Source: an uncultured Gellertiella sp.
Lineage (GTDB): Bacteria > Pseudomonadota > Alphaproteobacteria > Rhizobiales > Rhizobiaceae
DNA length: 64,000 nucleotides
Assembly (NCBI RefSeq): GCF_963457605.1
Contig: NZ_OY735139.1
Span: forward strand, 1,950,501-2,014,500
Reading direction: 5' to 3'
Shown here piece by piece: positions 1 through 64,000 of this stretch; position 1 is the first letter of the stretch, and each line of letters starts with the position of its first letter. A program made the position numbers and the translations under genes. Below the pieces are notes generated by a model. It saw only the letters and a program-made list of their open reading frames with translations, searched no databases and was not told the origin of the DNA.

Positions 1-1820
1 AACTCGACAGCGCACAGACCCCGGCCCGCCGGATCGTCAGCGCACCACCGATGGTGGCTGATGACGAAATCGACGACGATGCGCCCTTTGATATCGACCT
101 GCCGCGCCCGGCAGGAATTCTGCCCGATGATGACGACGACGACGGGGTGACCGGCCCGAATGGCGGAACCTTTCGCGTCAAGCCACCGGTGCGCTCCATC
201 ACGCCTTCGGCCCCGGCGGCACGCGCCAGACCGCAGCAGCAAGCTCCGGCCCCGTCTGCCCAGCAGTTTCGCCCCGGCCCCGGTCGTCCCGGCGTGTTCG
301 AGCTTCCCGATATCCGGCTTCTGGCTGAGCCGCGCAATATCGTGCGCGACACCTCGCTGAACGAGGATGCGCTGGAGCAGAATGCCCGCATGCTGGAAGG
401 CGTGCTGGAAGATTTCGGCGTCAAGGGCGACATCATCCATGTCCGGCCCGGCCCCGTCGTCACCCTCTACGAACTGGAACCGGCACCGGGGATCAAATCC
501 TCCCGCGTCATCGGTCTTGCCGATGACATCGCCCGTTCGATGAGCGCCATTGCCGCCCGCGTCGCCGTGGTGCCGGGACGCAATGCCATCGGCATCGAAT
601 TGCCCAACCAGACCCGCGAAACCGTGTTTCTCCGCGAACTCGTCGGCTCCCGCGATTTCGAGGGCAGCAAGGCCAAGCTCGCCATGGCGCTCGGCAAGAC
701 CATCGGCGGCGAACCCGTCATTGCCGATCTCGCCAAGATGCCGCATCTGCTGGTCGCGGGCACCACCGGCTCGGGCAAGTCGGTGGCGATCAACACCATG
801 ATCCTGTCGCTGCTCTACCGAATGACGCCGGAACAGTGCCGGTTGATCATGATCGATCCGAAAATGCTCGAACTCTCCGTCTATGACGGTATCCCGCATC
901 TCCTCTCCCCCGTCGTCACCGATCCGAAGAAGGCGGTTGTCGCGCTGAAATGGACGGTGCGCGAGATGGAAGAGCGCTACAAGAAGATGTCGAAGATCGG
1001 CGTGCGCAATATCGACGGCTTCAATTCCCGCGTCGAGCAGGCGATGGCGCGCGGCGAGGCCATCACCCGCACCGTCCAGACCGGCTTTGACCGGCAGACC
1101 GGCGAGGCGATGTATGAAACGGAAGAATTCGACCTGCAGCCGATCCCCTATATCGTGGTGATCATCGACGAAATGGCCGACCTGATGATGGTGGCCGGCA
1201 AGGACATCGAAGGGGCGGTGCAGCGGCTGGCGCAGATGGCGCGTGCGGCGGGCATCCATGTGATCATGGCGACCCAGCGCCCCTCCGTCGACGTCATTAC
1301 CGGCACGATCAAGGCGAATTTCCCGACCCGGATTTCCTTCCAGGTCACCTCGAAGATCGACAGCCGCACCATTCTCGGCGAGCAGGGAGCCGAACAGCTG
1401 CTCGGCATGGGCGACATGCTCTATATGGCCGGTGGCGGGCGCATCCAGCGCGTCCACGGCCCCTTCGTCTCCGACCACGAGGTCGAGGATATCGTCGCCT
1501 ACCTCAAGACCCAGGGCTCTCCGCAATATCTCGATGCGATCACCGCTGACGAGGATGAAGACGGCGGCGGCAATGGTGGCGGACCTGCCGGCACCGGCAA
1601 TCTCGGCGACAGTGAAGATCCCTATGATCATGCCGTCGCCATCGTGCTGCGCGATGGCAAGGCCTCGACCTCCTATATCCAGCGCCGCCTCGGCATCGGC
1701 TATAACCGGGCCGCCTCGCTGATCGAGCGGATGGAGCAGGAAGGACTGATCGGCGCTGCCAACCACGCGGGCAAGCGGGAAATTCTGGTTCCGACCGAAG
1801 CCGACATCATCGAGCGCTGA
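1..1820 (+). CDS. ftsK: DNA translocase FtsK, 5'-truncated by the window edge
   Basis: Septum-located ATPase that pumps chromosome ends through the closing division site and helps resolve dimers. The reading frame is already open at base 3 and the first in-window ATG (51) is internal, so the N-terminal membrane domain lies outside. Visible in order: an acidic/proline-rich linker, the alpha domain, the RecA-like motor with Walker A GTTGSGKS about 240 residues after base 51, a Walker B stretch [12 protein letters not shown], and a C-terminal winged-helix gamma domain (about the last 65 residues, containing [18 protein letters not shown]) that in this family reads KOPS sequences. The stop is followed by about 100 bp and then lolA on the same strand. 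Identity is secure; only the 5' end is missing. Confidence 0.97.
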
Positions 1821-1926
1821 AAGGGGAGGCGCAGCCGGGCCCCGGCACCTGTCCGGCGCGCGCAACCCGCCTTGATGGCGCCGCGTTTTCGCGCCACCAA
1901 GCCATGAAGTTTACAAGGAGTTTTCT

Positions 1927-2601
1927 ATGACCAAGCATGGCAACCGCCAGAAGCTGAAGGGAATGGCGCCAGAAGGCCTGTCGCGCCGCGCCTTTACCGG
2001 CCTTGCGCTCACCGGCATCCTGTCCCTGCTGCTGCCGCCGTTGATGGCGGACGAGGCCCGGGCCGATACCGTGCCTGCCGGTACCGCGCAGAAAATTGCC
2101 GACCATTTTTCCGCAGTGAAGACCATGCAGGGCGAGTTCGTGCAGTTCGGTCCGCGCGGCGAGCAGACCGGCGGCAAGTTCTATATCGAGCGGCCCGGCA
2201 AGCTGCGCTTCAACTATGATGCACCCTCGCCGATGCGGGTGATCGCCGATGGCCAGAATGTCGTCATCGGCAACCAGAAGCTCAAGACCTGGGACATCTA
2301 CCCGCTGTCGAAGACGCCACTCAGCCTGCTGCTCGGCAATGCGATCGATCTGTCCGCCGACATGGTGCGCAAGGTCAAGGAAGACACCGACCTCACCACC
2401 ATCGTGCTCGGCAACAAGTCGATCTTCGGCGATTCGATGATCACCATGATGTTCGATACCAAGACCTACGATCTCCGGCAGTGGACGATCACCGATCCGC
2501 AGGCCAAGGAAACCTCGGTCATCATCCTCAACGTCCAGACCGGCATGTCTTTCGACGAACGGGTGTTCCGCATGCCGGATACCCTGAACAAGCAGCGCTG
2601 A
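1927..2601 (+). CDS. lolA: Outer-membrane lipoprotein carrier protein LolA family
   Basis: Predicted periplasmic chaperone that carries lipoproteins from the LolCDE exporter to the outer membrane. The 224-residue product starts with a basic stretch (SRRAF, twin-arginine-like but not a full Tat motif), then a hydrophobic segment about residues 24-40 and a likely cleavage after ADEARA. The mature part has the LolA-fold signature around MQGEFVQ and GKFYIERPGKLRFNYD. A strong AGGAG lies 7 nt before the ATG. It sits between ftsK and xthA, and the 13-nt gap to xthA suggests co-transcription. No LolB homologue is in view, as expected for alphaproteobacteria. Confidence 0.9.
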   Translation: MTKHGNRQKLKGMAPEGLSRRAFTGLALTGILSLLLPPLMADEARADTVPAGTAQKIADHFSAVKTMQGEFVQFGPRGEQTGGKFYIERPGKLRFNYDAPSPMRVIADGQNVVIGNQKLKTWDIYPLSKTPLSLLLGNAIDLSADMVRKVKEDTDLTTIVLGNKSIFGDSMITMMFDTKTYDLRQWTITDPQAKETSVIILNVQTGMSFDERVFRMPDTLNKQR

Positions 2602-2614
2602 AGAAACGGCACCG

Positions 2615-3418
2615 ATGACCTTTACGCTCACCACCTGGAATATCAATTCCGTCCGCCTGCGCATGCCGATCGTCGAACAGTTCCTGCAACTGCGCCAGCC
2701 AGACGTGCTGTGCCTGCAGGAAACCAAGTGTCCGAACGAGCTGTTTCCCTACGAGCCTTTCCGCGCGCTTGGCTATGATCACATCGAGATCCATGGCCAG
2801 AAGGGCTATCACGGGGTGGCAATCATCTCCCGGCGTCCCCTGTCCGGTGATCACCGCCAGGATTACTGCAGCGTCGGCGACAGCAGGCATCTGTCGGTCT
2901 TGGTCGAGGCAGGTGCAAAGCGCATCCGCCTGCACAATTTCTATGTGCCCGCCGGTGGTGACGAGCCGGATCGCACCGTCAATCCGAAATTCGGCCACAA
3001 GCTCGACTTCATCGCGGAAATGCGGGCACTGCGTGCCGATGCGGAAGAGGGGATCTCGTCGATTCTCGTCGGCGACCTCAATATCGCGCCGCTCGAGCAT
3101 GATGTCTGGTCGCACAGGCAGATGCTGAAGATCGTCAGCCATACGCCCGTCGAGACCGAGGGACTGTTGCAGGTGATGGCGGAGGGCAACTGGCTCGACC
3201 TGATGCGCCAGCATGTGCCGCATACCGAAAAGCTCTATACGTGGTGGAGCTATCGCGCCAAGGACTGGGACATGGCCGACAAGGGGCGAAGGCTCGACCA
3301 TATCTGGTCTTCCGCCGATCTCGGACCTGATCTCAAGGGGATTGACGTGCTGCGCGCGGCACGCGGCTGGGAAAGACCGTCCGACCACGTGCCGGTGACG
3401 GCTGAATTCGATCTCTGA
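2615..3418 (+). CDS. xthA: Exodeoxyribonuclease III
   Basis: Base-excision-repair AP endonuclease and 3'-5' exonuclease of the exonuclease/endonuclease/phosphatase superfamily. The 267-residue length matches the family. Recognisable motifs in order: TTWNINSVRLR at the N-terminus, CLQETK (metal-binding Glu), LVGDLNIAP (catalytic Asp/Asn), RRLDHIW and the C-terminal SDHVPVTAEF with the catalytic Asp-His pair. It follows lolA by 13 nt and probably shares its transcript. It converges with the cyclic-nucleotide-binding gene, leaving only 27 nt between the stops. Confidence 0.96.
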   Translation: MTFTLTTWNINSVRLRMPIVEQFLQLRQPDVLCLQETKCPNELFPYEPFRALGYDHIEIHGQKGYHGVAIISRRPLSGDHRQDYCSVGDSRHLSVLVEAGAKRIRLHNFYVPAGGDEPDRTVNPKFGHKLDFIAEMRALRADAEEGISSILVGDLNIAPLEHDVWSHRQMLKIVSHTPVETEGLLQVMAEGNWLDLMRQHVPHTEKLYTWWSYRAKDWDMADKGRRLDHIWSSADLGPDLKGIDVLRAARGWERPSDHVPVTAEFDL

Positions 3419-3445
3419 TCGCAACACACCTGCCGCGCTGCAGTC

Positions 3446-3901
3446 TCAGCCGAAATAGGAGCGCAGCTTCGAGAGTTCGCCGACCAGTCCGGTGATATTG
3501 TTGCGGATCCGGTCTTCGACCATGGCCGCGACCGCAGGATATTCCTCGATCAGCCGCTGGAACAGCGGGCGGGGTATGCGGATCACCTCGCAGTCATCGA
3601 CGGCCTGCGCGGTGAACTTGCGTTCCACAAGCGTGATCAGCGCGAGCTCGGACAGAAGTGTGCCCGGTCCGACGACACTGTCACGCTGCTGCTTGCCGCT
3701 CTTGGTCTGGGTGCTGAGTTCGACGGAGCCCGAGGCGATCACATAGGCGCATTCGGCGGGCGAGCGCTCGCGAAACAGCGTCATGCCGGTCAGGAGTGCC
3801 CGCCGTTCCGCACCAAAAGTCAAAAGCCGCAACTGGTCCTCGTTCAGCCCCCGAAACAGGGGAACACTGGACAGCAGCTTGATGTCATCATTCAGCGCCA
3901 T
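3446..3901 (-). CDS. Stand-alone cyclic-nucleotide-binding domain protein
   Basis: A 151-residue protein made almost only of a CRP-type cNMP-binding beta-barrel (residues about 15-130). The phosphate-binding cassette is recognisable (LLSELALITLVERKFTAQA) but departs from the usual GELAL...R-ATA pattern: Ser replaces the first Gly and the Arg is shifted, so nucleotide binding is uncertain. There is no HTH or kinase domain, so it is not itself a DNA-binding regulator. It may act through a partner; the OmpR-type response regulator lies 98 nt upstream on the same strand and could be co-transcribed. Confidence 0.85.
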   Translation of the reverse strand: MALNDDIKLLSSVPLFRGLNEDQLRLLTFGAERRALLTGMTLFRERSPAECAYVIASGSVELSTQTKSGKQQRDSVVGPGTLLSELALITLVERKFTAQAVDDCEVIRIPRPLFQRLIEEYPAVAAMVEDRIRNNITGLVGELSKLRSYFG

Positions 3902-3999
3902 TGGCCGGGACCTTCTTTCAGGCGGGCCGGGGGAGGACTTTCCCGGCTGCCTGCGGACATGCTTGCATCACGAATGCCTGCGGGCGCAGGCCATCGCAT

Positions 4000-4683
4000 T
4001 CACGGAACAATCTTGTATCCACCGTTTTCGGTCACCAGAATTTCCGCATTGGAGGGGTCGCGCTCTATCTTCTGGCGCAGGCGGTAGACGTGGGTCTCGA
4101 GCGTATGGGTGGTCACGCCGGAATTGTAGCCCCACACTTCTTCCAGCAGCACGTCGCGGGTCACCACCTTCTGGCCGGCGCGATAGAGATAACGGATGAT
4201 CGAGGCCTCCTTCTCGGTCAGCCGGATCTTCTGGCCGTTCTCGGTGGTCAGCAGCTTCTGGCTCGGCTTGAACACATAGGGGCCGACGGTAAAGGTCGCA
4301 TCCTCGCTCTGTTCGTGCTGGCGCAGCTGGGTGCGGATGCGGGCGAGCAGCACGGCAAAGCGGAATGGCTTGGTGACATAATCGTTGGCACCGGCTTCCA
4401 GCCCGAGAATCGTGTCGGAATCGGTGTCGTGCCCGGTCAGCATGATCACGGGCTGCTTGAAGCCACCCTTGCGCAGCAGCTTCACGGCCTCGCGGCCATC
4501 GATATCAGGAAGGCCGACATCCATGATCAAAAGATCGATGGCCTGGCTTTTTGCAGTCTGGATTCCCTTTGTCGCCGTCGATTCCTGCAATACGCTGAAC
4601 TCGTCATAGAGGGACAGTTGCTCCCGCAGTGTTTCCCTGAGATCATTGTCATCGTCCACGAGAAGGATAGTACGCGCCGCCAT
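4000..4683 (-). CDS. OmpR/PhoB-type response regulator
   Basis: Two-component regulator of 227 residues. The receiver domain (residues 5-118) has the acidic pocket Asp10/Asp11, the phospho-acceptor Asp55 in LLIMDVGLPD, and Lys in YVTKPF. A winged-helix DNA-binding domain follows (about 130-225), with RLTEKEASIIRYLYRAG and THTLETHVYRLRQKIE. I place the start at the ATG ending at 4683 because GGAG lies 9 nt upstream and the receiver begins immediately; a frame extends to 4902 but adds a non-conserved tail. No histidine kinase gene is adjacent, so it is an orphan here. It diverges from the L,D-transpeptidase-like gene across about 150 bp. Confidence 0.92.
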   Translation of the reverse strand: MAARTILLVDDDNDLRETLREQLSLYDEFSVLQESTATKGIQTAKSQAIDLLIMDVGLPDIDGREAVKLLRKGGFKQPVIMLTGHDTDSDTILGLEAGANDYVTKPFRFAVLLARIRTQLRQHEQSEDATFTVGPYVFKPSQKLLTTENGQKIRLTEKEASIIRYLYRAGQKVVTRDVLLEEVWGYNSGVTTHTLETHVYRLRQKIERDPSNAEILVTENGGYKIVP

Positions 4684-4834
4684 GAATGTCTTCTCCGCCA
4701 GTGATCCCTCAAGTCCTACGCCAAAATGGCTGTTTGGCAAGACTTGGCATTTGGCCGGATTCGGGTTGTCCTCTTTTAAATGCCGTGATTTCAAATAGAA
4801 CCGGGCAAAAGGACAGGGGGAGAAGGGAGAGACA

Positions 4835-5386
4835 ATGCAGAATGCAAAAGTCCGGCGACGGCGAGCGATGGGCCCACTGACGCTCCGCACTGCACCCGGC
4901 AACCGCTGCCGCGGGCTCCTCCAGGCCGGTCACCTGACCTTCCCTGCTGCCATCGGCCGTTCCGGCACCAGCATCTTCAAGCGCGAGGGCGACGGCTGCA
5001 CGCCGGTCGCGGCAATGCCGGTTCTTGCCGGCTATCGCAGAGCTGGCCGGGTGTCCTTTGCAACCTCCCCGCTCGCCTTGCGCGCGATCCGGCCCACCGA
5101 TCTGTGGTGCGACGCGCCCTGGCATGCAGCCTATAACCGTCCGGTCCAAGCCCCCTTTTCCGCCCGCCATGAGAAAATGGCCCGCAAGGACGGTCTTTAC
5201 GATCTCTGCCTGGTGCTCGACTGGAACATCTCCAGCCGCAAGCGGTTTGCGGGCTCGGCGATCTTCTTCCACCTCTGCCATGCCGATTTCCGCCCGACCG
5301 AAGGCTGCATCGCCATCCCGCTGCGCACCATGCTCCGCCTGCTGCCGCTGATCCGCAAGGGCACGGTGCTGAGGGTGCTGAAATAG
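4835..5386 (+). CDS. L,D-transpeptidase (YkuD-fold) family protein, variant active site
   Basis: Probable member of the YkuD/ErfK family, whose typical enzymes form 3-3 peptidoglycan cross-links or attach proteins to the wall. The 183-residue product has a conserved C-terminal core with SAIFFHLCHADFRPTEGC: His146 and Cys158 fit the catalytic pair, but the usual Ser/Thr-His-Gly-Cys is Thr-Glu-Gly-Cys. No signal peptide or membrane anchor is visible; the N-terminus is basic. A GGAGAAGGGAGAG stretch precedes the ATG; an internal ATG at residue 12 is an alternative start. Family membership is fairly sure; substrate and location are open. Confidence 0.8.
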   Translation: MQNAKVRRRRAMGPLTLRTAPGNRCRGLLQAGHLTFPAAIGRSGTSIFKREGDGCTPVAAMPVLAGYRRAGRVSFATSPLALRAIRPTDLWCDAPWHAAYNRPVQAPFSARHEKMARKDGLYDLCLVLDWNISSRKRFAGSAIFFHLCHADFRPTEGCIAIPLRTMLRLLPLIRKGTVLRVLK

Positions 5387-5444
5387 AAAAAGGCCGCGTG
5401 CAACATGTCCTCAGGACAAGATTGGCCCTGTCGCAACGACAGAT

Positions 5445-5475
5445 CCGGTTTCATATAGACACAACCTGAAACCGG
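5445..5475 (+). promoter_or_regulatory. Inverted repeat in the lysE-family gene leader
   Basis: Perfect 9-bp arms, CCGGTTTCA and TGAAACCGG, are separated by 13 nt and end 10 nt before the ATG at 5486. A second palindrome, TGTCCT-C-AGGACA, lies at 5406-5418. They could be operator sites or a leader stem that touches the ribosome-binding region (GGGA after the second arm). No T run follows, so it is not a terminator. Confidence 0.4.
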
Positions 5476-5485
5476 GACCACCGAC

Positions 5486-6121
5486 ATGCCTGCCCCTGAT
5501 GTTACCGCTCAGCTTTTCGTCGCCTGGGGTGCCTATGTGGCGGCGACCGCCTCACCCGGCCCTGCTGTGATGGCGATCATCGGCACGGCGGTACGGTCCG
5601 GCAGGCGCGCCGGGCTGATGCTGGCGCTGGGCGTGCTCTCGGGGTCGATCACCTGGGCCATCCTCACCACACTCGGCATCTCGGCGCTGATCCGCGCCCA
5701 TCCCGAAGCCATGGTGGCGATCAGGCTGATGGGCGGCAGCTACCTCGTCTGGCTGGCCTGGGGTTCGCTGAAACGGTCGCTTGCCCCGGGCGATCCTCAG
5801 CTCAGGCGACCAGATGCGGCGATTGCCCTGCACCGGCATTACCTGAAGGGCTATGGCATTCACCTCACCAATCCGAAGGCGATCCTCGCCTGGATCATGC
5901 TGGCATCGCTCGCCCTGCCGCCGGGCGCACCCTTCGGGGTCACCATCCTGTTCGTCGGGGTCTGCCTGCTGCTCGGCTTGTGCGTCTTTACCAGCTTCGC
6001 CCTGGTCTTCTCGATCCCGGCGGTGCATCAGGCCTATCTGCGCCTGCGCCGACCGATAGAGGCGGCGATTGCCGTCCTCTTCGGGCTGGCCGGGATCACG
6101 CTTCTTTCAGCCGTTCTGTAA
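5486..6121 (+). CDS. LysE/RhtB-family amino acid exporter
   Basis: Inner-membrane translocator of 211 residues with about six hydrophobic segments, the normal size and layout of the family, which exports amino acids such as lysine, threonine or homoserine lactone. The N-terminal signature [26 protein letters not shown] and the mid-protein [11 protein letters not shown] are typical. The substrate cannot be read from sequence. The 3' end overlaps the 3' end of hisC (opposite strand) by 26 bp. Palindromes in its leader suggest specific control. Confidence 0.9.
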
Positions 6122-7190
6122 TCGAACTGTTCAGCGACAGGATATCGGCAAGCGCATCGATCAGCCTTGCGCATTCCGCATCGGTTCCGACCGAGATGCG
6201 CAGGAAGGGATCGATGCGGGGTTTGGCAAAATGCCGGACGATGATGGAGCGGGCGCGAAGTTCGGCCTGCAGGTCTGCTCCGGCGCGGTCGGGATGGCGG
6301 GCGAAGACGAAATTGGCCGCAGACGGCAGCACGACGAAGCCAAGCGCTGAAAGCTTCGCGGTCAGCCAGTCGCGGCTCGCCATCACCTTGCGGCGCGACA
6401 TTTCGAACCATTCGACATCGTCGATGGCCGCCGCCGCTCCTGCCTGCGCCAGCCGGTCGAGCGGATAGGAATTGAAACTGTCCTTCACCCGCTCCAGCGC
6501 ATCGATCAGCGGACGCTGGCCGATGGCAAAGCCGACCCTGAGGCCCGCAAGCGACCGCGATTTCGACAGGGTGTGGACGACGAGCAGGTTCGGATAGAGC
6601 CGGGTCAGCGGGATGGCGCTTTCGGCACCGAAATCCACATAGGCCTCGTCGACCACCACCACCGCATCGGGCCGCGCCCTGACCAGAGCCTCGATCCCGT
6701 CACGCGGCACCGCCACGCCGGTCGGCGCGTTCGGGTTGGGGAAGATGATCGCGCCACAGTCCCTGTCATAGTCGGCGAGATCGATGCGGAAATCATCCGT
6801 CAGCGGAATCTCGACCGCCTCGATGCCGTAAAGAAGGCAATAGGTCGGATAGAAACTGTAGGAAATATCCGGGTAGAGCAACGGCTTGTCGTGCTTCAAA
6901 AGGGCATGGAACACATGCGCCAGCACCTCGTCCGAGCCATTGCCGACAAATACATCCTCGGCAGGCACATCATGCAGCCGGGCAATGCTGTCCCTGAGGC
7001 CGGAGGAAACCGGATCGGAATAAAGCCGCAACCGCTCGTCGGCAGCATCCCTGATCGCGGCCAGCGCCTTCGGCGAGGGGCCATAAGGGTTTTCGTTGGT
7101 GTTGAGCTTGACGAGATCGGCAAGCTTCGGCTGTTCGCCGGCCACATAGGGTTTCAGCCTGCTGACGACGGGAGACCAGTATTTGCTCAT
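6096..7190 (-). CDS. hisC: Histidinol-phosphate aminotransferase
   Basis: PLP enzyme converting imidazole-acetol phosphate and glutamate to histidinol phosphate in histidine synthesis. The 364-residue product is a class I/II aminotransferase: [12 protein letters not shown] near the N-terminus, [20 protein letters not shown], and Schiff-base Lys at about residue 210 in [13 protein letters not shown] choose the ATG at 7190, preceded by GAGG within the ispG stop region, over a TTG two codons earlier. It begins 9 nt after ispG, so the two are very likely co-transcribed. Rhizobia often carry several hisC-like genes, so a second aromatic aminotransferase role is possible. Confidence 0.92.
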
Positions 7191-7199
7191 GTCCAACCT

Positions 7200-8465
7200 C
7201 TATTCGGCAGCGTTGCGCTGGCCGAAACGCTTCTCGATATAGTCGATCACCATCGCCTCGAAATCCCGGGCAATGTCCGGGCCGCGCAGGGTCATGGCCT
7301 TCTTGCCGTCGATGAAGACGGGGGCTGCCGGGCTTTCGCCGGTGCCGGGCAGCGAAATGCCGATATCGGCATGCTTGCTTTCGCCAGGTCCGTTGACGAT
7401 GCAGCCCATCACCGCGACATTCAGGCTTTCGACGCCGGGATATTTTTCCCGCCAGACCGGCATGTTCTTGCGCAGATCATCCTGTATCCGGCTTGCCAGT
7501 TCCTGGAAGACCGTCGACGTGGTGCGGCCACAACCCGGGCAGGCGGCAACGACCGGCACGAACTGCCGGAAGCCCATCACCTGCAGCAGTTCCTGTGCCA
7601 CCTGCACCTCGCGGGTGCGGTCGCCATTCGGCTCCGGCGTCAGCGACACCCGGATCGTGTCGCCGATCCCGTGCTGGAGCACGTAGCCCATGGCGGCAGA
7701 CGAGGCAACGATGCCCTTCGAGCCCATGCCCGCCTCGGTCAGCCCCAGATGCAGCGCGTGATCGGAGCGTTCGGCAATCATCGAGTAGACGGCGATCAGG
7801 TCCTGCACCTGGCTGACCTTGGCCGAGAGGATGATGCGGTTGCGCGGCAGGCCGATCTCTTCGGCAAGTGTCGCCGAGATCAGCGCCGACTGGACGATCG
7901 CTTCATGCATGACCTGACGGGCCGACAGCGGCGACCCCCCGGCGGCATTGCGGTCCATCAGCCGGGTCAGCAGATCCTGGTCCAGCGAGCCCCAGTTGAC
8001 GCCGATGCGCACCGGCTTGTCGTGGCGGATCGCCATCTCGATGATGTCGCCGAACTGCTTGTCCTTCTTGTCCTTGAAGCCGACATTGCCGGGATTGATC
8101 CGGTATTTGGCCAGCGCCTCCGCACAATCGGGGTGATCGGCCAGCAGCTTGTGGCCGATATAGTGGAAATCGCCGATCAGCGGCACATCGAGGCCAAGGC
8201 GGACCAGCCGGTCGCGGATCCTCGGCACGGCGGCGGCACTCTCATCCCGGTCGACCGTGATGCGCACCAGTTCGGAACCGGCCCGGTGGAGGGCTGCGAC
8301 CTGCGCCACCGTGCTGTCGATATCGGCGGTATCCGTATTGGTCATCGACTGCACCACCACCGGCGCGCCACCGCCAACCAGCACGCCGCCGACATCGACG
8401 GCAACGGAGGCCCGGCGGGGCTTCGGATCGTAAGGGTTCGGCGAAGTCGTGGCGAGCAGGGTCAT
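7200..8465 (-). CDS. ispG: 4-hydroxy-3-methylbut-2-en-1-yl diphosphate synthase (GcpE)
   Basis: Iron-sulfur enzyme of the MEP isoprenoid pathway, converting MEcPP to HMBPP. The 421-residue length fits bacterial IspG. The N-terminal TIM barrel ([14 protein letters not shown]) and the 4Fe-4S ligand motifs CPGCGRTTS and GCIVNGPGE are present. It heads a likely two-gene unit with hisC. The ribosome-binding site is weak (GAAGAG). Confidence 0.97.
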
Positions 8466-8584
8466 GGCGGGCTCTTCAGGCGCTATGGACGGGTAGCCTT
8501 CAGGTGGAGGAGGACCGGGGGCTTGTCAAGTTTTTTGGGGTCGCGCCGGTTGCCGGTCGGCGGGATCGAAGGCGGCCGCCCATC

Positions 8585-9778
8585 CTAACCCTTGCGGATA
8601 TTGTCGGCATGGCGCACCAGCGGCGACAGGATCAGCACCACGACAAGCAGCACCGGCAGGCAGAGGAAAATCGGCGCAAAGCCGGTCCGCTCTGCGGTAA
8701 AGCCGATGATCGACGGCGCCGCCAGCAGGCCGGAATAGCCCATGAATGTGGCAACCGACAGGCCGACCCCCGGTGCGATGCCGGGAATGTTGCCGGCAGC
8801 CGAAAAGGCAATCGGCACCATGTTGGCCACGCCGAGGCCGGCAATGGCAAAGCCTGCTATCGCCGTGGCGGCATTGGGGGCAAGCCCCGCCATCACCATG
8901 CCGATCAGCGCCAGGACGGTCGAAAGCCGCAGCGTCAGCACTGCGCCCAGCCGGTCGCGCACCAGATCGCCGCCGAACCGGACAATTGCCATGGTGCCGG
9001 AAAAGCCGGCAAAGGCGAGGCCGGCGACGGCCAGACCGGCACCCAGTTCCTGATGGACGTAAAGCGTGCTCCAGTCGAGTACCGCCCCCTCCGGGGTCAT
9101 CGAAAACAGCGCGATGATGCCGAACAGCCAGGGAAGCACTTGCAGCGGCAGGCCCTTCCGGGTTCCGGGTTCCGGCACATGCGGCGGATCGGCAAGAATG
9201 ATCGGCCAGGCCAGCACCAAAAGCAGCACTGCAAAGCCGGTCGCGGCCAGTGCCTGCACCGTGACGCCGAACCTGGCGATGAGCACGCCGCCGGTTGCCG
9301 AGCCCACCAAACCGCCGACGCTCCAGAAGGCATGGCAGGAAGACATGATCGCCCGGCGCAGGTGTTTTTCGACGGCAACCGCATTGGTGTTCATCGCCAC
9401 GTCCATCGCGCCCATGAAGCCGCCGAACCAGACGATGGCGGGGACAGCGACCCACAAGGACCCGGCGAAGGTCAGCGCCAGCAGCGATGGCAGCAAAAGC
9501 ACCGCCATGATCCTGACCACGGATGTCGATCCGAACCGGGCCATCAGCATACCCGCCACCGGCATCAGCAGCAGCGAGCCGATCCCGAGCATCAGGATCA
9601 TCAAGCCGAGCTCGCCCTTCGACAGATGCAGCCGCTCGGCAAATTCCGGGATCTTCGGTGCCCAGGCCCCGACCATGAAACCGTTGATCATGAACAGCAG
9701 GCAGACCGCACGCCGCGACGGTGGAAACAGTCCGGTTTCAGGGCTGGCGGACGCCGGGCGGATCATAGAATCACTCAA
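8585..9778 (-). CDS. MFS transporter, YbjJ/fucose-permease-like
   Basis: Inner-membrane major facilitator of 397 residues with about 12 hydrophobic segments. The N-terminal half has GAWAPKIPEFAERLHLS and GFMGAMDVAMNTNAVAVE, typical of the YbjJ-like branch related to sugar permeases. The longest start is TTG at 9778, preceded by AGGAG at 6-nt spacing; the ATG at 9766 has no such site, so TTG is preferred. The substrate is unknown. The gene lies alone between ispG and pyc on the same strand. Confidence 0.88.
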   Translation of the reverse strand: MSDSMIRPASASPETGLFPPSRRAVCLLFMINGFMVGAWAPKIPEFAERLHLSKGELGLMILMLGIGSLLLMPVAGMLMARFGSTSVVRIMAVLLLPSLLALTFAGSLWVAVPAIVWFGGFMGAMDVAMNTNAVAVEKHLRRAIMSSCHAFWSVGGLVGSATGGVLIARFGVTVQALAATGFAVLLLVLAWPIILADPPHVPEPGTRKGLPLQVLPWLFGIIALFSMTPEGAVLDWSTLYVHQELGAGLAVAGLAFAGFSGTMAIVRFGGDLVRDRLGAVLTLRLSTVLALIGMVMAGLAPNAATAIAGFAIAGLGVANMVPIAFSAAGNIPGIAPGVGLSVATFMGYSGLLAAPSIIGFTAERTGFAPIFLCLPVLLVVVLILSPLVRHADNIRKG

Positions 9779-9870
9779 AGCAAGCTCCTCGCGGGGTTGC
9801 GCGCGAGCATAGGTAAAACGGCTTGTTTCTCAACCCCCTGGGGGCCGGGAGCCAGTCGGGCGGAACGACA

Positions 9871-9900
9871 AGGGGCGGACACGTCGCCGAGCCCGCCCCT
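9871..9900 (-). terminator. Possible terminator after pyc
   Basis: Arms AGGGGCGG (9871-9878) and CCGCCCCT (9893-9900) could pair just past the pyc stop. On the minus strand only a short, broken T stretch follows, so termination is uncertain. Confidence 0.35.
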
Positions 9901-9928
9901 CAACTTATTCACGTGGACGTTCTGCCCG

Positions 9929-13387
<3,459 letters not shown>

Positions 13388-13709
13388 GGCGATCTCCTCA
13401 CGACGTCAGGCACGGGGCCGCCGGGGAATAACCCGGGCGCATCTTCCATAGCCGCTTGACGGCTCAAGTCAATTTCCGCCGTCGACTGCTTTCATCGCAA
13501 ATACGACTCACGTAAAAAGGCGGTAGAGCATACAAATTCGGGGAATCCGGCGCTGACCCACGCCTCCGGCGGCATTTCCCGCCGTTTCGCCCGGGAAATT
13601 CCGCGAAACCGGGCAAGATTTTCACCATTTTTTTGAAATGTCGTCCGTTTTGCCGGTGCTGCGCCGCGTGCAAAATAATCGGATCATTCCGGCTTGGCCG
13701 GGTCAAAAA
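13388..13709. other. Intergenic region upstream of pyc
   Basis: 322 nt between the pyc start and the luxR-type stop, both on the minus strand. It should hold the pyc promoter and the end of the luxR transcript. A small stem (GGCGG/CCGCC near 13570) and poly-T tracts around 13620-13635 are visible, but I cannot assign a convincing promoter, terminator or gene. Confidence 0.5.
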
Positions 13710-14450
13710 TCAGCCGATCAATCCGGTGCGCAACGCGATGGCCACCGCATGCTGCCGGTTCCTGGCCCCGAGCTTGGCCTGAATGCCGCTCATGTACCAG
13801 TCCACGGTATGGCGCGATATGTCGAGAAGACGGCTGATGTCGTTGGATGTCAGGCCATCGGCAAGATGAATCAGAACCTCCAGTTCGCGCCGGGTTATTT
13901 CGGGCCCGACCTGATCCGCGATTTGCGGCGTCAGGCTCGGCTCCTCCAGCATCCGCAGCTTCCAGTAGACGGCCTTGGCCGTCGCCTGGAACAGCGAGAT
14001 TTCCGTCGGCGAGAGGTCGATGGGTTTGCCGCCGATGGTCATCCAGCCAATCAGCCCGCCGCGGCCGTGAATGGGGAAAATGTAGCCATCCGTCAGGCCG
14101 TAGCGGGCCGCCTCCGCCATCATCCTTTCCATGTGCTTGCGATGCGGATCGGCCTTGAAGGCCTTCAGCGCATCCTTCCAGCGAAACGGCCGCTGGGCCA
14201 CAGCAAGGTAGCGCATCGCCGGGTCGATCAGCTGATACCGGGCCGCCTGGTAGACCTGCGCCCACCCCTCGGGCCAGCGGCTCGCCAGAAAGGGCAGCTG
14301 CCCGTCCTGATCCGGACGGGGCTGACTGAGGATCCCGTAAAAGTCGAACCCGTAAATGTTGAAGAGCTTTTCTAGCGCGGTCACCACCTGGGCGGAAGTG
14401 GGGCATTCCTCGGTTGTGACAAGCGTTTCAAGAATGGAATGTATCGTCAA
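13710..14450 (-). CDS. LuxR-family regulator with autoinducer-binding domain
   Basis: A 246-residue quorum-sensing-type regulator: autoinducer-binding domain about residues 15-165 and GerE/LuxR HTH about 178-240 (ITRRELEVLIHLADGLTSNDISRLLDIS, in two halves). Residues that line the acyl-homoserine-lactone pocket in TraR/LuxR appear conserved: Trp and Tyr in PEGWAQVY, the Asp-Pro of LIDPAM, Trp in FRWKD and the Gly in the GWMTI region. No luxI-like synthase is in this window, so it may be a solo receptor. The start is TTG at 14450, with GAGGG upstream; no in-frame ATG precedes the domain. Confidence 0.88.
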   Translation of the reverse strand: MTIHSILETLVTTEECPTSAQVVTALEKLFNIYGFDFYGILSQPRPDQDGQLPFLASRWPEGWAQVYQAARYQLIDPAMRYLAVAQRPFRWKDALKAFKADPHRKHMERMMAEAARYGLTDGYIFPIHGRGGLIGWMTIGGKPIDLSPTEISLFQATAKAVYWKLRMLEEPSLTPQIADQVGPEITRRELEVLIHLADGLTSNDISRLLDISRHTVDWYMSGIQAKLGARNRQHAVAIALRTGLIG

Positions 14451-14785
14451 AATCGCCCTCTGCTACGCTAAGATTCCAACGCTGTGTGCGTGTGGACTAC
14501 CGGAGATCTCCCTGCTTCCGTGCAAGAGTCAGCGATACATAGCTTACTATTTACTGGAATTTTAGCTATTTGGCTAGATTTCATATACGACAACACAAAG
14601 TGGAAGATTTTGCAAAATTCACAATCACGATCGATTTGGCCACAGGTCTAGATAGCGAAATATCGTATGTTCATTACCAATTATTTTGCAACGCAACAAG
14701 ATCTCCATCAGAGCTGTTAATGCTGAGTTCAGCTAGCGCTCTGTATGTTCCCCGCCGTATTGGGAAAGAAGCGGAAGGATAGAGC
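14451..14785. other. AT-rich intergenic region, luxR / ndvA divergent control
   Basis: 335 nt, clearly more AT-rich than its surroundings, between the luxR-type start and ndvA. Two short open frames on the + strand (about 70 codons each) lack family features and look fortuitous. The region must carry divergent promoters; I see no clear lux-box palindrome. Confidence 0.5.
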
Positions 14786-16543
14786 GTGTCGCTGTTCCAG
14801 GTTTATGCACGGGCTTTGAAATATCTGTCGATGTACCGGTTCCGGGTCTGTCTGGTGGTGGTCGCCAATATCATTCTGGCCGTCATCACCATTGCGGAGC
14901 CGGTCCTGTTCGGACGGATCATTGATGCGATGTCGAACCGGACGGCGGTTAGCCCCATGCTGTTCATGTGGGCAGGCTTCGGTGTTTTCAACACGATTGC
15001 CTATGTGCTGGTCGCCCGCGAGGCTGACCGGCTGGCACATGAGCGCCGGGCGTCGCTGTTGACCGAGGCCTTCGGGCGGATCATTTCCATGCCGCTGTCC
15101 TGGCACAGCCAGCGTGGCACGTCCAACGCGCTGCATACCTTGCTGCGCGCCAGTGAAACGCTGTTCGGCCTGTGGCTGGAATTCATGCGGACCCATCTGG
15201 CGACCGCCATTGCACTGGTTGTTTTGATTCCGACCGCCATTTCGATGGACTACCGTCTCTCGGCGGTTCTGATCGTGCTCGGCATTCTCTACTGGATCAT
15301 CGGCCGCGTTGTGATGAGCCGCACCAAGGTCGGACAGGCGGCGGTCGAGGCGCATTATCACACCGTCTTCTCGCATGTGAGTGACGTCATTTCCAACGTC
15401 TCGGTCATTCACAGCTACAACCGAATCGAATCGGAAACCCGGGCGCTCAAGGAATTCACCCGCCAGCTGATCTCTGCGCAGTTGCCGGTGCTGGACTGGT
15501 GGGCGATTGCCAGTGCGCTGAACCGCATGGCCTCGACCATCACCATGATGATCATTCTGGTGATCGGCACGATCCTGGTTCAGAAGGGCGAGTTGCGGGT
15601 CGGCGACGTCATCGCCTTCATCGGCTTCGCCGGTCTGCTCGTCGGGCGTCTCGACCAGATGCGGGCCTTTGCCACCCAGATCTTCGAAGCCCGCTCCAAG
15701 CTTGAGGATTTTTTCCAGCTTGAGGATTCCGTCAGGGATCGCGAAGAGCCGGCCAATGCCATGACGCTTGACCATGTGCGCGGCGAGGTCGAGTTCCGCA
15801 ATGTCAGCTTCGATTTTGCCGGGACCACCCAGGGCGTCAGCGAGGTCTCCTTCACCGTCAAGGCTGGCCAGACCGTTGCCATCGTCGGCCCGACAGGTGC
15901 GGGCAAGACGACGCTGATCAATCTGTTGCAGCGGGTCTATGAACCACAAAAGGGCGAGATCCTGATCGATGGAACCCGGATCGCCGGCGTTACCCGCAAG
16001 TCGCTGCGCGCCTCGATTGCCACGGTGTTCCAGGACGCAGGCCTGCTGAACCGTTCGATCAGCGACAATATCCGGCTCGGCAAGGAAGATGCCAGTGAAG
16101 GTGATGTGCGAGCCGCCGCCGATGCCGCCGCCGCCGCAGAATTCATCGAAAGCCGCCTCAACGGCTTTGAAACCCATGCCGGCGAGCGCGGCAACCGTCT
16201 GTCGGGTGGCGAGCGCCAGCGTATCGCCATTGCCCGCGCCATTCTGAAGAATGCGCCGATCCTGGTGCTGGACGAAGCGACCAGTGCGCTTGACGTCGAG
16301 ACCGAGGCCCGGGTGAAGACTGCCATCGACAATCTGCGCCGGGACCGGACGACCTTCATCATCGCCCACCGGCTCTCGACGGTGCGCGAGGCGGATCTGG
16401 TGATCTTCCTCGATCATGGCAAAGTGGTCGAGATGGGCGACTTCAACGAGCTCAGCCACAGCAATGGCCGCTTTGCCGCCCTGCTGCGCGCCAGCGGTAT
16501 CATCACCGACGAGGATGTCCGCAACGCGCACGAAGCCGCCTGA
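14786..16543 (+). CDS. ndvA: Cyclic beta-1,2-glucan exporter (ABC ATPase-permease)
   Basis: Inner-membrane half-size ABC exporter that moves cyclic beta-1,2-glucan to the periplasm; called NdvA in Sinorhizobium and ChvA in Agrobacterium, where it is needed for plant interaction and low-osmolarity growth. The 585-residue chain has a six-helix membrane domain (1-310) and a nucleotide-binding domain with Walker A GPTGAGKTT (about 369-377), LSGGE signature (about 472) and ILVLDEATSALD (about 492). The start is GTG at 14786 with GGAAGGA upstream; the family N-terminus SLFQVYARAL begins there. It converges with ndvB. Confidence 0.96.
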   Translation: MSLFQVYARALKYLSMYRFRVCLVVVANIILAVITIAEPVLFGRIIDAMSNRTAVSPMLFMWAGFGVFNTIAYVLVAREADRLAHERRASLLTEAFGRIISMPLSWHSQRGTSNALHTLLRASETLFGLWLEFMRTHLATAIALVVLIPTAISMDYRLSAVLIVLGILYWIIGRVVMSRTKVGQAAVEAHYHTVFSHVSDVISNVSVIHSYNRIESETRALKEFTRQLISAQLPVLDWWAIASALNRMASTITMMIILVIGTILVQKGELRVGDVIAFIGFAGLLVGRLDQMRAFATQIFEARSKLEDFFQLEDSVRDREEPANAMTLDHVRGEVEFRNVSFDFAGTTQGVSEVSFTVKAGQTVAIVGPTGAGKTTLINLLQRVYEPQKGEILIDGTRIAGVTRKSLRASIATVFQDAGLLNRSISDNIRLGKEDASEGDVRAAADAAAAAEFIESRLNGFETHAGERGNRLSGGERQRIAIARAILKNAPILVLDEATSALDVETEARVKTAIDNLRRDRTTFIIAHRLSTVREADLVIFLDHGKVVEMGDFNELSHSNGRFAALLRASGIITDEDVRNAHEAA

Positions 16544-16572
16544 GGTTCAGTCGCCAACAGCGGAAAATCAGC

Positions 16573-16604
16573 ACCGCCCACCCGCAAGGGGCGGGCGGTT
16601 TTTT
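16573..16604 (+). terminator. Rho-independent terminator of ndvA
   Basis: ACCGCCCACCC, loop GCAA, and GGGGCGGGCGGT form a strong stem with one mismatch, followed by six T. It starts 30 nt past the ndvA stop and lies just before the end of the convergent DUF1203 gene. Confidence 0.88.
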
Positions 16605-16628
16605 CATGGCCAAAGGGCAGACAGCGGC

Positions 16629-17096
16629 TTATGCGCGGTCAATGCGACCGGCATAGCAGCCGCGCCGGGCATTGTGGACATGGATATAGGCGATGTCAGG
16701 ATTGGCAAACAGCCGCGCGATCAGCGGTTCGATTTCCGTTCCCTCGACAATATCGGCATCCTGCATCATGCCGTCACTGCAATAGCCGCGCAGCGACAGC
16801 AGCCTGATGCGCATGACCTCGGGAACCTCCCCCACCGCCTCATAGGTCTGAAGCGCGCCCTCCCGGACAAAAATGGCATGGGTGGCGCGATAGGGTGTCT
16901 CGGCAGCCTGGCAGAGATGGTTGAGCAGCATCATGGTTTCGCCGGGCTCACCCTCGCGCATTTCGATACGGTCAGGAAAACCCGGCTTGGTATCGACAAT
17001 ATAGCGCTTCACGCCCCGGACGGCCAGTTCGGCATCGGAGAGACCATAAAGGGGCTTGAAGGCATCTGCGGAAAGGCCGGTAATGCGGTATGTCAT
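16629..17096 (-). CDS. DUF1203 domain protein
   Basis: A 155-residue cytosolic protein of the DUF1203 family, function unknown. Conserved-looking pieces are MTYRITGLSADAFKPLYGL at the N-terminus, CRDC-like replaced here by VKRYIVD, FVREGALQTYE, and AYIHVHNARRGCYAGRIDRA at the C-terminus. The start at 17096 is chosen because the family N-terminus begins there; a longer frame reaches 17291 with no conserved sequence. It lies between the 3' ends of ndvA and ndvB, 145 nt beyond the ndvB stop on the same strand. Confidence 0.8.
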   Translation of the reverse strand: MTYRITGLSADAFKPLYGLSDAELAVRGVKRYIVDTKPGFPDRIEMREGEPGETMMLLNHLCQAAETPYRATHAIFVREGALQTYEAVGEVPEVMRIRLLSLRGYCSDGMMQDADIVEGTEIEPLIARLFANPDIAYIHVHNARRGCYAGRIDRA

Positions 17097-17241
17097 GGCA
17101 GGCTCCTGTGATCGGGAGCGGCCAGAACAGCAGAGGCAGGGTCCCGCCGCCACCCGATTCCTGCCGGAGGGCGATAATGCCTGGAGTCTGACTGATTCAA
17201 GGTGAACCAGACAGACACCAGTGCTTAACCGGCGATCATAT

Positions 17242-20200
17242 TCAAAGGGCAAAGCCCTCCTTGGGATTGTCGAGTACCGTGCCGTCGACACTTACCTCGA
17301 TGTCACCATTCTTGCGGATCATGGCGATGCGGCGCATGCGACCGCCCACGGTCATGTCGACATCGACGCGATCCCAATCCTGCGGCAAGGCGGGGGCGAG
17401 AAGGATGCGGTTTTTCCGCTTGGTGATCCCGAGAATCCCCTCCACGCCTGCCCGGTAGAGCCAGCCCGCCGAGCCCGTATACCAGGTCCAGCCACCGCGC
17501 CGGGCGAGATCGCCTTCACCATAGACATCGGCAGCCACCACATAGGGCTCGACCCGGTAGATATCGGCTTGCGTCCGGGTCAGGGCATGATTGACCGGAT
17601 TGAGCAGCGAGAAGCAGGCATGGGCGTCGTCGCCGCGCCCGAGCTCTGCCAGTGCCAGCACCACCCAGGTGGCGGCATGGGTATATTGACCGCCATTTTC
17701 CCGAACGCCGGGCGGATAGGCCTTGATATAGCCGGGGTCGTGGCTGGTGGTCTCGAAGGGGGGCGAAAACAGCCGCAGCATGCCGGCATCACGGTCGACA
17801 AGCTGGTCCATCACGGCATTCATTGCCGCCTGCTGGCGGTCCGGCTGGCCCTGGCGCGACAGCACGCTCCAGGACTGGGCAATCGAATCGATGCGGCACT
17901 CCTCGCTCACCGCGGAGCCCAAGAGGGTTCCGTCGTCGAAGGTCCCGCGCCGGTAATAGTGGCCGTCCCAGCCAGCCTCTTCCAGCGCGCCGCGCAGTTT
18001 CTCAAGATGGGTCTGCCACCGGTCGATGCGCACGCCGTCGTCGCGGGTCCGGGCATGGGCGAGGAAGGTGTCAAGTGTACCGGCCAGCAGCCAGCCCAGC
18101 CAGACGCTGGTGCCCCGGCCCTCGATGCCGACCCGGTTCATGCCGTCGTTCCAGTCGCCGCCGAGAATCAGCGGCAGGCCGTTTTCACCGGTGCGACGGA
18201 TGGCAAGATCGAGACCAAGAGCGGCATGTTCATAGATCGACGCGGTCTGCTGCGACGTCTCGGGCCGATAGAAGGCATCATGCTGGCCTTCTGCCAGCGC
18301 CTCGCCGGACAGGAAGGCAATCTGTTCGTCCAGCAGGCCCACGTCGCCGGTGACATCCACGTAACGGTCAACCGCATGGGCCAGCCACACGACATCGTCT
18401 GATATCAGCGTTCTGACCCCTGCCCCGGTCTGCGGCAGCCACCAATGCTGGACATCGCCCTCAACAAACTGGCGGGAGGCGGCGTTGATGATCTGCGCCC
18501 GGGCGAGCGTTGGATCCTGAATGAGGAAGGCAAGCGTATCCTGCAACTGGTCACGGAAACCATAGGCACCGCTGGCCTGATAGAAGGCGGCGCGGGCACG
18601 GATACGGCAGGCCAGAGCCTGATAGGGCAGCCAGCCATTGATCATCAGGTCAAACGCCTTGTCCGGCGTCTTGACGGCAATCGTGCCGGTAAAGCGCGCC
18701 CAGAAGGCATGGGTATCGGCCAGCACCGTCTCGAAATCCCGGCCACGGACGGAGCCGAGGGCCGCACGAGCGTCTTCCCGGTTGGCGGCATCGCCGAGAT
18801 AGACAAACACATCCCGGCTTTCGCCAGGCCTGACCGTCACGTCGATGGCGATCGCGGCGGCGGGGTCGCCGTCGAAATCCACCGCATTCGACAAAGCCGC
18901 TCCGCTCTTGACGGCCGCAGGTGACAGGATCGACCCGGCAGGGCCGATGAATTCGCGCCGGCTGGTCGTCACACTGCCCGGCACATCGCGCGAGGCGAGG
19001 AAGGCGATGCGATTGGCATAATCGAGACTGTAGGGATTGCTGGCAAACAGCGCCGAACCGTCCGCATCCTGTGATGTCATGACATAGGGTGCGGTCTTTT
19101 GCGGATTGTTGCCGAGCACCCATTCCACATAGGCATAGACGCGCAGATGGCGCGCCTCCGGCCCGTTGTTGGTCAGCCGCAATCTCGAAATCTTTACCGG
19201 CTCGACCGTATCGACGGTCTGCAGCAGCTCAATCGACAGTTGGTTCTGATCGGTAACGAAGACACTGTAGCCCCGGCCATGCCGGGCTTCAAACAGCGCA
19301 TTTCTGTCCCGCGACAGGGCCGCAAACGGAGTCATGACCGACCCGCTCTCTCGGTCACTGATATAGAAGGCTTCGCCGGGCCGGTTGATGACGGCATCAT
19401 TCGACCAGGGCGTCAGCTGGTAATCCCGGGAATTCTCGCTCCAGGTAAAGCCACAGCCTTCCGCCGATACATGGAAGCCGAAATTGCTGTTGGCAATCAC
19501 GTTGATCCACGGCTGCGGCGACGCCTGTCCACCGTAAAGCCTGACCACATATTCATGCCCGTCGCGGCTGAAGCCACCATAGCCGTTCCAGAAGTCGAGG
19601 TCACCGTAATCGGTCACCGTCCTTTCTTCAGGTGCCGTCAGCACCGGCAATGTCAGGACCTGTTCGGCAACAGGTGCCGTCTCTGCCTTGAAAGGCGGCG
19701 AGAACAGCGAAACCGCCCGGTCGATCTGGTCGGCAACCGTGCCGTTGGCAGCATGGAACACGGCCCGCGACGCCGCAATCAAGGCCTGCCAGGTGGCGAG
19801 GTCCATCAGGTCGCGACGCACGGCGAAAATGTGCTGGCGCAAGCCATCGGCCTGGCCGAGGCGGCGGAAATTCTCGCAGGCCGCATCCAGCGCGTGCTGC
19901 ATGTCCTGTGCATAGGAAGCAGCACGTTCATTGACGATCACCAGATCGACCGTTAGCCCGCGCGAGCGCAGATATTCCTGCGCCATCAGTGCCTCGCGGG
20001 CAATGCCGAGGTCCATCTCGTCATTGATGCGCAGCGCGATGATCGGATAATCGCCGGAGATCGCCAGCGGCCAGAGTGCGGATTGCGAGGCAAGACCACT
20101 TTCGACCGTGGTTGCATCGGCGCGCAGGTGCATGTCGGGATAGACGAGGTAGCGGCCGAGCAGCTGGAAGGCCGCCGCCTGCTTCGACGTCACGCCGATG

Positions 20201-23200
20201 TGGCGCATCTGCACCTGCGCCCGCGTCCAGGCATGAACCATTTCGTGGCTGAAGGCGTCGGGATGCCGGTAGCGATCGATCGCCATGTCGACTTCCTCGC
20301 GCGAGGGAGCCGCGATGGTCCAGTAGATCACGCTGACCTTCTTTCCGGCCGGAACCCGCACCACGCGGCGCAGCGACAGGACCGGATCGAGCGTGAAGCC
20401 GTCGGTGCCGGAAAGGCTTGCGCCTGCGTCGAAGGCCTGCGCCTCGGCAAGCGTGCGTCCGCGCCCGATGAAGCGGCGGCGGTCGGTTTCAAATTCCGTA
20501 TGGCGCGATGACCCGGAATTGTCGACGATCAGGTGGGCGACCCACATGTCCGGCTCATTGGGATTGCGCTTGTTGCGCACCGCACGGATCACGTCGCCGC
20601 GCTTGCCGATTTCGGTCCGCACGAACATCCGCGAGAAGGCCGGATGGGCATTGTCGGACTCTTCAGAGGCCAGAACCGGCTCCAGATAGGAGGTCACCTC
20701 GATGAAGCGGTCTTCCTGGCTCATGTTGATCAGCGTGATCCGGCGGCCTTCCGCATCAAATTCGTTGGCGACGATGCATTCGACCTCGCTCGTCAGCTTG
20801 CCGACGGTCTTGGAGAATTCCGCCTTGTCATCACCGAAGATGACGCTGGTCTTTTCGCCCTCGATGGCACGCGGTTCGGCGGTCGCCGACCACCACTGGC
20901 TGTTCGCCATGTCACGCAGGAAAATGTAATTGCCCCAGCGGTCTTCGGTCGGATCGGCTTTCCAGCGCGAGACGGCCTGGCCGTTCCAGCGGGCATAGCC
21001 CGAGCCGGTCGCCGTCAGCATCACCGAATAATGGCCGTTCGACAGGAACACCAGCTCGCGCTCCCGCTTGGCGGGGTCGGCGATGGTGCGGACCCGCGGA
21101 CGCAGCAGATCGTCCTGGGTGGAGCCGGTCTTGGCCGGTTCGTGCTTGGCGCTCATCACCTGGACTTCGCGTGGTGCCTTTTCCTCGAGCAGCAGTTCCG
21201 CCGCCTCGATGACGGGATCGGAGTGGAAAAGCTCGCGCAGGTGGCCGTTGAAGACGACATTGGCAACGGCTGCAATCGACATGCCATGGTGATGTGCCAT
21301 GTAGTTGCGAACCACGGCACAGCGCTTGCCCTCCGGTACCCGGGTCGGCGTGAAATCGACCGCGTCATGGAACCCGTAGACGCCGAGCGCGCCGAGTTTG
21401 CGCAGTTCCATCAGGTTGGCAAGCGCCGCCTCGGGATTGTATTGCGAGGCAAGCAGCGAGGCATAGGGCGCGATCACCGCGTTTTCGCCAAGCCCGCGCT
21501 TCAGGCCCAGCGAAGGCACGCCGAAATTGGTATATTGATAGGTCAGTTCGTGGTCGCGTGCATTGAAGGCGGCTTCCGAAATGCCCCAGGGCGTGCCAAG
21601 CCGCCTGCCATGGTTCATCTGTTCCTTGACCACGAGATTGTTGGTCTGGTTGAGGATGCCGCCATAGCGTTCCTGCATGACCAGCGGCGGCATCAGATAT
21701 TCGAACATCGAGCCGGACCAGGACAGAAGCGCACCGCGCGATCCGACCGGCACGACCTGACGGCCAAGCTTGTACCAGTGCTCCGTCGGCAGGTCGCCCT
21801 TGGCGATCGCAAACAGGCTGGTGAGCCGCGCCTCGGAGGCCAGCAGATCGTAGCAGGCCTCATCGAGTTCGCCGGTATCGACGCGGAAACCGATCGACAG
21901 CAGGCGGCGTTCGGGGCGGAACAGGAAGCTGAAGTCCATGCCGAAGGCAATGCCGCGCGCCTTGTCGCGCAGGAAGGCCAGCCGCTGGCGAAGCGGTTCG
22001 ATATTGGAGATGTCGACGGCGGTATCGGAACCATGCGCCTCGCAATTGGCGACCAGCGCGCGGGCCCAGTCGGCCACTTCGCCGCTCTGGTGCGAGCCGA
22101 CCTCGTGATGCAGGTTCAGCGCCAGCTTTTCGATATCGCGGGCAAGGCCGAGAAGGTTGAGGATGTGGATGGAGGCCGAGACCTTTTCGCGCCGCACCGT
22201 GGCAAGCGCCGTCGAAAAGCCCTGGATCCGCTCCTCCAGCCTGCGCCGCAGCGGGCGCACCGTCTTGCGGTCGTCGGGAAGGTCCTGAAGCACCTCTTCC
22301 AGAATGCCGAGCCCGTCTGCAAGCCCGTCGATCTGGCCCTGCATATGGGCCGAAGGCGCCTCTTCCCAGTCGCGAAGGGCCGAGGACACCGCCACCAGAT
22401 GGCCTGCGAGATTGCCGCTGTCCACCGCCGAGACGTAACGCGGGCCAAGGGTGGCCAGGCTGTCGGTCAGATACCAGTTCAGCAGGTGACCCCGGTATTT
22501 TTCCATGCTGTCGATGGTCGACAGCGTCTGTTCCAGCCGCTGGATGGTTTCGGCAAACGAGATCCAGCCGAACTGGCGGGCCGATATCACCGACAGAAGA
22601 TAGACGCCTATGTTGGTCGGCGAGGTGCGCTTGGCGAGCACCGGCTGCGGAATTTCCTGGAAATTGTCCGGCGGCAGGAAATGCTGTTCGGCTGTCACGA
22701 AGGTTTCGAAATAGCGCCAGGTACGCCGGGCAATCTTGCGCAGTTCCGTCGAGACCTCTTCCGAAACGTCGAGGCGGTCTTCGGTCTCGGCGGTCTGGCT
22801 GACATACCAGGCAACGGCGGGCGAAACCAGCCAGAGGAAGCAGAAGGGCAGCGCCACGAGGAATGTATCGTGTCCCGGCAGGCCGGCGGCAACCAGCCCC
22901 AGCAGGGCTGCGGCCACCGAGTGCCACATCGCCTTGTAATAGGCAAGAATCGTGCCCTGCGCACTCGATTGCACGCTGGCTGCCGTCTTCCATTCCAGCA
23001 GATATTTGCGGCTGACGAACAGGCGATAGAAGGAGCGGATGATCGCATCCGCCATCTTGCAGGCGGAATCGGCGATGAACACCACCCTGAGCGCCACCTG
23101 GGCATTGGCACCGCGCAGATCCGTCCACACAGTGTAGAGATGGGCCCGGGCGACGATATCGCTGGAGCGCGGAATGACGCCTGAAATCAGCGACAGTGTC

Positions 23201-25728
23201 GGCGCAACGAACAGGCAGAAGATCAGCAGCGCCTGCCAGACCAGCGCGTCGAAGGGTTTCAGCAGATACCAGCCACAGACCGAGGCCAGGAACCAGGCAA
23301 TCGGAATGAGGGTGCGGCGGAGGTTATCGATCATCTTCCAGCGGCCGAGCGCGGTAACGCCCCGTCCGAGATCGAGGATGAAGGGCAGAAGCTGCCAATC
23401 GCCCCGCGCCCAGCGGTGCTGGCGCGACACTTCCACCTCGTAGCGAACCGGGAAATCCTCCACCAGTTCCACATCGGTGACCAGCGCACAACGTGCCATC
23501 GAGCCCTCGAGCAGGTCGTGGCTCAGCACGGTATTTTCATCGATGCGCCCCTTCAGCGCCGCTTCGAAGGCGTCGACATGGTAGAGGCCCTTGCCGGTAA
23601 AGGTGCCTTCTCCGGTCAGGTCCTGATAGACATCCGACACGGTGAACACATAGGGGTCGAGGCCGCGGTTGATGGAAAAGATGCGCTGGAACACCGACGC
23701 ATCGATCCCCGTCGTCAGCGAGGCGGTGACGCGCGGCTGCAGCAATGCATAGCCCTTTACCACCCGCTTCGACACCGGGTCGAGCACCGGACGATTGATC
23801 GGATGGTGCAGCTTGCCGACAAGCTTGGTGACGGCATCGCGCATCAGGCGCGTGTCGCTGTCGAGCGTCATCACATACTGGATGCCATCGGGGATTTCGT
23901 TGGCGCCGGGCAGGAAGGTCGTGTCACGGTCGCCGCGCAGCAGCAGGTTCAGCTCGTGCAGCTTGCCGCGCTTGCGCTCCCAGCCCATCCAGACGCCTTC
24001 CTGCGGGTTGAACAGACGGCGGCGATGCAGCAGGAAAAACCGCTTCTGGCTGTCGGCGGCATAGCGCTGGCGCAGCATGTCGATCTGCTGGCGGGCATAG
24101 GCGAAAACCGCGAGATCCGAATCGCTTTCCTCCTGGTGGCTGTCGGGCCAGTCGCTCACCAGGGCAAAATGGATGGCGCCATGCGGATTGGAGAGATAGT
24201 GGACCTCCAGATTGCGGATCAGGTCATCGACACTGTCGCGACTGGAGATCAGGCAGGGCACGACCAGCAGCGTGCGGGCATCATCCGGAATGCCTTCCTT
24301 GAATTCGTAGCCGATCAGCCGCACCGGCGGCACCAGCAGGGTCACGAGCGTGTTGAAAAGACCGGTCGCCCCTTCCGATGCAGGCAGGGCAAACAGCGCC
24401 ATCAGCAGGGTGATGGCGCCAAGCTCCAGGCCTGTATGGCCGAGGAAGAGACCTGCGCCCCAGAGCGCTGCCAGGGTCAGCGCGATCACCGGTCCGGCAA
24501 TGGCAAACCAGTCGAATTTCCGCAGATTCCTGATCGAGCCCTGCAGGACCGGCGTCTTGTAGCCGATGGCCTTTTCGAGCTTCTTGCGCTCGGTGCCGAC
24601 CAGGAAGTCGCCGAGATTGGGTGTGCGTCCGGTCAGCCCGACCGGTGCCGAGGTCTCGGTCATGTCGCAGGCCATGGCCGCGATCTCGAGTTCTTTCAGG
24701 CCGGAACGGCGGGCCAGCCGCTCGATGGTCTTGCGGTACTTGTTGCGCGAACCGGCATCGAGCGCGCCATAATCGGTCCGGCCAAACAGCAGCTTGTCGA
24801 CATGGCTGACATCCTCGACCCATACGGACCATTCGGTGTCATCAATCTCGCGCAAACCGCGGATGATGTTGCCCATGGTGACATTGCCGGAGGACAGCCG
24901 GTTATGCTCGGCCATCAGCACTTCTTCGGCATCGGTCCCGCCCCGTTCGAGGCGCTCTTCCAGCCAGGCGATGGCAAGACTCGATGTCTGCGAGCCATCG
25001 CGCAGGCGATAGAGGAACTGGGTGGCAAAGGTATTGTCTTCCGCCAGCTGCTCCAGCGTTTCGAGGAAGGCCTTGCAGCGCTGGGGATCGTTGAGGCGGA
25101 TCAACTCGTCCGCCGCCTCATTGGCCTTGCGGCGCATCTGGCGCGAGCGCTCGACGCGGATCGAGATCCGCCGCAGATTTTCGATCAGCACATAGCGCAC
25201 CATCGACGGCAGCGCCCAGAGTTCGCCGATTTCAAGCGTCTCGACCTGCTGGAAACCTTCGACAATTGCCGACAGGCTTTCACGCGATACCGAACTGTGG
25301 GTATGGGCAACATAGAGCCAGGCAATGGCCAGCGTGCGCGGGATCTCGCTGCCGGCAACGGAAATGACCGGGAGCTGGCGCAGGAATTTGCGCGGAAAGT
25401 CGCGGCGCACCTCCTGCAACGCCTCCTCGACAATATAGTGATTGTCGAGCAGCCATTCGGCCGCAGGGGTGATGACGGCACCGGCGGCCACGTCAGAGGC
25501 GGTCGAACGGTAGACCCGCAGGATTTCCCGGTCGTTTTCCTTGTGACGGCGCAGGAAATCGAAAGGCGTATAGGCCGGCAGCTTGATATTGCCGGAGCGC
25601 GCCATCTCCTCCCCGCACGCCTTCAGTTCCTCGATGCTGAAGTAGGTCAGACGAATCGAGCCGTTGTGATCGATCTGCTTGGCTTCGGGGTCGCGGGACG
25701 TGGTAGCGGGCGAATTTTGCAGGGACAT
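17242..25728 (-). CDS. ndvB: Cyclic beta-1,2-glucan synthase
   Basis: Giant inner-membrane enzyme (2828 residues, matching NdvB/ChvB size) that starts, elongates, trims and cyclises beta-1,2-glucan from UDP-glucose. N-terminal soluble part, then hydrophobic segments around residues 420-480, 810-850 and 945-975. The glycosyltransferase core between them has the QxxRW-type motif RQHRWARGDWQ near residue 770 and the acidic MTLDSDTRL upstream. The C-terminal half contains carbohydrate-binding and GH94-phosphorylase-like domains (GGDWNDGMN near residue 2530), used in this family to control ring size. The start at 25728 is chosen for family fit and a GGAA site; the frame runs to 25950. No frameshift is seen. 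Confidence 0.97.
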   Translation of the reverse strand: MSLQNSPATTSRDPEAKQIDHNGSIRLTYFSIEELKACGEEMARSGNIKLPAYTPFDFLRRHKENDREILRVYRSTASDVAAGAVITPAAEWLLDNHYIVEEALQEVRRDFPRKFLRQLPVISVAGSEIPRTLAIAWLYVAHTHSSVSRESLSAIVEGFQQVETLEIGELWALPSMVRYVLIENLRRISIRVERSRQMRRKANEAADELIRLNDPQRCKAFLETLEQLAEDNTFATQFLYRLRDGSQTSSLAIAWLEERLERGGTDAEEVLMAEHNRLSSGNVTMGNIIRGLREIDDTEWSVWVEDVSHVDKLLFGRTDYGALDAGSRNKYRKTIERLARRSGLKELEIAAMACDMTETSAPVGLTGRTPNLGDFLVGTERKKLEKAIGYKTPVLQGSIRNLRKFDWFAIAGPVIALTLAALWGAGLFLGHTGLELGAITLLMALFALPASEGATGLFNTLVTLLVPPVRLIGYEFKEGIPDDARTLLVVPCLISSRDSVDDLIRNLEVHYLSNPHGAIHFALVSDWPDSHQEESDSDLAVFAYARQQIDMLRQRYAADSQKRFFLLHRRRLFNPQEGVWMGWERKRGKLHELNLLLRGDRDTTFLPGANEIPDGIQYVMTLDSDTRLMRDAVTKLVGKLHHPINRPVLDPVSKRVVKGYALLQPRVTASLTTGIDASVFQRIFSINRGLDPYVFTVSDVYQDLTGEGTFTGKGLYHVDAFEAALKGRIDENTVLSHDLLEGSMARCALVTDVELVEDFPVRYEVEVSRQHRWARGDWQLLPFILDLGRGVTALGRWKMIDNLRRTLIPIAWFLASVCGWYLLKPFDALVWQALLIFCLFVAPTLSLISGVIPRSSDIVARAHLYTVWTDLRGANAQVALRVVFIADSACKMADAIIRSFYRLFVSRKYLLEWKTAASVQSSAQGTILAYYKAMWHSVAAALLGLVAAGLPGHDTFLVALPFCFLWLVSPAVAWYVSQTAETEDRLDVSEEVSTELRKIARRTWRYFETFVTAEQHFLPPDNFQEIPQPVLAKRTSPTNIGVYLLSVISARQFGWISFAETIQRLEQTLSTIDSMEKYRGHLLNWYLTDSLATLGPRYVSAVDSGNLAGHLVAVSSALRDWEEAPSAHMQGQIDGLADGLGILEEVLQDLPDDRKTVRPLRRRLEERIQGFSTALATVRREKVSASIHILNLLGLARDIEKLALNLHHEVGSHQSGEVADWARALVANCEAHGSDTAVDISNIEPLRQRLAFLRDKARGIAFGMDFSFLFRPERRLLSIGFRVDTGELDEACYDLLASEARLTSLFAIAKGDLPTEHWYKLGRQVVPVGSRGALLSWSGSMFEYLMPPLVMQERYGGILNQTNNLVVKEQMNHGRRLGTPWGISEAAFNARDHELTYQYTNFGVPSLGLKRGLGENAVIAPYASLLASQYNPEAALANLMELRKLGALGVYGFHDAVDFTPTRVPEGKRCAVVRNYMAHHHGMSIAAVANVVFNGHLRELFHSDPVIEAAELLLEEKAPREVQVMSAKHEPAKTGSTQDDLLRPRVRTIADPAKRERELVFLSNGHYSVMLTATGSGYARWNGQAVSRWKADPTEDRWGNYIFLRDMANSQWWSATAEPRAIEGEKTSVIFGDDKAEFSKTVGKLTSEVECIVANEFDAEGRRITLINMSQEDRFIEVTSYLEPVLASEESDNAHPAFSRMFVRTEIGKRGDVIRAVRNKRNPNEPDMWVAHLIVDNSGSSRHTEFETDRRRFIGRGRTLAEAQAFDAGASLSGTDGFTLDPVLSLRRVVRVPAGKKVSVIYWTIAAPSREEVDMAIDRYRHPDAFSHEMVHAWTRAQVQMRHIGVTSKQAAAFQLLGRYLVYPDMHLRADATTVESGLASQSALWPLAISGDYPIIALRINDEMDLGIAREALMAQEYLRSRGLTVDLVIVNERAASYAQDMQHALDAACENFRRLGQADGLRQHIFAVRRDLMDLATWQALIAASRAVFHAANGTVADQIDRAVSLFSPPFKAETAPVAEQVLTLPVLTAPEERTVTDYGDLDFWNGYGGFSRDGHEYVVRLYGGQASPQPWINVIANSNFGFHVSAEGCGFTWSENSRDYQLTPWSNDAVINRPGEAFYISDRESGSVMTPFAALSRDRNALFEARHGRGYSVFVTDQNQLSIELLQTVDTVEPVKISRLRLTNNGPEARHLRVYAYVEWVLGNNPQKTAPYVMTSQDADGSALFASNPYSLDYANRIAFLASRDVPGSVTTSRREFIGPAGSILSPAAVKSGAALSNAVDFDGDPAAAIAIDVTVRPGESRDVFVYLGDAANREDARAALGSVRGRDFETVLADTHAFWARFTGTIAVKTPDKAFDLMINGWLPYQALACRIRARAAFYQASGAYGFRDQLQDTLAFLIQDPTLARAQIINAASRQFVEGDVQHWWLPQTGAGVRTLISDDVVWLAHAVDRYVDVTGDVGLLDEQIAFLSGEALAEGQHDAFYRPETSQQTASIYEHAALGLDLAIRRTGENGLPLILGGDWNDGMNRVGIEGRGTSVWLGWLLAGTLDTFLAHARTRDDGVRIDRWQTHLEKLRGALEEAGWDGHYYRRGTFDDGTLLGSAVSEECRIDSIAQSWSVLSRQGQPDRQQAAMNAVMDQLVDRDAGMLRLFSPPFETTSHDPGYIKAYPPGVRENGGQYTHAATWVVLALAELGRGDDAHACFSLLNPVNHALTRTQADIYRVEPYVVAADVYGEGDLARRGGWTWYTGSAGWLYRAGVEGILGITKRKNRILLAPALPQDWDRVDVDMTVGGRMRRIAMIRKNGDIEVSVDGTVLDNPKEGFAL

Positions 25729-25847
25729 GAGTTCCGATTCTAAAATGCGAACAGAGTGATCAAACGGACAGGCCATACTCCGATTGCCCGGACCAGCACA
25801 ATCTTCCGCCACTGGCAAAACGACAGGCTTGGCGTTCTCCCGAAGGC

Positions 25848-25939
25848 AGGACGCGGTCCTGTCCTCCATGAGAGGATGTGCGGGCAGGCCGGAGATGGCA
25901 CAGAATAGCATGCCATGTTCGCTGAACATGGCTTTTTTT
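25848..25939 (+). ncRNA. Candidate small RNA or structured ndvB leader
   Basis: Three stem-loops follow one another upstream of ndvB: AGGAC-GCG-GTCCT (25848-25860), TCCTC-CATGA-GAGGA (25862-25876), and a perfect 9-bp stem GCCATGTTC-GCT-GAACATGGC (25912-25932) followed by seven T (25933-25939). On the + strand the last is a textbook terminator although no + strand gene precedes it, which suggests a short transcript of 100-200 nt. On the minus strand the same palindromes would fold in the ndvB 5' leader. No clear promoter was found, so the RNA itself is unproven. Confidence 0.4.
25912..25939 (+). terminator. Rho-independent terminator without an obvious upstream gene
   Basis: Perfect 9-bp stem with a 3-nt loop and a T7 tail, oriented on the + strand. 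It may end a small RNA or insulate the Rieske promoter from upstream transcription. Confidence 0.75.
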
Positions 25940-25969
25940 GCGCTCATCAACCCGTATCAGACGAGTGGG

Positions 25970-26095
25970 ATGGACATTGGCGCACTGCGCCATTTTGTCA
26001 AGGTCGCGCAACGGACAGATTCGGGCCGGGCACCGAGGCTGACAAGCGCGAAAAAGCCCAGAAAATTCCGGACTTTAGCCATTACTCAGCAATGA
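25970..26095 (+). pseudogene. Possible remnant of a LysR-type regulator N-terminus
   Basis: A 41-codon frame starts MDIGALRHFVKVAQ, very like the first residues of LysR-type regulators, and continues RTDSGRAPRLTSAKKP, which can be loosely aligned with the following HTH, then stops. No further LysR sequence follows in any frame before the Rieske gene. It could be a decayed regulator stub or chance. Confidence 0.25.
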
Positions 26096-26122
26096 GCATG
26101 ACAATCATGCTTTGATAAGCTA

Positions 26123-26166
26123 TTGCTATTTATTGATTTTTGTGATTTTATTGAATGTACGTTCAA
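26123..26166 (+). promoter_or_regulatory. Promoter and palindromic operator of the Rieske oxygenase gene
   Basis: Candidate -35 TTGCTA (26123-26128), 17-nt spacer, -10 TTTTAT (26146-26151). The palindrome TTGAATGTACGTTCAA (26151-26166; one mismatched pair) starts at the -10, the right place for repression. The same 16-mer with two changes occurs in the methyltransferase/flavoprotein intergenic region. The likely binder is the BetI-like TetR protein of this locus (inference). Confidence 0.55.
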
Positions 26167-26183
26167 CTAATAATGAGGCCGAT

Positions 26184-27392
26184 ATGAACCAGACCCTGCG
26201 CAACACCGGCATCCCCGCCAATTGGGACCGCCGGGGCCTGCCCGGCTGGAGCTACCATAGCGAGGCACTGCTGGAGCTCGAGAAGGAGCATGTGTTCCTG
26301 AACCACTGGCAGATTGCCTGCCATGTCAGCGACATCCCGGAGCCTGGCAATTACCTGAGCTTCGACATGATGGGGGAACGGGCGCTGATCGTGCGGGACG
26401 CGAAGGGCACGGTTCGCGCCTTCCACAATATCTGCCGTCATCGCGGCTCGCGGCTGGTGGCCGAAGAGCGCGGCAGCTGCCGCAATGCGCTCGTCTGCCC
26501 CTTCCACGGCTGGGTCTACAATCTCGACGGCACGCTGCGCGGTGCGGCGAGGCCGGAATCCTTCCCCGACCTCGACAAGGTCACCTTCGGCCTGCAGCCG
26601 GTGGAATTCGAGATCTGGAACGGGCTGGTGTTTGTGCGCTTCCGCCCTGGCCCGCAGGGAACGGTTGCCGAGACACTGGGCATCTTCGATGCTGAACTGA
26701 AGCAGTATGACATGGAAAGCTATGTGCCGACCGACGGCATGTGGACACAGGAGTCGCCGGTCAACTGGAAATCGGTGCGCGACGTCGACAACGAGGGCTA
26801 CCATGTCGCCATGGCCCATCCGGCGCTGCAGGACCTCTACGGCTCGACCTATTACGACATCCCGATGAAGAATGGCGTGTCGAGCTCGCATGCCAATTAC
26901 AATCCCTATGCCGGCCGCCGCTGGAGCGTGCGCCACTACATGAAGATCGCGCCAGAGCCGCAGCGCCTGCCGGAGCACCTGCGCCGCAAATGGGCCTATT
27001 ACGGCATGTTCCCGAACTCGGTGATCTCGGTCACGCCGGAAACGATCGGCTTTTACCAGGAATTTCCGCTGTCGACCGGCAAGAGCGTGCTGCGCGGCTC
27101 GGTTTACCGCCAGAAGGTGGAAACCCGCCAGGAGCGACTCGCCCGCTATCTTGCCTTTCGCATCGACCGGGACACCACGGCGGAAGACATCCAGCTGACG
27201 GTCTGGTCGAATGAGGCGATGCTGTCCAGGGCCTTCAAGGGTTTCTACCTGTCTGACCTCGAATTCGGCGTGCGGGCCCATCACGACCACCTGCGCCAGC
27301 AATTGCCGGTGCTCAACGTCGAGACCCTGCCTGAAGGCGTGGATCTTGCTGCCCTCAATGACCGGATGCGGTCCGAAATGCAGGTCGCCTGA
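26184..27392 (+). CDS. Rieske non-heme iron oxygenase, alpha subunit
   Basis: A 402-residue ring-hydroxylating-dioxygenase-type oxygenase. Rieske [2Fe-2S] ligands are Cys84/His86 (CRHRGS) and Cys105/His108 (CPFHGW). The mononuclear iron site is DNEGYHVAMAHP with His207 and His212. The residue bridging the two centres, Asp in most dioxygenases, is Glu204 here, a feature of enzymes acting on quaternary amines (carnitine monooxygenase CntA, stachydrine demethylase Stc2). Oxidative N-demethylation or C-N cleavage of a quaternary or methylated amine is therefore my inference. I choose the ATG at 26184 because the family N-terminus begins there and the longer frame runs into the operator. No reductase gene is adjacent. 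Confidence 0.9.
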   Translation: MNQTLRNTGIPANWDRRGLPGWSYHSEALLELEKEHVFLNHWQIACHVSDIPEPGNYLSFDMMGERALIVRDAKGTVRAFHNICRHRGSRLVAEERGSCRNALVCPFHGWVYNLDGTLRGAARPESFPDLDKVTFGLQPVEFEIWNGLVFVRFRPGPQGTVAETLGIFDAELKQYDMESYVPTDGMWTQESPVNWKSVRDVDNEGYHVAMAHPALQDLYGSTYYDIPMKNGVSSSHANYNPYAGRRWSVRHYMKIAPEPQRLPEHLRRKWAYYGMFPNSVISVTPETIGFYQEFPLSTGKSVLRGSVYRQKVETRQERLARYLAFRIDRDTTAEDIQLTVWSNEAMLSRAFKGFYLSDLEFGVRAHHDHLRQQLPVLNVETLPEGVDLAALNDRMRSEMQVA

Positions 27393-27422
27393 GCCTTCAG
27401 CGAGCTTTGCCGCAAAAGCAAA

Positions 27423-27447
27423 GGGGCCCGGAGCGATCCGGGCCCTT
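27423..27447. terminator. Hairpin between convergent Rieske and aminotransferase genes
   Basis: GGGCCCGG, loop AGCGAT and CCGGGCCC form a strong stem flanked by AA and TT, 31 nt after the Rieske stop. The T tract is only two bases long, so it is a weak but plausible bidirectional terminator. Confidence 0.5.
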
Positions 27448-27467
27448 GGTCATTCCGCAGGGGCAGT

Positions 27468-28877
27468 TCAGTTCTTCCAGAGCCCTTCCCGGGTCAGGTC
27501 ATCCATCGTCAGGCGAATGCCCTTGTCGAGAATGTCGACCATGTCGTCGATCTGGCTGCGGCTGATGGTGAGCGGCGGCGACATCACGCACATGTTGATG
27601 ATCGGCCGCACCATCAGGCCCAGTTCCTGGCAATGCTTGTCGATCCGCTTGCCGACTTCCAGATCGAGCGCCAGCGGATTGTTGCTGTCGCGGTCGGCGA
27701 CGCATTCGATGCCGGCCATCAGCCCCTTGCCGCGCACTTCGCCGACCAGTGCATGCTGCTCAAGCCGCTTCAGGCTGTCGATGAAATGGGATTCCAGATC
27801 GCGGACATTGTCGAGCAGCCCGCCCTCCTCCAGCAACTCGAGATTCTTCAGCGCCACCGCACAGCCGATCGGATGGCTCGAATAGGTCAGGCCGTGGGAG
27901 AAGGTGGCGTCGGTATGTTCCGAAGCACGGATATCCTCGAAAACCTTTGCCGACACCATCACGCCGCCGAGCGGGAAATAGCCTGATGTCACGCCCTTGG
28001 CAAAGGTGATCATGTCGGGCTCGATGCCGAACACGTCCTTCGAGGCAAAAACCGACCCGAGGCGACCGAAGGCGGTGACCACTTCATCGGAAATATAGAG
28101 GATGTCATTGGCCTTGCAGAGCGCATGCATCCGCTGGAGATAGCCGGGGGGCGGCACGATCACCCCGCCCGAGGCCTGGATTGGCTCGGCAACGAAGGCC
28201 CCGATCCGCTCGGCCCCTTCCCGGACGATCAGGGCGGCAAATTCCTCGACCAGGAAATCTTCAAATTCGGCAATGCTCATGCCCTTCGGGCGGCGGAAGG
28301 GATCGGGCGCAGACAGCTTGCGCACCAGATGGCTGGCGCTGTCCATCCAGTCATGGTCGCGCGGCCTGCCGTTCAGCGAGGCCGACAGATAGGTCGAGCC
28401 GTGATAGCCTGCCTGGCGCGACACCATCAGCTTCTTGTCTGGCCGACCCCGGACATTGTTGGAAAACTGCATGAGGCGCAGCGCGGTTTCGACCGCAGAG
28501 GAGCCGCCGGTGGTAAAGAACACATGGTTGAGATCGCCGGGGGCACGCGCCGCCAGCGCATCGGCGAGCTCATCCGACTGGCGGGTGGTGGTGTACCAGG
28601 GCGAATTATAGGTCAGTTTGCGGGCCTGATCGCTCATCGCCGAAATCAGCGCCTCGTTGCGGTGCCCGGCATTGACGCACCACATGCCGGCAGGCCCGTC
28701 GAGCAACCGGTGCCCGTCGGCATCCTCGACATAGACCCCGTCGGACGACCGCAGCAGGCCGCGCACCTCGGCTCCCATCGAGCCCGCCGCAGGCCAGGGC
28801 TGGATGAGGGCCGCCGGATCACCTTCCCGATCGTTTTTCAGGCCATCTGCCCCGGAATTATCGACATTATCCAGCAT
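27468..28877 (-). CDS. Class III (omega) aminotransferase
   Basis: PLP-dependent aminotransferase of 469 residues, fold type I subgroup III, which usually transfers amino groups from omega-amines, beta-alanine, taurine or similar donors to pyruvate or 2-oxoglutarate. Motifs: GPAGMWCVNAGH at the N-terminus, TTGGSSAVETALR (phosphate site), AEPIQASGGVIVPPPGYL, ISDEVVTAFGR and the Schiff-base Lys near residue 293 in FAKGVTSGY. The start at 28877 has GGGAGGG upstream; the longer frame to 28946 adds nothing conserved. It is the promoter-distal gene of a minus-strand group with tetR and the methyltransferase, but a 166-nt gap holds its own candidate operator. Confidence 0.92.
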   Translation of the reverse strand: MLDNVDNSGADGLKNDREGDPAALIQPWPAAGSMGAEVRGLLRSSDGVYVEDADGHRLLDGPAGMWCVNAGHRNEALISAMSDQARKLTYNSPWYTTTRQSDELADALAARAPGDLNHVFFTTGGSSAVETALRLMQFSNNVRGRPDKKLMVSRQAGYHGSTYLSASLNGRPRDHDWMDSASHLVRKLSAPDPFRRPKGMSIAEFEDFLVEEFAALIVREGAERIGAFVAEPIQASGGVIVPPPGYLQRMHALCKANDILYISDEVVTAFGRLGSVFASKDVFGIEPDMITFAKGVTSGYFPLGGVMVSAKVFEDIRASEHTDATFSHGLTYSSHPIGCAVALKNLELLEEGGLLDNVRDLESHFIDSLKRLEQHALVGEVRGKGLMAGIECVADRDSNNPLALDLEVGKRIDKHCQELGLMVRPIINMCVMSPPLTISRSQIDDMVDILDKGIRLTMDDLTREGLWKN

Positions 28878-28950
28878 GGAAATCCCTCCCAGAATTGCAC
28901 TCAAGACGTCTATATGCCCGAAATTTATAATTTTTTCCGGGATCAAGATA

Positions 28951-28966
28951 TTGTCAGTTCAGTCAA
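28951..28966 (-). promoter_or_regulatory. Weaker copy of the Rieske-locus operator
   Basis: Read on the minus strand, TTGACTGAACTGACAA matches 11 of 16 bases of the copy at 30613-30628, including the whole TTGACTG half and the final CAA. It lies 74 nt before the aminotransferase start. Confidence 0.35.
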
Positions 28967-29043
28967 TTTGGCAGAAATGATTGCGCTCGGCAAGTGCTGT
29001 CTTATATAGCGGCCTGTGGCTTGATTGATAGCGTGATGCGATT

Positions 29044-29691
29044 TCAGCGCGGGCCCTGACGGGTAAAGTGCCTGGGATAGACGCTGGCAACGAATTCCCG
29101 CACGGTCAGCACCGCCCGCTCGCGGGTGAGGCCGTCCCCCATCATCAACCGGAACCACAGGCCTTCGATCATGGCGCAAAGCCCGAGTGCTATGGCCTCG
29201 GGATCGCTGTCATAGCCACCGTCGTCGCGCAATTCGCTGCAGATGGCGATGAAATTGTCGACGTAATAGACATCCGTCGCGCCGCAGAGCTGCTGGTAGG
29301 TCGGCCTCGATTTCGCCTCGCCCCAGAAGGAACACCAGGCGGCAATTTTCCGCTTGGTGCAGATCCGCTTGTCGAAATCCGCGCTGGCCAGCGCCCAGAG
29401 CCGGTCCTGTGCCCGGGGCCCGGCCTTTTGCAGGATGGCGTTCCAGTTGCTGGAATATTCGTCCGCCATATATTGCAGCGTCGCGACCAGAAGCTTTTCC
29501 TTGCTCTCGAAATGGAAATTGACGATCCCGCGGGAAAGGCCCGCCCCGTCGGCGACGTCGGCCAGCGTGGTTTCCGCATAGCCACGCTTGGCCAGGCTGT
29601 CGATGGTCGCCTCGATCAGCTGCTGCTGCCGGGTTTCCTTGGTGGCCTTGCGGCTGCGCCTTGCAGGATCGGCCTGGGAGGGATTGGTCAT
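29044..29691 (-). CDS. TetR/AcrR-family repressor, BetI-like
   Basis: A 215-residue repressor: N-terminal HTH (RQQQLIEATIDSLAKRGYAE, then TTLADVADGAGLSRGIVNFHF) and a ligand-binding C-terminal domain with AAWCSFWGEAKSRPTYQQLC, close to the BetI pattern of choline-responsive repressors. It probably senses the substrate or an intermediate of the surrounding pathway. It follows the methyltransferase by 55 nt and likely shares its transcript, which would give autoregulation through the palindrome at 30613-30628. A longer frame to 30075 overlaps the methyltransferase and is not credible. Confidence 0.9.
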   Translation of the reverse strand: MTNPSQADPARRSRKATKETRQQQLIEATIDSLAKRGYAETTLADVADGAGLSRGIVNFHFESKEKLLVATLQYMADEYSSNWNAILQKAGPRAQDRLWALASADFDKRICTKRKIAAWCSFWGEAKSRPTYQQLCGATDVYYVDNFIAICSELRDDGGYDSDPEAIALGLCAMIEGLWFRLMMGDGLTRERAVLTVREFVASVYPRHFTRQGPR

Positions 29692-29746
29692 GCCACCGTC
29701 TTTTCCATTCGTCGCTGTTTCTGTTCGAACCCAGACCGCTGTGCGG

Positions 29747-30544
29747 CTATCCCGCTTCCGGCTTGTGCGCGGAAAGATGGGTCGGGCAATGTTCGCCGCT
29801 GTCGAGAACCTTTTGCATGGCCCTCCAGGTTGCGATATTCCGGTCGACCAGCGCCGCGCCAACCGACGCGACTGCCTTTTCATAGAGTTCGCCCCGCAGC
29901 CTTTCAAGCTCCCCGCGCGCCACCTCGCGATACCAGGGATTGCGGTTGACGGTCCTGACCGCCTCGAAGCCGGCCCTCTGCATGGCGCTGGCGTAAAACT
30001 GTGGCGAACGCATGTTGAACGACAGTCCTTCTGCATCAAGATAGGCAACCATGTCGGCGCTCGGCGGTCCATCATGCGACATCAGCCAGTCCGATGCCAG
30101 AAACAGGCCGCCAGGCTTCAGCACGCGGAAGATCTCGCCAAACAGCCAGTCCTTGTCCGGCACATGCAGCATCGCATCCTTGGAAAACACCAGGTCGAAA
30201 CTGGCATCGGCAAAGGGCACGTCACCGGGCGCGGCGTGGACAAAATCAACACGGTCTGCCTGACCTGCCCGTTCCGCCCGTCGTCGGGCCTTTTCAATCA
30301 GCGGCATCTCGACATCATAGCCGGTCACCGCGGCCGGCGAAAAGGTCCGCGCGAGGTGCAGGGCGACCCCGCCCGAGCCGCAGCCGAAATCCAGAACCGC
30401 CTTGCCCGCCAGGTCCGTTCCTGCCAGTATCCGCGCCACCTCGTCCGGACCGCCGGGCGACAGATAGCCTTCCCCCCACATGATTTCGAGAAACCTTACG
30501 CTATCATCATCATATTCCGCTTCATGCTCTGCCACTGCGCTCAT
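29747..30544 (-). CDS. Class I SAM-dependent methyltransferase, phosphoethanolamine-N-methyltransferase-like
   Basis: A 265-residue Rossmann methyltransferase: motif I VLDFGCGSGGVALHLA (residues about 65-80), motif II/post-I DVEMPLIEKARRRAE, motif III VFSKDAMLHVPDK and FRVLKPGG. The N-terminal SVRFLEIMWGEGYLSPGG resembles the start of phosphoethanolamine and glycine/sarcosine N-methyltransferases, so an amine substrate is plausible. GGGAGG lies upstream of the ATG at 30544; the longer frame (to 30628) runs into the operator. An N-methylating enzyme inside what seems a demethylating locus is unexpected: it may be biosynthetic, or act on another atom. Confidence 0.85.
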   Translation of the reverse strand: MSAVAEHEAEYDDDSVRFLEIMWGEGYLSPGGPDEVARILAGTDLAGKAVLDFGCGSGGVALHLARTFSPAAVTGYDVEMPLIEKARRRAERAGQADRVDFVHAAPGDVPFADASFDLVFSKDAMLHVPDKDWLFGEIFRVLKPGGLFLASDWLMSHDGPPSADMVAYLDAEGLSFNMRSPQFYASAMQRAGFEAVRTVNRNPWYREVARGELERLRGELYEKAVASVGAALVDRNIATWRAMQKVLDSGEHCPTHLSAHKPEAG

Positions 30545-30572
30545 ACCCAACCTCCCGTTTGGACATCCTGCC

Positions 30573-30595
30573 ATGAAATCATATATCGATTTCAT
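30573..30595. promoter_or_regulatory. Second palindrome in the methyltransferase/flavoprotein divergent region
   Basis: Perfect 8-bp arms ATGAAATC and GATTTCAT are separated by seven bases (ATATATC). It lies 29-51 nt before the methyltransferase ATG and 18 nt from the TTGA-type operator. It may bind a second regulator or form an mRNA leader stem. Confidence 0.4.
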
Positions 30596-30612
30596 ACACT
30601 TGCAAAGTTTGA

Positions 30613-30628
30613 TTGAACATACAGTCAA
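30613..30628. promoter_or_regulatory. Palindromic operator shared with the Rieske promoter
   Basis: On the minus strand the site reads TTGACTGTATGTTCAA, 14 of 16 identical to TTGAATGTACGTTCAA at 26151-26166. It lies in the 144-bp region between the divergent methyltransferase and flavoprotein genes, where one bound repressor could shut both directions. Confidence 0.6.
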
Positions 30629-30688
30629 TATTTCTGGACAAATGCGCTCCGATCATGCCATTTTTCGCCCACGCTTGCATTGGGGTAA

Positions 30689-32311
30689 ATGATGAAAACA
30701 TATGATGCCGTGATTGTCGGGGGCGGCCACAACGGTCTCGTAACGGCCTGCTACCTGCAGAAAGCCGGACTTGACGTTGTTGTGGTCGAGAAGAACGACT
30801 GGGTAGGCGGGGCGGCTGTCAGCCGCAGCCTGACCCCGGGTTTCCTCTATTCGAACTGTTCCTATGTCTGCAGCCTGTTCCGGCCGGAGATCATGCGGGA
30901 TCTCGAGTTGCCGAAATACGGGCTGCAGGTGCTGCCCTACGAGGGCGGCGCGGTGCTGACGCAGGATGGCGACTATATCGCCAACTATCGCGAGCACTAT
31001 CCGCACCAGCGCGAATTTGCCCGTTTCTCGAAGAAGGATGCGGAATCCTACGAGCGCTATTCACGCGACGTAACCCGCCAGTGCCGGTTCATCCAGCCGC
31101 TGCTGATGCGCACCGCACCCGATCCGTTCAGCTTCAAGCCGCGCGACGTCCAGGAACTGCTGTTCCTTGCGAAAAAATTCGGCGATTACAGCGCCCATGA
31201 CCTCGCGCAGACCATGCGCTTCTGGACCATGTCGATCTCCGACTTCCTCGACGAATATTTCGAAACCGATGTGCTGAAGGCCTATCTGGCAATCTCCGGC
31301 ATCATCGGCACGGCGCTTGGCCCGATGTCGCCCGGAACCGCCTATGTCCTGCTGCACCATTACATGGGTGAAGTGGACGGCTCTGTGGGTGCATGGGGCT
31401 TTGCCCGAGGCGGCATGGGTGCGATCTCCAAGGCGCTTGCCGCCTCCTTCGAAGCCTCCGGCGGCACGATCCGCACCGGCGCCGAAGTGTCGAAGATCAT
31501 CACCCGCAATGGCCGCACCACCGGTGTGGTTCTGGCCAATGGCGACGAAATCAGCGGCAAGACCGTGATTTCCAACGCCGACGTCAAGCGCACCTTCCTG
31601 AAGCTCGTCGACGAAAGCGCGCTTCCCGACCGCTTCGTTCACCGCGTCAAGCAGTTCAAGATGCGCGGTTCCTCGGGCAAGGTGAACATCGCGCTGAACA
31701 GCCTGCCGGAATTCCCGGCGCTGCCGAAGGGCTCGCCCTGCATCAAGGGCGACCTGCATTTCACCGACAGCATCGAGCGCATGGAACGTGCCTATGATGA
31801 CTGGAAGGCGGAACGCTGGTCAGCCGATCCGATGATCGACCTGATGATCCCGACCGCCATCGATCCGACCATGGCACCTCCGGGACAGCATTTCATGAGC
31901 TGCTTTACCCAATATTGCCCGGTGAAGGTCGAAGGGCGCGACTGGACGGACCAGGACAAGGCCGCCTTTGCCGATTCGGTCATCAACCAGATCGCCGACT
32001 ATTCGCCAGGCTTCCGCGACCGGATCGTGCACATGGAAGTGCGCACGCCCCGTGAGCTGGAAGCGGAAGTGGGCCTGACGGAAGGCAACATCTTCCAGGG
32101 TGAACTCACCTTCGACCAGATCCTCTTCAACCGTCCGGTTCCCGGCTACGCCCAGTATCGCAGCCCCATTTCCGGTCTCTACATCTGCGGTTCGTCGACC
32201 CATCCGGGCGGCGGCGTCATGGGGGCACCCGGACGCAATGCAGCAGCTGAAATCCTGCGTGACTTCAAGCGTTCCCCGAAAGAAATGAGTGCAGCCCATG
32301 ACGTCATTTGA
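30689..32311 (+). CDS. FAD-dependent oxidoreductase, phytoene-desaturase/PYROXD2-like (first copy)
   Basis: A 540-residue flavoprotein. The N-terminus has the dinucleotide fold VIVGGGHNGLVTACYLQKAG followed by VVVEKNDWVGGAAVS, and the C-terminus has the FAD-contacting YICGSSTHPGGGVMGAPGRN, as in CrtI-type desaturases and the poorly understood PYROXD2 group. No carotenoid genes surround it, so it probably oxidises an amine or another small molecule. It heads a + strand operon; its 3' end overlaps the second flavoprotein by 14 nt. The start lies just downstream of a GGGG stretch; ATG at 30692 is an equal alternative. Confidence 0.87.
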   Translation: MMKTYDAVIVGGGHNGLVTACYLQKAGLDVVVVEKNDWVGGAAVSRSLTPGFLYSNCSYVCSLFRPEIMRDLELPKYGLQVLPYEGGAVLTQDGDYIANYREHYPHQREFARFSKKDAESYERYSRDVTRQCRFIQPLLMRTAPDPFSFKPRDVQELLFLAKKFGDYSAHDLAQTMRFWTMSISDFLDEYFETDVLKAYLAISGIIGTALGPMSPGTAYVLLHHYMGEVDGSVGAWGFARGGMGAISKALAASFEASGGTIRTGAEVSKIITRNGRTTGVVLANGDEISGKTVISNADVKRTFLKLVDESALPDRFVHRVKQFKMRGSSGKVNIALNSLPEFPALPKGSPCIKGDLHFTDSIERMERAYDDWKAERWSADPMIDLMIPTAIDPTMAPPGQHFMSCFTQYCPVKVEGRDWTDQDKAAFADSVINQIADYSPGFRDRIVHMEVRTPRELEAEVGLTEGNIFQGELTFDQILFNRPVPGYAQYRSPISGLYICGSSTHPGGGVMGAPGRNAAAEILRDFKRSPKEMSAAHDVI

Positions 32312-33857
32312 TGCGATCATCATCGGTGCCGGCCATAACGGGCTGGTCTCCGCAACCGTTCTTGCCAAGGCAGGCCGCAAGGTTCTGGTGCTCGAGGCAT
32401 CCGACGCCATCGGCGGTGCTGCGAAAACCGTCGAATTTGCGCCGGGCTACCGCACATCGGGCGTCGCCCATATCGTCAACCGCCTCGACCCCGAGGTCGC
32501 AAGCGTCCTGAAGCTCGACCGTTCGGTCTCCTCGGGCGACATGATGCCGACGGTGGTACTGTCGCTCGACAAGGGCCCGATCGTGTTGCGCGGTGCCTAT
32601 GGCGACAAGATTGACGGCATCACGCCGGAAGAGCAGCGCGCCTTCAACGAGATGAAGAAGAAGCTGACCTTCCAGGCCAGCCTGCTGAAGCGTTTCCTGA
32701 AGCGCCGCCCGCCAGAAATCGGCAAGATCACCTTCAAGGACATGAAGGATTTCGGCCTTGCCGGTCTCAGCCTGATCTCGAAGGGCAAGGAAGAAGGCCG
32801 CGACTTCCTGCGCATGATGCTGATGAATGTCGCCGACGTGGTCGACGAATATCTGACCGACGAGCGGCTGCAGGCGCTGGTCGCCTTTGACGCGACGCTC
32901 GGCATCCATCTCGGTCCGCGCTCGCCGACCTCGCTGCTCGGCTTCTACTATCGCCTGATCGGCGAGGCCAATGGCGCGGCTGGCGGCCAGTTCCTGCCCA
33001 AGGGCGGCATGGGCCGGGTCGCGGACGCCTTTGCCAGCGCTGCAAAGCATGCCGGCGTGACGATCCGCACCTCGGCTCCGGTCAGGCGCATCGTCTCGAA
33101 ACACGGCGTTGCCTCGGGCGTGATCCTTGAAAATGGCGAGACCATCAACGCGCCGGTGATCGTTGCCGCCGTGCATCCAAAGACCACCTTCCTGAAACTT
33201 GCCGATCCGGTTGAAGTCGACACCCAGTTCAAGACGCAGATCGACAATATCCGCTCGAAGGGCAATGTCGCCAAGTTCAATCTCGCCCTGAAGAAGGTGC
33301 CGCAGTTTACCGGCGTGTCGGCTGCCGACCACAAGGGTCGTCTGGTCATTGCCCGCACGGTGCGGCATGTCGAGGAAGCCTTCAACCCGGCGAAATACGG
33401 CCAGTTCTCACCCGATCCGGTAATGGAAATCACGCTTCCGAGCCTTTCGGATCCGTCGATGGCACCGGCTGGCGGCTGCACGCTGTCGGCTCTCGTCCAG
33501 TTCGCCCCCTATGAGCTCAAGCAGGGCTGGGAAAATGGCCGGGCGGCCTTCGAGGAGATCATTCTCGCCACGCTCGAGCGCTATGCGCCCGGCATCCGGG
33601 ACCTGATCGACGTCAGCGAGCTTCTGACGCCTGCCGATATCGAAGCCCGCTACAACATGCCGGGTGGCCATTGGCACCATGGCGAGTTGCAGGTTGACCA
33701 GTTGCTGATCAACCGGCCCATCGATCTGGCCGCCGGCTATTCGACGCCGATTGAGGGCCTTTACCTCGCCAGCGCCGGTTCCCATCCGGGCGGCGGCGTT
33801 TCCGGCCTGCCGGGCCTGTTGTCTGCACGTCACATTCTTTCGGGAGGCCGGTCATGA
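32298..33857 (+). CDS. FAD-dependent oxidoreductase, phytoene-desaturase/PYROXD2-like (second copy)
   Basis: A 519-residue paralogue of the preceding flavoprotein: AIIIGAGHNGLVSATVLAKAG at the N-terminus and LYLASAGSHPGGGVSGLPG at the C-terminus. I place the start at ATG 32298, overlapping the upstream stop by 14 nt; GTG at 32289 is possible. The last four bases overlap the next gene (ATGA), so translation is coupled throughout. Two different flavoproteins of the same family side by side suggest either a heteromeric complex or two successive oxidations. Confidence 0.87.
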   Translation: MTSFDAIIIGAGHNGLVSATVLAKAGRKVLVLEASDAIGGAAKTVEFAPGYRTSGVAHIVNRLDPEVASVLKLDRSVSSGDMMPTVVLSLDKGPIVLRGAYGDKIDGITPEEQRAFNEMKKKLTFQASLLKRFLKRRPPEIGKITFKDMKDFGLAGLSLISKGKEEGRDFLRMMLMNVADVVDEYLTDERLQALVAFDATLGIHLGPRSPTSLLGFYYRLIGEANGAAGGQFLPKGGMGRVADAFASAAKHAGVTIRTSAPVRRIVSKHGVASGVILENGETINAPVIVAAVHPKTTFLKLADPVEVDTQFKTQIDNIRSKGNVAKFNLALKKVPQFTGVSAADHKGRLVIARTVRHVEEAFNPAKYGQFSPDPVMEITLPSLSDPSMAPAGGCTLSALVQFAPYELKQGWENGRAAFEEIILATLERYAPGIRDLIDVSELLTPADIEARYNMPGGHWHHGELQVDQLLINRPIDLAAGYSTPIEGLYLASAGSHPGGGVSGLPGLLSARHILSGGRS

Positions 33858-35077
33858 GCATGGACCCCATCGCCAAGCGCAAAGCCGCGCAAAACCACAT
33901 CGACACGCCGATCCTGCGCTCACCCTTCCAGCCCCGGCTGGATGCGCTGAGCCGCACCGACGAATGGTATGTCTGGAACGGCTACAAGTCCGCCCATTCC
34001 GTCACCGACGAGGAGATGGAATATACCTCGATGCGCAATTCGTCGGGCGTCTTCGACGTTTCGCCGATGAACAAATACCGGATCACCGGGCCGGATGCCG
34101 AGCGCTTCCTTGACTATGTCATGGTGCGCAATGTCGCCAAACTCGGCGTCAACCGGGTGCATTATACCTGCTGGTGCGATGATTTCGGCCATGTGATCGA
34201 CGACGGCACGCTGTTCCGCTTCGGCCCCGAGCATTTCCGCCTCTGCTGCCAGGAAAAGCAGTATGACTGGCTGACCGATGCTGCCGTCGGCTTCGATGTC
34301 GCCATCGAGGAAGAAACCAAGGAGATCGCCGGTCTGGCGCTTCAGGGTCCGACCAGCTGCAAGGTGCTGAAGAATGCCGGTTTCGACGGCATTGAGCAGG
34401 TCAAGCCATTCCAGATCGTCACCTATCCACACGAGGGTGGCACGGTCACCATCTCGCGCACCGGCTTTACCGGCGATCTCGGCTACGAACTCTGGGTGCC
34501 GAACGATCTGGCGCTGTCGCTCTGGGACCGCCTGTTTGAAGCAGGCGAGCTGCATGGCATCCGGGCTGTCGGCTATGCGGCGCTGAACCAGTGCCGCATC
34601 GAGACCGCTTTCATCGTGCCCAATGCCGACTTCATGACTGCCGACCATGTGCTGCGCCCCGACCGGGCCCGCATGCCCGACGAAATCGGGCTGGAATGGC
34701 TGATCGATCCGGAAAAGCCGAACTTCAACGGCCGCCGGGCGATCATGGCAGCGCGCAAGAACAACACGCTGAAGCACATTCTCGTCGGCCTCGAAGTCGA
34801 AGGCAACATTCCTGCCGATGGCGCAATCGTCTACCATCGCAAGATCACCGAGGCTGGCATTGTCAGCGCCGGCGTCTGGTCGCCGACCGGCAAGCGCAAC
34901 ATCGCCATCGCCTCGCTGGACCGGCCCTACGGGTCCGACATCACCAGCGATCTCTGGGTGGAAATCTACGCCTTGCGCGAAGGCCGCTATCAGAAGATGA
35001 TGAAGAAGGCCAAGATCGTGTCGCGGCCCTTCGTCAAGCTGGACCGTCGCAACAAGACGCCGCCCGCCGATTTCTGA
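33854..35077 (+). CDS. GcvT-family aminomethyltransferase / folate-dependent demethylase-like protein
   Basis: A 407-residue protein of the glycine-cleavage T-protein fold, also used by DMSP demethylase and by dimethylglycine/sarcosine oxidases to pass one-carbon groups to tetrahydrofolate. The folate-binding N-terminal domain has the Asp-Asp pair in GHVIDDGTLFRF, aligning with the catalytic Asp region of GcvT, and FTGDLGYELWVP; the C-terminal barrel includes GIVSAGVWSPT. It overlaps the second flavoprotein by 4 nt. My inference is that it captures a methyl or methylene unit released by the upstream oxidoreductases. It is not the housekeeping gcvT, since no gcvH or gcvP is near. Confidence 0.85.
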   Translation: MSMDPIAKRKAAQNHIDTPILRSPFQPRLDALSRTDEWYVWNGYKSAHSVTDEEMEYTSMRNSSGVFDVSPMNKYRITGPDAERFLDYVMVRNVAKLGVNRVHYTCWCDDFGHVIDDGTLFRFGPEHFRLCCQEKQYDWLTDAAVGFDVAIEEETKEIAGLALQGPTSCKVLKNAGFDGIEQVKPFQIVTYPHEGGTVTISRTGFTGDLGYELWVPNDLALSLWDRLFEAGELHGIRAVGYAALNQCRIETAFIVPNADFMTADHVLRPDRARMPDEIGLEWLIDPEKPNFNGRRAIMAARKNNTLKHILVGLEVEGNIPADGAIVYHRKITEAGIVSAGVWSPTGKRNIAIASLDRPYGSDITSDLWVEIYALREGRYQKMMKKAKIVSRPFVKLDRRNKTPPADF

Positions 35078-35085
35078 GGTCAGCA

Positions 35086-35331
35086 ATGGACGCCGCAGAA
35101 GAGACCGCACACTGGAACCAGATTTCGACGCCAACAGGCGTCGAATGGTCCGGCCGCTCTCGCTATGCGGCGGCCATGTATTTCTACAGGCACGGCCAGA
35201 TGGATGCGGAAACGCTGGAAATCTACCGTATCTGTTCGCGCCTCGACGCGGAAGATCCGGTCACCGTGATGCGCCGCTGGCATGTCGGCGCCGACTGGAT
35301 CGAGAGATTGCAAATGGCCTCAGACAATTGA
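35086..35331 (+). CDS. Small protein of unknown function at the end of the flavoprotein operon
   Basis: An 81-residue acidic/aromatic protein that I do not recognise. It has no signal peptide, membrane helix or Cys pair; visible features are the segment WSGRSRYAAAMYFYRHGQMD and a C-terminal MRRWHVGADWIERLQMA. It begins 8 nt after the aminomethyltransferase stop with a modest GAGGT site, so it is translated from the same mRNA. Its stop codon lies inside the terminator stem, and the last six codons form the left arm and loop. That tight packing argues that it is a real gene. Confidence 0.7.
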   Translation: MDAAEETAHWNQISTPTGVEWSGRSRYAAAMYFYRHGQMDAETLEIYRICSRLDAEDPVTVMRRWHVGADWIERLQMASDN

Positions 35332-35342
35332 GGCCATTTTTC
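35312..35342 (+). terminator. Rho-independent terminator of the flavoprotein operon
   Basis: Perfect 11-bp stem AAATGGCCTCA / TGAGGCCATTT with loop GACAAT, running into five T. It overlaps the 3' end of the 81-residue gene and ends 19 nt before the stop of the convergent PEBP gene. Confidence 0.9.
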
Positions 35343-35360
35343 GTTTGCCGACCTGGAACA

Positions 35361-35900
35361 TCAGCGCCCGTAGGAAACCTCGAGCTTGGCTTCGGCCAGA
35401 CTGCTGGCCTTCAGGTAGAAGCCGACCATCGCCCCTGAAGCCTGCTGGTCGAGCGGCAGGGTCTCCACGCGCAGGGCATAGACGCGAAATTCATAGCGAT
35501 GCGGCTTTGCGCCTTCCGGCGGACAGGCACCGCCATAGCCGGGCTTGCCGAAATCCGTGCGGCCTTCGACGGCACCCGCCGGAAGTCCGGTCTTCGCCGT
35601 TGCGCCTGCGGGCAGTTCCGTGACACCCGCCGGAATGTTGAAGACGGTCCAGTGCCACCAGCCGGACCCGGTCGGGGCATCAGGGTCATAAAGGGTCACC
35701 GCAAAGCTCTTGGTGCCTTCAGGCGCGCCCTGCCAGGCGAGTGCCGGGGAGAGGTTGCCGCCCGTGCAGCCGAAACCGTTCAGAACCTGCGCTTTCTCGA
35801 AGGTCGCGTGGCGGATGTCGGGCGAGGATATGGTCATTTCGGCCTTTGCCGAGCCCGCTGCGGCGAGGGCAAGGGTGGCGATTGCGAGACGGTGGAACAT
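35361..35900 (-). CDS. YbhB/YbcL family PEBP-like protein, secreted
   Basis: A 179-residue phosphatidylethanolamine-binding-protein (Raf-kinase-inhibitor-like) homologue with a signal peptide (about residues 1-20, cleavage after AKA), so periplasmic. Family motifs [16 protein letters not shown] and [12 protein letters not shown]...HRYEF are intact. The biochemical role of bacterial members is unknown. It begins 33 nt after the AraC-family stop and may be the last gene of the minus-strand operon. Confidence 0.9.
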
Positions 35901-35933
35901 GGTTTCATCCTTTCGTTGCTGGATGAAGCCAGT

Positions 35934-36809
35934 CTAGGTTCCAGCGCGCTCCGCCTCGCGCCTGATCCGATCAAGTTTGGTGCCGTTTCGATCATTTTGC
36001 CGGGTCCGGTGCCGGATATCCGCCGGAGAAAGCCCAAACCGCTCCCGGAACCGCACGGCAAAGCGGGAGGGGGAGGCATAGCCGACCGCCAGCGCCACCG
36101 ATCCGACCGGCCAGTCGGTCGATTGCAGCAGGGCAAGTCCCTGCGTCATCCTGACATCCGTGAGAAGCGCCAGGAAGGACGTGCCTTCGGCACTGAGCTT
36201 GCGGCGCAGGGTGGGTGCGCTCATCGCCAGCTGGCAGGCCATGTCTTCTGCGTTCCAGTCCCGGTCGGGAGACGTGGCGACGAGGTTGCGGACCCGGTCG
36301 GCAAGGCAAAGTGGCCGCAACGGCGGCAGGCGTGCACCTGCATCCGCCAGCCAGGCGATCAATTCCAGGATCATCGCGCGTTCGACACCCGGAGGTACCC
36401 GTTCACCGCCCAGCATCTGTCCGACCAGCCGGTCAAAACCCTTCGCCAGCCCCTCACCCGGCTGGTTGACATGCAGATGGACGGGGGATTTTTGCGCCCC
36501 GTTACCGCCAGTCTTGGCAGCCGCGTCAACACCCTGGCCGGGACCGAAATGCATCCGGTCGAGAACCAGCAACTGGGCTTCGTAGATATCGCGGCAGCCC
36601 GGGATATTCTCGATGCTCAGCGGAAGATGATCGGGCAGGATGGCAAGCCCGCCTGCGGCAATGGTGAAGGAGAAGCCCGGTCCCTCCACCCGCTTTTCGC
36701 CGTTGAGTACGCGGATAATGGCAGGCTTCGGGCTGACCAGCGCGTGAAAGCGGGCCTGCCGGTGCTGGCGGACGGTAAAGACCGGCGCGGACAACTCCGC
36801 CTTCGTCAT
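35934..36809 (-). CDS. AraC-family transcriptional regulator
   Basis: A 291-residue regulator: a cupin-like ligand domain (residues about 10-110, FSFTIAAGGLAILPDHLPLSIENI split) and a C-terminal double HTH (about 185-275) with MACQLAMSAPTLRRKLSAEG and VALAVGYASPSRFAVRFRER. It starts 36 nt after the ThDP-enzyme stop, so it is likely in the same operon and may activate it or the adjacent PEBP gene. Confidence 0.88.
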   Translation of the reverse strand: MTKAELSAPVFTVRQHRQARFHALVSPKPAIIRVLNGEKRVEGPGFSFTIAAGGLAILPDHLPLSIENIPGCRDIYEAQLLVLDRMHFGPGQGVDAAAKTGGNGAQKSPVHLHVNQPGEGLAKGFDRLVGQMLGGERVPPGVERAMILELIAWLADAGARLPPLRPLCLADRVRNLVATSPDRDWNAEDMACQLAMSAPTLRRKLSAEGTSFLALLTDVRMTQGLALLQSTDWPVGSVALAVGYASPSRFAVRFRERFGLSPADIRHRTRQNDRNGTKLDRIRREAERAGT

Positions 36810-36845
36810 TCTCCACCCCTTCCCGGCAAGCCGCTCACGGCGCGA

Positions 36846-38459
36846 TCACCCCTTCATGCCTCTGGTCGTGACTTCATGGATCTCGATCAGCGACGGACCG
36901 TCATGGGCTGCAGCCGTCTTCAGTGCTTCGGGCAGATCGGCGATATCAGACAGCCGGACGGAAGGCAGGCCATAGGCTTCGCCGATCCTGACAAAATCCG
37001 GGGCCGATGGCCTGACGCCCTCCGGCGTGATGCCATTGTCGACCATGTAGGTTTCGATTTCCTGATAGCCGTCATTGTTCCAGACCAGATAGATCACCCT
37101 GGCCCCGATATCGCGGGCAGCGCCGATTTCCGACAGGGTGAATTGAAAGCCGCCGTCACCGGTAAGGCACACGACGGGCGTTGCAGGTTCGGCAACGGCT
37201 GCGCCGATAGCCGCCGCCGGGCCGTAGCCGAGGGCGCCGAAACCGGTTGCCGCATTGAACCAGCCCTGCGGCCGGTCGGCATCGTAATAGAGATTGCCGG
37301 CATAGATGGCTTGCGTGGAATCCCCAACGATGATCAGGCCCGGCAATGTGTCACGGACCCGTTCGAGAATGGCGATTTCGCCTTGCATCTTGGCGCTGAG
37401 TTCCGCCCGGGCAGCCCCGCGCAGAGCTTCCGCCCTTTCCGCACCCTTTGCCTTGAGGCAGACGTCTTCCATGAACGGCACAAGATCGGCCAGCAGATTC
37501 TCGACGCTGGAGAGAATCGACAGTCGGCTATCGGGATGGCGGGCCAGCTGTTCCACATCCACATCGACATGGATGACCGTGGCCAGAACAGGAAAGCCGC
37601 CGTCGACATAGACATCGTAATCGGTCTGGCCGAACTGGGTCCCGAGCGCCAGCACCACGTCGGCGTCGGCAATCAGCTTGCGCACACTCTGGAGGCTGGC
37701 GCTGGCGGGAACGGCAAGCGGATGGCCGGGCATCAGACCGCGCGCATTGGCGGTGGTGATGACGGGCGCATCGAGGATTTCGGCAAGCCGGGCAATCGCC
37801 GGTCCCGAGCGGGCAGCCCCGCCACCGGCGAGAATGACCGGGTTTTTCGACGCGCGCAGCACGGCTTCCGCCTGCCGCATCGTCGCGGCGTCACCGCGCG
37901 GGCGCAGGGCCGGGAAGGATTTGAGCCGTGGCGCCGGGATGCGGGCCGCCATCACGTCGGTCGGAATTTCGATATGGACCGGCCCCGGACGGCCCGAACG
38001 CAGCACCGCGAAGGCCCGCGCCATGACATCGGCAAGGTCGTTTGGCTCGAGCAGCGTATGGGTCATCCGGCAGAAACTTGCCATCATGGCGCGCTGGTCG
38101 GGCAGTTCATGCAGCCGCCCCCGGCCATGGCCGAGCGAGCGGCGGGCATTCACCCCGGATATTACCAGCATCGGCACGGAATCCTGCTGGGCCTGCGCCA
38201 TCGCGGTGATGGCATTGGTGAGGCCCGGACCGGTGATCAGCAGGCAGACACCCGGCTTGCCGCTGACCCGCGCATAGCCATCGGCCATGAAGCCTGCGCC
38301 CTGCTCGTGGCGGGGCGTGACATGGCGGATGCCTGAGGCCGCAAGGCCGCGATAAAGCTCCACCGTATGGACGCCCGGTATGCCGAATACCACCTCGACG
38401 CCATTCGCCTCCAGTAGATCGATCAGCGTTTCACCTACAGTCTTCATCGTCTCGGTCAT
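36846..38459 (-). CDS. ThDP-dependent decarboxylase, AruI-like (2-ketoarginine decarboxylase candidate)
   Basis: A 537-residue thiamine-diphosphate enzyme of the acetolactate-synthase superfamily. The N-terminal pyrimidine-binding domain has the activating Glu in RHEQGAGFMADGYAR; the C-terminal diphosphate-binding motif is GDGGFQFTLSE...NNDGYQ near residue 433. It overlaps by 4 nt (ATGA) with an AruH-like aminotransferase; in Pseudomonas aeruginosa aruH and aruI are paired and AruI decarboxylates 5-guanidino-2-oxopentanoate. That pairing and the absence of a small regulatory subunit favour an AruI-like role over acetolactate synthesis. The substrate is an inference. Confidence 0.85.
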   Translation of the reverse strand: MTETMKTVGETLIDLLEANGVEVVFGIPGVHTVELYRGLAASGIRHVTPRHEQGAGFMADGYARVSGKPGVCLLITGPGLTNAITAMAQAQQDSVPMLVISGVNARRSLGHGRGRLHELPDQRAMMASFCRMTHTLLEPNDLADVMARAFAVLRSGRPGPVHIEIPTDVMAARIPAPRLKSFPALRPRGDAATMRQAEAVLRASKNPVILAGGGAARSGPAIARLAEILDAPVITTANARGLMPGHPLAVPASASLQSVRKLIADADVVLALGTQFGQTDYDVYVDGGFPVLATVIHVDVDVEQLARHPDSRLSILSSVENLLADLVPFMEDVCLKAKGAERAEALRGAARAELSAKMQGEIAILERVRDTLPGLIIVGDSTQAIYAGNLYYDADRPQGWFNAATGFGALGYGPAAAIGAAVAEPATPVVCLTGDGGFQFTLSEIGAARDIGARVIYLVWNNDGYQEIETYMVDNGITPEGVRPSAPDFVRIGEAYGLPSVRLSDIADLPEALKTAAAHDGPSLIEIHEVTTRGMKG

Positions 38460-39646
38460 GCGCGTTTTGCCTCCCGGGCGGCCAGAGTGCGGGCAAGGTC
38501 TGCAATCCTCGTTGCCGCCGTTGTCAGCGACGCATCGGGAACCGTCAGCGAAATCCGGATGAAATCCCGCGCCTCCTCGCCAAAGGAGGAGCCAGGCATC
38601 ACCGCGACATTTTGCGTCTTCAGCAATTCCCAGGCGAAATCCTCGCCCGACAGCCCGCTGGCCGACACATCGATCAGGATGAACATGCCGCCTTCAGGCA
38701 TCATCACCCTGAGCAGGGGCTCACCGGCAAGCGCGTTTTCGAGGATGCGGGCGCGGCGCAGGTAGTTTTCCCGCATCACCGCCGAGGTCGAGAAAGGCTG
38801 CGAGACGGCCATGGCCGTCATGTCCGAGATGAAGGGCTGGCCGCCGAACAGCATGGTCTCGGACACCGGCAGGACACGCTCGCAAAACGCCTCCGGACCT
38901 GCCGCCCAGCCGCTGCGGAAACCCGGGGCGGCATGGGATTTCGAAATCGACGAGACAACGATGGTGCGGTCCGACAGATCGGGATTGTCGAAGGGCGAGG
39001 CAAAGGCCGCGTCGAAAATCAGCTCCTCGTAGACTTCGTCCGAGACGATCCAGAGATCGTGCCTGCGGCAGACCTCGCCGATGGCGGCGATTTCGTCTGC
39101 GGTCAGCACGGCCCCGGTCGGATTGTGCGGCGAATTCAGCAGCAGCACCCGGCACTCCGGGGTGATCGCCTTCTCGAGATCCTCGGCCCTGAGATGGAAA
39201 CGGTTGCCGGGGCTGAGCGGCACTGGCACCAGCCGGGCACCGGTCGAGGCAACGACACCTTCATACGTGGCATAGAGAGGATCGCCGACCAGTACCGCAT
39301 CGCCCGCCTCGACGAGGCCGAGCATCACCGCGAACAGCGCGGTCTGGGTGCCGGGAAAGCAGAGGATGTTGTTTTCGGTGACACCGGCCCGGCGCTTGCG
39401 GTATTTCTCCGCCAGCGCCTTGACGACGGCGGGTTCGCCGCGCCCGTTCGAATAGCGGGTGCGTCCGGCATGCATGGCGCGCGTGCATTCCTCCAGCAGC
39501 GCCTGGTCGGGTGCCACATCGGGCTCGCCGATTGTCAGCTCGATGATGTCCTTTCCGGCAGCCGCCATGGCGCGGGCCTCGATATGAACGGCCCACTTGC
39601 CGGACCCGAGAGTGGACAGCCTTTCGGTGATGGAGGCGTAACGCAT
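38456..39646 (-). CDS. Class I aminotransferase, AruH-like (arginine:pyruvate transaminase candidate)
   Basis: A 396-residue PLP enzyme: MRYASITERL at the N-terminus, LNSPHNPTGAVL, WIVSDEVYEELIFD and Schiff-base Lys near residue 236 in SISKSHAAPGFRSGW. The sequence layout strongly recalls AruH, which moves the amino group of arginine to pyruvate to give 2-ketoarginine. It is translationally coupled to the AruI-like decarboxylase. I start at 39646 because the conserved N-terminus begins there. It follows the TetR gene by 31 nt. Confidence 0.87.
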   Translation of the reverse strand: MRYASITERLSTLGSGKWAVHIEARAMAAAGKDIIELTIGEPDVAPDQALLEECTRAMHAGRTRYSNGRGEPAVVKALAEKYRKRRAGVTENNILCFPGTQTALFAVMLGLVEAGDAVLVGDPLYATYEGVVASTGARLVPVPLSPGNRFHLRAEDLEKAITPECRVLLLNSPHNPTGAVLTADEIAAIGEVCRRHDLWIVSDEVYEELIFDAAFASPFDNPDLSDRTIVVSSISKSHAAPGFRSGWAAGPEAFCERVLPVSETMLFGGQPFISDMTAMAVSQPFSTSAVMRENYLRRARILENALAGEPLLRVMMPEGGMFILIDVSASGLSGEDFAWELLKTQNVAVMPGSSFGEEARDFIRISLTVPDASLTTAATRIADLARTLAAREAKRA

Positions 39647-39677
39647 GGACGTGATCCTTGTCGATTTCAAAATGCAG

Positions 39678-40316
39678 TCAGATGTCAGAGAGATACCCTG
39701 CCGGCAGCGACAGGATGGCCTCGGCGGCATTGAGCGCCACTCCGGCCAGCTCGCCTTCGGCAAACAGGTCGCCCGCCATGGAGGCTTCGAGCCAGAGACC
39801 GTCGATGACGGCGTTGACGGCAATGGCCAGCCGGCGGCTTTCGGCAGGACCCGGCTTTCTGCCGTCGACCGGTGGCAATTCGACGATCAGGCCTTCGAGC
39901 GCCGCCACATAGGCGAGATAGTTTTCCCGGTGAATCCGGGCAAATTCCGGATCTGCCGGGATATGGCCGATAAAGGCCGCCCAGACCCCCAGAGTCTGGG
40001 TCTGGGCCATCGCTTCCATGAAGGCGGAACTGATGTAACCGCGCAGCCGGGCACGCGGATCCGTTCCGGCATCCAGGGCAGCCTGGATCGAGGTTTCGGT
40101 CATGGTTTCCATCACCGAGCGATAGGCAGCGCGCAGCACCTCGTCCTTGCTCTTGAAATAGTGGCGGATCAGGCCGCCGGTTACCCCTGCCCGGGCGGCA
40201 ATCTGGCGGACGGTTGCCCCCTGCACGCCCGATTCGGCAACGCATTCGACCGCCGCCGCAATCAGGTCGCGCCGCCGTTCGGCTTCGCCTGCCCGGTGGA
40301 ATGCACGGCGGCTCAT
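39678..40316 (-). CDS. TetR-family regulator of the guanidino-compound operon
   Basis: A 212-residue regulator with an N-terminal HTH (RRRDLIAAAVECVAESG, VRQIAARAGVTGGLIRHYF) and a C-terminal domain that again resembles BetI (GVWAAFIGHIPADPEFARIH). It lies 1 nt after the hydrolase stop, so it is in the operon it probably controls through the dyad in the promoter at 41252-41280. The longer frame to 40406 overlaps the hydrolase and is not used. Confidence 0.9.
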   Translation of the reverse strand: MSRRAFHRAGEAERRRDLIAAAVECVAESGVQGATVRQIAARAGVTGGLIRHYFKSKDEVLRAAYRSVMETMTETSIQAALDAGTDPRARLRGYISSAFMEAMAQTQTLGVWAAFIGHIPADPEFARIHRENYLAYVAALEGLIVELPPVDGRKPGPAESRRLAIAVNAVIDGLWLEASMAGDLFAEGELAGVALNAAEAILSLPAGYLSDI

Positions 40317-40317
40317 C

Positions 40318-41205
40318 TCAGAGCGCCTGACCGGCGGAACGCCAGACCGGGCGGGTGAGGCAGGTCGGCCCGCCCTCGCAGGCAATGCACAGGGCATCGG
40401 CCTCAAAGGTTTCCACCGTGCAGCCGGCAGCTTCCATCACGGCCTTCGTGCCGGGGAAACCGGCAACGGCAATCACTTTCTTCGGGCTTACCGGCAGGAC
40501 ATTGAGGTTCAGCCCGGCGCTTGCGGCAAATTCGTCTTCCGGCGCATGGAGCAGGGTCATGCCCATGTCGCGCAGCAGCAGATAGAAGGCCGCCGGCATC
40601 AGCGGCGCATGCACCAGCGCCAGATCGTCGGCCAGCGGGCTCATCACCGACATCAGGTGCAGGCAGGCCGCTTCACCGGCCCAGAGCGGCAGATCGAAGG
40701 TCAGGACCTTGATGCCGAGCGGGGCGAGAATGGCCTCGACCTGTTCGATCCCCGCCTGGTTGGAGCGAACGCCGCGACCGATGGCAAGCGTCGTGCGGTT
40801 GACCCAGATGCAGTCGCCGCCTTCCACCGTGCCCGGCGCTTCCACCCGGCCAAGAACCGGAATGCCTGCGGCCCGGTAGGCGGCTTCATGCAGCGACGGC
40901 TCGCTCCGGCGCAGCACCTTGCCCATGTTCAGGATCAGCGCGCCCCGGTCGGTCATCAGCGAGGGATCGTGGGTGAACATGGCATCGGCCATGCCATCGC
41001 CCTTGTCCTCGATCCAGAGGATTTCGGCACCGGATTTTTCCACCAGCCGGGTGAATTCGGCATATTGGCCCAGCGCCTTTTCAGCATCAAAGGTCGGCCC
41101 GTAGTGCCATTTGGCAGCATCGGCAGCAAGCAGGCTCGGGCCTGGCCGGCGCATCATCACCCGCTTGAGGTCGGCTGACATTTCCTGGGAACCATAGGCG
41201 GGCAT
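40318..41205 (-). CDS. Dimethylargininase / arginine-deiminase superfamily hydrolase
   Basis: A 295-residue guanidino-modifying enzyme of the pentein fold. The Glu of EGGD (residue 128), His183 (CLHLMS) and the nucleophile Cys282 (GGPTCLTRP) match the catalytic triad of dimethylarginine dimethylaminohydrolase, which cuts methylated arginine to citrulline plus a methylamine; FTHDPSLM is the usual substrate-binding loop. Related family members act on arginine or other guanidines, so the exact substrate is open. First gene of the minus-strand operon, with a good AGGAG site and promoter. Confidence 0.88.
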   Translation of the reverse strand: MPAYGSQEMSADLKRVMMRRPGPSLLAADAAKWHYGPTFDAEKALGQYAEFTRLVEKSGAEILWIEDKGDGMADAMFTHDPSLMTDRGALILNMGKVLRRSEPSLHEAAYRAAGIPVLGRVEAPGTVEGGDCIWVNRTTLAIGRGVRSNQAGIEQVEAILAPLGIKVLTFDLPLWAGEAACLHLMSVMSPLADDLALVHAPLMPAAFYLLLRDMGMTLLHAPEDEFAASAGLNLNVLPVSPKKVIAVAGFPGTKAVMEAAGCTVETFEADALCIACEGGPTCLTRPVWRSAGQAL

Positions 41206-41251
41206 CGGGAACTCCTGATGTTAAATTTTCGTCAAGCATGTGCTGGATGCT

Positions 41252-41280
41252 ATTATACGCTTGAATAATTCTCATACAAG
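41252..41280 (-). promoter_or_regulatory. Promoter with dyad operator for the hydrolase-aruHI-like operon
   Basis: On the minus strand, TTGTAT (41274-41279), a 16-nt spacer and a consensus TATAAT (41252-41257) lie about 50 nt before the hydrolase ATG. An imperfect dyad with CTTG/CAAG ends and matching inner AT pairs (41260-41280) covers the -35 and spacer, suiting control by the TetR protein of the operon and perhaps also of the divergent transporter. Confidence 0.6.
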
Positions 41281-41395
41281 TGCAAAACTCCTCTTCAACA
41301 GCGGAGCCTGGCGGCCAGCAGCCGGTTTCGAAAATAATAGCTGGGGAACAGAACAAGAGAAAGCCGGACACAAAGATCCGGCATGGGATGGGGTC

Positions 41396-42169
41396 ATGAG
41401 CGAGCCGGAACAGGCCATTCAGGTGACGGATCTTTACAAGCGGTTCGGGCCGCTTGAAGTTCTCAAGGGTGTCTCTCTCAACGCGCGGCAGGGCGATGTC
41501 ATAGCCATCATCGGCGGCTCCGGGTCGGGCAAGTCGACATTTCTGCGCTGCATCAATCTGCTGGAACTGCCGACTGCAGGGCGGGTTGCCGTGCATGGTG
41601 AGACCATCGAGATGAAAAACGATGGCCAGGGCGGGCAGGTTCCCGCCAATCGCAAGCAGGTGCAGCGCATCCGCTCGCGGCTCGCCATGGTGTTCCAGAG
41701 CTTCAATCTCTGGCAGCACATGACGGTGCTCGGCAATGTCATCGAGGTGCCGATCCATGTGCTGGGTGTTTCCCGCGACGAGGCCGTCGCCACGGCGGAA
41801 ACCATCCTGAAGCGCGTCGGGCTCTATGAAAAGCGCGACGCCTATCCATCCTTTCTTTCCGGCGGCCAGCAGCAACGCGCCGCCATCGCCCGGGCGCTTG
41901 CCGTCCAGCCGCTCGCCATGCTGTTCGACGAGCCAACCTCGGCGCTCGATCCCGAACTGGTCGGCGAGGTGCTGACCGTCATCGGCGATCTCGCCCGTGA
42001 AAAGCGCACCATGCTGCTGGTAACGCACGAAATGAAATTTGCCCGCGAGGTCTCTAACCATGTGGTGTTCCTCCATGGCGGACGCATCGAAGAACAGGGA
42101 CCGCCGGAACAGATTTTCGGCGCACCGCAATCGGAACGACTGAAGAAATTCATCAGTTCCATTCACTGA
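41396..42169 (+). CDS. Polar amino acid ABC transporter, ATP-binding protein
   Basis: A 257-residue ATPase of the HisP/ArtP/GlnQ group: Walker A GGSGSGKST (residues 40-48), LSGGQQQR, Walker B LFDEPTSALDPE, and switch His in LVTHEM. I start at 41396; GGGATGGGG lies just upstream and a longer frame from 41240 lacks family sequence. A stem GCCGGA/TCCGGC (41363-41382) precedes the ribosome site. It is the first gene of the importer operon, divergent from the hydrolase operon. Confidence 0.95.
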   Translation: MSEPEQAIQVTDLYKRFGPLEVLKGVSLNARQGDVIAIIGGSGSGKSTFLRCINLLELPTAGRVAVHGETIEMKNDGQGGQVPANRKQVQRIRSRLAMVFQSFNLWQHMTVLGNVIEVPIHVLGVSRDEAVATAETILKRVGLYEKRDAYPSFLSGGQQQRAAIARALAVQPLAMLFDEPTSALDPELVGEVLTVIGDLAREKRTMLLVTHEMKFAREVSNHVVFLHGGRIEEQGPPEQIFGAPQSERLKKFISSIH

Positions 42170-42207
42170 CCGCAGACCAAATTCCAACAACAAAATGGGG
42201 AATGAAC

Positions 42208-42990
42208 ATGAAAAAGGCTCTGACTTTTGCCGCACTGGCCGTGACACTCGGTCTCGGCGCACTCACGGGTGCGGCCCATGCCGACCAGGTCAAGGTCGGC
42301 TTTGCCGCCGAACCCTACCCGCCCTTCACCTCGCCTGATGCCAGCGGCAACTGGGTCGGCTGGGAAGTGGAATTCCAGAAGGCAATCTGCGCGGAAGCCA
42401 AGCTCGACTGCGTCATTACCCCTGTTGCCTGGGACGGCATCATTCCGGCGCTGACCTCGAAGAAGATCGACATGATCATCGGCTCGATGTCGATCACCGA
42501 GGAGCGCCTGAAGACCATCGATTTCTCCGACAAGTACTACAACACCCCGACCGTCGTCATCGGCCCCAAGGACCAGAAGTTTGACGCCACGCCCGAGGGC
42601 CTGAAGGGCAAGGTAATCGGCGTGCAGGTCTCGACCGTCCACCAGGCCTATGCCACCGCGCATTTCGGTCCGACCGCGTCCGAAATCAAGGAATACCAGA
42701 CCCAGGACGAGGCAGACCAGGATCTGGCCGCCGGACGCATTGATGCAGTCCAGGCCGATTCCATCGCTCTCGATGCCTTCCTCAAGTCGCCGCAGGGTGC
42801 GTGCTGCGAAGTCAAGGGCGTGGTCGCCGACGATGAGGCGATCCTCGGCAAGGGCGTCGGCATCGGCATCCGCAAGGGCGAAACCGATCTCAAGGACAAG
42901 CTGAACGCCGCCATCAAGGCAATCCGCGCCAATGGTACCTATGACACGTTCTCGAAGAAATTCTTCGATTTCGATATTTACGGCAAGTAA
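42208..42990 (+). CDS. Polar amino acid ABC transporter, substrate-binding protein
   Basis: A 260-residue periplasmic binding protein of the HisJ/ArgT/octopine type with a signal peptide (cleavage about after AAHA). Mature motifs VGFAAEPYPPFTSPD, GWEVEFQKAICAEAKL and IGSMSITEERLKTIDFSDKYY are typical of this family for basic amino acids or opines. ATG 42208 is preferred over 42202 because GGGGA is correctly spaced only for it. A Cys pair in GACCEVKG is unusual in this family and may form a disulfide or vicinal pair. Confidence 0.93.
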   Translation: MKKALTFAALAVTLGLGALTGAAHADQVKVGFAAEPYPPFTSPDASGNWVGWEVEFQKAICAEAKLDCVITPVAWDGIIPALTSKKIDMIIGSMSITEERLKTIDFSDKYYNTPTVVIGPKDQKFDATPEGLKGKVIGVQVSTVHQAYATAHFGPTASEIKEYQTQDEADQDLAAGRIDAVQADSIALDAFLKSPQGACCEVKGVVADDEAILGKGVGIGIRKGETDLKDKLNAAIKAIRANGTYDTFSKKFFDFDIYGK

Positions 42991-43063
42991 GGGTCGCTTT
43001 TTCCGGGCACGGCGGCGACGCTGTCGTGCCCACTTATCCCTTTGCTCTTGATGGATTATTGCC

Positions 43064-43792
43064 ATGACGGCGGCTGACAGCCATTCCTATTTGAGCCTCC
43101 TTGCCTATGATGCGCCCGGCTGGGGTGGCGTCATGCTGGTCGGGTTTTACCACTCCCTTCAGCTTGCCTTCGGGGGCTTCTTCCTGGGCCTCCTGATCGG
43201 CATCGGCGGGGCCTGCGCCAAGCTTTATGGCGGCCCGATCCTGCGCGATCTCATGGAGATCTACACGACGCTGATCCGCGCCATTCCGGAACTGGTGCTG
43301 ATGCTGCTGCTCTATTACGCGGGCACCGATGCGCTCAGCCAGCTCCTGAAGCTGATGGGCTACGGCTCGGTCGACATCAATGCACTGACCGCCGGCATTT
43401 TCGTCATCGGCGTGGTACAGGGTGCCTATTCGACGGAGGTGCTGCGCGGCGCGATCAAGGCGGTGCCGGTCGGCCAGCTCGAAGCGGCCCGCGCCTTCGG
43501 CATGGCACCCCTTCAGGTACTGCGCCGCGTCACACTGCCCGCCATGCTGCCGCATGCGCTGCCGGGGCTTGCCAACCTCTGGATGATCGCCACCAAGGAC
43601 ACCGCCTTGCTCGCTGTCATCGGCTTCAGTGAGCTGACGCTGGTGACCCGCCAGGCGGCGGGCTCGACCAAGGCCTATATGCTGTTTTTTGTCGCCGCCG
43701 GTGCCATCTATCTGGCGCTGACCCTTGTCTCCAACATCGCGATCCGGCTCGTTGAACGACGTGCGCGGCGCGGCCTCGTCCGGACGGCATGA
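43064..43792 (+). CDS. Polar amino acid ABC transporter, permease (HisQ-type)
   Basis: A 242-residue inner-membrane permease with about five hydrophobic helices and the EAA loop GQLEAARAFGMAPLQVLRRVTLP. It overlaps the next permease by 4 nt (ATGA). Confidence 0.93.
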   Translation: MTAADSHSYLSLLAYDAPGWGGVMLVGFYHSLQLAFGGFFLGLLIGIGGACAKLYGGPILRDLMEIYTTLIRAIPELVLMLLLYYAGTDALSQLLKLMGYGSVDINALTAGIFVIGVVQGAYSTEVLRGAIKAVPVGQLEAARAFGMAPLQVLRRVTLPAMLPHALPGLANLWMIATKDTALLAVIGFSELTLVTRQAAGSTKAYMLFFVAAGAIYLALTLVSNIAIRLVERRARRGLVRTA

Positions 43793-44607
43793 CCATGAGC
43801 GAACAAGCCACCCTTCCCGTCTATGTTGCCCCGCGCGGCCGCAGCCTGTTTGAGCCGCACCGGATCGCGCTGATGGCCATTTTCGCCGCTCTGGTGTTCT
43901 GCATCGTCTGGTTCATGCGCTGGGACTGGTTGCCGGTATATGCCGGGCGGCTGGTCGCCGGCATCGGCCAGACTTTGCTGATGCTGTTTGCAACGGCGAT
44001 CGTCGGCTTCTTCTTCGCGGTGCCGCTCGGACTGGTGCAGGTGACCGGGCCGCGACCGCTCGCTTGGGCCGCGACGGGCTTCTGCACCGTCATCCGCGGC
44101 ACGCCGCTGCTGCTCCAACTGTGGCTGATCTATTATGGTCTCGGTTCGATCTTCGCCCAGTATCCGGAAATCCGCCAATCGATGTTCTGGCCCTATTTGC
44201 GTCAGGCCTGGCCCTATGGCTTTCTGGCCCTGATGATCTCCTTTGCCGCCTATGAGGGCGAGGTGATGCGCGGCGCCTTTACCGGCGTGCCGCGCGGCGA
44301 GCTGGAGGCCGCCGAAGCCTTCGGCATGAGCCGGTTCCAGGTCTTCTGGCGGGTCTGGCTGCCGCGCGCCATCCATCGCGCCCTGCCGACGCTGAACGGC
44401 GAGACCGTGCTGCAGCTGAAAACCACGCCGCTGATTGCCACCATTACCGTGGTCGATGTCTATGGCGTGATCTCCAAGGTGAAACAGGATACCTACCTCA
44501 CCTACGAACCCTTGCTTTTGCTGGCCCTGATCTATCTCTGCCTGACCGGATTGCTGATCCTCGCCTTCCGCAAACTTGAAAACCGAATTCCATCCCGTGG
44601 TGCCTGA
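43789..44607 (+). CDS. Polar amino acid ABC transporter, permease (HisM-type)
   Basis: A 272-residue inner-membrane permease with about five to six helices. The EAA loop is GELEAAEAFGMSRFQVFWRVWLPRA, here given in part. It forms the heteromeric channel with the preceding permease. The stop is 2 nt before the amidohydrolase start, so the last gene is in the same operon. Confidence 0.93.
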   Translation: MTMSEQATLPVYVAPRGRSLFEPHRIALMAIFAALVFCIVWFMRWDWLPVYAGRLVAGIGQTLLMLFATAIVGFFFAVPLGLVQVTGPRPLAWAATGFCTVIRGTPLLLQLWLIYYGLGSIFAQYPEIRQSMFWPYLRQAWPYGFLALMISFAAYEGEVMRGAFTGVPRGELEAAEAFGMSRFQVFWRVWLPRAIHRALPTLNGETVLQLKTTPLIATITVVDVYGVISKVKQDTYLTYEPLLLLALIYLCLTGLLILAFRKLENRIPSRGA

Positions 44608-44609
44608 TC

Positions 44610-45773
44610 ATGAAACTTGCCTTTTCCAATTCCATGCCCGACCTCGTCGAGACCCGCCGTCATCTTCATCAATATCCCGAGATCGGCCTGTCGGAGTTCA
44701 ACACATCGGATTTCATCGCGGAAAAGCTGGTGGCAATGGGCTATGAGGTGACACGGGGCCTGGCGAAAACCGGGCTCGTGGCAACGCTGAAGAACGGCAC
44801 CTCCAGCCGCTCGGTCGGCATCCGCGCCGATATCGATGCGCTGCCGATCCAGGAAGAAACCGGAGCCGAACACGCCTCGAAGATCCCCGGCATGATGCAT
44901 GCCTGCGGCCACGACGGCCACACGACAATGCTGCTTGGCGCGGCCAGGCTGCTGGCCGAGCGCCGCCAATTCGACGGCACCGTGCATCTGATCTTCCAGC
45001 CTGCCGAGGAAAATTTTGGCGGCGCGAAGATCATGGTGGAAGAGGGCCTGTTCGACCGCTTCCCCTGCGATGCGGTCTTTGCGCTGCACAATGATCCAAG
45101 CCTGCCCTTCGGCCAGTTCGCCTTCAAGGATGGTCCGATCATGGCGGCCGTCGACGAATGCTTCATCACCATCAATGGCAAGGGTGGCCATGGTGCCGAG
45201 CCGCAGGATACCGCAGATCCGATTGTTGCGGGTGCGGCGATCATCATGGCGCTGCAGACCATCGTGTCGCGCAACGTCCATCCGATGGACCCGGCCGTTG
45301 TCACCATCGGGGCCTTCCATGCGGGATCTGCCAGCAACATCATTCCCGAGCGGGCGGAAATCATTGTCGGCATCCGCACCTTCAACCCTGCCGTTCGCGA
45401 CGAAATCGAAGAGCGCATCACCCGGATCGCCACATCGCAGGCCGAAAGCTTCGGCATGACAGCCACCGTGGACTATCAGCGCAGCTATGACGCAACCATC
45501 AACCACAAGGCGGAAACCGATTTCGTCCGCGCGCTCGCCCGGGACTTTGCCGGTGCGGAAAATGTGGTGGAGTGGGAGCAGCCAAGCATGGGCAGCGAGG
45601 ATTTTGCCTATATGCTGAAGGAACGCCCCGGCTCCTACTTCTTCCTCGGCGGGCAAAAGACACCCGACGATCCGCAGCTGCATCATCCGAAATTCGATTT
45701 CAACGATGACCTGTTGCCTGTTGGTGCATCTTTCTGGGTGGAACTGGCGGAGCGCTGGCTCGCCCGGCCCTGA
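44610..45773 (+). CDS. M20D amidohydrolase (hippurate / N-acyl-amino-acid hydrolase type)
   Basis: A 387-residue cytosolic metallo-hydrolase. Metal ligands appear in HACGHDGHT, PAEEN and the C-terminal SMGSEDFAYML; the fold matches HipO/IAA-amino-acid hydrolases. Members remove acyl groups from amino acids, so the adjacent importer may bring in an N-acylated amino acid that this enzyme opens. True carbamoyl-hydrolases belong to another M20 branch, so a ureido substrate is less likely but not excluded. Confidence 0.92.
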   Translation: MKLAFSNSMPDLVETRRHLHQYPEIGLSEFNTSDFIAEKLVAMGYEVTRGLAKTGLVATLKNGTSSRSVGIRADIDALPIQEETGAEHASKIPGMMHACGHDGHTTMLLGAARLLAERRQFDGTVHLIFQPAEENFGGAKIMVEEGLFDRFPCDAVFALHNDPSLPFGQFAFKDGPIMAAVDECFITINGKGGHGAEPQDTADPIVAGAAIIMALQTIVSRNVHPMDPAVVTIGAFHAGSASNIIPERAEIIVGIRTFNPAVRDEIEERITRIATSQAESFGMTATVDYQRSYDATINHKAETDFVRALARDFAGAENVVEWEQPSMGSEDFAYMLKERPGSYFFLGGQKTPDDPQLHHPKFDFNDDLLPVGASFWVELAERWLARP

Positions 45774-45807
45774 CGATTTGCCGGTTTGGAAGACCTTTTC
45801 TTCAACG

Positions 45808-45848
45808 AAAAAAGCGCGGGCTGCTTTCGGCAACCCGCGCTTTTTTTT
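45808..45848. terminator. Bidirectional terminator
   Basis: GCGCGGG (45814-45820) pairs with CCCGCGC (45834-45840), flanked by A6 on the left and T8 on the right. It ends the transporter operon on the + strand and the small membrane-protein gene on the minus strand. Confidence 0.93.
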
Positions 45849-45891
45849 GAACCTTGTACCGACCCCTCGCTGATACGGGGATCGCCTGATA

Positions 45892-46065
45892 TCACGGAAA
45901 AATGCCGAGAACCGCAGCACCGACAAACAGAAATGCGGCGGCGATCAGGGTGACATTGACGACAAGCTGAATTTTCTTCTTTGCAGCCCGGCCATTTCTC
46001 TCCCCGGTCGGCGAACGCAGCGGCGCGTAGGAAAGATGCTTTTCGGAATAATCGATGTTGGACAT
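45892..46065 (-). CDS. Small single-span membrane protein, unknown function
   Basis: A 57-residue protein: polar N-terminus (MSNIDYSEKHLSYAPLRS), a basic patch GRAAKKK, then one hydrophobic helix of about 20 residues (VNVTLIAAAFLFVGAAVLGIF) at the very C-terminus, shown in part. The layout predicts a cytosolic N-terminus and one membrane anchor. GGAG lies 7 nt before the ATG at 46065 and a strong terminator follows, which supports expression. No family recognised. Confidence 0.65.
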   Translation of the reverse strand: MSNIDYSEKHLSYAPLRSPTGERNGRAAKKKIQLVVNVTLIAAAFLFVGAAVLGIFP

Positions 46066-46204
46066 GCTGTCTCCAGAAAAGCCTGTCGCCCGACCCATCA
46101 CCGCCTGCCGATAACCGGCTTTGGCGCGATCCTGTCCAGCGGAACAGGTGTTCATTCTCTCATTCCGGTTCCGGATCGAATTCCTGATCCGGCCCCTGTC
46201 ACAT

Positions 46205-46390
46205 TCACCAATAAAAACTGAACCAGTTCGCCCGGTCCCGAAGCTCTTTCAGGCTCGGCAGGCACCTTGCCGTGCGGGAGCCCTGATGCTTCGCCTCACC
46301 GTTTCCTGCCACGCCATCACCACAATTCCCTTTGCCCTCAACGGGTGCAGGGGTGAGGTAACCCAGTGTCATTCCACCAAAATAAAACAT
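46205..46390 (-). CDS. Possible small protein of 61 residues, unknown
   Basis: An open frame starting MFYFGGMTLGYLTPAPVEG and ending NWFSFYW, with a very strong GGAGGAGG six bases before the ATG at 46390. It contains two Cys and no clear membrane helix. A perfect palindrome and a promoter-like sequence lie 77-108 nt upstream. The ribosome site and upstream signals make a gene plausible, but composition alone does not prove it. Confidence 0.45.
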   Translation of the reverse strand: MFYFGGMTLGYLTPAPVEGKGNCGDGVAGNGEAKHQGSRTARCLPSLKELRDRANWFSFYW

Positions 46391-46718
46391 CCGAACCTCC
46401 TCCACAGAGGAGCGGTCCTCGCCGCCCGGTGCCACAAACATGACACAATTATGAACGGAGTCAACTATCACTACCAATCAGATAGTGATTTAATCACTCG
46501 TTTACCAGATGTCCTTGGGACGACAGGGATTTTTCTGCGCCCGCCACGGCTGTGCCGCCCGGATCAGCAGCTTCGATGGCCGGATTCCTGCCTTCCGGCA
46601 AAGCGCGCGCACGGGAAAAGCGGTTGCCTGCCATGGCATCGCATGACCGACTCGGCAGCGGGACGAGCAGCCCCCGACAACAACACCGGAGGCGGTCCCG
46701 CCACCTGCGGCACTGGTG
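46391..46718. other. Intergenic region between the 61-codon frame and GH42
   Basis: 328 nt. The left part carries the operator-like repeats at 46467-46498 and a candidate minus-strand promoter (TTGGTA, 18 nt, CATAAT). In the right part (46500-46718) I see no convincing gene, terminator or RNA. Confidence 0.5.
46467..46498. promoter_or_regulatory. Overlapping inverted repeats, probable operator
   Basis: ATCACTA (46467-46473) pairs with TAGTGAT (46483-46489), and AGTGATT-T-AATCACT (46484-46498) is a perfect palindrome sharing the middle half-site. Three ATCACT/AGTGAT half-sites upstream of the 61-codon frame look like a binding array for a dimeric regulator. Confidence 0.5.
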
Positions 46719-48649
46719 TCACGACCTCCAGACCGCAAAGTCCTGCGGCTTGACTGTCCTCTCGCCGAGCACCAGCGCCACATCATCCGGGCAGGTCCAG
46801 CTTTCCGGGCCATAGTTGAAGGCGAAGGTGAGGTGTCCCCGGCTTCGCAGGCGAACGTGGGCAGGAACACGGTGGAGAGCGAGGCCTGCCTCTTCCGCCA
46901 GCAATTGCAGGGCTGAGGTCAGCAGCGCCTCGTCGGGCCAGCAGGCGAGATAATGATGACGACCGGACGCAACCAGTGCCGGATCACCGTTCCTGAAACT
47001 GCCGAGCACCCTTGCCGCCGTCGTCACATATTCGCGCCAGCGGATGGCAGAACCCGAGACCTTGCCGGTCACCCTGTCTTCAAGGCCGGGGCGAAGCGAC
47101 GAGACCTGAGTGATCCGCATCGCCAGCAGCGACTGCAGGGGGCCGGGGGCGAGATTGTCCGGAATGGCGAAATGCCGGTCCCGCGAGCCGGTGCGGGGAC
47201 CATAAAGGACAAGCGCATCCGTCTCCGCCAGCGCCGCCAGCGCCTCGTCCGGCACCTGCACGAGGCCCGGCACCAGCACCAGTTTGTAGCCTTCCAGACT
47301 GCCTCCCGGCCTGACGACATCGACATCCACACCCAGCCGCCGCACCGCCTCATACCAGCGATAGGCAAGTTCCTCGGAGCGGAAATCCTTGCCCTGCGGC
47401 TGGATCATCGTGCTCCAGTAGGTCTCGTAATCATAGATCAGGGCGACAGGTGCCTGCGACGAGGTCCCGAGCGGACCAAGGGCCTGAAGATCGGCTGCCG
47501 CCTGCCGGGCTTCCATGCCGCCGACGGACAGTTCGTGCAGGCCGGGGAGATTGAGCCCGGCATGCATCTGCTCCTGCGCGAAAGGTGCCTGACGCCAGCG
47601 GAAATAGCTGACGACTTCCGCGCCATGGGCAATCGCTTCCAGCGTCCAGAGCCGCACCATGCCGGGTTTCGGCACCGGGTTCCACGGCGCCCAGTTTACC
47701 GGGCCGGGTTGCTGTTCCATGATCCACAGCCGCCCCTTGCCGACCCCCCGGTAGAGATCATGGTGGAAAGCGGCCATGTCGGGATGCGAGGTCTCTGCCC
47801 AGCGGGTCCGCTCTTCCTCGGAAAACGGGAATTTTTCGACGAAGCCGATCGGATAGCTGTCCCATGAGGCCACATCCAGATCGTCGCCCACCTTCCAGTG
47901 ATCGAAATCGCTGATCAGCCCCATGAAATTATGGGTGATCCAGCGGCCCGGCGAATGGGCGCGGATGATCTCGCACTGCATACGGTTATAGGCCGCCACC
48001 TGGTCCGACTGAAAGCGCCAGAAATCCAGCCGATGCGCTGGATTGGCCTCGGTCACCGTCAGGTTCGGCAATGTCACCTGGTCGAAACTGTCGAGTTCCA
48101 TCGACCAGAACACCGAGCCCCAGGCCTCGTTCATCTGCTCGGCGGACTGGTAGCGATGCCGCAGCCAGTTTCGGAATGCCTTCAGGTCCTCGCTCCCGTA
48201 GGAAAGCGTCGTGTCATGGCAGCCATATTCATTGTCGGTCTGCCATCCTTCGAGCCCCGGATGGGTGCCGTAGCGACGGGCGATGATCTCGACAATCCGC
48301 CGGCTTTCACGCAGCCAGTCTTCAGAGGAAAAGCAGTAGTGACGGCGCGAGCCGAAGCCGCGCACCCGGCCCTGTTCATCGACAGGCGCGATATCGGGAT
48401 ACACGTCCATCAGCCATTTCGGCGGGGTCGCGGTCGGGGTTCCGAGCACAATCCGCAAGCCTGCGCCATGCAGCGCATCCAACGCCCGGTCGAGCCACCC
48501 GAACTGGAAATCGCCCCGGCGCGGCTCGAGCCGCGACCAGGCAAATTCGCCGATCCGGACATGGCGGATGCCGAGCTCCACCATGCGGGAGGCATCCCGT
48601 TGCCAGAAGGTTTCCGGCCAATGTTCCGGATAATAGCAGACGCCGAGCA

Positions 48650-48650
<1 letters not shown>
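46719..48650 (-). CDS. GH42 beta-galactosidase
   Basis: A 643-residue cytosolic glycosidase. MLGVCYYPEHWPETFW at the N-terminus is typical of GH42; the acid/base Glu is near residue 140 in WQTDNEYG and the nucleophile near residue 310 in WIMEQQPG. It should cut terminal beta-galactose from imported oligosaccharides. It overlaps the ATPase gene by one base (TAATG), the last gene of the operon. Beta-galactosidase here together with an alpha-galactosidase suggests a mixed or branched galactoside diet. Confidence 0.93.
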
Positions 48651-49736
<1,086 letters not shown>

Positions 49737-49744
<8 letters not shown>

Positions 49745-51944
49745 GGGATCTTGTCTCCGAAACCGGTTCTGATGGCCCTTCGCCCGTGGCTGGCAGCGGT
49801 GAAGGCATGCGGTTGTTGTTATGCGCAGCGCTTGCCGCGTCGGGGGTGTCCGAACCCCGGGGCTCACCGACCCGTTCAAGCTCCAGCAGCACACCACTTT
49901 CCGGGCGCAGCATCGGCAGCGGCAATCCGGCGTGGCGCAGCGCATCGAGCGTGAACACATGGTCTCCCGACAGCAGCGCCTGCTGGCCCCCGGAGATGCG
50001 GATGAAGCTCGGGACCGGCGGATGGCAGCTGGCGATGCGCCAGAGGCCCGGTCCGCCCGCCACCGGCACGCGGAGCGGCGGCGGGTACTCGCCCACCATC
50101 TGTGGCCCCTGCGCGACAATCACGACGATACGCTCTGCCCCTTCAGCGCCCCAGACATAGCGTCCGTCGACGGGCTCGAGGTTGAACGACGCGCCCGGCG
50201 CATGCAGCAGGGGTCTCAGACGCTTGTGCAGCGCGATCCATGCACTCAGGCTCTGCGTTTCCTCCACCGACATCACGAGCGGATTGAGTTCCACGCCGAA
50301 ATGAAAGGCCATTGCCACCAGCGCACGGAAATCCAGTGTCAGCACCCGGTCGGTCTGGTGGTTCGGCGAGGCCGAGACGTGGCTGCCGAGCAGTTCCGGT
50401 GGCACGAGACGCGTTGCACCGCGCTGGATTTCCAGCCGCTCCAGCGCATCGGTGCAATCCGATGTCCAGACCCGATGGGTATGGCGCAGCACGCCATAAT
50501 CGATCCGCCCGCCGCCGGATGCGCAGGATTCGATCTCGACATCGGGAAAGGCGTCGCGGATCCGCTGCATCAGGGCATAGACCGCCCGGGTCTGGGCTCC
50601 GGTGGCGGCCCGGCCATCCCGGCCTCCGGCATGGGTGAGATCACGGTTCATGTCCCACTTGATATAGGCGATGGCATGGGCGGACAGCACCGCCGCCATC
50701 GCTTCGAACAGATAGTCGGAGACCTCGGGCCGCGTAAGGTCGAGCACCAGCTGGTTGCGCGACAAAAGCAGCGGGCGGCCTTCCACCTGCAACACCCAGT
50801 CCGGATGGGCGCGGTAGAGATCCGAATCCGGATTGACCATTTCCGGCTCGAACCACAGGCCGAATTCCATGCCGAGACCGGTGACATGATCGACCAGCGG
50901 CTTCAAGCCGTCCGGATATTTGCGGGCATCGATGCCCCAGTCGCCAAGGCTCGACGTGTCGTCGTCGCGCCTGCCGAACCAGCCGTCATCCAGCACGAAA
51001 CGCTCGATGCCAAGCTTGGCCGCTGCATCGGCCTGCGCCTTCAGCGAGGCCAGCCGGTGGTCGAAATAGTTGCCTTCCCAGGTGTTCAACGTCACCGGAC
51101 GCGGGCGCATCGCGCCACCGGGCCAGGTGAGGAGATCGTGGCGGACGAAGGCATGCAGCGCATCCGTATCCGGGGCCGCGTAGGCGACCGGGCTTTGATA
51201 GCTTTCCCCCGCATCCAGCCTGACTTCGCCGGGCTCGAACAATTCGCCGAGATGGACAAGACGGCGGCCATCGTCAAGCGTATCGATGGCCAGCAGGTGA
51301 TTGCCGCTGAAGCCGAGATGGAAGGCGAAATGCTCAGTCCCCACCTCGGCGAAGGCGACGGGGAACCGGTCATGCGATGTCCGGCCGCGACGGCTTTCCT
51401 GCAGGGTGAGGCCCTCGGGCATCGCCGCATCGCGGGTCTGGAATTCGCGGCCCCACATGCCGGTAAAGCGGGTGAGCCGCCCGCAGCCTGCCGGCAGCAC
51501 GAAACTCGCCGCCATCATCCGGTCGAGCGTGTAGGTGCCCTGCCCTTCGTTGGTGAGGCGCGAGCGGATGGCGAGGACGCCGCTGGCAAAGGTCTCGATG
51601 TCAAGGGCGATTGCCAGCCGGGCGACCGGGTCGCGCGCCGTCAGATGAAAACTGCCGCCATCAGCGGTCACGGTCCAGCCGGTGAATTCGAGGAGGAAGT
51701 CACGGCCATCCCGGTGCCCCTGAATGGCGGGCCAGCCGAAGAAACCCATGCCCCCGGTCGGCAGCACCACCGCTCCCGGTACGGAATGGTCCATGCCGTT
51801 GATGCGGCTGGGACGGGTGACCTCAGGCCAGAAGTCCGGCACGCCGATGGATGTGCCGAAGGAGAGGATTTCCGGCATGCCGCGTTCGGGCAGGCCCAGC
51901 ACCAGGGAGAAACCGGGGCTTTCGATACGGATCATGCGGCTCAT
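49737..51944 (-). CDS. GH36 alpha-galactosidase
   Basis: A 735-residue cytosolic enzyme cutting alpha-galactosides such as melibiose or raffinose. The nucleophile Asp is near residue 430 ([12 protein letters not shown]), substrate motif [15 protein letters not shown] near 473 and the acid/base Asp near 496 ([12 protein letters not shown]). I start at 51944, where MSRMIRIES overlaps the permease stop by 4 nt (ATGA); a longer frame to 52235 runs through the permease. Comparable agp/aga loci handle alpha-galactosides in rhizobia. Confidence 0.95.
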
Positions 51945-52792
51945 CCCTTGGTTGCTCCCAGCGTCAGCCCGGCGATGAAGTGTTTCTGCATCAGGAAGAA
52001 CATCAGCACCGGCGGCAGGGCGGCGACAATCGACCCCGCCGACACCAGATGCCAGGCGGCGACCCATTGGCCGTTCAGCGAGTAGAGACCGGCGGTGACC
52101 GGCATGGCGCTCTGGCCCTGCACCAGCACGGTGGCCCAGAAATAGTCGTTCCAGACGAAGGTGAAGATCAGCACCGACAGCGCGGCAATGGCCGGGCGCA
52201 TCAGCGGCAGCACGATATGGCGGAAGATCTGCCATTCCGACACGCCCTCGACCCTGGCCGATTCGATCAGCGCGAAGGGCAGTCCCTTGATGAAATTGCG
52301 CATGAACAGGGTGCAGAAACCGGTCTGAAAGGCGACATGAAACAGCACGAGCCCCGTCACGGTGTCATAAAGGCCGCTTTTTAGCATCAGGTCACGCACC
52401 GGCACCATCAGGATCTGGAACGGAATGAAATTGCCCGCGACGAACAGGAAGAACAGCACGAGATTGCCGCGAACCCGGTAGACCGCCAGCGAGAAGCCGG
52501 TGAAGCAGGACAGGCCGACGGCCCCGATCACGGTCGGAATGGTGATCTTGAACGAATTCAGGATATACCAGCCGATCGGTGAATCCCGGAACACGGCGGT
52601 ATAGTTCTGGACGCCCGCAAAGCCGGAGGGAATGCCGAAATAGTTGCCCGCCGCCAGATCGCCTGAAGGCCTGACCGAGGTCAGCGCCACGCCGAGAAGC
52701 GGCAGCAGCCAGAGGATCAGCGCGACCGGCAGCAGGATCTGGTAGACAACCGAAACCCAGGGCGCGGATTTTTGAATGGGAGCCGGAAACAT
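51941..52792 (-). CDS. Sugar ABC transporter permease (MalG type)
   Basis: A 283-residue inner-membrane protein with about six helices. The cytoplasmic EAA-loop region LIESARVEGVSEWQIFRHIV is conserved. It overlaps the upstream permease stop by one base (TGATG) and the alpha-galactosidase start by four. Confidence 0.94.
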   Translation of the reverse strand: MFPAPIQKSAPWVSVVYQILLPVALILWLLPLLGVALTSVRPSGDLAAGNYFGIPSGFAGVQNYTAVFRDSPIGWYILNSFKITIPTVIGAVGLSCFTGFSLAVYRVRGNLVLFFLFVAGNFIPFQILMVPVRDLMLKSGLYDTVTGLVLFHVAFQTGFCTLFMRNFIKGLPFALIESARVEGVSEWQIFRHIVLPLMRPAIAALSVLIFTFVWNDYFWATVLVQGQSAMPVTAGLYSLNGQWVAAWHLVSAGSIVAALPPVLMFFLMQKHFIAGLTLGATKG

Positions 52793-53700
52793 CAGCTGTT
52801 CCTTTCCTGCGTCAGCATCCGCGTGATGAAGAGGCTGATGAAAATCATCATGATGAGGAACAGAACCACGGCAATGGCTGCGCCATAGCCCATCCGGTAG
52901 CCATATTCCGACAGCGCCTCCTCATACATGTAGTAGGAGAGCACGCGGCTGGAGCCATAGGGGCCGCCGGAGGTCATGATCGACACCAGGTCGAAGGAAC
53001 GCAGCGCCCCGATGATCGTCACCACCACGGCAATGAAGGTGGCGGGCCCGAGCTGCGGCAGCACGATGTGGCGCAGCAGGCGAAAGCCTTTGGCACCATC
53101 CATCCGGCCGGCTTCCACCTGTTCGGGATTGATGTTGTTGAGGCCGGTCAGATAGAGGATCATGCAATAGGCAATCTGCGGCCAGAGACCGGCAGCGATG
53201 ATGCCGTAGGTAACATAGCGGTCATCGGCGAGAATGGCGACATTGGACCCGGTCAGTGTCTTGATCAGCGCGGTCAGCAGCCCGAAATTCGGCGCATAGA
53301 ACCAGGTGAAGACGAGGCCGACCACCACCTGGCTGATGACGAAGGGAAAGAAGAACAGCGACTTGTAGATCCGGATGCCGGGAACCGTCTGGTTCAGGAA
53401 CAGCGCGACCGCCAGCCCGGCAGGCACCGCCAGCAGGTAGAGAACCAGCCAGAGAATGTTGTTTTTCAGCGAGGTGAAGAAGGCATCATCGCCCCAGAGT
53501 TCGGCATAGTTGCCGAGCCCGACCCAGGTCTTGGCCCCGAGCCCGTCCCAGTCATAGAAGCTGATCCAGATCGACTGGAAGATCGGTGCCAGCACGAACA
53601 GCGTGAACATCACGATGCCGGGAGCCAGGAAGACCCAGGGGGCCAGGCGCTGCTGGTTGCGCTTCCACCAGGAAGCATGCGCCGGAACGGAACTCGTCAT
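52792..53700 (-). CDS. Sugar ABC transporter permease (MalF type)
   Basis: A 302-residue inner-membrane permease with about six helices; EAA loop EAGRMDGAKGFRLLRHIVLP. The start is ATG 53700; a GTG three codons earlier (53709) is possible. A hairpin lies between it and the binding-protein gene. Confidence 0.94.
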   Translation of the reverse strand: MTSSVPAHASWWKRNQQRLAPWVFLAPGIVMFTLFVLAPIFQSIWISFYDWDGLGAKTWVGLGNYAELWGDDAFFTSLKNNILWLVLYLLAVPAGLAVALFLNQTVPGIRIYKSLFFFPFVISQVVVGLVFTWFYAPNFGLLTALIKTLTGSNVAILADDRYVTYGIIAAGLWPQIAYCMILYLTGLNNINPEQVEAGRMDGAKGFRLLRHIVLPQLGPATFIAVVVTIIGALRSFDLVSIMTSGGPYGSSRVLSYYMYEEALSEYGYRMGYGAAIAVVLFLIMMIFISLFITRMLTQERNS

Positions 53701-53734
53701 GGGTGCCACTCACTTCGCCATATAAGGGGAGAGG

Positions 53735-53758
53735 AGGCCGGGCTGCATCGCCCGGCCT
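53735..53758 (-). repeat. Intercistronic hairpin between binding-protein and permease genes
   Basis: AGGCCGGGC / GCCCGGCCT with a 6-nt loop. There is no T run in the direction of transcription, so it is more likely an mRNA-stabilising stem that keeps binding-protein mRNA levels high, as between malE and malF, than a full terminator. Confidence 0.6.
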
Positions 53759-53786
53759 TTATTATATGTCAGTGCGCAGGCCTGGC

Positions 53787-55019
53787 TTACTTGTAGATCT
53801 GGGCGCGAGCCTTTTCGAGGCGTGCGAGAATCGCATCTTCCTGATCCGGCTTGACCATCAGCTCCTGGAAGCCTTCCATGCCGGCCTTGGCCATTTCGGC
53901 CTTGGCATCGCGGTCATAGAACTGGGCGAGTGCATAGGCATTCGACAGCAGCGTGAAGCCGGCATCGAGGAACTTGTCGGTCGGCTTGGCAGCCTTGTTG
54001 TTGACCGGCAGCTGGCCGAGCGTCGCATTCATCTTCGCCTGCGCTTCCGGCGACGCGACATATGCCAGGAACTTCTTGGCATCTTCCTTGTTCTTGGCAC
54101 CCGACGGAATATGGAACGTGTCGGTCGGGGCTTCCTCAGCCTTCGGAAGGCCGGCGGTGATCTCCGGGAACTGCAGGAAACCGATCTGGTCTTCCTTCAG
54201 GCCGCCATCCTTCATCGGCGCAACGGCGAAATTGCCCATCAGATACATGGCAGCCTTGCCCTGCACGAATTGCGGCATGGCGTCCTGCCAGTCGAGGGCG
54301 GCATGGTTTTCAAGGAAATAGCCGGGCTTGATCAGTTCCAGCCACTTGTCGAAGACGGCCTTCACCTTCGGATCGGTATAGGGCACCTTGCCCGCCGTCA
54401 GGTCCATGTGGAACTCGTAGCCATTGATGCGCAGGTCGAGATAATCGAACCAGCCACCCGTTGGCCACAACGCCTTGGTGCCGATGGCAAAGGGGGTGAT
54501 GCCCGCAGCCTTCAGCTTGGCGGAGGCGGCAACCAGATCGGCCCAGGTCTTCGGCGGCTCGATGCCCTGTGCCTTGAAGATGTCGGTGCGGTAGTAGATG
54601 CCCCACTGGTAATAGGTATAGGGCACGCCCCACTTCTTGCCGTCGATGGTCATCGAGGCGGCAGCCGACTTCAGCTGGTCATTGAGGCCATTGGCTTCCC
54701 AGACATCCGAGACGTCTTCAAACAGGCCCGCCTTGACGAAGGGTTCCATGCGGTTGCCGGCATACCAGGCGGCAACGTCGGGCGCATCGGCGGTCAGGAA
54801 GTTGCGGATTGCGGACTTGTAGCCTTCGTGGTCGAAATTGTTCCACTTGACGGTGATGCCGGGGTTTGCGGTCTGGAAATCGGCAATCAGCTCTTCCATT
54901 GCCTTTTTCGGGGCCGGATCGGACTGGTCCGAGTTGAGAACGATTTCGCCAGCCATGGCGGTGGCGGAAAGCAGGGCAGTACCGAGCACGAGGCCCGTCA
55001 TCGATGCAAATAACTTCAT
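53787..55019 (-). CDS. Sugar ABC transporter substrate-binding protein
   Basis: A 410-residue periplasmic CUT1 binding protein with a signal peptide (cleavage about after ATAMA). Family pieces: MEELIADFQTANPGITVKW, GKKWGVPYTYYQWGIYYRTD and WGLF-like aromatic positions for sugar stacking. First gene of the galactoside operon, with GGGAGGA before the ATG; divergent from the AraC regulator. Confidence 0.94.
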   Translation of the reverse strand: MKLFASMTGLVLGTALLSATAMAGEIVLNSDQSDPAPKKAMEELIADFQTANPGITVKWNNFDHEGYKSAIRNFLTADAPDVAAWYAGNRMEPFVKAGLFEDVSDVWEANGLNDQLKSAAASMTIDGKKWGVPYTYYQWGIYYRTDIFKAQGIEPPKTWADLVAASAKLKAAGITPFAIGTKALWPTGGWFDYLDLRINGYEFHMDLTAGKVPYTDPKVKAVFDKWLELIKPGYFLENHAALDWQDAMPQFVQGKAAMYLMGNFAVAPMKDGGLKEDQIGFLQFPEITAGLPKAEEAPTDTFHIPSGAKNKEDAKKFLAYVASPEAQAKMNATLGQLPVNNKAAKPTDKFLDAGFTLLSNAYALAQFYDRDAKAEMAKAGMEGFQELMVKPDQEDAILARLEKARAQIYK

Positions 55020-55132
55020 CTTATCCTCCCAGGAGCCCGGTCCTTGATGGCCGGGCGTATGATCACAAAGGCTCCGCTCCTCCAGATCCCTCGTGCTGGC
55101 TTGACGATGCGCCCGGATGCCGTAAGCTTCAA

Positions 55133-55162
55133 CCGGGAATCCGATGATTAAATCCGGAATCC
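55133..55162. promoter_or_regulatory. Direct repeats, candidate AraC-type binding site
   Basis: GGAATCC occurs at 55136-55142 and 55156-55162, 20 bp apart and both preceded by CCG, in the region between the divergent binding-protein and AraC genes. Spacing of about two helical turns is what AraC-type activators use. Confidence 0.45.
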
Positions 55163-55189
55163 TAAGATCGGTTCAGATCGGGAGAGCCA

Positions 55190-56101
55190 ATGACCGCGCC
55201 GCAGGATGAAAGCATCCCCGCCCATCCCGATGTCACGCCCGGACATCCTCTGGTGGTGTTCGGCGACCACAGCTTTTGCGCGGGCTCGACGGAGGTGGTG
55301 CAGAGGATGCCTGCCCCCCACATGCACAGCCAGATCGAGCTGAATTTCGTGCTGCAGGGCCGGATGACCTACTGGTTCGACGGACGGGAACTGGCGGTCG
55401 ACGAGGGGCGGCTGGTGCTGTTCTGGGGCATGATCCCGCATCAGGTGATCGATATCTCGGAGCCCACCCGTTTCGTCTGCCTCTATGCGCCGATGTCGGT
55501 CTTCCTGTCGCTGCCCTCGCTCAGCCGCATTCGCGATGCGGTGTTTCGCGGCGCGGTGATCGAGGCGCTGGATATCCGGCCCTATGACCGGGATATCCTG
55601 CTGCGCTGGCGCAAGGAGTTGCTGTCGGGCGACGAACTGATATCGGAAATTGTCCGCGACGAATTGACAGCTCGCATCCGGCGGCTCGACCGGGAGGGCT
55701 GGCGCGACCTGCGCGAGGAAGGCTCAGCCATTGCCTCGCAGGACCATCGCGACACCGACCGGATCGTGCATGTCGAGCGGATGATCCGCTATATCAGCGA
55801 AAACGCCCTCAACGACATCTCGATTGCCGATGTTGCCGGTGTCACCCGGCTGCATCCCAACTACGCGATGACCCTGTTCAAGCGCAGCGTCGGCATGAGC
55901 ATCAGCCAGGCGATCGTCCGCCACCGGCTCGACACCGCCCAGTCGCTGCTGATTTCCACCGACCTGCCGGTCACCACCATTGCCTATGAGGCGGGCTTTG
56001 GCTCGCTGTCGCGCTTTTATGAAGCCTTCTTTCAGCGTTTCCAGACAAAGCCGGGCAGTTTTCGGCGGCGCATAACCCGCAATGTCGGGCCGACCCTTTA
56101 A
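55190..56101 (+). CDS. AraC-family regulator of the galactoside operon
   Basis: A 303-residue activator-type protein: N-terminal cupin ligand domain (HMHSQIELNFVLQGRMTYWF with metal/ligand-facing His) and a C-terminal double HTH (about 200-295: ISIADVAGVTRLHPNYAMTLF and TTIAYEAGFGSLSRFYEAFF split). It is divergent from the transporter-glycosidase operon and most likely activates it in response to a galactoside. GGAGAG lies before the ATG. Confidence 0.9.
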   Translation: MTAPQDESIPAHPDVTPGHPLVVFGDHSFCAGSTEVVQRMPAPHMHSQIELNFVLQGRMTYWFDGRELAVDEGRLVLFWGMIPHQVIDISEPTRFVCLYAPMSVFLSLPSLSRIRDAVFRGAVIEALDIRPYDRDILLRWRKELLSGDELISEIVRDELTARIRRLDREGWRDLREEGSAIASQDHRDTDRIVHVERMIRYISENALNDISIADVAGVTRLHPNYAMTLFKRSVGMSISQAIVRHRLDTAQSLLISTDLPVTTIAYEAGFGSLSRFYEAFFQRFQTKPGSFRRRITRNVGPTL

Positions 56102-56208
56102 GTAACAAATTGAATATTAGCCAATTACTCCAACGACACTAACCAATTTTTAGCCATTTGATTATAAATAAAAACGGATGATTAACCCTAATTCGCCACG
56201 AGGGCTGC

Positions 56209-56802
56209 ATGGAATTTCTCACCAGTGTCCTGGGACGGATGAACGGCTTTCTCTACCGGTGCAAGGCTGACGAAAACTATACGATGCTGGAACTGACCGA
56301 CGGCATCCAGCGGATCTTCGGCTATCCCGTTGACGAAATCGTCGGCAACCGGGTCAGGAGTTTTACCTCGCTTCTGAATTCCGAGGATGTCGCGGCCATG
56401 GACGTGGCTGTGGCCAGGGGCCTTGAAACCAAAACCAACTGGACGATGGAATACCGCATCCGCCATGCGGACGGACACATGATCTGGGTGACGGAAACCG
56501 GCGGCGGCATCTGGGACACCAAGGGTGAACTGATGTATCTCGAAGGCAGCATCATCGACATCCAGACACTCTATAGCCGCATCGACGAGCGCACCGCCGA
56601 AATGGCCAATGCCGCCTCCAAGACCTCCGAGATCCTGCATTCCCTGCGCTACCTGAAATTGCTGGCCGTCAATGCCGGTATCGAGGCGGCGCGCGCCGGT
56701 CAGGCGGGGTCGGGCTTTGCCGTGCTGGCCCAGGAAATGCGGGCGCTTGCCAACCAGTCGGAAGAAACCGCCCGCGCCATTACCCTGAAGAAATCGGCCT
56801 GA
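56209..56802 (+). CDS. Soluble PAS protein with a miniature chemoreceptor signalling tip
   Basis: A 197-residue cytosolic protein. Residues about 10-125 form a PAS domain ([26 protein letters not shown]). They are followed by only about 65 residues of helix containing the receptor tip: [20 protein letters not shown] and [15 protein letters not shown], which in chemoreceptors binds CheA/CheW. Membrane helices, HAMP and the long methylation coiled coil are absent. It may be a soluble array component or a degenerate receptor. The 107-bp upstream leader is AT-rich. Confidence 0.8.
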
Positions 56803-56830
56803 GCCTGGCCGACCGCTGAAAACCGCCCGG

Positions 56831-57406
56831 TCAGGCGGCGAGTCCCTTGCATTCGACGCCGAATTCCAGGCTCGCCTGCACCAGACTTTCCCAGAGATCG
56901 ACGGCAAAGCCGCGCAGGACCATCAGTTCGAAGGCCGAAGCACAGGTTCTGAAGGCATGAACGGCGACATGCCCGGCAAACAGCGTGGTGCCGTGGTCGA
57001 CGGGAAAGGCTGCGAGCGCCAGATCCGCCGCCATCAGCTTCGCCAGCATCGCCTCCACGTCTGTGCCCGAGACCCCGATCCGCACCCGGCCATGCGACTG
57101 GTCTGAAATCGCAAGTGCCGGGGCGAGCCGGGTCTCCAGCGCCCGAAATTCCCCGGGCGCAAGCACCCGGTCACCCGCCAGATACCATTGGCCGGGCGAG
57201 GTCACCCTGAGGGGCGCGCCGAATTGCGTGGCGAGCGCCGCCGCGCTGTCACGGGCGGAAGCGTCCTTCGGGTTCGCCAGCAGATGCAGCACATGCCCCT
57301 CGGCCAGGGCCTCCAGCACAATTCCGGCCGTGCCGGCATTTGCACCGAAGCGGCCCGGGGCCACGGAGGCGAGAGCGGGGCGGGAAATCACAGCAAGATC
57401 GGTCAT
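56831..57406 (-). CDS. soxG: Sarcosine oxidase / N-methylglutamate dehydrogenase, gamma-type subunit
   Basis: A 191-residue subunit of the heterotetrameric flavoenzyme that oxidises N-methyl amino acids and passes the one-carbon unit to tetrahydrofolate. It shows the weak SoxG pattern with LMAADLALAAFPVDHGTTLFA and a C-terminal VDLWESLVQASLEFG. ATG 57406 is preferred, with GAGGAA 7 nt upstream; an alternative ATG at 57424 overlaps soxA. It is the last gene of soxBDAG. Confidence 0.87.
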   Translation of the reverse strand: MTDLAVISRPALASVAPGRFGANAGTAGIVLEALAEGHVLHLLANPKDASARDSAAALATQFGAPLRVTSPGQWYLAGDRVLAPGEFRALETRLAPALAISDQSHGRVRIGVSGTDVEAMLAKLMAADLALAAFPVDHGTTLFAGHVAVHAFRTCASAFELMVLRGFAVDLWESLVQASLEFGVECKGLAA

Positions 57407-57416
57407 TCGCGTTTCC

Positions 57417-60377
57417 TCAGACATGCAGCTTGCCATTTTCCAGATCGACAAAGACCGGGTCGCAGAGCAGCCCGGCGGTAAATTCGCCGCGCAGCGCATT
57501 ATAGACCTGCACCTCCTCGCCATGCCGCTCCGGCCCGTCCACCACCAGAGCCAGGCCGATGGTGGAGCCGATGACCGGCGAATAGGCGGACGACGTGACA
57601 TAGCCGGCACTTGCCTCAAGCACTGGTGTCACGCCCTTGGCGAGGATATGCGATCCGGTGCGAAAGCTGGTGGCGGGATCGAGCGGGCGGACGCCGACGA
57701 GCCGGGGCCGTCTGGCATCCTGCAGGCCCTCGCGCTGCAACATCACCTTGCCGATGAAATCGGACTTGGCATTGCCCACCATCTTCGCAAAACCGAGATC
57801 GCCCGGGGTGACGCGGCCATTGATTTCCGAATGGGTGACATGGCCTTTCTCGATGCGCATCACCCCCAGCGCCTCGACGCCATAGGGCGCAATGCCGTCC
57901 GCAGCGCCTTCAGCCATCAGCGCATCCGCCACCGCCTCGCCATAGCCTGCCGGAACGGCAAGTTCGAAGGCAAGTTCGCCCGAGAACGAAATACGGAACA
58001 GCCGCCCTTCGATCCTGCCGCCGAGCAGCGACACGGTGCGGGCCGAAAGATAGGGGAAGGCCGCGTTGGAAATATCCTCGTCGACGATCCGTTGCAGGAT
58101 CTGCCGGGATTTCGGACCGGCAATCGCCATTTGCGCCCACTGGTCGGTGGCCGAGGCCAGACGCACGTCCAGTTCGGGCCAGAGCGCCTGCGCGCAGAAT
58201 TCCAGATGGGTCATCACCCCTGCGGCAAGCGCCGTCGTGGTGGTCATGAAATAGTGGTTTTCGCCAAGCCGGCTGGTGGTGCCGTCATCATAGACGAAAC
58301 CATCCTCGCGCAGCATCAGCCCGTAGCGCGCCTTGCCGACCGGCAGCTTCAGGAAGGCATTGCAATAGACACGGTTCAGGAACTCCGCCGCATCGGCCCC
58401 GTAAATCTCGATCTTGCCAAGCGTCGAGACATCGCAGAGCCCGGCATTTTCGCGGGTGTTCAGCACTTCCCGGTCGACGCTCTGCCGCCAGGTGGCTTCA
58501 CCGGCGCGCGGGAACCAGGAGGAGCGGTACCAGAGCCCCGTCTCGACGAACACCGCGCCATTCTTCTTCGCCCAGTCATGCAGCGGCGAGCGGCGGACCG
58601 GCTGGAAATGCTTGCCCCGGCTGGTGCCCGCCATCGCCCCGAAGGACACGGGCGTATAGAAGGGACGGAAGGTCGTGGTGCCAACCTCTGCCGGGCTGAC
58701 GCCGCGCTGATCGGCCAGAATGCCGATGGCATTGATATTCGACAGCTTGCCCTGATCGGTCGCCATGCCCGAGGTCGTGTAGCGCTTGGCAAGCTCGACA
58801 TGGCCGTAGCCCTCGCGCACCGACTGGGTGAGATCCTTCAGGTGCACGTCATTCTGATAGTCGACCAAGGCCTTGCCCTTGACACCCCTGACCGACCAGA
58901 GCGGTCTTGATGTCTCGCCGGACCGGTCGCCGTCAACCGGCCCCAGACCTGCCGGGGCAGCCGAAAGCCCGAGTGCCGACAACGCCCTGTGCGCCGCCGC
59001 TTCGCCCGAGGCAATGGCGGCAGCGAGCGAAAGCTCGCCCTTTGCGCCACCCGCCACCAGCAATCCGTCCACTTCAGGCGCAAGAAAGGCCGAACTCTCG
59101 TTATTCCAGACCGGCTTTGCGCCGCGATGGCAGGCAAGATGGATGATCGGGCTAAAGCCGCCGGACATGCCGAGCGCGTCGACGGCAAGCGTTTCAAGGC
59201 CGGCACCCGAGGTTATGGTAATGCCTTCCAGCGCCTTGCCGCCCGAAGTACCGATCACGGCACCCCCCGAAATCACCCGGGCCGAACCGCTCCAGGCACT
59301 ATCCGGTGCCGACCGGTTGTCGATGATCGCCGCGACCTCGACACCTTTCGCCTCCAGATCAGCGGCCGTGGCATAGCCGCTGTCATTGGTGGTGAAGATC
59401 GCGACGCGCCGACCGGCGGCCACGCCATAGTGGTTGGCATAGCTGCGCATCGCACCCGACAGCATCACGCCGGGCCGGTCATTGTCGCCGAACACCAGCG
59501 GGCGCTCTTCCGCGCCAGAGGCAAGAATTGCCTGTTTGGCCACGATGCGCCAGAGCCGCTCGACCGGACGGTTGGCATCCGGCTCGGCCACATGCTTCTG
59601 CACCCGTTCCAGCGCCCCGAATACCTGGCTGTCGAACCAGCCGAAGGCGGTGGTGCGCGGCATCAGCCGTACATTCTCCATCGAGGCCAGTTCAGCAATG
59701 ATTTCCGCCGCCCTGATCGCGGCAGGCTTGCCACCGACCAGCGCGGTCTCGGATTTCAGCGACCCGCCAAGCGTTGCATGTTCATCGACCAGAATGACCC
59801 GCGCCCCGGCGCGACCGGCGGACAAGGCTGCGGCAAGGCCCGCCGGGCCGGATCCGATCACCAGCAGGTCGGCATGCGCCCAGCTTTTCTCGTAGCTGTC
59901 GGGATCGGCCTGATAGGTCGCCTTGCCGAGGCCAGCCGCCTTGCGGATGAAGGGCTCATAAAGCCGTTCCCAGAGGCCCGCCGGCCACATGAAGGTCTTG
60001 TAGTAGAAGCCGGCCCCGAGAAAAGGCGAGAGCAGGCTGTTCAGTGAACCGATATCCCAGTCGAGCGACGGCCAGCGGTTCTGGCTTCTGGCCTGAAGCC
60101 CGTCGAAAAGCTCGGCCATGGTGGCGCGGGTATTGGGTTCGGTGCGCCCGCCGCTGCCGATGGTCATCAGCGCATTCGGCTCAGCGGCCCCTGCCGTCAG
60201 GATGCCGCGCGGCCGGTGATACTTGAACGACCGCCCGACAAGGGTCACGCCATTGGCAAGCAGCGCCGAGGCGACGGTATCCCCGGCAAAGCCGCCGAGC
60301 GCCTTGCCGTCGAAGGTGAAGGAGAGCGGGCGGCTGCGATCAATCGCACCGCCGTCGGACAACCGGTAGGAACTCAT
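57417..60377 (-). CDS. soxA: Sarcosine oxidase / N-methylglutamate dehydrogenase, alpha-type subunit
   Basis: A 986-residue subunit: N-terminal ferredoxin-like domain (FTFDGKALGGFAGDTVASAL, SFKYHRPRG), an NAD-binding flavoprotein domain (LLVIGSGPAGLAAALSAGRAG near residue 175), and a C-terminal GcvT-like folate domain (last 380 residues, GTSRGKHFQPVRRSPLHDW onward). It matches the domain order of SoxA and of MgdC-type proteins of the N-methylglutamate pathway. ATG 60377 overlaps the soxD stop by 4 nt. Confidence 0.94.
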   Translation of the reverse strand: MSSYRLSDGGAIDRSRPLSFTFDGKALGGFAGDTVASALLANGVTLVGRSFKYHRPRGILTAGAAEPNALMTIGSGGRTEPNTRATMAELFDGLQARSQNRWPSLDWDIGSLNSLLSPFLGAGFYYKTFMWPAGLWERLYEPFIRKAAGLGKATYQADPDSYEKSWAHADLLVIGSGPAGLAAALSAGRAGARVILVDEHATLGGSLKSETALVGGKPAAIRAAEIIAELASMENVRLMPRTTAFGWFDSQVFGALERVQKHVAEPDANRPVERLWRIVAKQAILASGAEERPLVFGDNDRPGVMLSGAMRSYANHYGVAAGRRVAIFTTNDSGYATAADLEAKGVEVAAIIDNRSAPDSAWSGSARVISGGAVIGTSGGKALEGITITSGAGLETLAVDALGMSGGFSPIIHLACHRGAKPVWNNESSAFLAPEVDGLLVAGGAKGELSLAAAIASGEAAAHRALSALGLSAAPAGLGPVDGDRSGETSRPLWSVRGVKGKALVDYQNDVHLKDLTQSVREGYGHVELAKRYTTSGMATDQGKLSNINAIGILADQRGVSPAEVGTTTFRPFYTPVSFGAMAGTSRGKHFQPVRRSPLHDWAKKNGAVFVETGLWYRSSWFPRAGEATWRQSVDREVLNTRENAGLCDVSTLGKIEIYGADAAEFLNRVYCNAFLKLPVGKARYGLMLREDGFVYDDGTTSRLGENHYFMTTTTALAAGVMTHLEFCAQALWPELDVRLASATDQWAQMAIAGPKSRQILQRIVDEDISNAAFPYLSARTVSLLGGRIEGRLFRISFSGELAFELAVPAGYGEAVADALMAEGAADGIAPYGVEALGVMRIEKGHVTHSEINGRVTPGDLGFAKMVGNAKSDFIGKVMLQREGLQDARRPRLVGVRPLDPATSFRTGSHILAKGVTPVLEASAGYVTSSAYSPVIGSTIGLALVVDGPERHGEEVQVYNALRGEFTAGLLCDPVFVDLENGKLHV

Positions 60378-60643
60378 CGGCTTGCCCTTTCCGAGGCATC
60401 GACAACGGCATTGACCGCATGGGTGACGGTATCGCGGCAAACAACCAGCCAGCGGCGGCAGCCACCGGAATGATGCCAGTGTTCCTCAAAGGTGCCGCGC
60501 GGATTGTCCCGCTGGTAGACATAGTCGAACCAGTCGCGTTCGGGTGCGCCGGGGGCGGGACGCCGTACACTGGCATCGCCGCGGATCGTGAACTCTTCCT
60601 TCGGTCGCGTCCCGCAATGGGGACAGTCAATCAAGCTCGCCAT
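60374..60643 (-). CDS. soxD: Sarcosine oxidase / N-methylglutamate dehydrogenase, delta-type subunit
   Basis: An 89-residue zinc-type subunit with the conserved CPHCGTRPKEEF, the FDYVYQRDNPRG core and HHSGGCRRWLVVCRDT, which supplies the remaining metal ligands. It sits between soxB and soxA as usual. A 91-bp gap with a large palindrome separates it from soxB. Confidence 0.93.
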   Translation of the reverse strand: MASLIDCPHCGTRPKEEFTIRGDASVRRPAPGAPERDWFDYVYQRDNPRGTFEEHWHHSGGCRRWLVVCRDTVTHAVNAVVDASERASR

Positions 60644-60669
60644 GATGTCGGTCCTTCGCATTCCTGGAG

Positions 60670-60709
60670 TTTGTCAGGGAAAAGTGGCACCGGTTTTCCC
60701 TGACAAACG
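60670..60709. repeat. Large palindrome between soxB and soxD, probably a dispersed rhizobial repeat
   Basis: Perfect 15-bp arms GTTTGTCAGGGAAAA and TTTTCCCTGACAAAC, separated by 10 nt. From memory, this arm sequence recurs in intergenic regions of rhizobial genomes as a mosaic-type repeat; only one copy is in this window. In RNA it would form a stable stem between the two cistrons. Confidence 0.6.
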
Positions 60710-60734
60710 GAAACAGGAAAATCCGGTCGAATGG

Positions 60735-61985
60735 TCAATGCAGGTTTGCCTGGGCACCGACGCCCTTTTCGTCCAGCAGATAGCCGCGCTCGAACCGGTC
60801 CAGCAGGTAGGCGCGCGCCACGTCATGCGGTTCGTTGCGGGCAATCAGGTGGGCATAGCAATAGCCGGACGCAGGCGTTGCCTTGAAGCCGCCGTAGCAC
60901 CAGCCCGCATTGAGGTAGAGATTGTCGACCGGCGTCCGGTCGATGATCGGCGATCCATCCATCGACATGTCCATGATGCCGCCCCAGCTGCGCAGTACCC
61001 GCACCCGGGACAGGCCGGGGATCATCGACACGCCGGCCTCGATCACATGTTCGACAGAGGCAAGATTGCCGCGCTGCGCATAGGAATTGTAGCCGTCGAT
61101 ATCGCCGCCGAACACCAGGCCACCCTTGTCGGACTGGGAGACGTAAAAATGCCCGGCCCCGAAGGTGACGACGCAATCGATGAAAGGTTTCAGCCCTTCC
61201 GACACGAAGGCCTGCAGCACATGGCTGTCGATCGGCAGCGTCAGGTCGGCCATCTTTGCCACCGTCGAGGAATTGCCGGCCGCTGCCAGCGCCAGCTTGC
61301 CGCAGCCGATGAAGCCCTGCGAGGTCTCGACGCCGGTCACCCGGCCGTTTTCGCGACGGATGCCGGTGACTTCGCAATGCTGGATTATGTCGACGCCGCG
61401 CATGTCGGCGCCGCGCGCATAGCCCCAGGCGACCGCATCATGGCGCACCGTTCCGCCGCGTGGCTGCAAAAGCCCGCCCTGGATCGGGAAGCGGGCATTG
61501 TCGTAATCGAGGAAGGGCAGCTTCGCCCGGACCTGCTCGCGGTCGAGAAGCTCCGCATCGACACCATGCAGCCGCATGGCATTGCCGCGATTGGTATAGG
61601 CGTCGCGCTGCGCATCGGTGTGATAAAGGTTCAGCACGCCGCGCTGCGACACCATGGCGTTGAAATTGAAATCCTGCTCCAGCCCCTCCCAGAGCTTCAT
61701 CGACAGTTCGTAGAAGGGATTGTTACCCGGCAAAAGATAGTTGGAGCGAATGATCGTGGTGTTGCGCCCGATATTGCCGGCGCCGAGATAGGCCTTTTCC
61801 AGGACGGCAATATTCGTGATGCCGAAGGTCTTGGCGAGATAATAGGCCGTCGACAAGCCGTGCCCGCCGCCACCGACGATGATCACGTCATAATGGGCCT
61901 TCGGCTTCGGACTGCGCCAGGCGGGTGCCCAGTCCTTGTTGCCGGCAAGACCGTTCCACAGAATGGAGAGGGCGGAGTAGCGCAT
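60735..61985 (-). CDS. soxB: Sarcosine oxidase / N-methylglutamate dehydrogenase, beta-type subunit
   Basis: A 416-residue D-amino-acid-oxidase-fold flavoprotein that oxidises the N-methyl amino acid. FAD fold VIIVGGGGHGLSTAYYLAK near residue 30; GGTVRHDAVAWGYAR contains the His that carries covalent FMN in heterotetrameric sarcosine oxidases; C-terminal GWCYGGFKATPASGYCYAH. First gene of the soxBDAG operon, divergent from glxA across only 89 bp. A GGGGAAG site precedes the ATG. Confidence 0.94.
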   Translation of the reverse strand: MRYSALSILWNGLAGNKDWAPAWRSPKPKAHYDVIIVGGGGHGLSTAYYLAKTFGITNIAVLEKAYLGAGNIGRNTTIIRSNYLLPGNNPFYELSMKLWEGLEQDFNFNAMVSQRGVLNLYHTDAQRDAYTNRGNAMRLHGVDAELLDREQVRAKLPFLDYDNARFPIQGGLLQPRGGTVRHDAVAWGYARGADMRGVDIIQHCEVTGIRRENGRVTGVETSQGFIGCGKLALAAAGNSSTVAKMADLTLPIDSHVLQAFVSEGLKPFIDCVVTFGAGHFYVSQSDKGGLVFGGDIDGYNSYAQRGNLASVEHVIEAGVSMIPGLSRVRVLRSWGGIMDMSMDGSPIIDRTPVDNLYLNAGWCYGGFKATPASGYCYAHLIARNEPHDVARAYLLDRFERGYLLDEKGVGAQANLH

Positions 61986-62074
61986 CAGGTTCTTCCCCTT
62001 CGATTGCCCGCATCATTGCCAGCTTTGCCGATTCCTACTTGCATGAACAGGACCGATAATGACAAGTTCGGGAC

Positions 62075-63046
62075 ATGAACCAGACCAGTGACCGACAGGT
62101 GCAGGAGATCGGCTTCATTCTGCTGCCGGGCTTTGCGCTGATGTCCTATGCATCGGCGAGCGAACCGCTGCGGGCTGCCAATCTGATCGCCGGGCGCGAG
62201 ATTTACCGGGTCTCGGCCTTTACGCCAGATGGAGGGGCGGGCGTGGCCTCTTCCGGCGCTCAGGTCCCGGCAGGACCGCTGCCCCGCCATGCCGGGTCGC
62301 TGCATACGGTCTTTGTCTGTGCGGGCGGCGACCCCCGCTCCTGGAACGAGCCTTCGGTTCTCGCCACACTCCGGGTCCTGTCACGCGAGGGGGTGCGGAT
62401 CGGCGGCATTTCCGGTGGCCCCTATCTGATGGCGGCGGCGGGCCTCTTGCGCGACCGGCATTTCACCATCCACTGGGAACATGCCCCGGCCCTGAAGGAG
62501 GCGTTTCCCGAACTCGATCCCGAACCCGCCCGCTTCGTGCTGGATGGCAACCGCATCACCTGTGGTGGCGGCATTGCGCCGCTCGACATGATGCATGCGA
62601 TGATAGCAGAGCGGCTCGGTGCCGATTTCGCCCGGCGGGTCAGCGACTGGTATCTGCATACCCAGGTTGGCGCCCCCGTCGCACCGCAACGCGCCTCGCT
62701 TGCCGAACGCTACCAGATCCACCATCCCGTGCTGCTGAGCGTGCTGGAAAAGATGCAGACGACGCTGGAAATGCCGCTGTCGCGCGCTTCCATGGCCCGC
62801 TTTGCCGGGATTACGCCGCGCCATCTCGACCGGCTGTTTGCCACCCATGCCCAGACGAGCTTTGCCGCCGAATACCGCCGCCTGCGGCTCGACCACGCCC
62901 GGCGCTTGCTGAAGCAGAGTGCCCTGTCGATTTCCGAGATTGCGCTCTCCACCGGCTTTTCCAGCCCCGGCCATTTCTCCCGGCTCTATGCCCGCGCCTA
63001 TGGCCTGACCCCCAGGGCAGCCCGGCAAACCAACGCCTTTTCCTGA
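62075..63046 (+). CDS. glxA: GlxA-family transcriptional regulator (GATase1-like plus AraC HTH)
   Basis: A 323-residue regulator: N-terminal DJ-1/PfpI (class I amidotransferase-like) domain (IGFILLPGFALMSYASASEPL, with VFVCAGGD) and a C-terminal AraC double HTH (about 225-320, LSRASMARFAGITPRHLDRL and ISEIALSTGFSSPGHFSRLY). The same architecture is found in GbdR and SouR, which respond to dimethylglycine and sarcosine in Pseudomonas. It lies between soxB and glxB, so it probably controls one or both. Confidence 0.9.
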   Translation: MNQTSDRQVQEIGFILLPGFALMSYASASEPLRAANLIAGREIYRVSAFTPDGGAGVASSGAQVPAGPLPRHAGSLHTVFVCAGGDPRSWNEPSVLATLRVLSREGVRIGGISGGPYLMAAAGLLRDRHFTIHWEHAPALKEAFPELDPEPARFVLDGNRITCGGGIAPLDMMHAMIAERLGADFARRVSDWYLHTQVGAPVAPQRASLAERYQIHHPVLLSVLEKMQTTLEMPLSRASMARFAGITPRHLDRLFATHAQTSFAAEYRRLRLDHARRLLKQSALSISEIALSTGFSSPGHFSRLYARAYGLTPRAARQTNAFS

Positions 63047-63156
63047 AACCGCATTTTCTTCCGTTTTTTCATATGTTTGGTTGGTGCAGGGAGGCAGCAC
63101 GGGCAAAACCCGCCCTGCTTACTTCTTGCCCACGAAGAATATTTATTTCTTGAAAG

Positions 63157-63184
63157 TTGACATTGGGAATGAACCTGATAACCG
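63157..63184 (+). promoter_or_regulatory. Possible promoter of glxB
   Basis: TTGACA (63157-63162), 16-nt spacer and TAACCG (63179-63184). The -35 is consensus, the -10 weak. It lies about 30 nt before the glxB ATG in the 168-bp gap after glxA. Confidence 0.4.
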
Positions 63185-63214
63185 TTTTACCAGACGTCAA
63201 ACGGAGGTACGCCC

Positions 63215-64000
63215 ATGTGCGGAATTGTCGGTTTGTTTCTGAAGGACAAGAGTCTGGAGCCCAGACTTGGCGAGCTCCTGTCGGAAATGCTTGTGATCAT
63301 GACCGATCGCGGTCCGGATAGTGCCGGGATCGCGATTTATGGCGCGCCGGACAGGGGCCGGGCCAAGCTCACCATCCAGTCGCCCCATCCCGAAAAGGAT
63401 TTTGACGGGCTGAAGGCCGCCCTGAAGGCGGCCGGCGGCGACAGCCTCACCCTGCATGTCAAGGCAACCCATGCCGTGATCGGTGTCGACAGCGACAAGG
63501 CGGATGCGGTGCGCGCGGCGCTGACCGCCCTTCGCCCCGACATCCGGGTGATGAGCTCGGGCGACAGTGTCGAGATCTACAAGGAAGTCGGCCTGCCGCG
63601 GGATGTTGCCCATCGTTTCGACGTCATGCACATGTCCGGCACCCATGGCATCGGCCACACCCGCATGGCGACGGAAAGTGCGGTGACCACGCTCGGTGCG
63701 CATCCCTTCTCCACGGGCCCCGATCAGTGCCTGGTGCACAATGGCTCGCTGTCCAACCACAACAACCTGCGCCGCGAACTGAAGCGCGAGGGCATGACCT
63801 TCGAGACGGAAAACGACTCGGAGGTGGCGGCTGCCTATCTCACCGCCCAGATGGCGCATGGCAAGAATCTCGGCGAGGCCCTTCAGGGCGCGGTGGATGA
63901 TCTCGATGGCTTCTTCACCTTCGTGGTCGGCACCAAGTCCGGCTTCGGCGTGGTGCGCGATGCGATTGCCTGCAAGCCGGCCGTGATGGCGGAAACTGAT
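63215..64000 (+). CDS. glxB: Class II glutamine amidotransferase, GlxB / MgsA-like, 3'-truncated by the window edge
   Basis: The first 262 codons are open to the window end. The protein begins Met-Cys-Gly-Ile-Val, so Cys2 would be the N-terminal nucleophile of an Ntn-type glutaminase, followed by TDRGPDSAGIAIYG, GIGHTRMATES and VHNGSLSNHNNLRREL. This is the GlxB/MgsA type that forms N-methylglutamate synthase with GlxC and GlxD-like subunits. An ACGGAGGT ribosome site is 7 nt upstream. glxC, glxD and a glutamine-synthetase-like gene (glnT/gmaS) are expected just beyond the window. Confidence 0.93.
   Translation, partial: MCGIVGLFLKDKSLEPRLGELLSEMLVIMTDRGPDSAGIAIYGAPDRGRAKLTIQSPHPEKDFDGLKAALKAAGGDSLTLHVKATHAVIGVDSDKADAVRAALTALRPDIRVMSSGDSVEIYKEVGLPRDVAHRFDVMHMSGTHGIGHTRMATESAVTTLGAHPFSTGPDQCLVHNGSLSNHNNLRRELKREGMTFETENDSEVAAAYLTAQMAHGKNLGEALQGAVDDLDGFFTFVVGTKSGFGVVRDAIACKPAVMAETD

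Follow-up and report, generated by a model that had tools for sequence, protein, structure and literature searches.

We analysed a window of 64,000 nucleotides, the whole stretch of DNA under study, in which eight genes (A to H) and three operator-like palindromes lie between positions 26123 and 35342. All eight proteins are present as open frames where a preliminary description had placed them, and their profiles agree with the families it named: Rieske, aminotransferase, TetR/BetI-like, methyltransferase, two flavoproteins, GcvT and a small protein. Gene A (26184..27392, plus strand) encodes a Rieske non-haem iron oxygenase matching PF00355 and PF00848. The minus strand carries B (27468..28877), a class III aminotransferase of the PRK07036 family (NF005447/PRK07036) whose frame opens at 28946; C (29044..29691), a TetR/BetI-like regulator with a BetI-type C-terminus (PF13977); and D (29747..30628), a SAM methyltransferase akin to phosphoethanolamine and sarcosine/dimethylglycine N-methyltransferases. 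On the plus strand follow E (30689..32311) and F (32298..33857), two CrtI/CrtO-like flavoproteins by their family profiles, of which E is better conserved than any other protein of the core described below; G (33854..35077), a stand-alone GcvT-fold, aminomethyltransferase-like protein; and H (35086..35331), a conserved protein of 81 amino acids that matched no family in Pfam (E 0.01) or NCBIfam (E 1e-5). The E and F frames overlap by 14 bases and those of F and G by 4 bases. One type of palindrome, 16 bp long, occurs at two clear sites, TTGAATGTACGTTCAA upstream of A (26151..26166; no mismatches to the pattern TTGANYGTWCRNTCAA) and TTGAACATACAGTCAA between the divergent D and E (30613..30628; one mismatch), and at a weaker site, TTGACTGAACTGACAA, upstream of B (28951..28966; two mismatches). 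An Rfam search of the whole window at gathering scores returned no match.

B scores above the PRK07036 cut-off (668.4 against 618 bits). Its start is likely an internal ATG near 28877, since the TTG at 28946 would put the palindrome almost against the start codon; D probably begins at one of its internal ATGs, at about 30544–30595. Judged by eye only, D differs from phosphoethanolamine N-methyltransferase at the aligned phosphate-binding Arg/Tyr positions, which we take to be the phosphate ligands of that enzyme. A SAM methyltransferase is an odd member of a demethylation pathway, and counts against the catabolic reading proposed below.

F is 31% identical to E, and both fall below the cut-offs for CrtO and phytoene desaturase (crtI_fam), with 305 and 139.5 bits for E and 212 and 127.5 bits for F against 1000 and 238.1 bits. 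CrtI/CrtO relatives go by the names of desaturases, isomerases or ketolases, which also weighs against that reading. G matches PF01571 with 189.6 bits, against a gathering score of 25.6, and has a conserved acidic IDDG motif (D116/D117 invariant in 14 of 14) whose Asp is presumably catalytic. It lies under the glycine-cleavage GcvT cut-offs (208.6 against 300, 156.7 against 235.85 and 109.2 against 459 bits) and matches the TMAO demethylase profile at positions 386–758 only, with 228 bits against a cut-off of 1100. Its scores for TMAO demethylase, GcvT and DmdA are 228, 209 and 102 bits, and it reaches the cut-off of none of the NCBIfam families listed, a further point against the catabolic reading.

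The gene group is found in rhizobia, some related marine bacteria and other Alphaproteobacteria. Across 118 loci, E was conserved in 115, G in 107, F in 101 and C in 97; H and D occur in most loci (D in 75), and the tested flanking genes in at most 5. The steady core is C-E-F-G, which outlasts local synteny. Conserved co-occurrence, the check suggested in the preliminary description, holds for this core; A (17 loci) and B (22 loci) are variable partners. At most loci A and B are absent from the retrieved stretch, an observation that weighs against the catabolic reading. In a representative set of 18 loci with less than 70% identity in G, and with genes called at 38% identity or more, we found E in 18, F in 16, any class III aminotransferase in 12, a PotD/F-type binding protein in 12, C in 11 and a Rieske protein in 7. 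Among 249 genomes of the order, F was present in 16 of 17 G-positive genomes and 1 of the 232 others. The corresponding counts for A are 11 of 17 and 9 of 232; three genomes carry A 12–14 kb away from G. A search of viral contigs for G found no relative.

Three candidate features were set aside. The adjacent AruI block, considered as part of the pathway, was found close to the core at just 4 of the 118 loci and was kept as a neighbour. An apparent fusion of aminotransferase and E in a 1119-codon frame (L028) was rejected, as the aminotransferase match sits in another frame, and a 933-codon frame (L036) holds G plus the first part of F only, the remainder of F being in another frame.

The claim that palindromes are shared within the cluster was borne out by the two clear sites and the weaker one, and by their recurrence before E and A in relatives. 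At no more than one mismatch, TTGANYGTWCRNTCAA has five matches in the 4.17-Mb source genome, and a reversed control of the pattern has none in the same genome. Two of the five lie within the cluster and one precedes a functionally related second operon (L131), which lies outside the window. The B site, with its two mismatches, is below the limit of this genome search, so its case rests on the one base by which it differs from the L131 site. Near the palindrome at C2:507533 we found no sensible target gene, which counts against the catabolic reading. In relatives, we scored sites that differ from TTGAMYRWWCRKTCAA by no more than one base and lie at most 350 bases upstream of a gene. Such sites precede E in 76/113 cases, A in 12/16 and the ABC permease in 25/36, so that the palindrome also stands before an ABC-transporter operon in many relatives; they were absent upstream of F (0/101), G (0/106) and H (0/90), and ten base shuffles of each upstream region yielded none. 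Only 5 of 22 relatives have one upstream of B, again a point against that reading. Judging from these patterns, the cluster genes are apparently a conserved, co-regulated unit, and C is the presumed binder of the palindromes.

Group V Rieske enzymes are defined by a bridging Glu (E205 of CntA; PMC7948474) with Tyr/Phe (Va) or Asn (Vb) at position 203, and by a cysteine pair, C206/C209 (PMC10952381). A carries the bridging Glu within a D-N-E-G-Y-H-V motif that is invariant in 17/17 orthologs (more than 300 aligned residues). Counting from this Glu, all 17 have Asp at the position of CntA 203, and Gly and Val at those of C206 and C209. By sequence, A is therefore outside the full group V signature and shares only its bridging Glu, which counts against the catabolic reading. 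The bridging Glu, which the preliminary description had linked to work on methylated amines, is thus present in A, and the full signature is found in the second Rieske protein, Rieske2, of the L131 operon. Rieske2 has NY(N/S)ECLHC in 5/5 sequences, including that of the source genome, with the equivalents of Tyr203, Glu205 and Cys206/Cys209 that mark group Va. Its best solved relatives are 3n0q, 3vca (which we take to be Stc2) and 4qup, then CntA. Both proteins score far under the GbcA cut-off of 670 bits, at 133 bits for A and 179 bits for Rieske2.

Besides Rieske2, the L131 operon encodes two PotF-like binding proteins, a trimethylamine-dehydrogenase-like enzyme and an amidohydrolase. The closest solved relatives of the flavin enzyme are 3k30 (1e-192) and 1djn (4e-157), of the trimethylamine/histamine dehydrogenase (TMADH) family, and those of the binding protein SBP2 are 7oyv (3e-94) and 1a99 (1e-92), of the PotF/SpuD type. 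Among ten PotF-type proteins from these loci, the motifs WxGD and WxD, presumably the putrescine-binding acids, are kept in 10/10 and 9/10. This check covered the PotF type; the commoner binding protein is of the SBP118 type. The operon has its binding proteins without a permease or ATPase gene, and the transporter homologues that match best, located on contig 1 of the source genome, have no palindrome; both points count against the catabolic reading. In some relatives L131-type genes sit inside the cluster; Fuscovulum has all parts except the TMADH-like gene in one run. Of five Rieske2 genes, only that of the source genome has the palindrome, which counts against the catabolic reading, although three of the other four lie immediately or almost immediately after G. 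Further partners are a gene for trimethylamine N-oxide (TMAO) demethylase, Tdm, less than 9 kb from G in 2 of 118 loci (L041 and L045), SoxA (sarcosine oxidase alpha) less than 1 kb from G in one (L035), and an aminobutyraldehyde dehydrogenase gene directly after H in only three (L030, L102 and L055). By their families, these partner genes support a role in the catabolism of methylated cationic amines; that so few loci carry Tdm, SoxA or the dehydrogenase weighs against the catabolic reading.

Taken together, the cluster is probably the core of a multi-locus regulon that imports, oxidatively demethylates and transaminates a cationic N-methylated amine, passing its one-carbon units to tetrahydrofolate. 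This reading draws on features observed directly, namely gene content, conservation of the core against little-conserved flanks, co-occurrence and shared palindromes, along with L131 and the enzyme families of the neighbours. From protein families we infer all the enzymatic steps and the repressor role of C. In the scheme, C would repress the regulon at palindromes of the TTGA-N8-TCAA type. PotF-type periplasmic proteins would capture the substrate, for which a dication resembling a diamine or polyamine is the likeliest candidate, for import. Rieske2 and then A, together with the trimethylamine-dehydrogenase-like enzyme, would demethylate quaternary and tertiary nitrogen; E and F would oxidize the remaining N-methyl groups to an iminium or formaldehyde; and G would transfer the one-carbon unit to tetrahydrofolate as 5,10-methylene-THF. 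B would convert the freed primary amine to an aldehyde, which in three relatives could pass to the neighbouring aminobutyraldehyde dehydrogenase. In the weakest step, D may methylate an amine intermediate.

The degradation of methylated amines, put forward in the preliminary description, is favoured by the neighbours (group V Rieske, TMADH-like enzyme, PotD/PotF transport and, at a few loci, Tdm, SoxA and aminobutyraldehyde dehydrogenase), with the qualification that some of the system lies outside the window. Its further suggestion, a distinct transferable amino group on the substrate, is unnecessary, since a primary amine for the transaminase would already arise once all methyl groups had been removed. 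Our first guess at the substrate, a tentative one, is an N-methylated diamine or polyamine; another small betaine is somewhat doubtful, and a compound of any other kind is unlikely.

A methylated lysine is likewise an unlikely substrate. In such a regulon for N6-methylated lysines (mono-, di- and tri-), a possibility to which we give little weight, the Rieske enzymes and flavoproteins would strip the N6-methyl groups and the aminotransferase would take the freed omega-amine. Human PYROXD2 is presumably a CrtI/CrtO-type flavoprotein of the same superfamily as E and F, and we know of no GcvT partner for it. PYROXD2 is reported to show, in one cohort, the strongest genetic association with N6-methyllysine, with further associations to dimethyl- and trimethyllysine, N-methylpipecolate and N-acetyl-isoputreanine, and to methylamines in earlier work cited there (PMC8109053, PMC9730628). 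However, the PotF-type binding proteins look like binders of diamines and not of amino acids, and no lysine catabolism gene is prominent among the identified neighbours, a subset of all.

Biosynthesis, in which the aminotransferase, D and the flavoproteins would assemble an N-methylated product and G would be the folate-dependent supplier of one-carbon units, seems improbable. The resemblance of D to N-methyltransferases fits it, as does the aminotransferase in the clusters of other families, which is nearest to GntE of guanitoxin biosynthesis, below the GntE cut-off; yet importer genes and catabolic neighbours (TMADH-like, Tdm, SoxA and aminobutyraldehyde dehydrogenase) argue against it, as does the presence of D in only 75 of 118 loci. 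Slightly less probable still is that the genes make up the choline/glycine betaine pathway already described, or a paralogous version, under BetI. C is BetI-like, and a GbcA-like Rieske gene in the source genome (L132) has a one-mismatch palindrome just upstream. However, C falls below both BetI cut-offs (116.7 against 201.3 and 112.4 against 118 bits), two BetIs above cut-off are encoded elsewhere in the genome with none of the genome-search palindromes near them, A scores poorly as a GbcA, and the eight genes include no betaine-aldehyde or choline dehydrogenase. We reject a plain choline/betaine pathway on the profile cut-offs and the two other BetIs. Sulfonium or elimination chemistry on a DMSP-like compound, handled with a cupin and with G acting like DmdA, itself a GcvT-fold protein, is very improbable: H resembles the N-terminus of a DMSP_lyase-type cupin in clusters L120 and L033, and L032 has a cupin of the same Pfam family, but for the L120 cupin matches at 35% identity or more were confined to 2/96 loci, DmdA is a poorer fit to G than TMAO demethylase or GcvT, and the partners are an amine-type Rieske protein and TMADH.

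Returning to the catabolic regulon, we compared it with known systems. Glycine betaine catabolism (GbcAB, DgcAB, SoxBDAG) is a stepwise N-demethylation that begins with a Rieske enzyme and ends at a methylene-THF-making flavoprotein complex with a GcvT domain. The proposed pathway shares the sequential removal of N-methyl groups, the Rieske start and the GcvT-type end, but differs in its CrtI/CrtO-like flavoproteins and stand-alone GcvT protein, and in including an aminotransferase and polyamine-type transport. Stachydrine catabolism in Sinorhizobium likewise pairs a Rieske N-demethylase, Stc2, with an NADH:flavin oxidoreductase-type demethylase in rhizobia, and 3vca is the second-best solved relative of Rieske2. 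Rieske2, however, has Tyr and not Asn at 203, the L131 flavin enzyme is nearest to histamine and trimethylamine dehydrogenases, and to our knowledge the E-F-G set is not part of that pathway. Carnitine monooxygenase CntA, a group Va enzyme, shares its signature residues with Rieske2, which is closer overall to 3n0q, 3vca and 4qup; neither the Tyr nor the Cys pair is present in A. The C-terminal part of Tdm is the best match of G in both NCBIfam and PDB; G lacks the N-terminal part, and E/F would be its oxidative partner.

Among the matches listed in a search of titles and abstract openings of openly licensed PMC papers, none described this gene set, in line with the earlier impression that no such pathway had been described. 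The system is probably a previously undescribed variant of methylated-amine catabolism, with a new flavoprotein/GcvT N-demethylase as a possible component. A bolder proposal, which we consider rather unlikely, is that E, F and G form a new type of N-demethylase, a CrtI/PYROXD2-type pair with a free GcvT protein passing the methyl carbon to tetrahydrofolate. This demethylase would then stand at the core of the first bacterial route for N-methylated diamines/polyamines or methyllysines, and would offer a model in bacteria for the unexplained association of human PYROXD2 with methyllysine. The palindrome and regulator C offer an immediate handle for finding the inducer. If the proposed function is correct, desaturase-like flavoproteins would join the folate-coupled N-demethylases, which may help to explain the action of human PYROXD2 on methyllysines, and the regulon would show how rhizobia and other Alphaproteobacteria use a class of methylated cationic amines.

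When we checked reading frames and junctions, all eight genes claimed for the cluster in the preliminary description were borne out in this genome of 4.17 Mb and two contigs, where the window spans 1950501-2014500 of contig C2. Curated family libraries place gene A (26184-27392, plus strand) among the Rieske oxygenases and gene B (27468 to about 28877, minus strand) in the PRK07036 aminotransferases, the latter above cut-off; C (29044-29691, minus) resembles TetR/BetI regulators, and E (30689-32311, plus) and F (32298-33857, plus) resemble CrtI/CrtO flavoproteins, all three below cut-offs. The methyltransferase D, listed at 29747-30628 on the minus strand, probably has its true start inside that frame. 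G (33854-35077, plus) has a GcvT fold, with the C-terminal part of trimethylamine N-oxide (TMAO) demethylase as top match, and H (35086-35331, plus) matched no family in the curated libraries. Because E and F overlap by 14 bases and F and G by 4 bases, with a gap of 8 bases between G and H, E to H probably form one transcription unit; D and C are transcribed in the opposite direction out of a common intergenic region.

Comparison of A, B, D, E and G with PDB sequences returned carnitine monooxygenase as top match for A, 3i5t for B, plant phosphoethanolamine methyltransferases for D, phytoene dehydrogenase (4dgk) for E, and TMAO demethylase (9q5a) together with aminomethyltransferases for G. 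In A, an aspartate replaces the pi-cation residue of described quaternary-amine Rieske enzymes, a substitution that would suit a protonated amine. H resembles the N-terminal part of a cupin, of family PF16867 (DMSP lyase-type), that is encoded in the clusters of two relatives (L120:19533-20384 and L033:16629-17471, L numbers denoting compared loci); in the window it is a free-standing protein.

At a threshold of E <= 1e-80, 17 of the 249 genomes searched in the order carry G, our own among them. A profile of 14 G proteins yielded at least 579 relatives in matched stretches, and the best 80 of these, from Mesorhizobium, Shinella, Rhizobium, Hoeflea, Phyllobacterium, Aquibium, Roseibium and others, were retained; at more than 40% identity, their loci carry F (80), G (80), H (80), C (79), E (78), D (63), B (15) and A (9). 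Further genomes from the order, the class and the phylum, together with five plasmid records, brought the total to 118 core loci, scored at >= 45% identity over 60%. Clustering of the genes in relatives, as first proposed, held for E (115 of 118), G (107), F (101) and C (97), whereas A (17) and B (22) were seldom present; H was found in 92 and D in 75. Window flanks were rare at the same threshold: glucan synthase in 2 loci, PEBP in 1, AraC in 1, the AruI/aminotransferase/TetR block in 4 and permease/M20 peptidase in 5. L082 duplicates L023, and dropping one lowers these counts by at most 1. Since most loci span about 10 kb either side of G, distant genes and genes of short loci were scored absent; A is thus undercounted, as three genomes of our own family have it 12-14 kb from G. 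The loci were picked for carrying G or E, so the counts of these two are not independent evidence, which comes instead from F, C and the aminotransferase, transporter and Rieske genes.

Amongst 18 loci with G less than 70% identical (>= 38% identity over 55%), F was present in 16, any class III aminotransferase in 12, a PotD/F-type binding protein in 12, C in 11, a Rieske gene in 7, D in 6 and H in 3. Irrespective of position, F occurred in 16/17 G-positive genomes compared with 1/232 others, and A in 11/17 compared with 9/232 (Fisher test, phylogeny ignored); with ten genomes of our own family removed, A remained in 6/12 compared with 8/227, phylogeny again ignored. The flavoprotein-flavoprotein-GcvT order is kept in distant Alphaproteobacteria (L167-L169), with G about 30% identical, and all 11 of the 398 genomes sampled across the phylum that carry E at 1e-150 belong to our own class. 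Possible breaks were seen in F at L036:7873-9394, spread over two frames, in the H stretch of L079, where the stop may be the natural end of H, and in an A relative with an internal TAA (G036:C55:165000-166166).

Palindromes common to the genes had also been claimed; the sites at 26151 and 30613 agree with this, whereas the B site, at 28951, is weaker. In the relatives, we scanned the 350 bases that precede each gene, allowing at most one mismatch to TTGAMYRWWCRKTCAA, and found palindromes before E (76/113), A (12/16), B (5/22), an ABC permease (25/36), the AT120-type aminotransferase (4/11) and C (12/97), counts that are not independent, many loci being closely related. The same scan gave none before F (0/101), G (0/106), H (0/90) or the SBP118-type binding protein (0/92), and ten base shuffles per upstream stretch likewise gave zero. 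From its place, C is the putative binder of the palindromes. By cut-off, C does not count as a BetI; two proteins that pass the BetI cut-off are encoded elsewhere (C2:3317477 and C2:3325939), neither with any of the five own-genome palindromes nearby. The presence of two BetIs in one genome has been described for Alphaproteobacteria (PMC12442346).

Our genome carries the pattern at five places, two of them in the cluster. The site at C2:507533 has no clear target; that at C2:1160687 (one mismatch) lies immediately upstream of a GbcA-like Rieske gene, which the same regulator may control as a third target. This gene (L132:6377-7651, about 1160 kb on C2) was labelled by eye and carries the motif ENYWECYHC. 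The site at C2:1397957 lies upstream of a second operon (L131, C2:1385000-1404900), which runs away from it in the order Rieske2 (L131:11595-12728), two PotF-like binding proteins (10447-11556 and 9195-10304), an enzyme whose nearest relatives are histamine dehydrogenase and trimethylamine dehydrogenase (TMADH; 6989-9007) and an amidohydrolase (5300-6931). Of the five Rieske2 genes scanned, only the one here has the palindrome. Alignments and motifs give Rieske2 the sequence NYNECLHC, which supplies the aromatic residue, the bridging Glu and the pair of cysteines that two papers assign to group V enzymes of the carnitine/choline branch (PMC7948474, PMC10952381). Parts of this operon adjoin the core in some other genomes. 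Fuscovulum ytuae (L120) has an unbroken run of aminotransferase, E, F, G, Rieske2-like, A-like, PotF-like, ATPase, permeases, cupin, amidohydrolase and methyltransferase; L033 and L173 have a tandem Rieske pair, and L121, L158 and L159 a TMADH-like gene with the core. Right before the second operon's palindrome end P450-like, glutamine-synthetase/gamma-glutamylputrescine-synthetase-like and ferredoxin-like frames, and farther out stand a GntR-like regulator and a further P450-like gene (L131:13118-16026 and 17566-18798; P450, ferredoxin and GntR labels by eye), possibly another amine pathway.

Next to the cluster, positions 36846-40406 of the window hold an AruI-like 5-guanidino-2-oxopentanoate decarboxylase (754 bits, cut-off 500), a class I aminotransferase nearest GntC, below the GntC cut-off, and a second BetI-like TetR, a trio near the core in L038, L039, L048 and L110 (4/118); arginine/histidine-type ABC permeases and an M20-type amidohydrolase follow to the right. 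In L028, L029, L034 and L162, a gene resembling ADP-forming acyl-CoA ligases stands near the core; it matches acetate/3-hydroxypropionate/4-hydroxybutyrate--CoA ligase models below their cut-offs, and identity to the L034 copy is 47-60%. Another GcvT-like protein, small at 377 aa, is encoded near the core at L040:12112-13245 and, at 94-99% identity to that copy, in L041, L045 and L047.

Ten PotF-type proteins from our operon and the core loci, a type less common than the PotD-like SBP118, carry WxGD in 10/10 and WxD in 9/10 (not found in L033), motifs that in PotF bind both ammonium groups of putrescine. An aminobutyraldehyde dehydrogenase directly follows H in L030, L102 and L055, the family being checked for L030 (PRK13473, above cut-off); our genome has a 74% identical copy away from the cluster. 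In L041 and L045, a TMAO demethylase gene stands no more than 9 kb from G; the L041 piece, which either the end of the locus or a frame break cuts short, scores 840 bits where the cut-off is 1100. In L035, a sarcosine oxidase alpha gene is at most 1 kb from G. These binding proteins and neighbours, few as the examples are, fit a methylated diamine-like amine converted to an aminoaldehyde. We take human PYROXD2 to belong to the same flavoprotein superfamily as E and F. In two papers, population genetics ties it to N6-methyllysine (50% of variance, one cohort) and also to dimethyl-/trimethyllysine, N-methylpipecolate and N-acetyl-isoputreanine (PMC8109053, PMC9730628), no more than a lead towards the substrate.

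In the proposed route, the amine would be imported, the Rieske enzyme would attack at the quaternary nitrogen, the TMADH-like enzyme with E and F would oxidise tertiary and secondary N-methyl groups, G would capture the one-carbon unit and B would transaminate. Among the openly licensed PMC papers that our searches listed, none describes the gene set in its title or abstract. That the cluster harbors a new type of N-demethylase seems to us rather unlikely. A multi-locus catabolic regulon for a cationic N-methylated amine is the best explanation, and we regard it as reasonably probable, slightly less so for the weak palindrome before B; the cluster pathway would be a variant form of methylated-amine catabolism.
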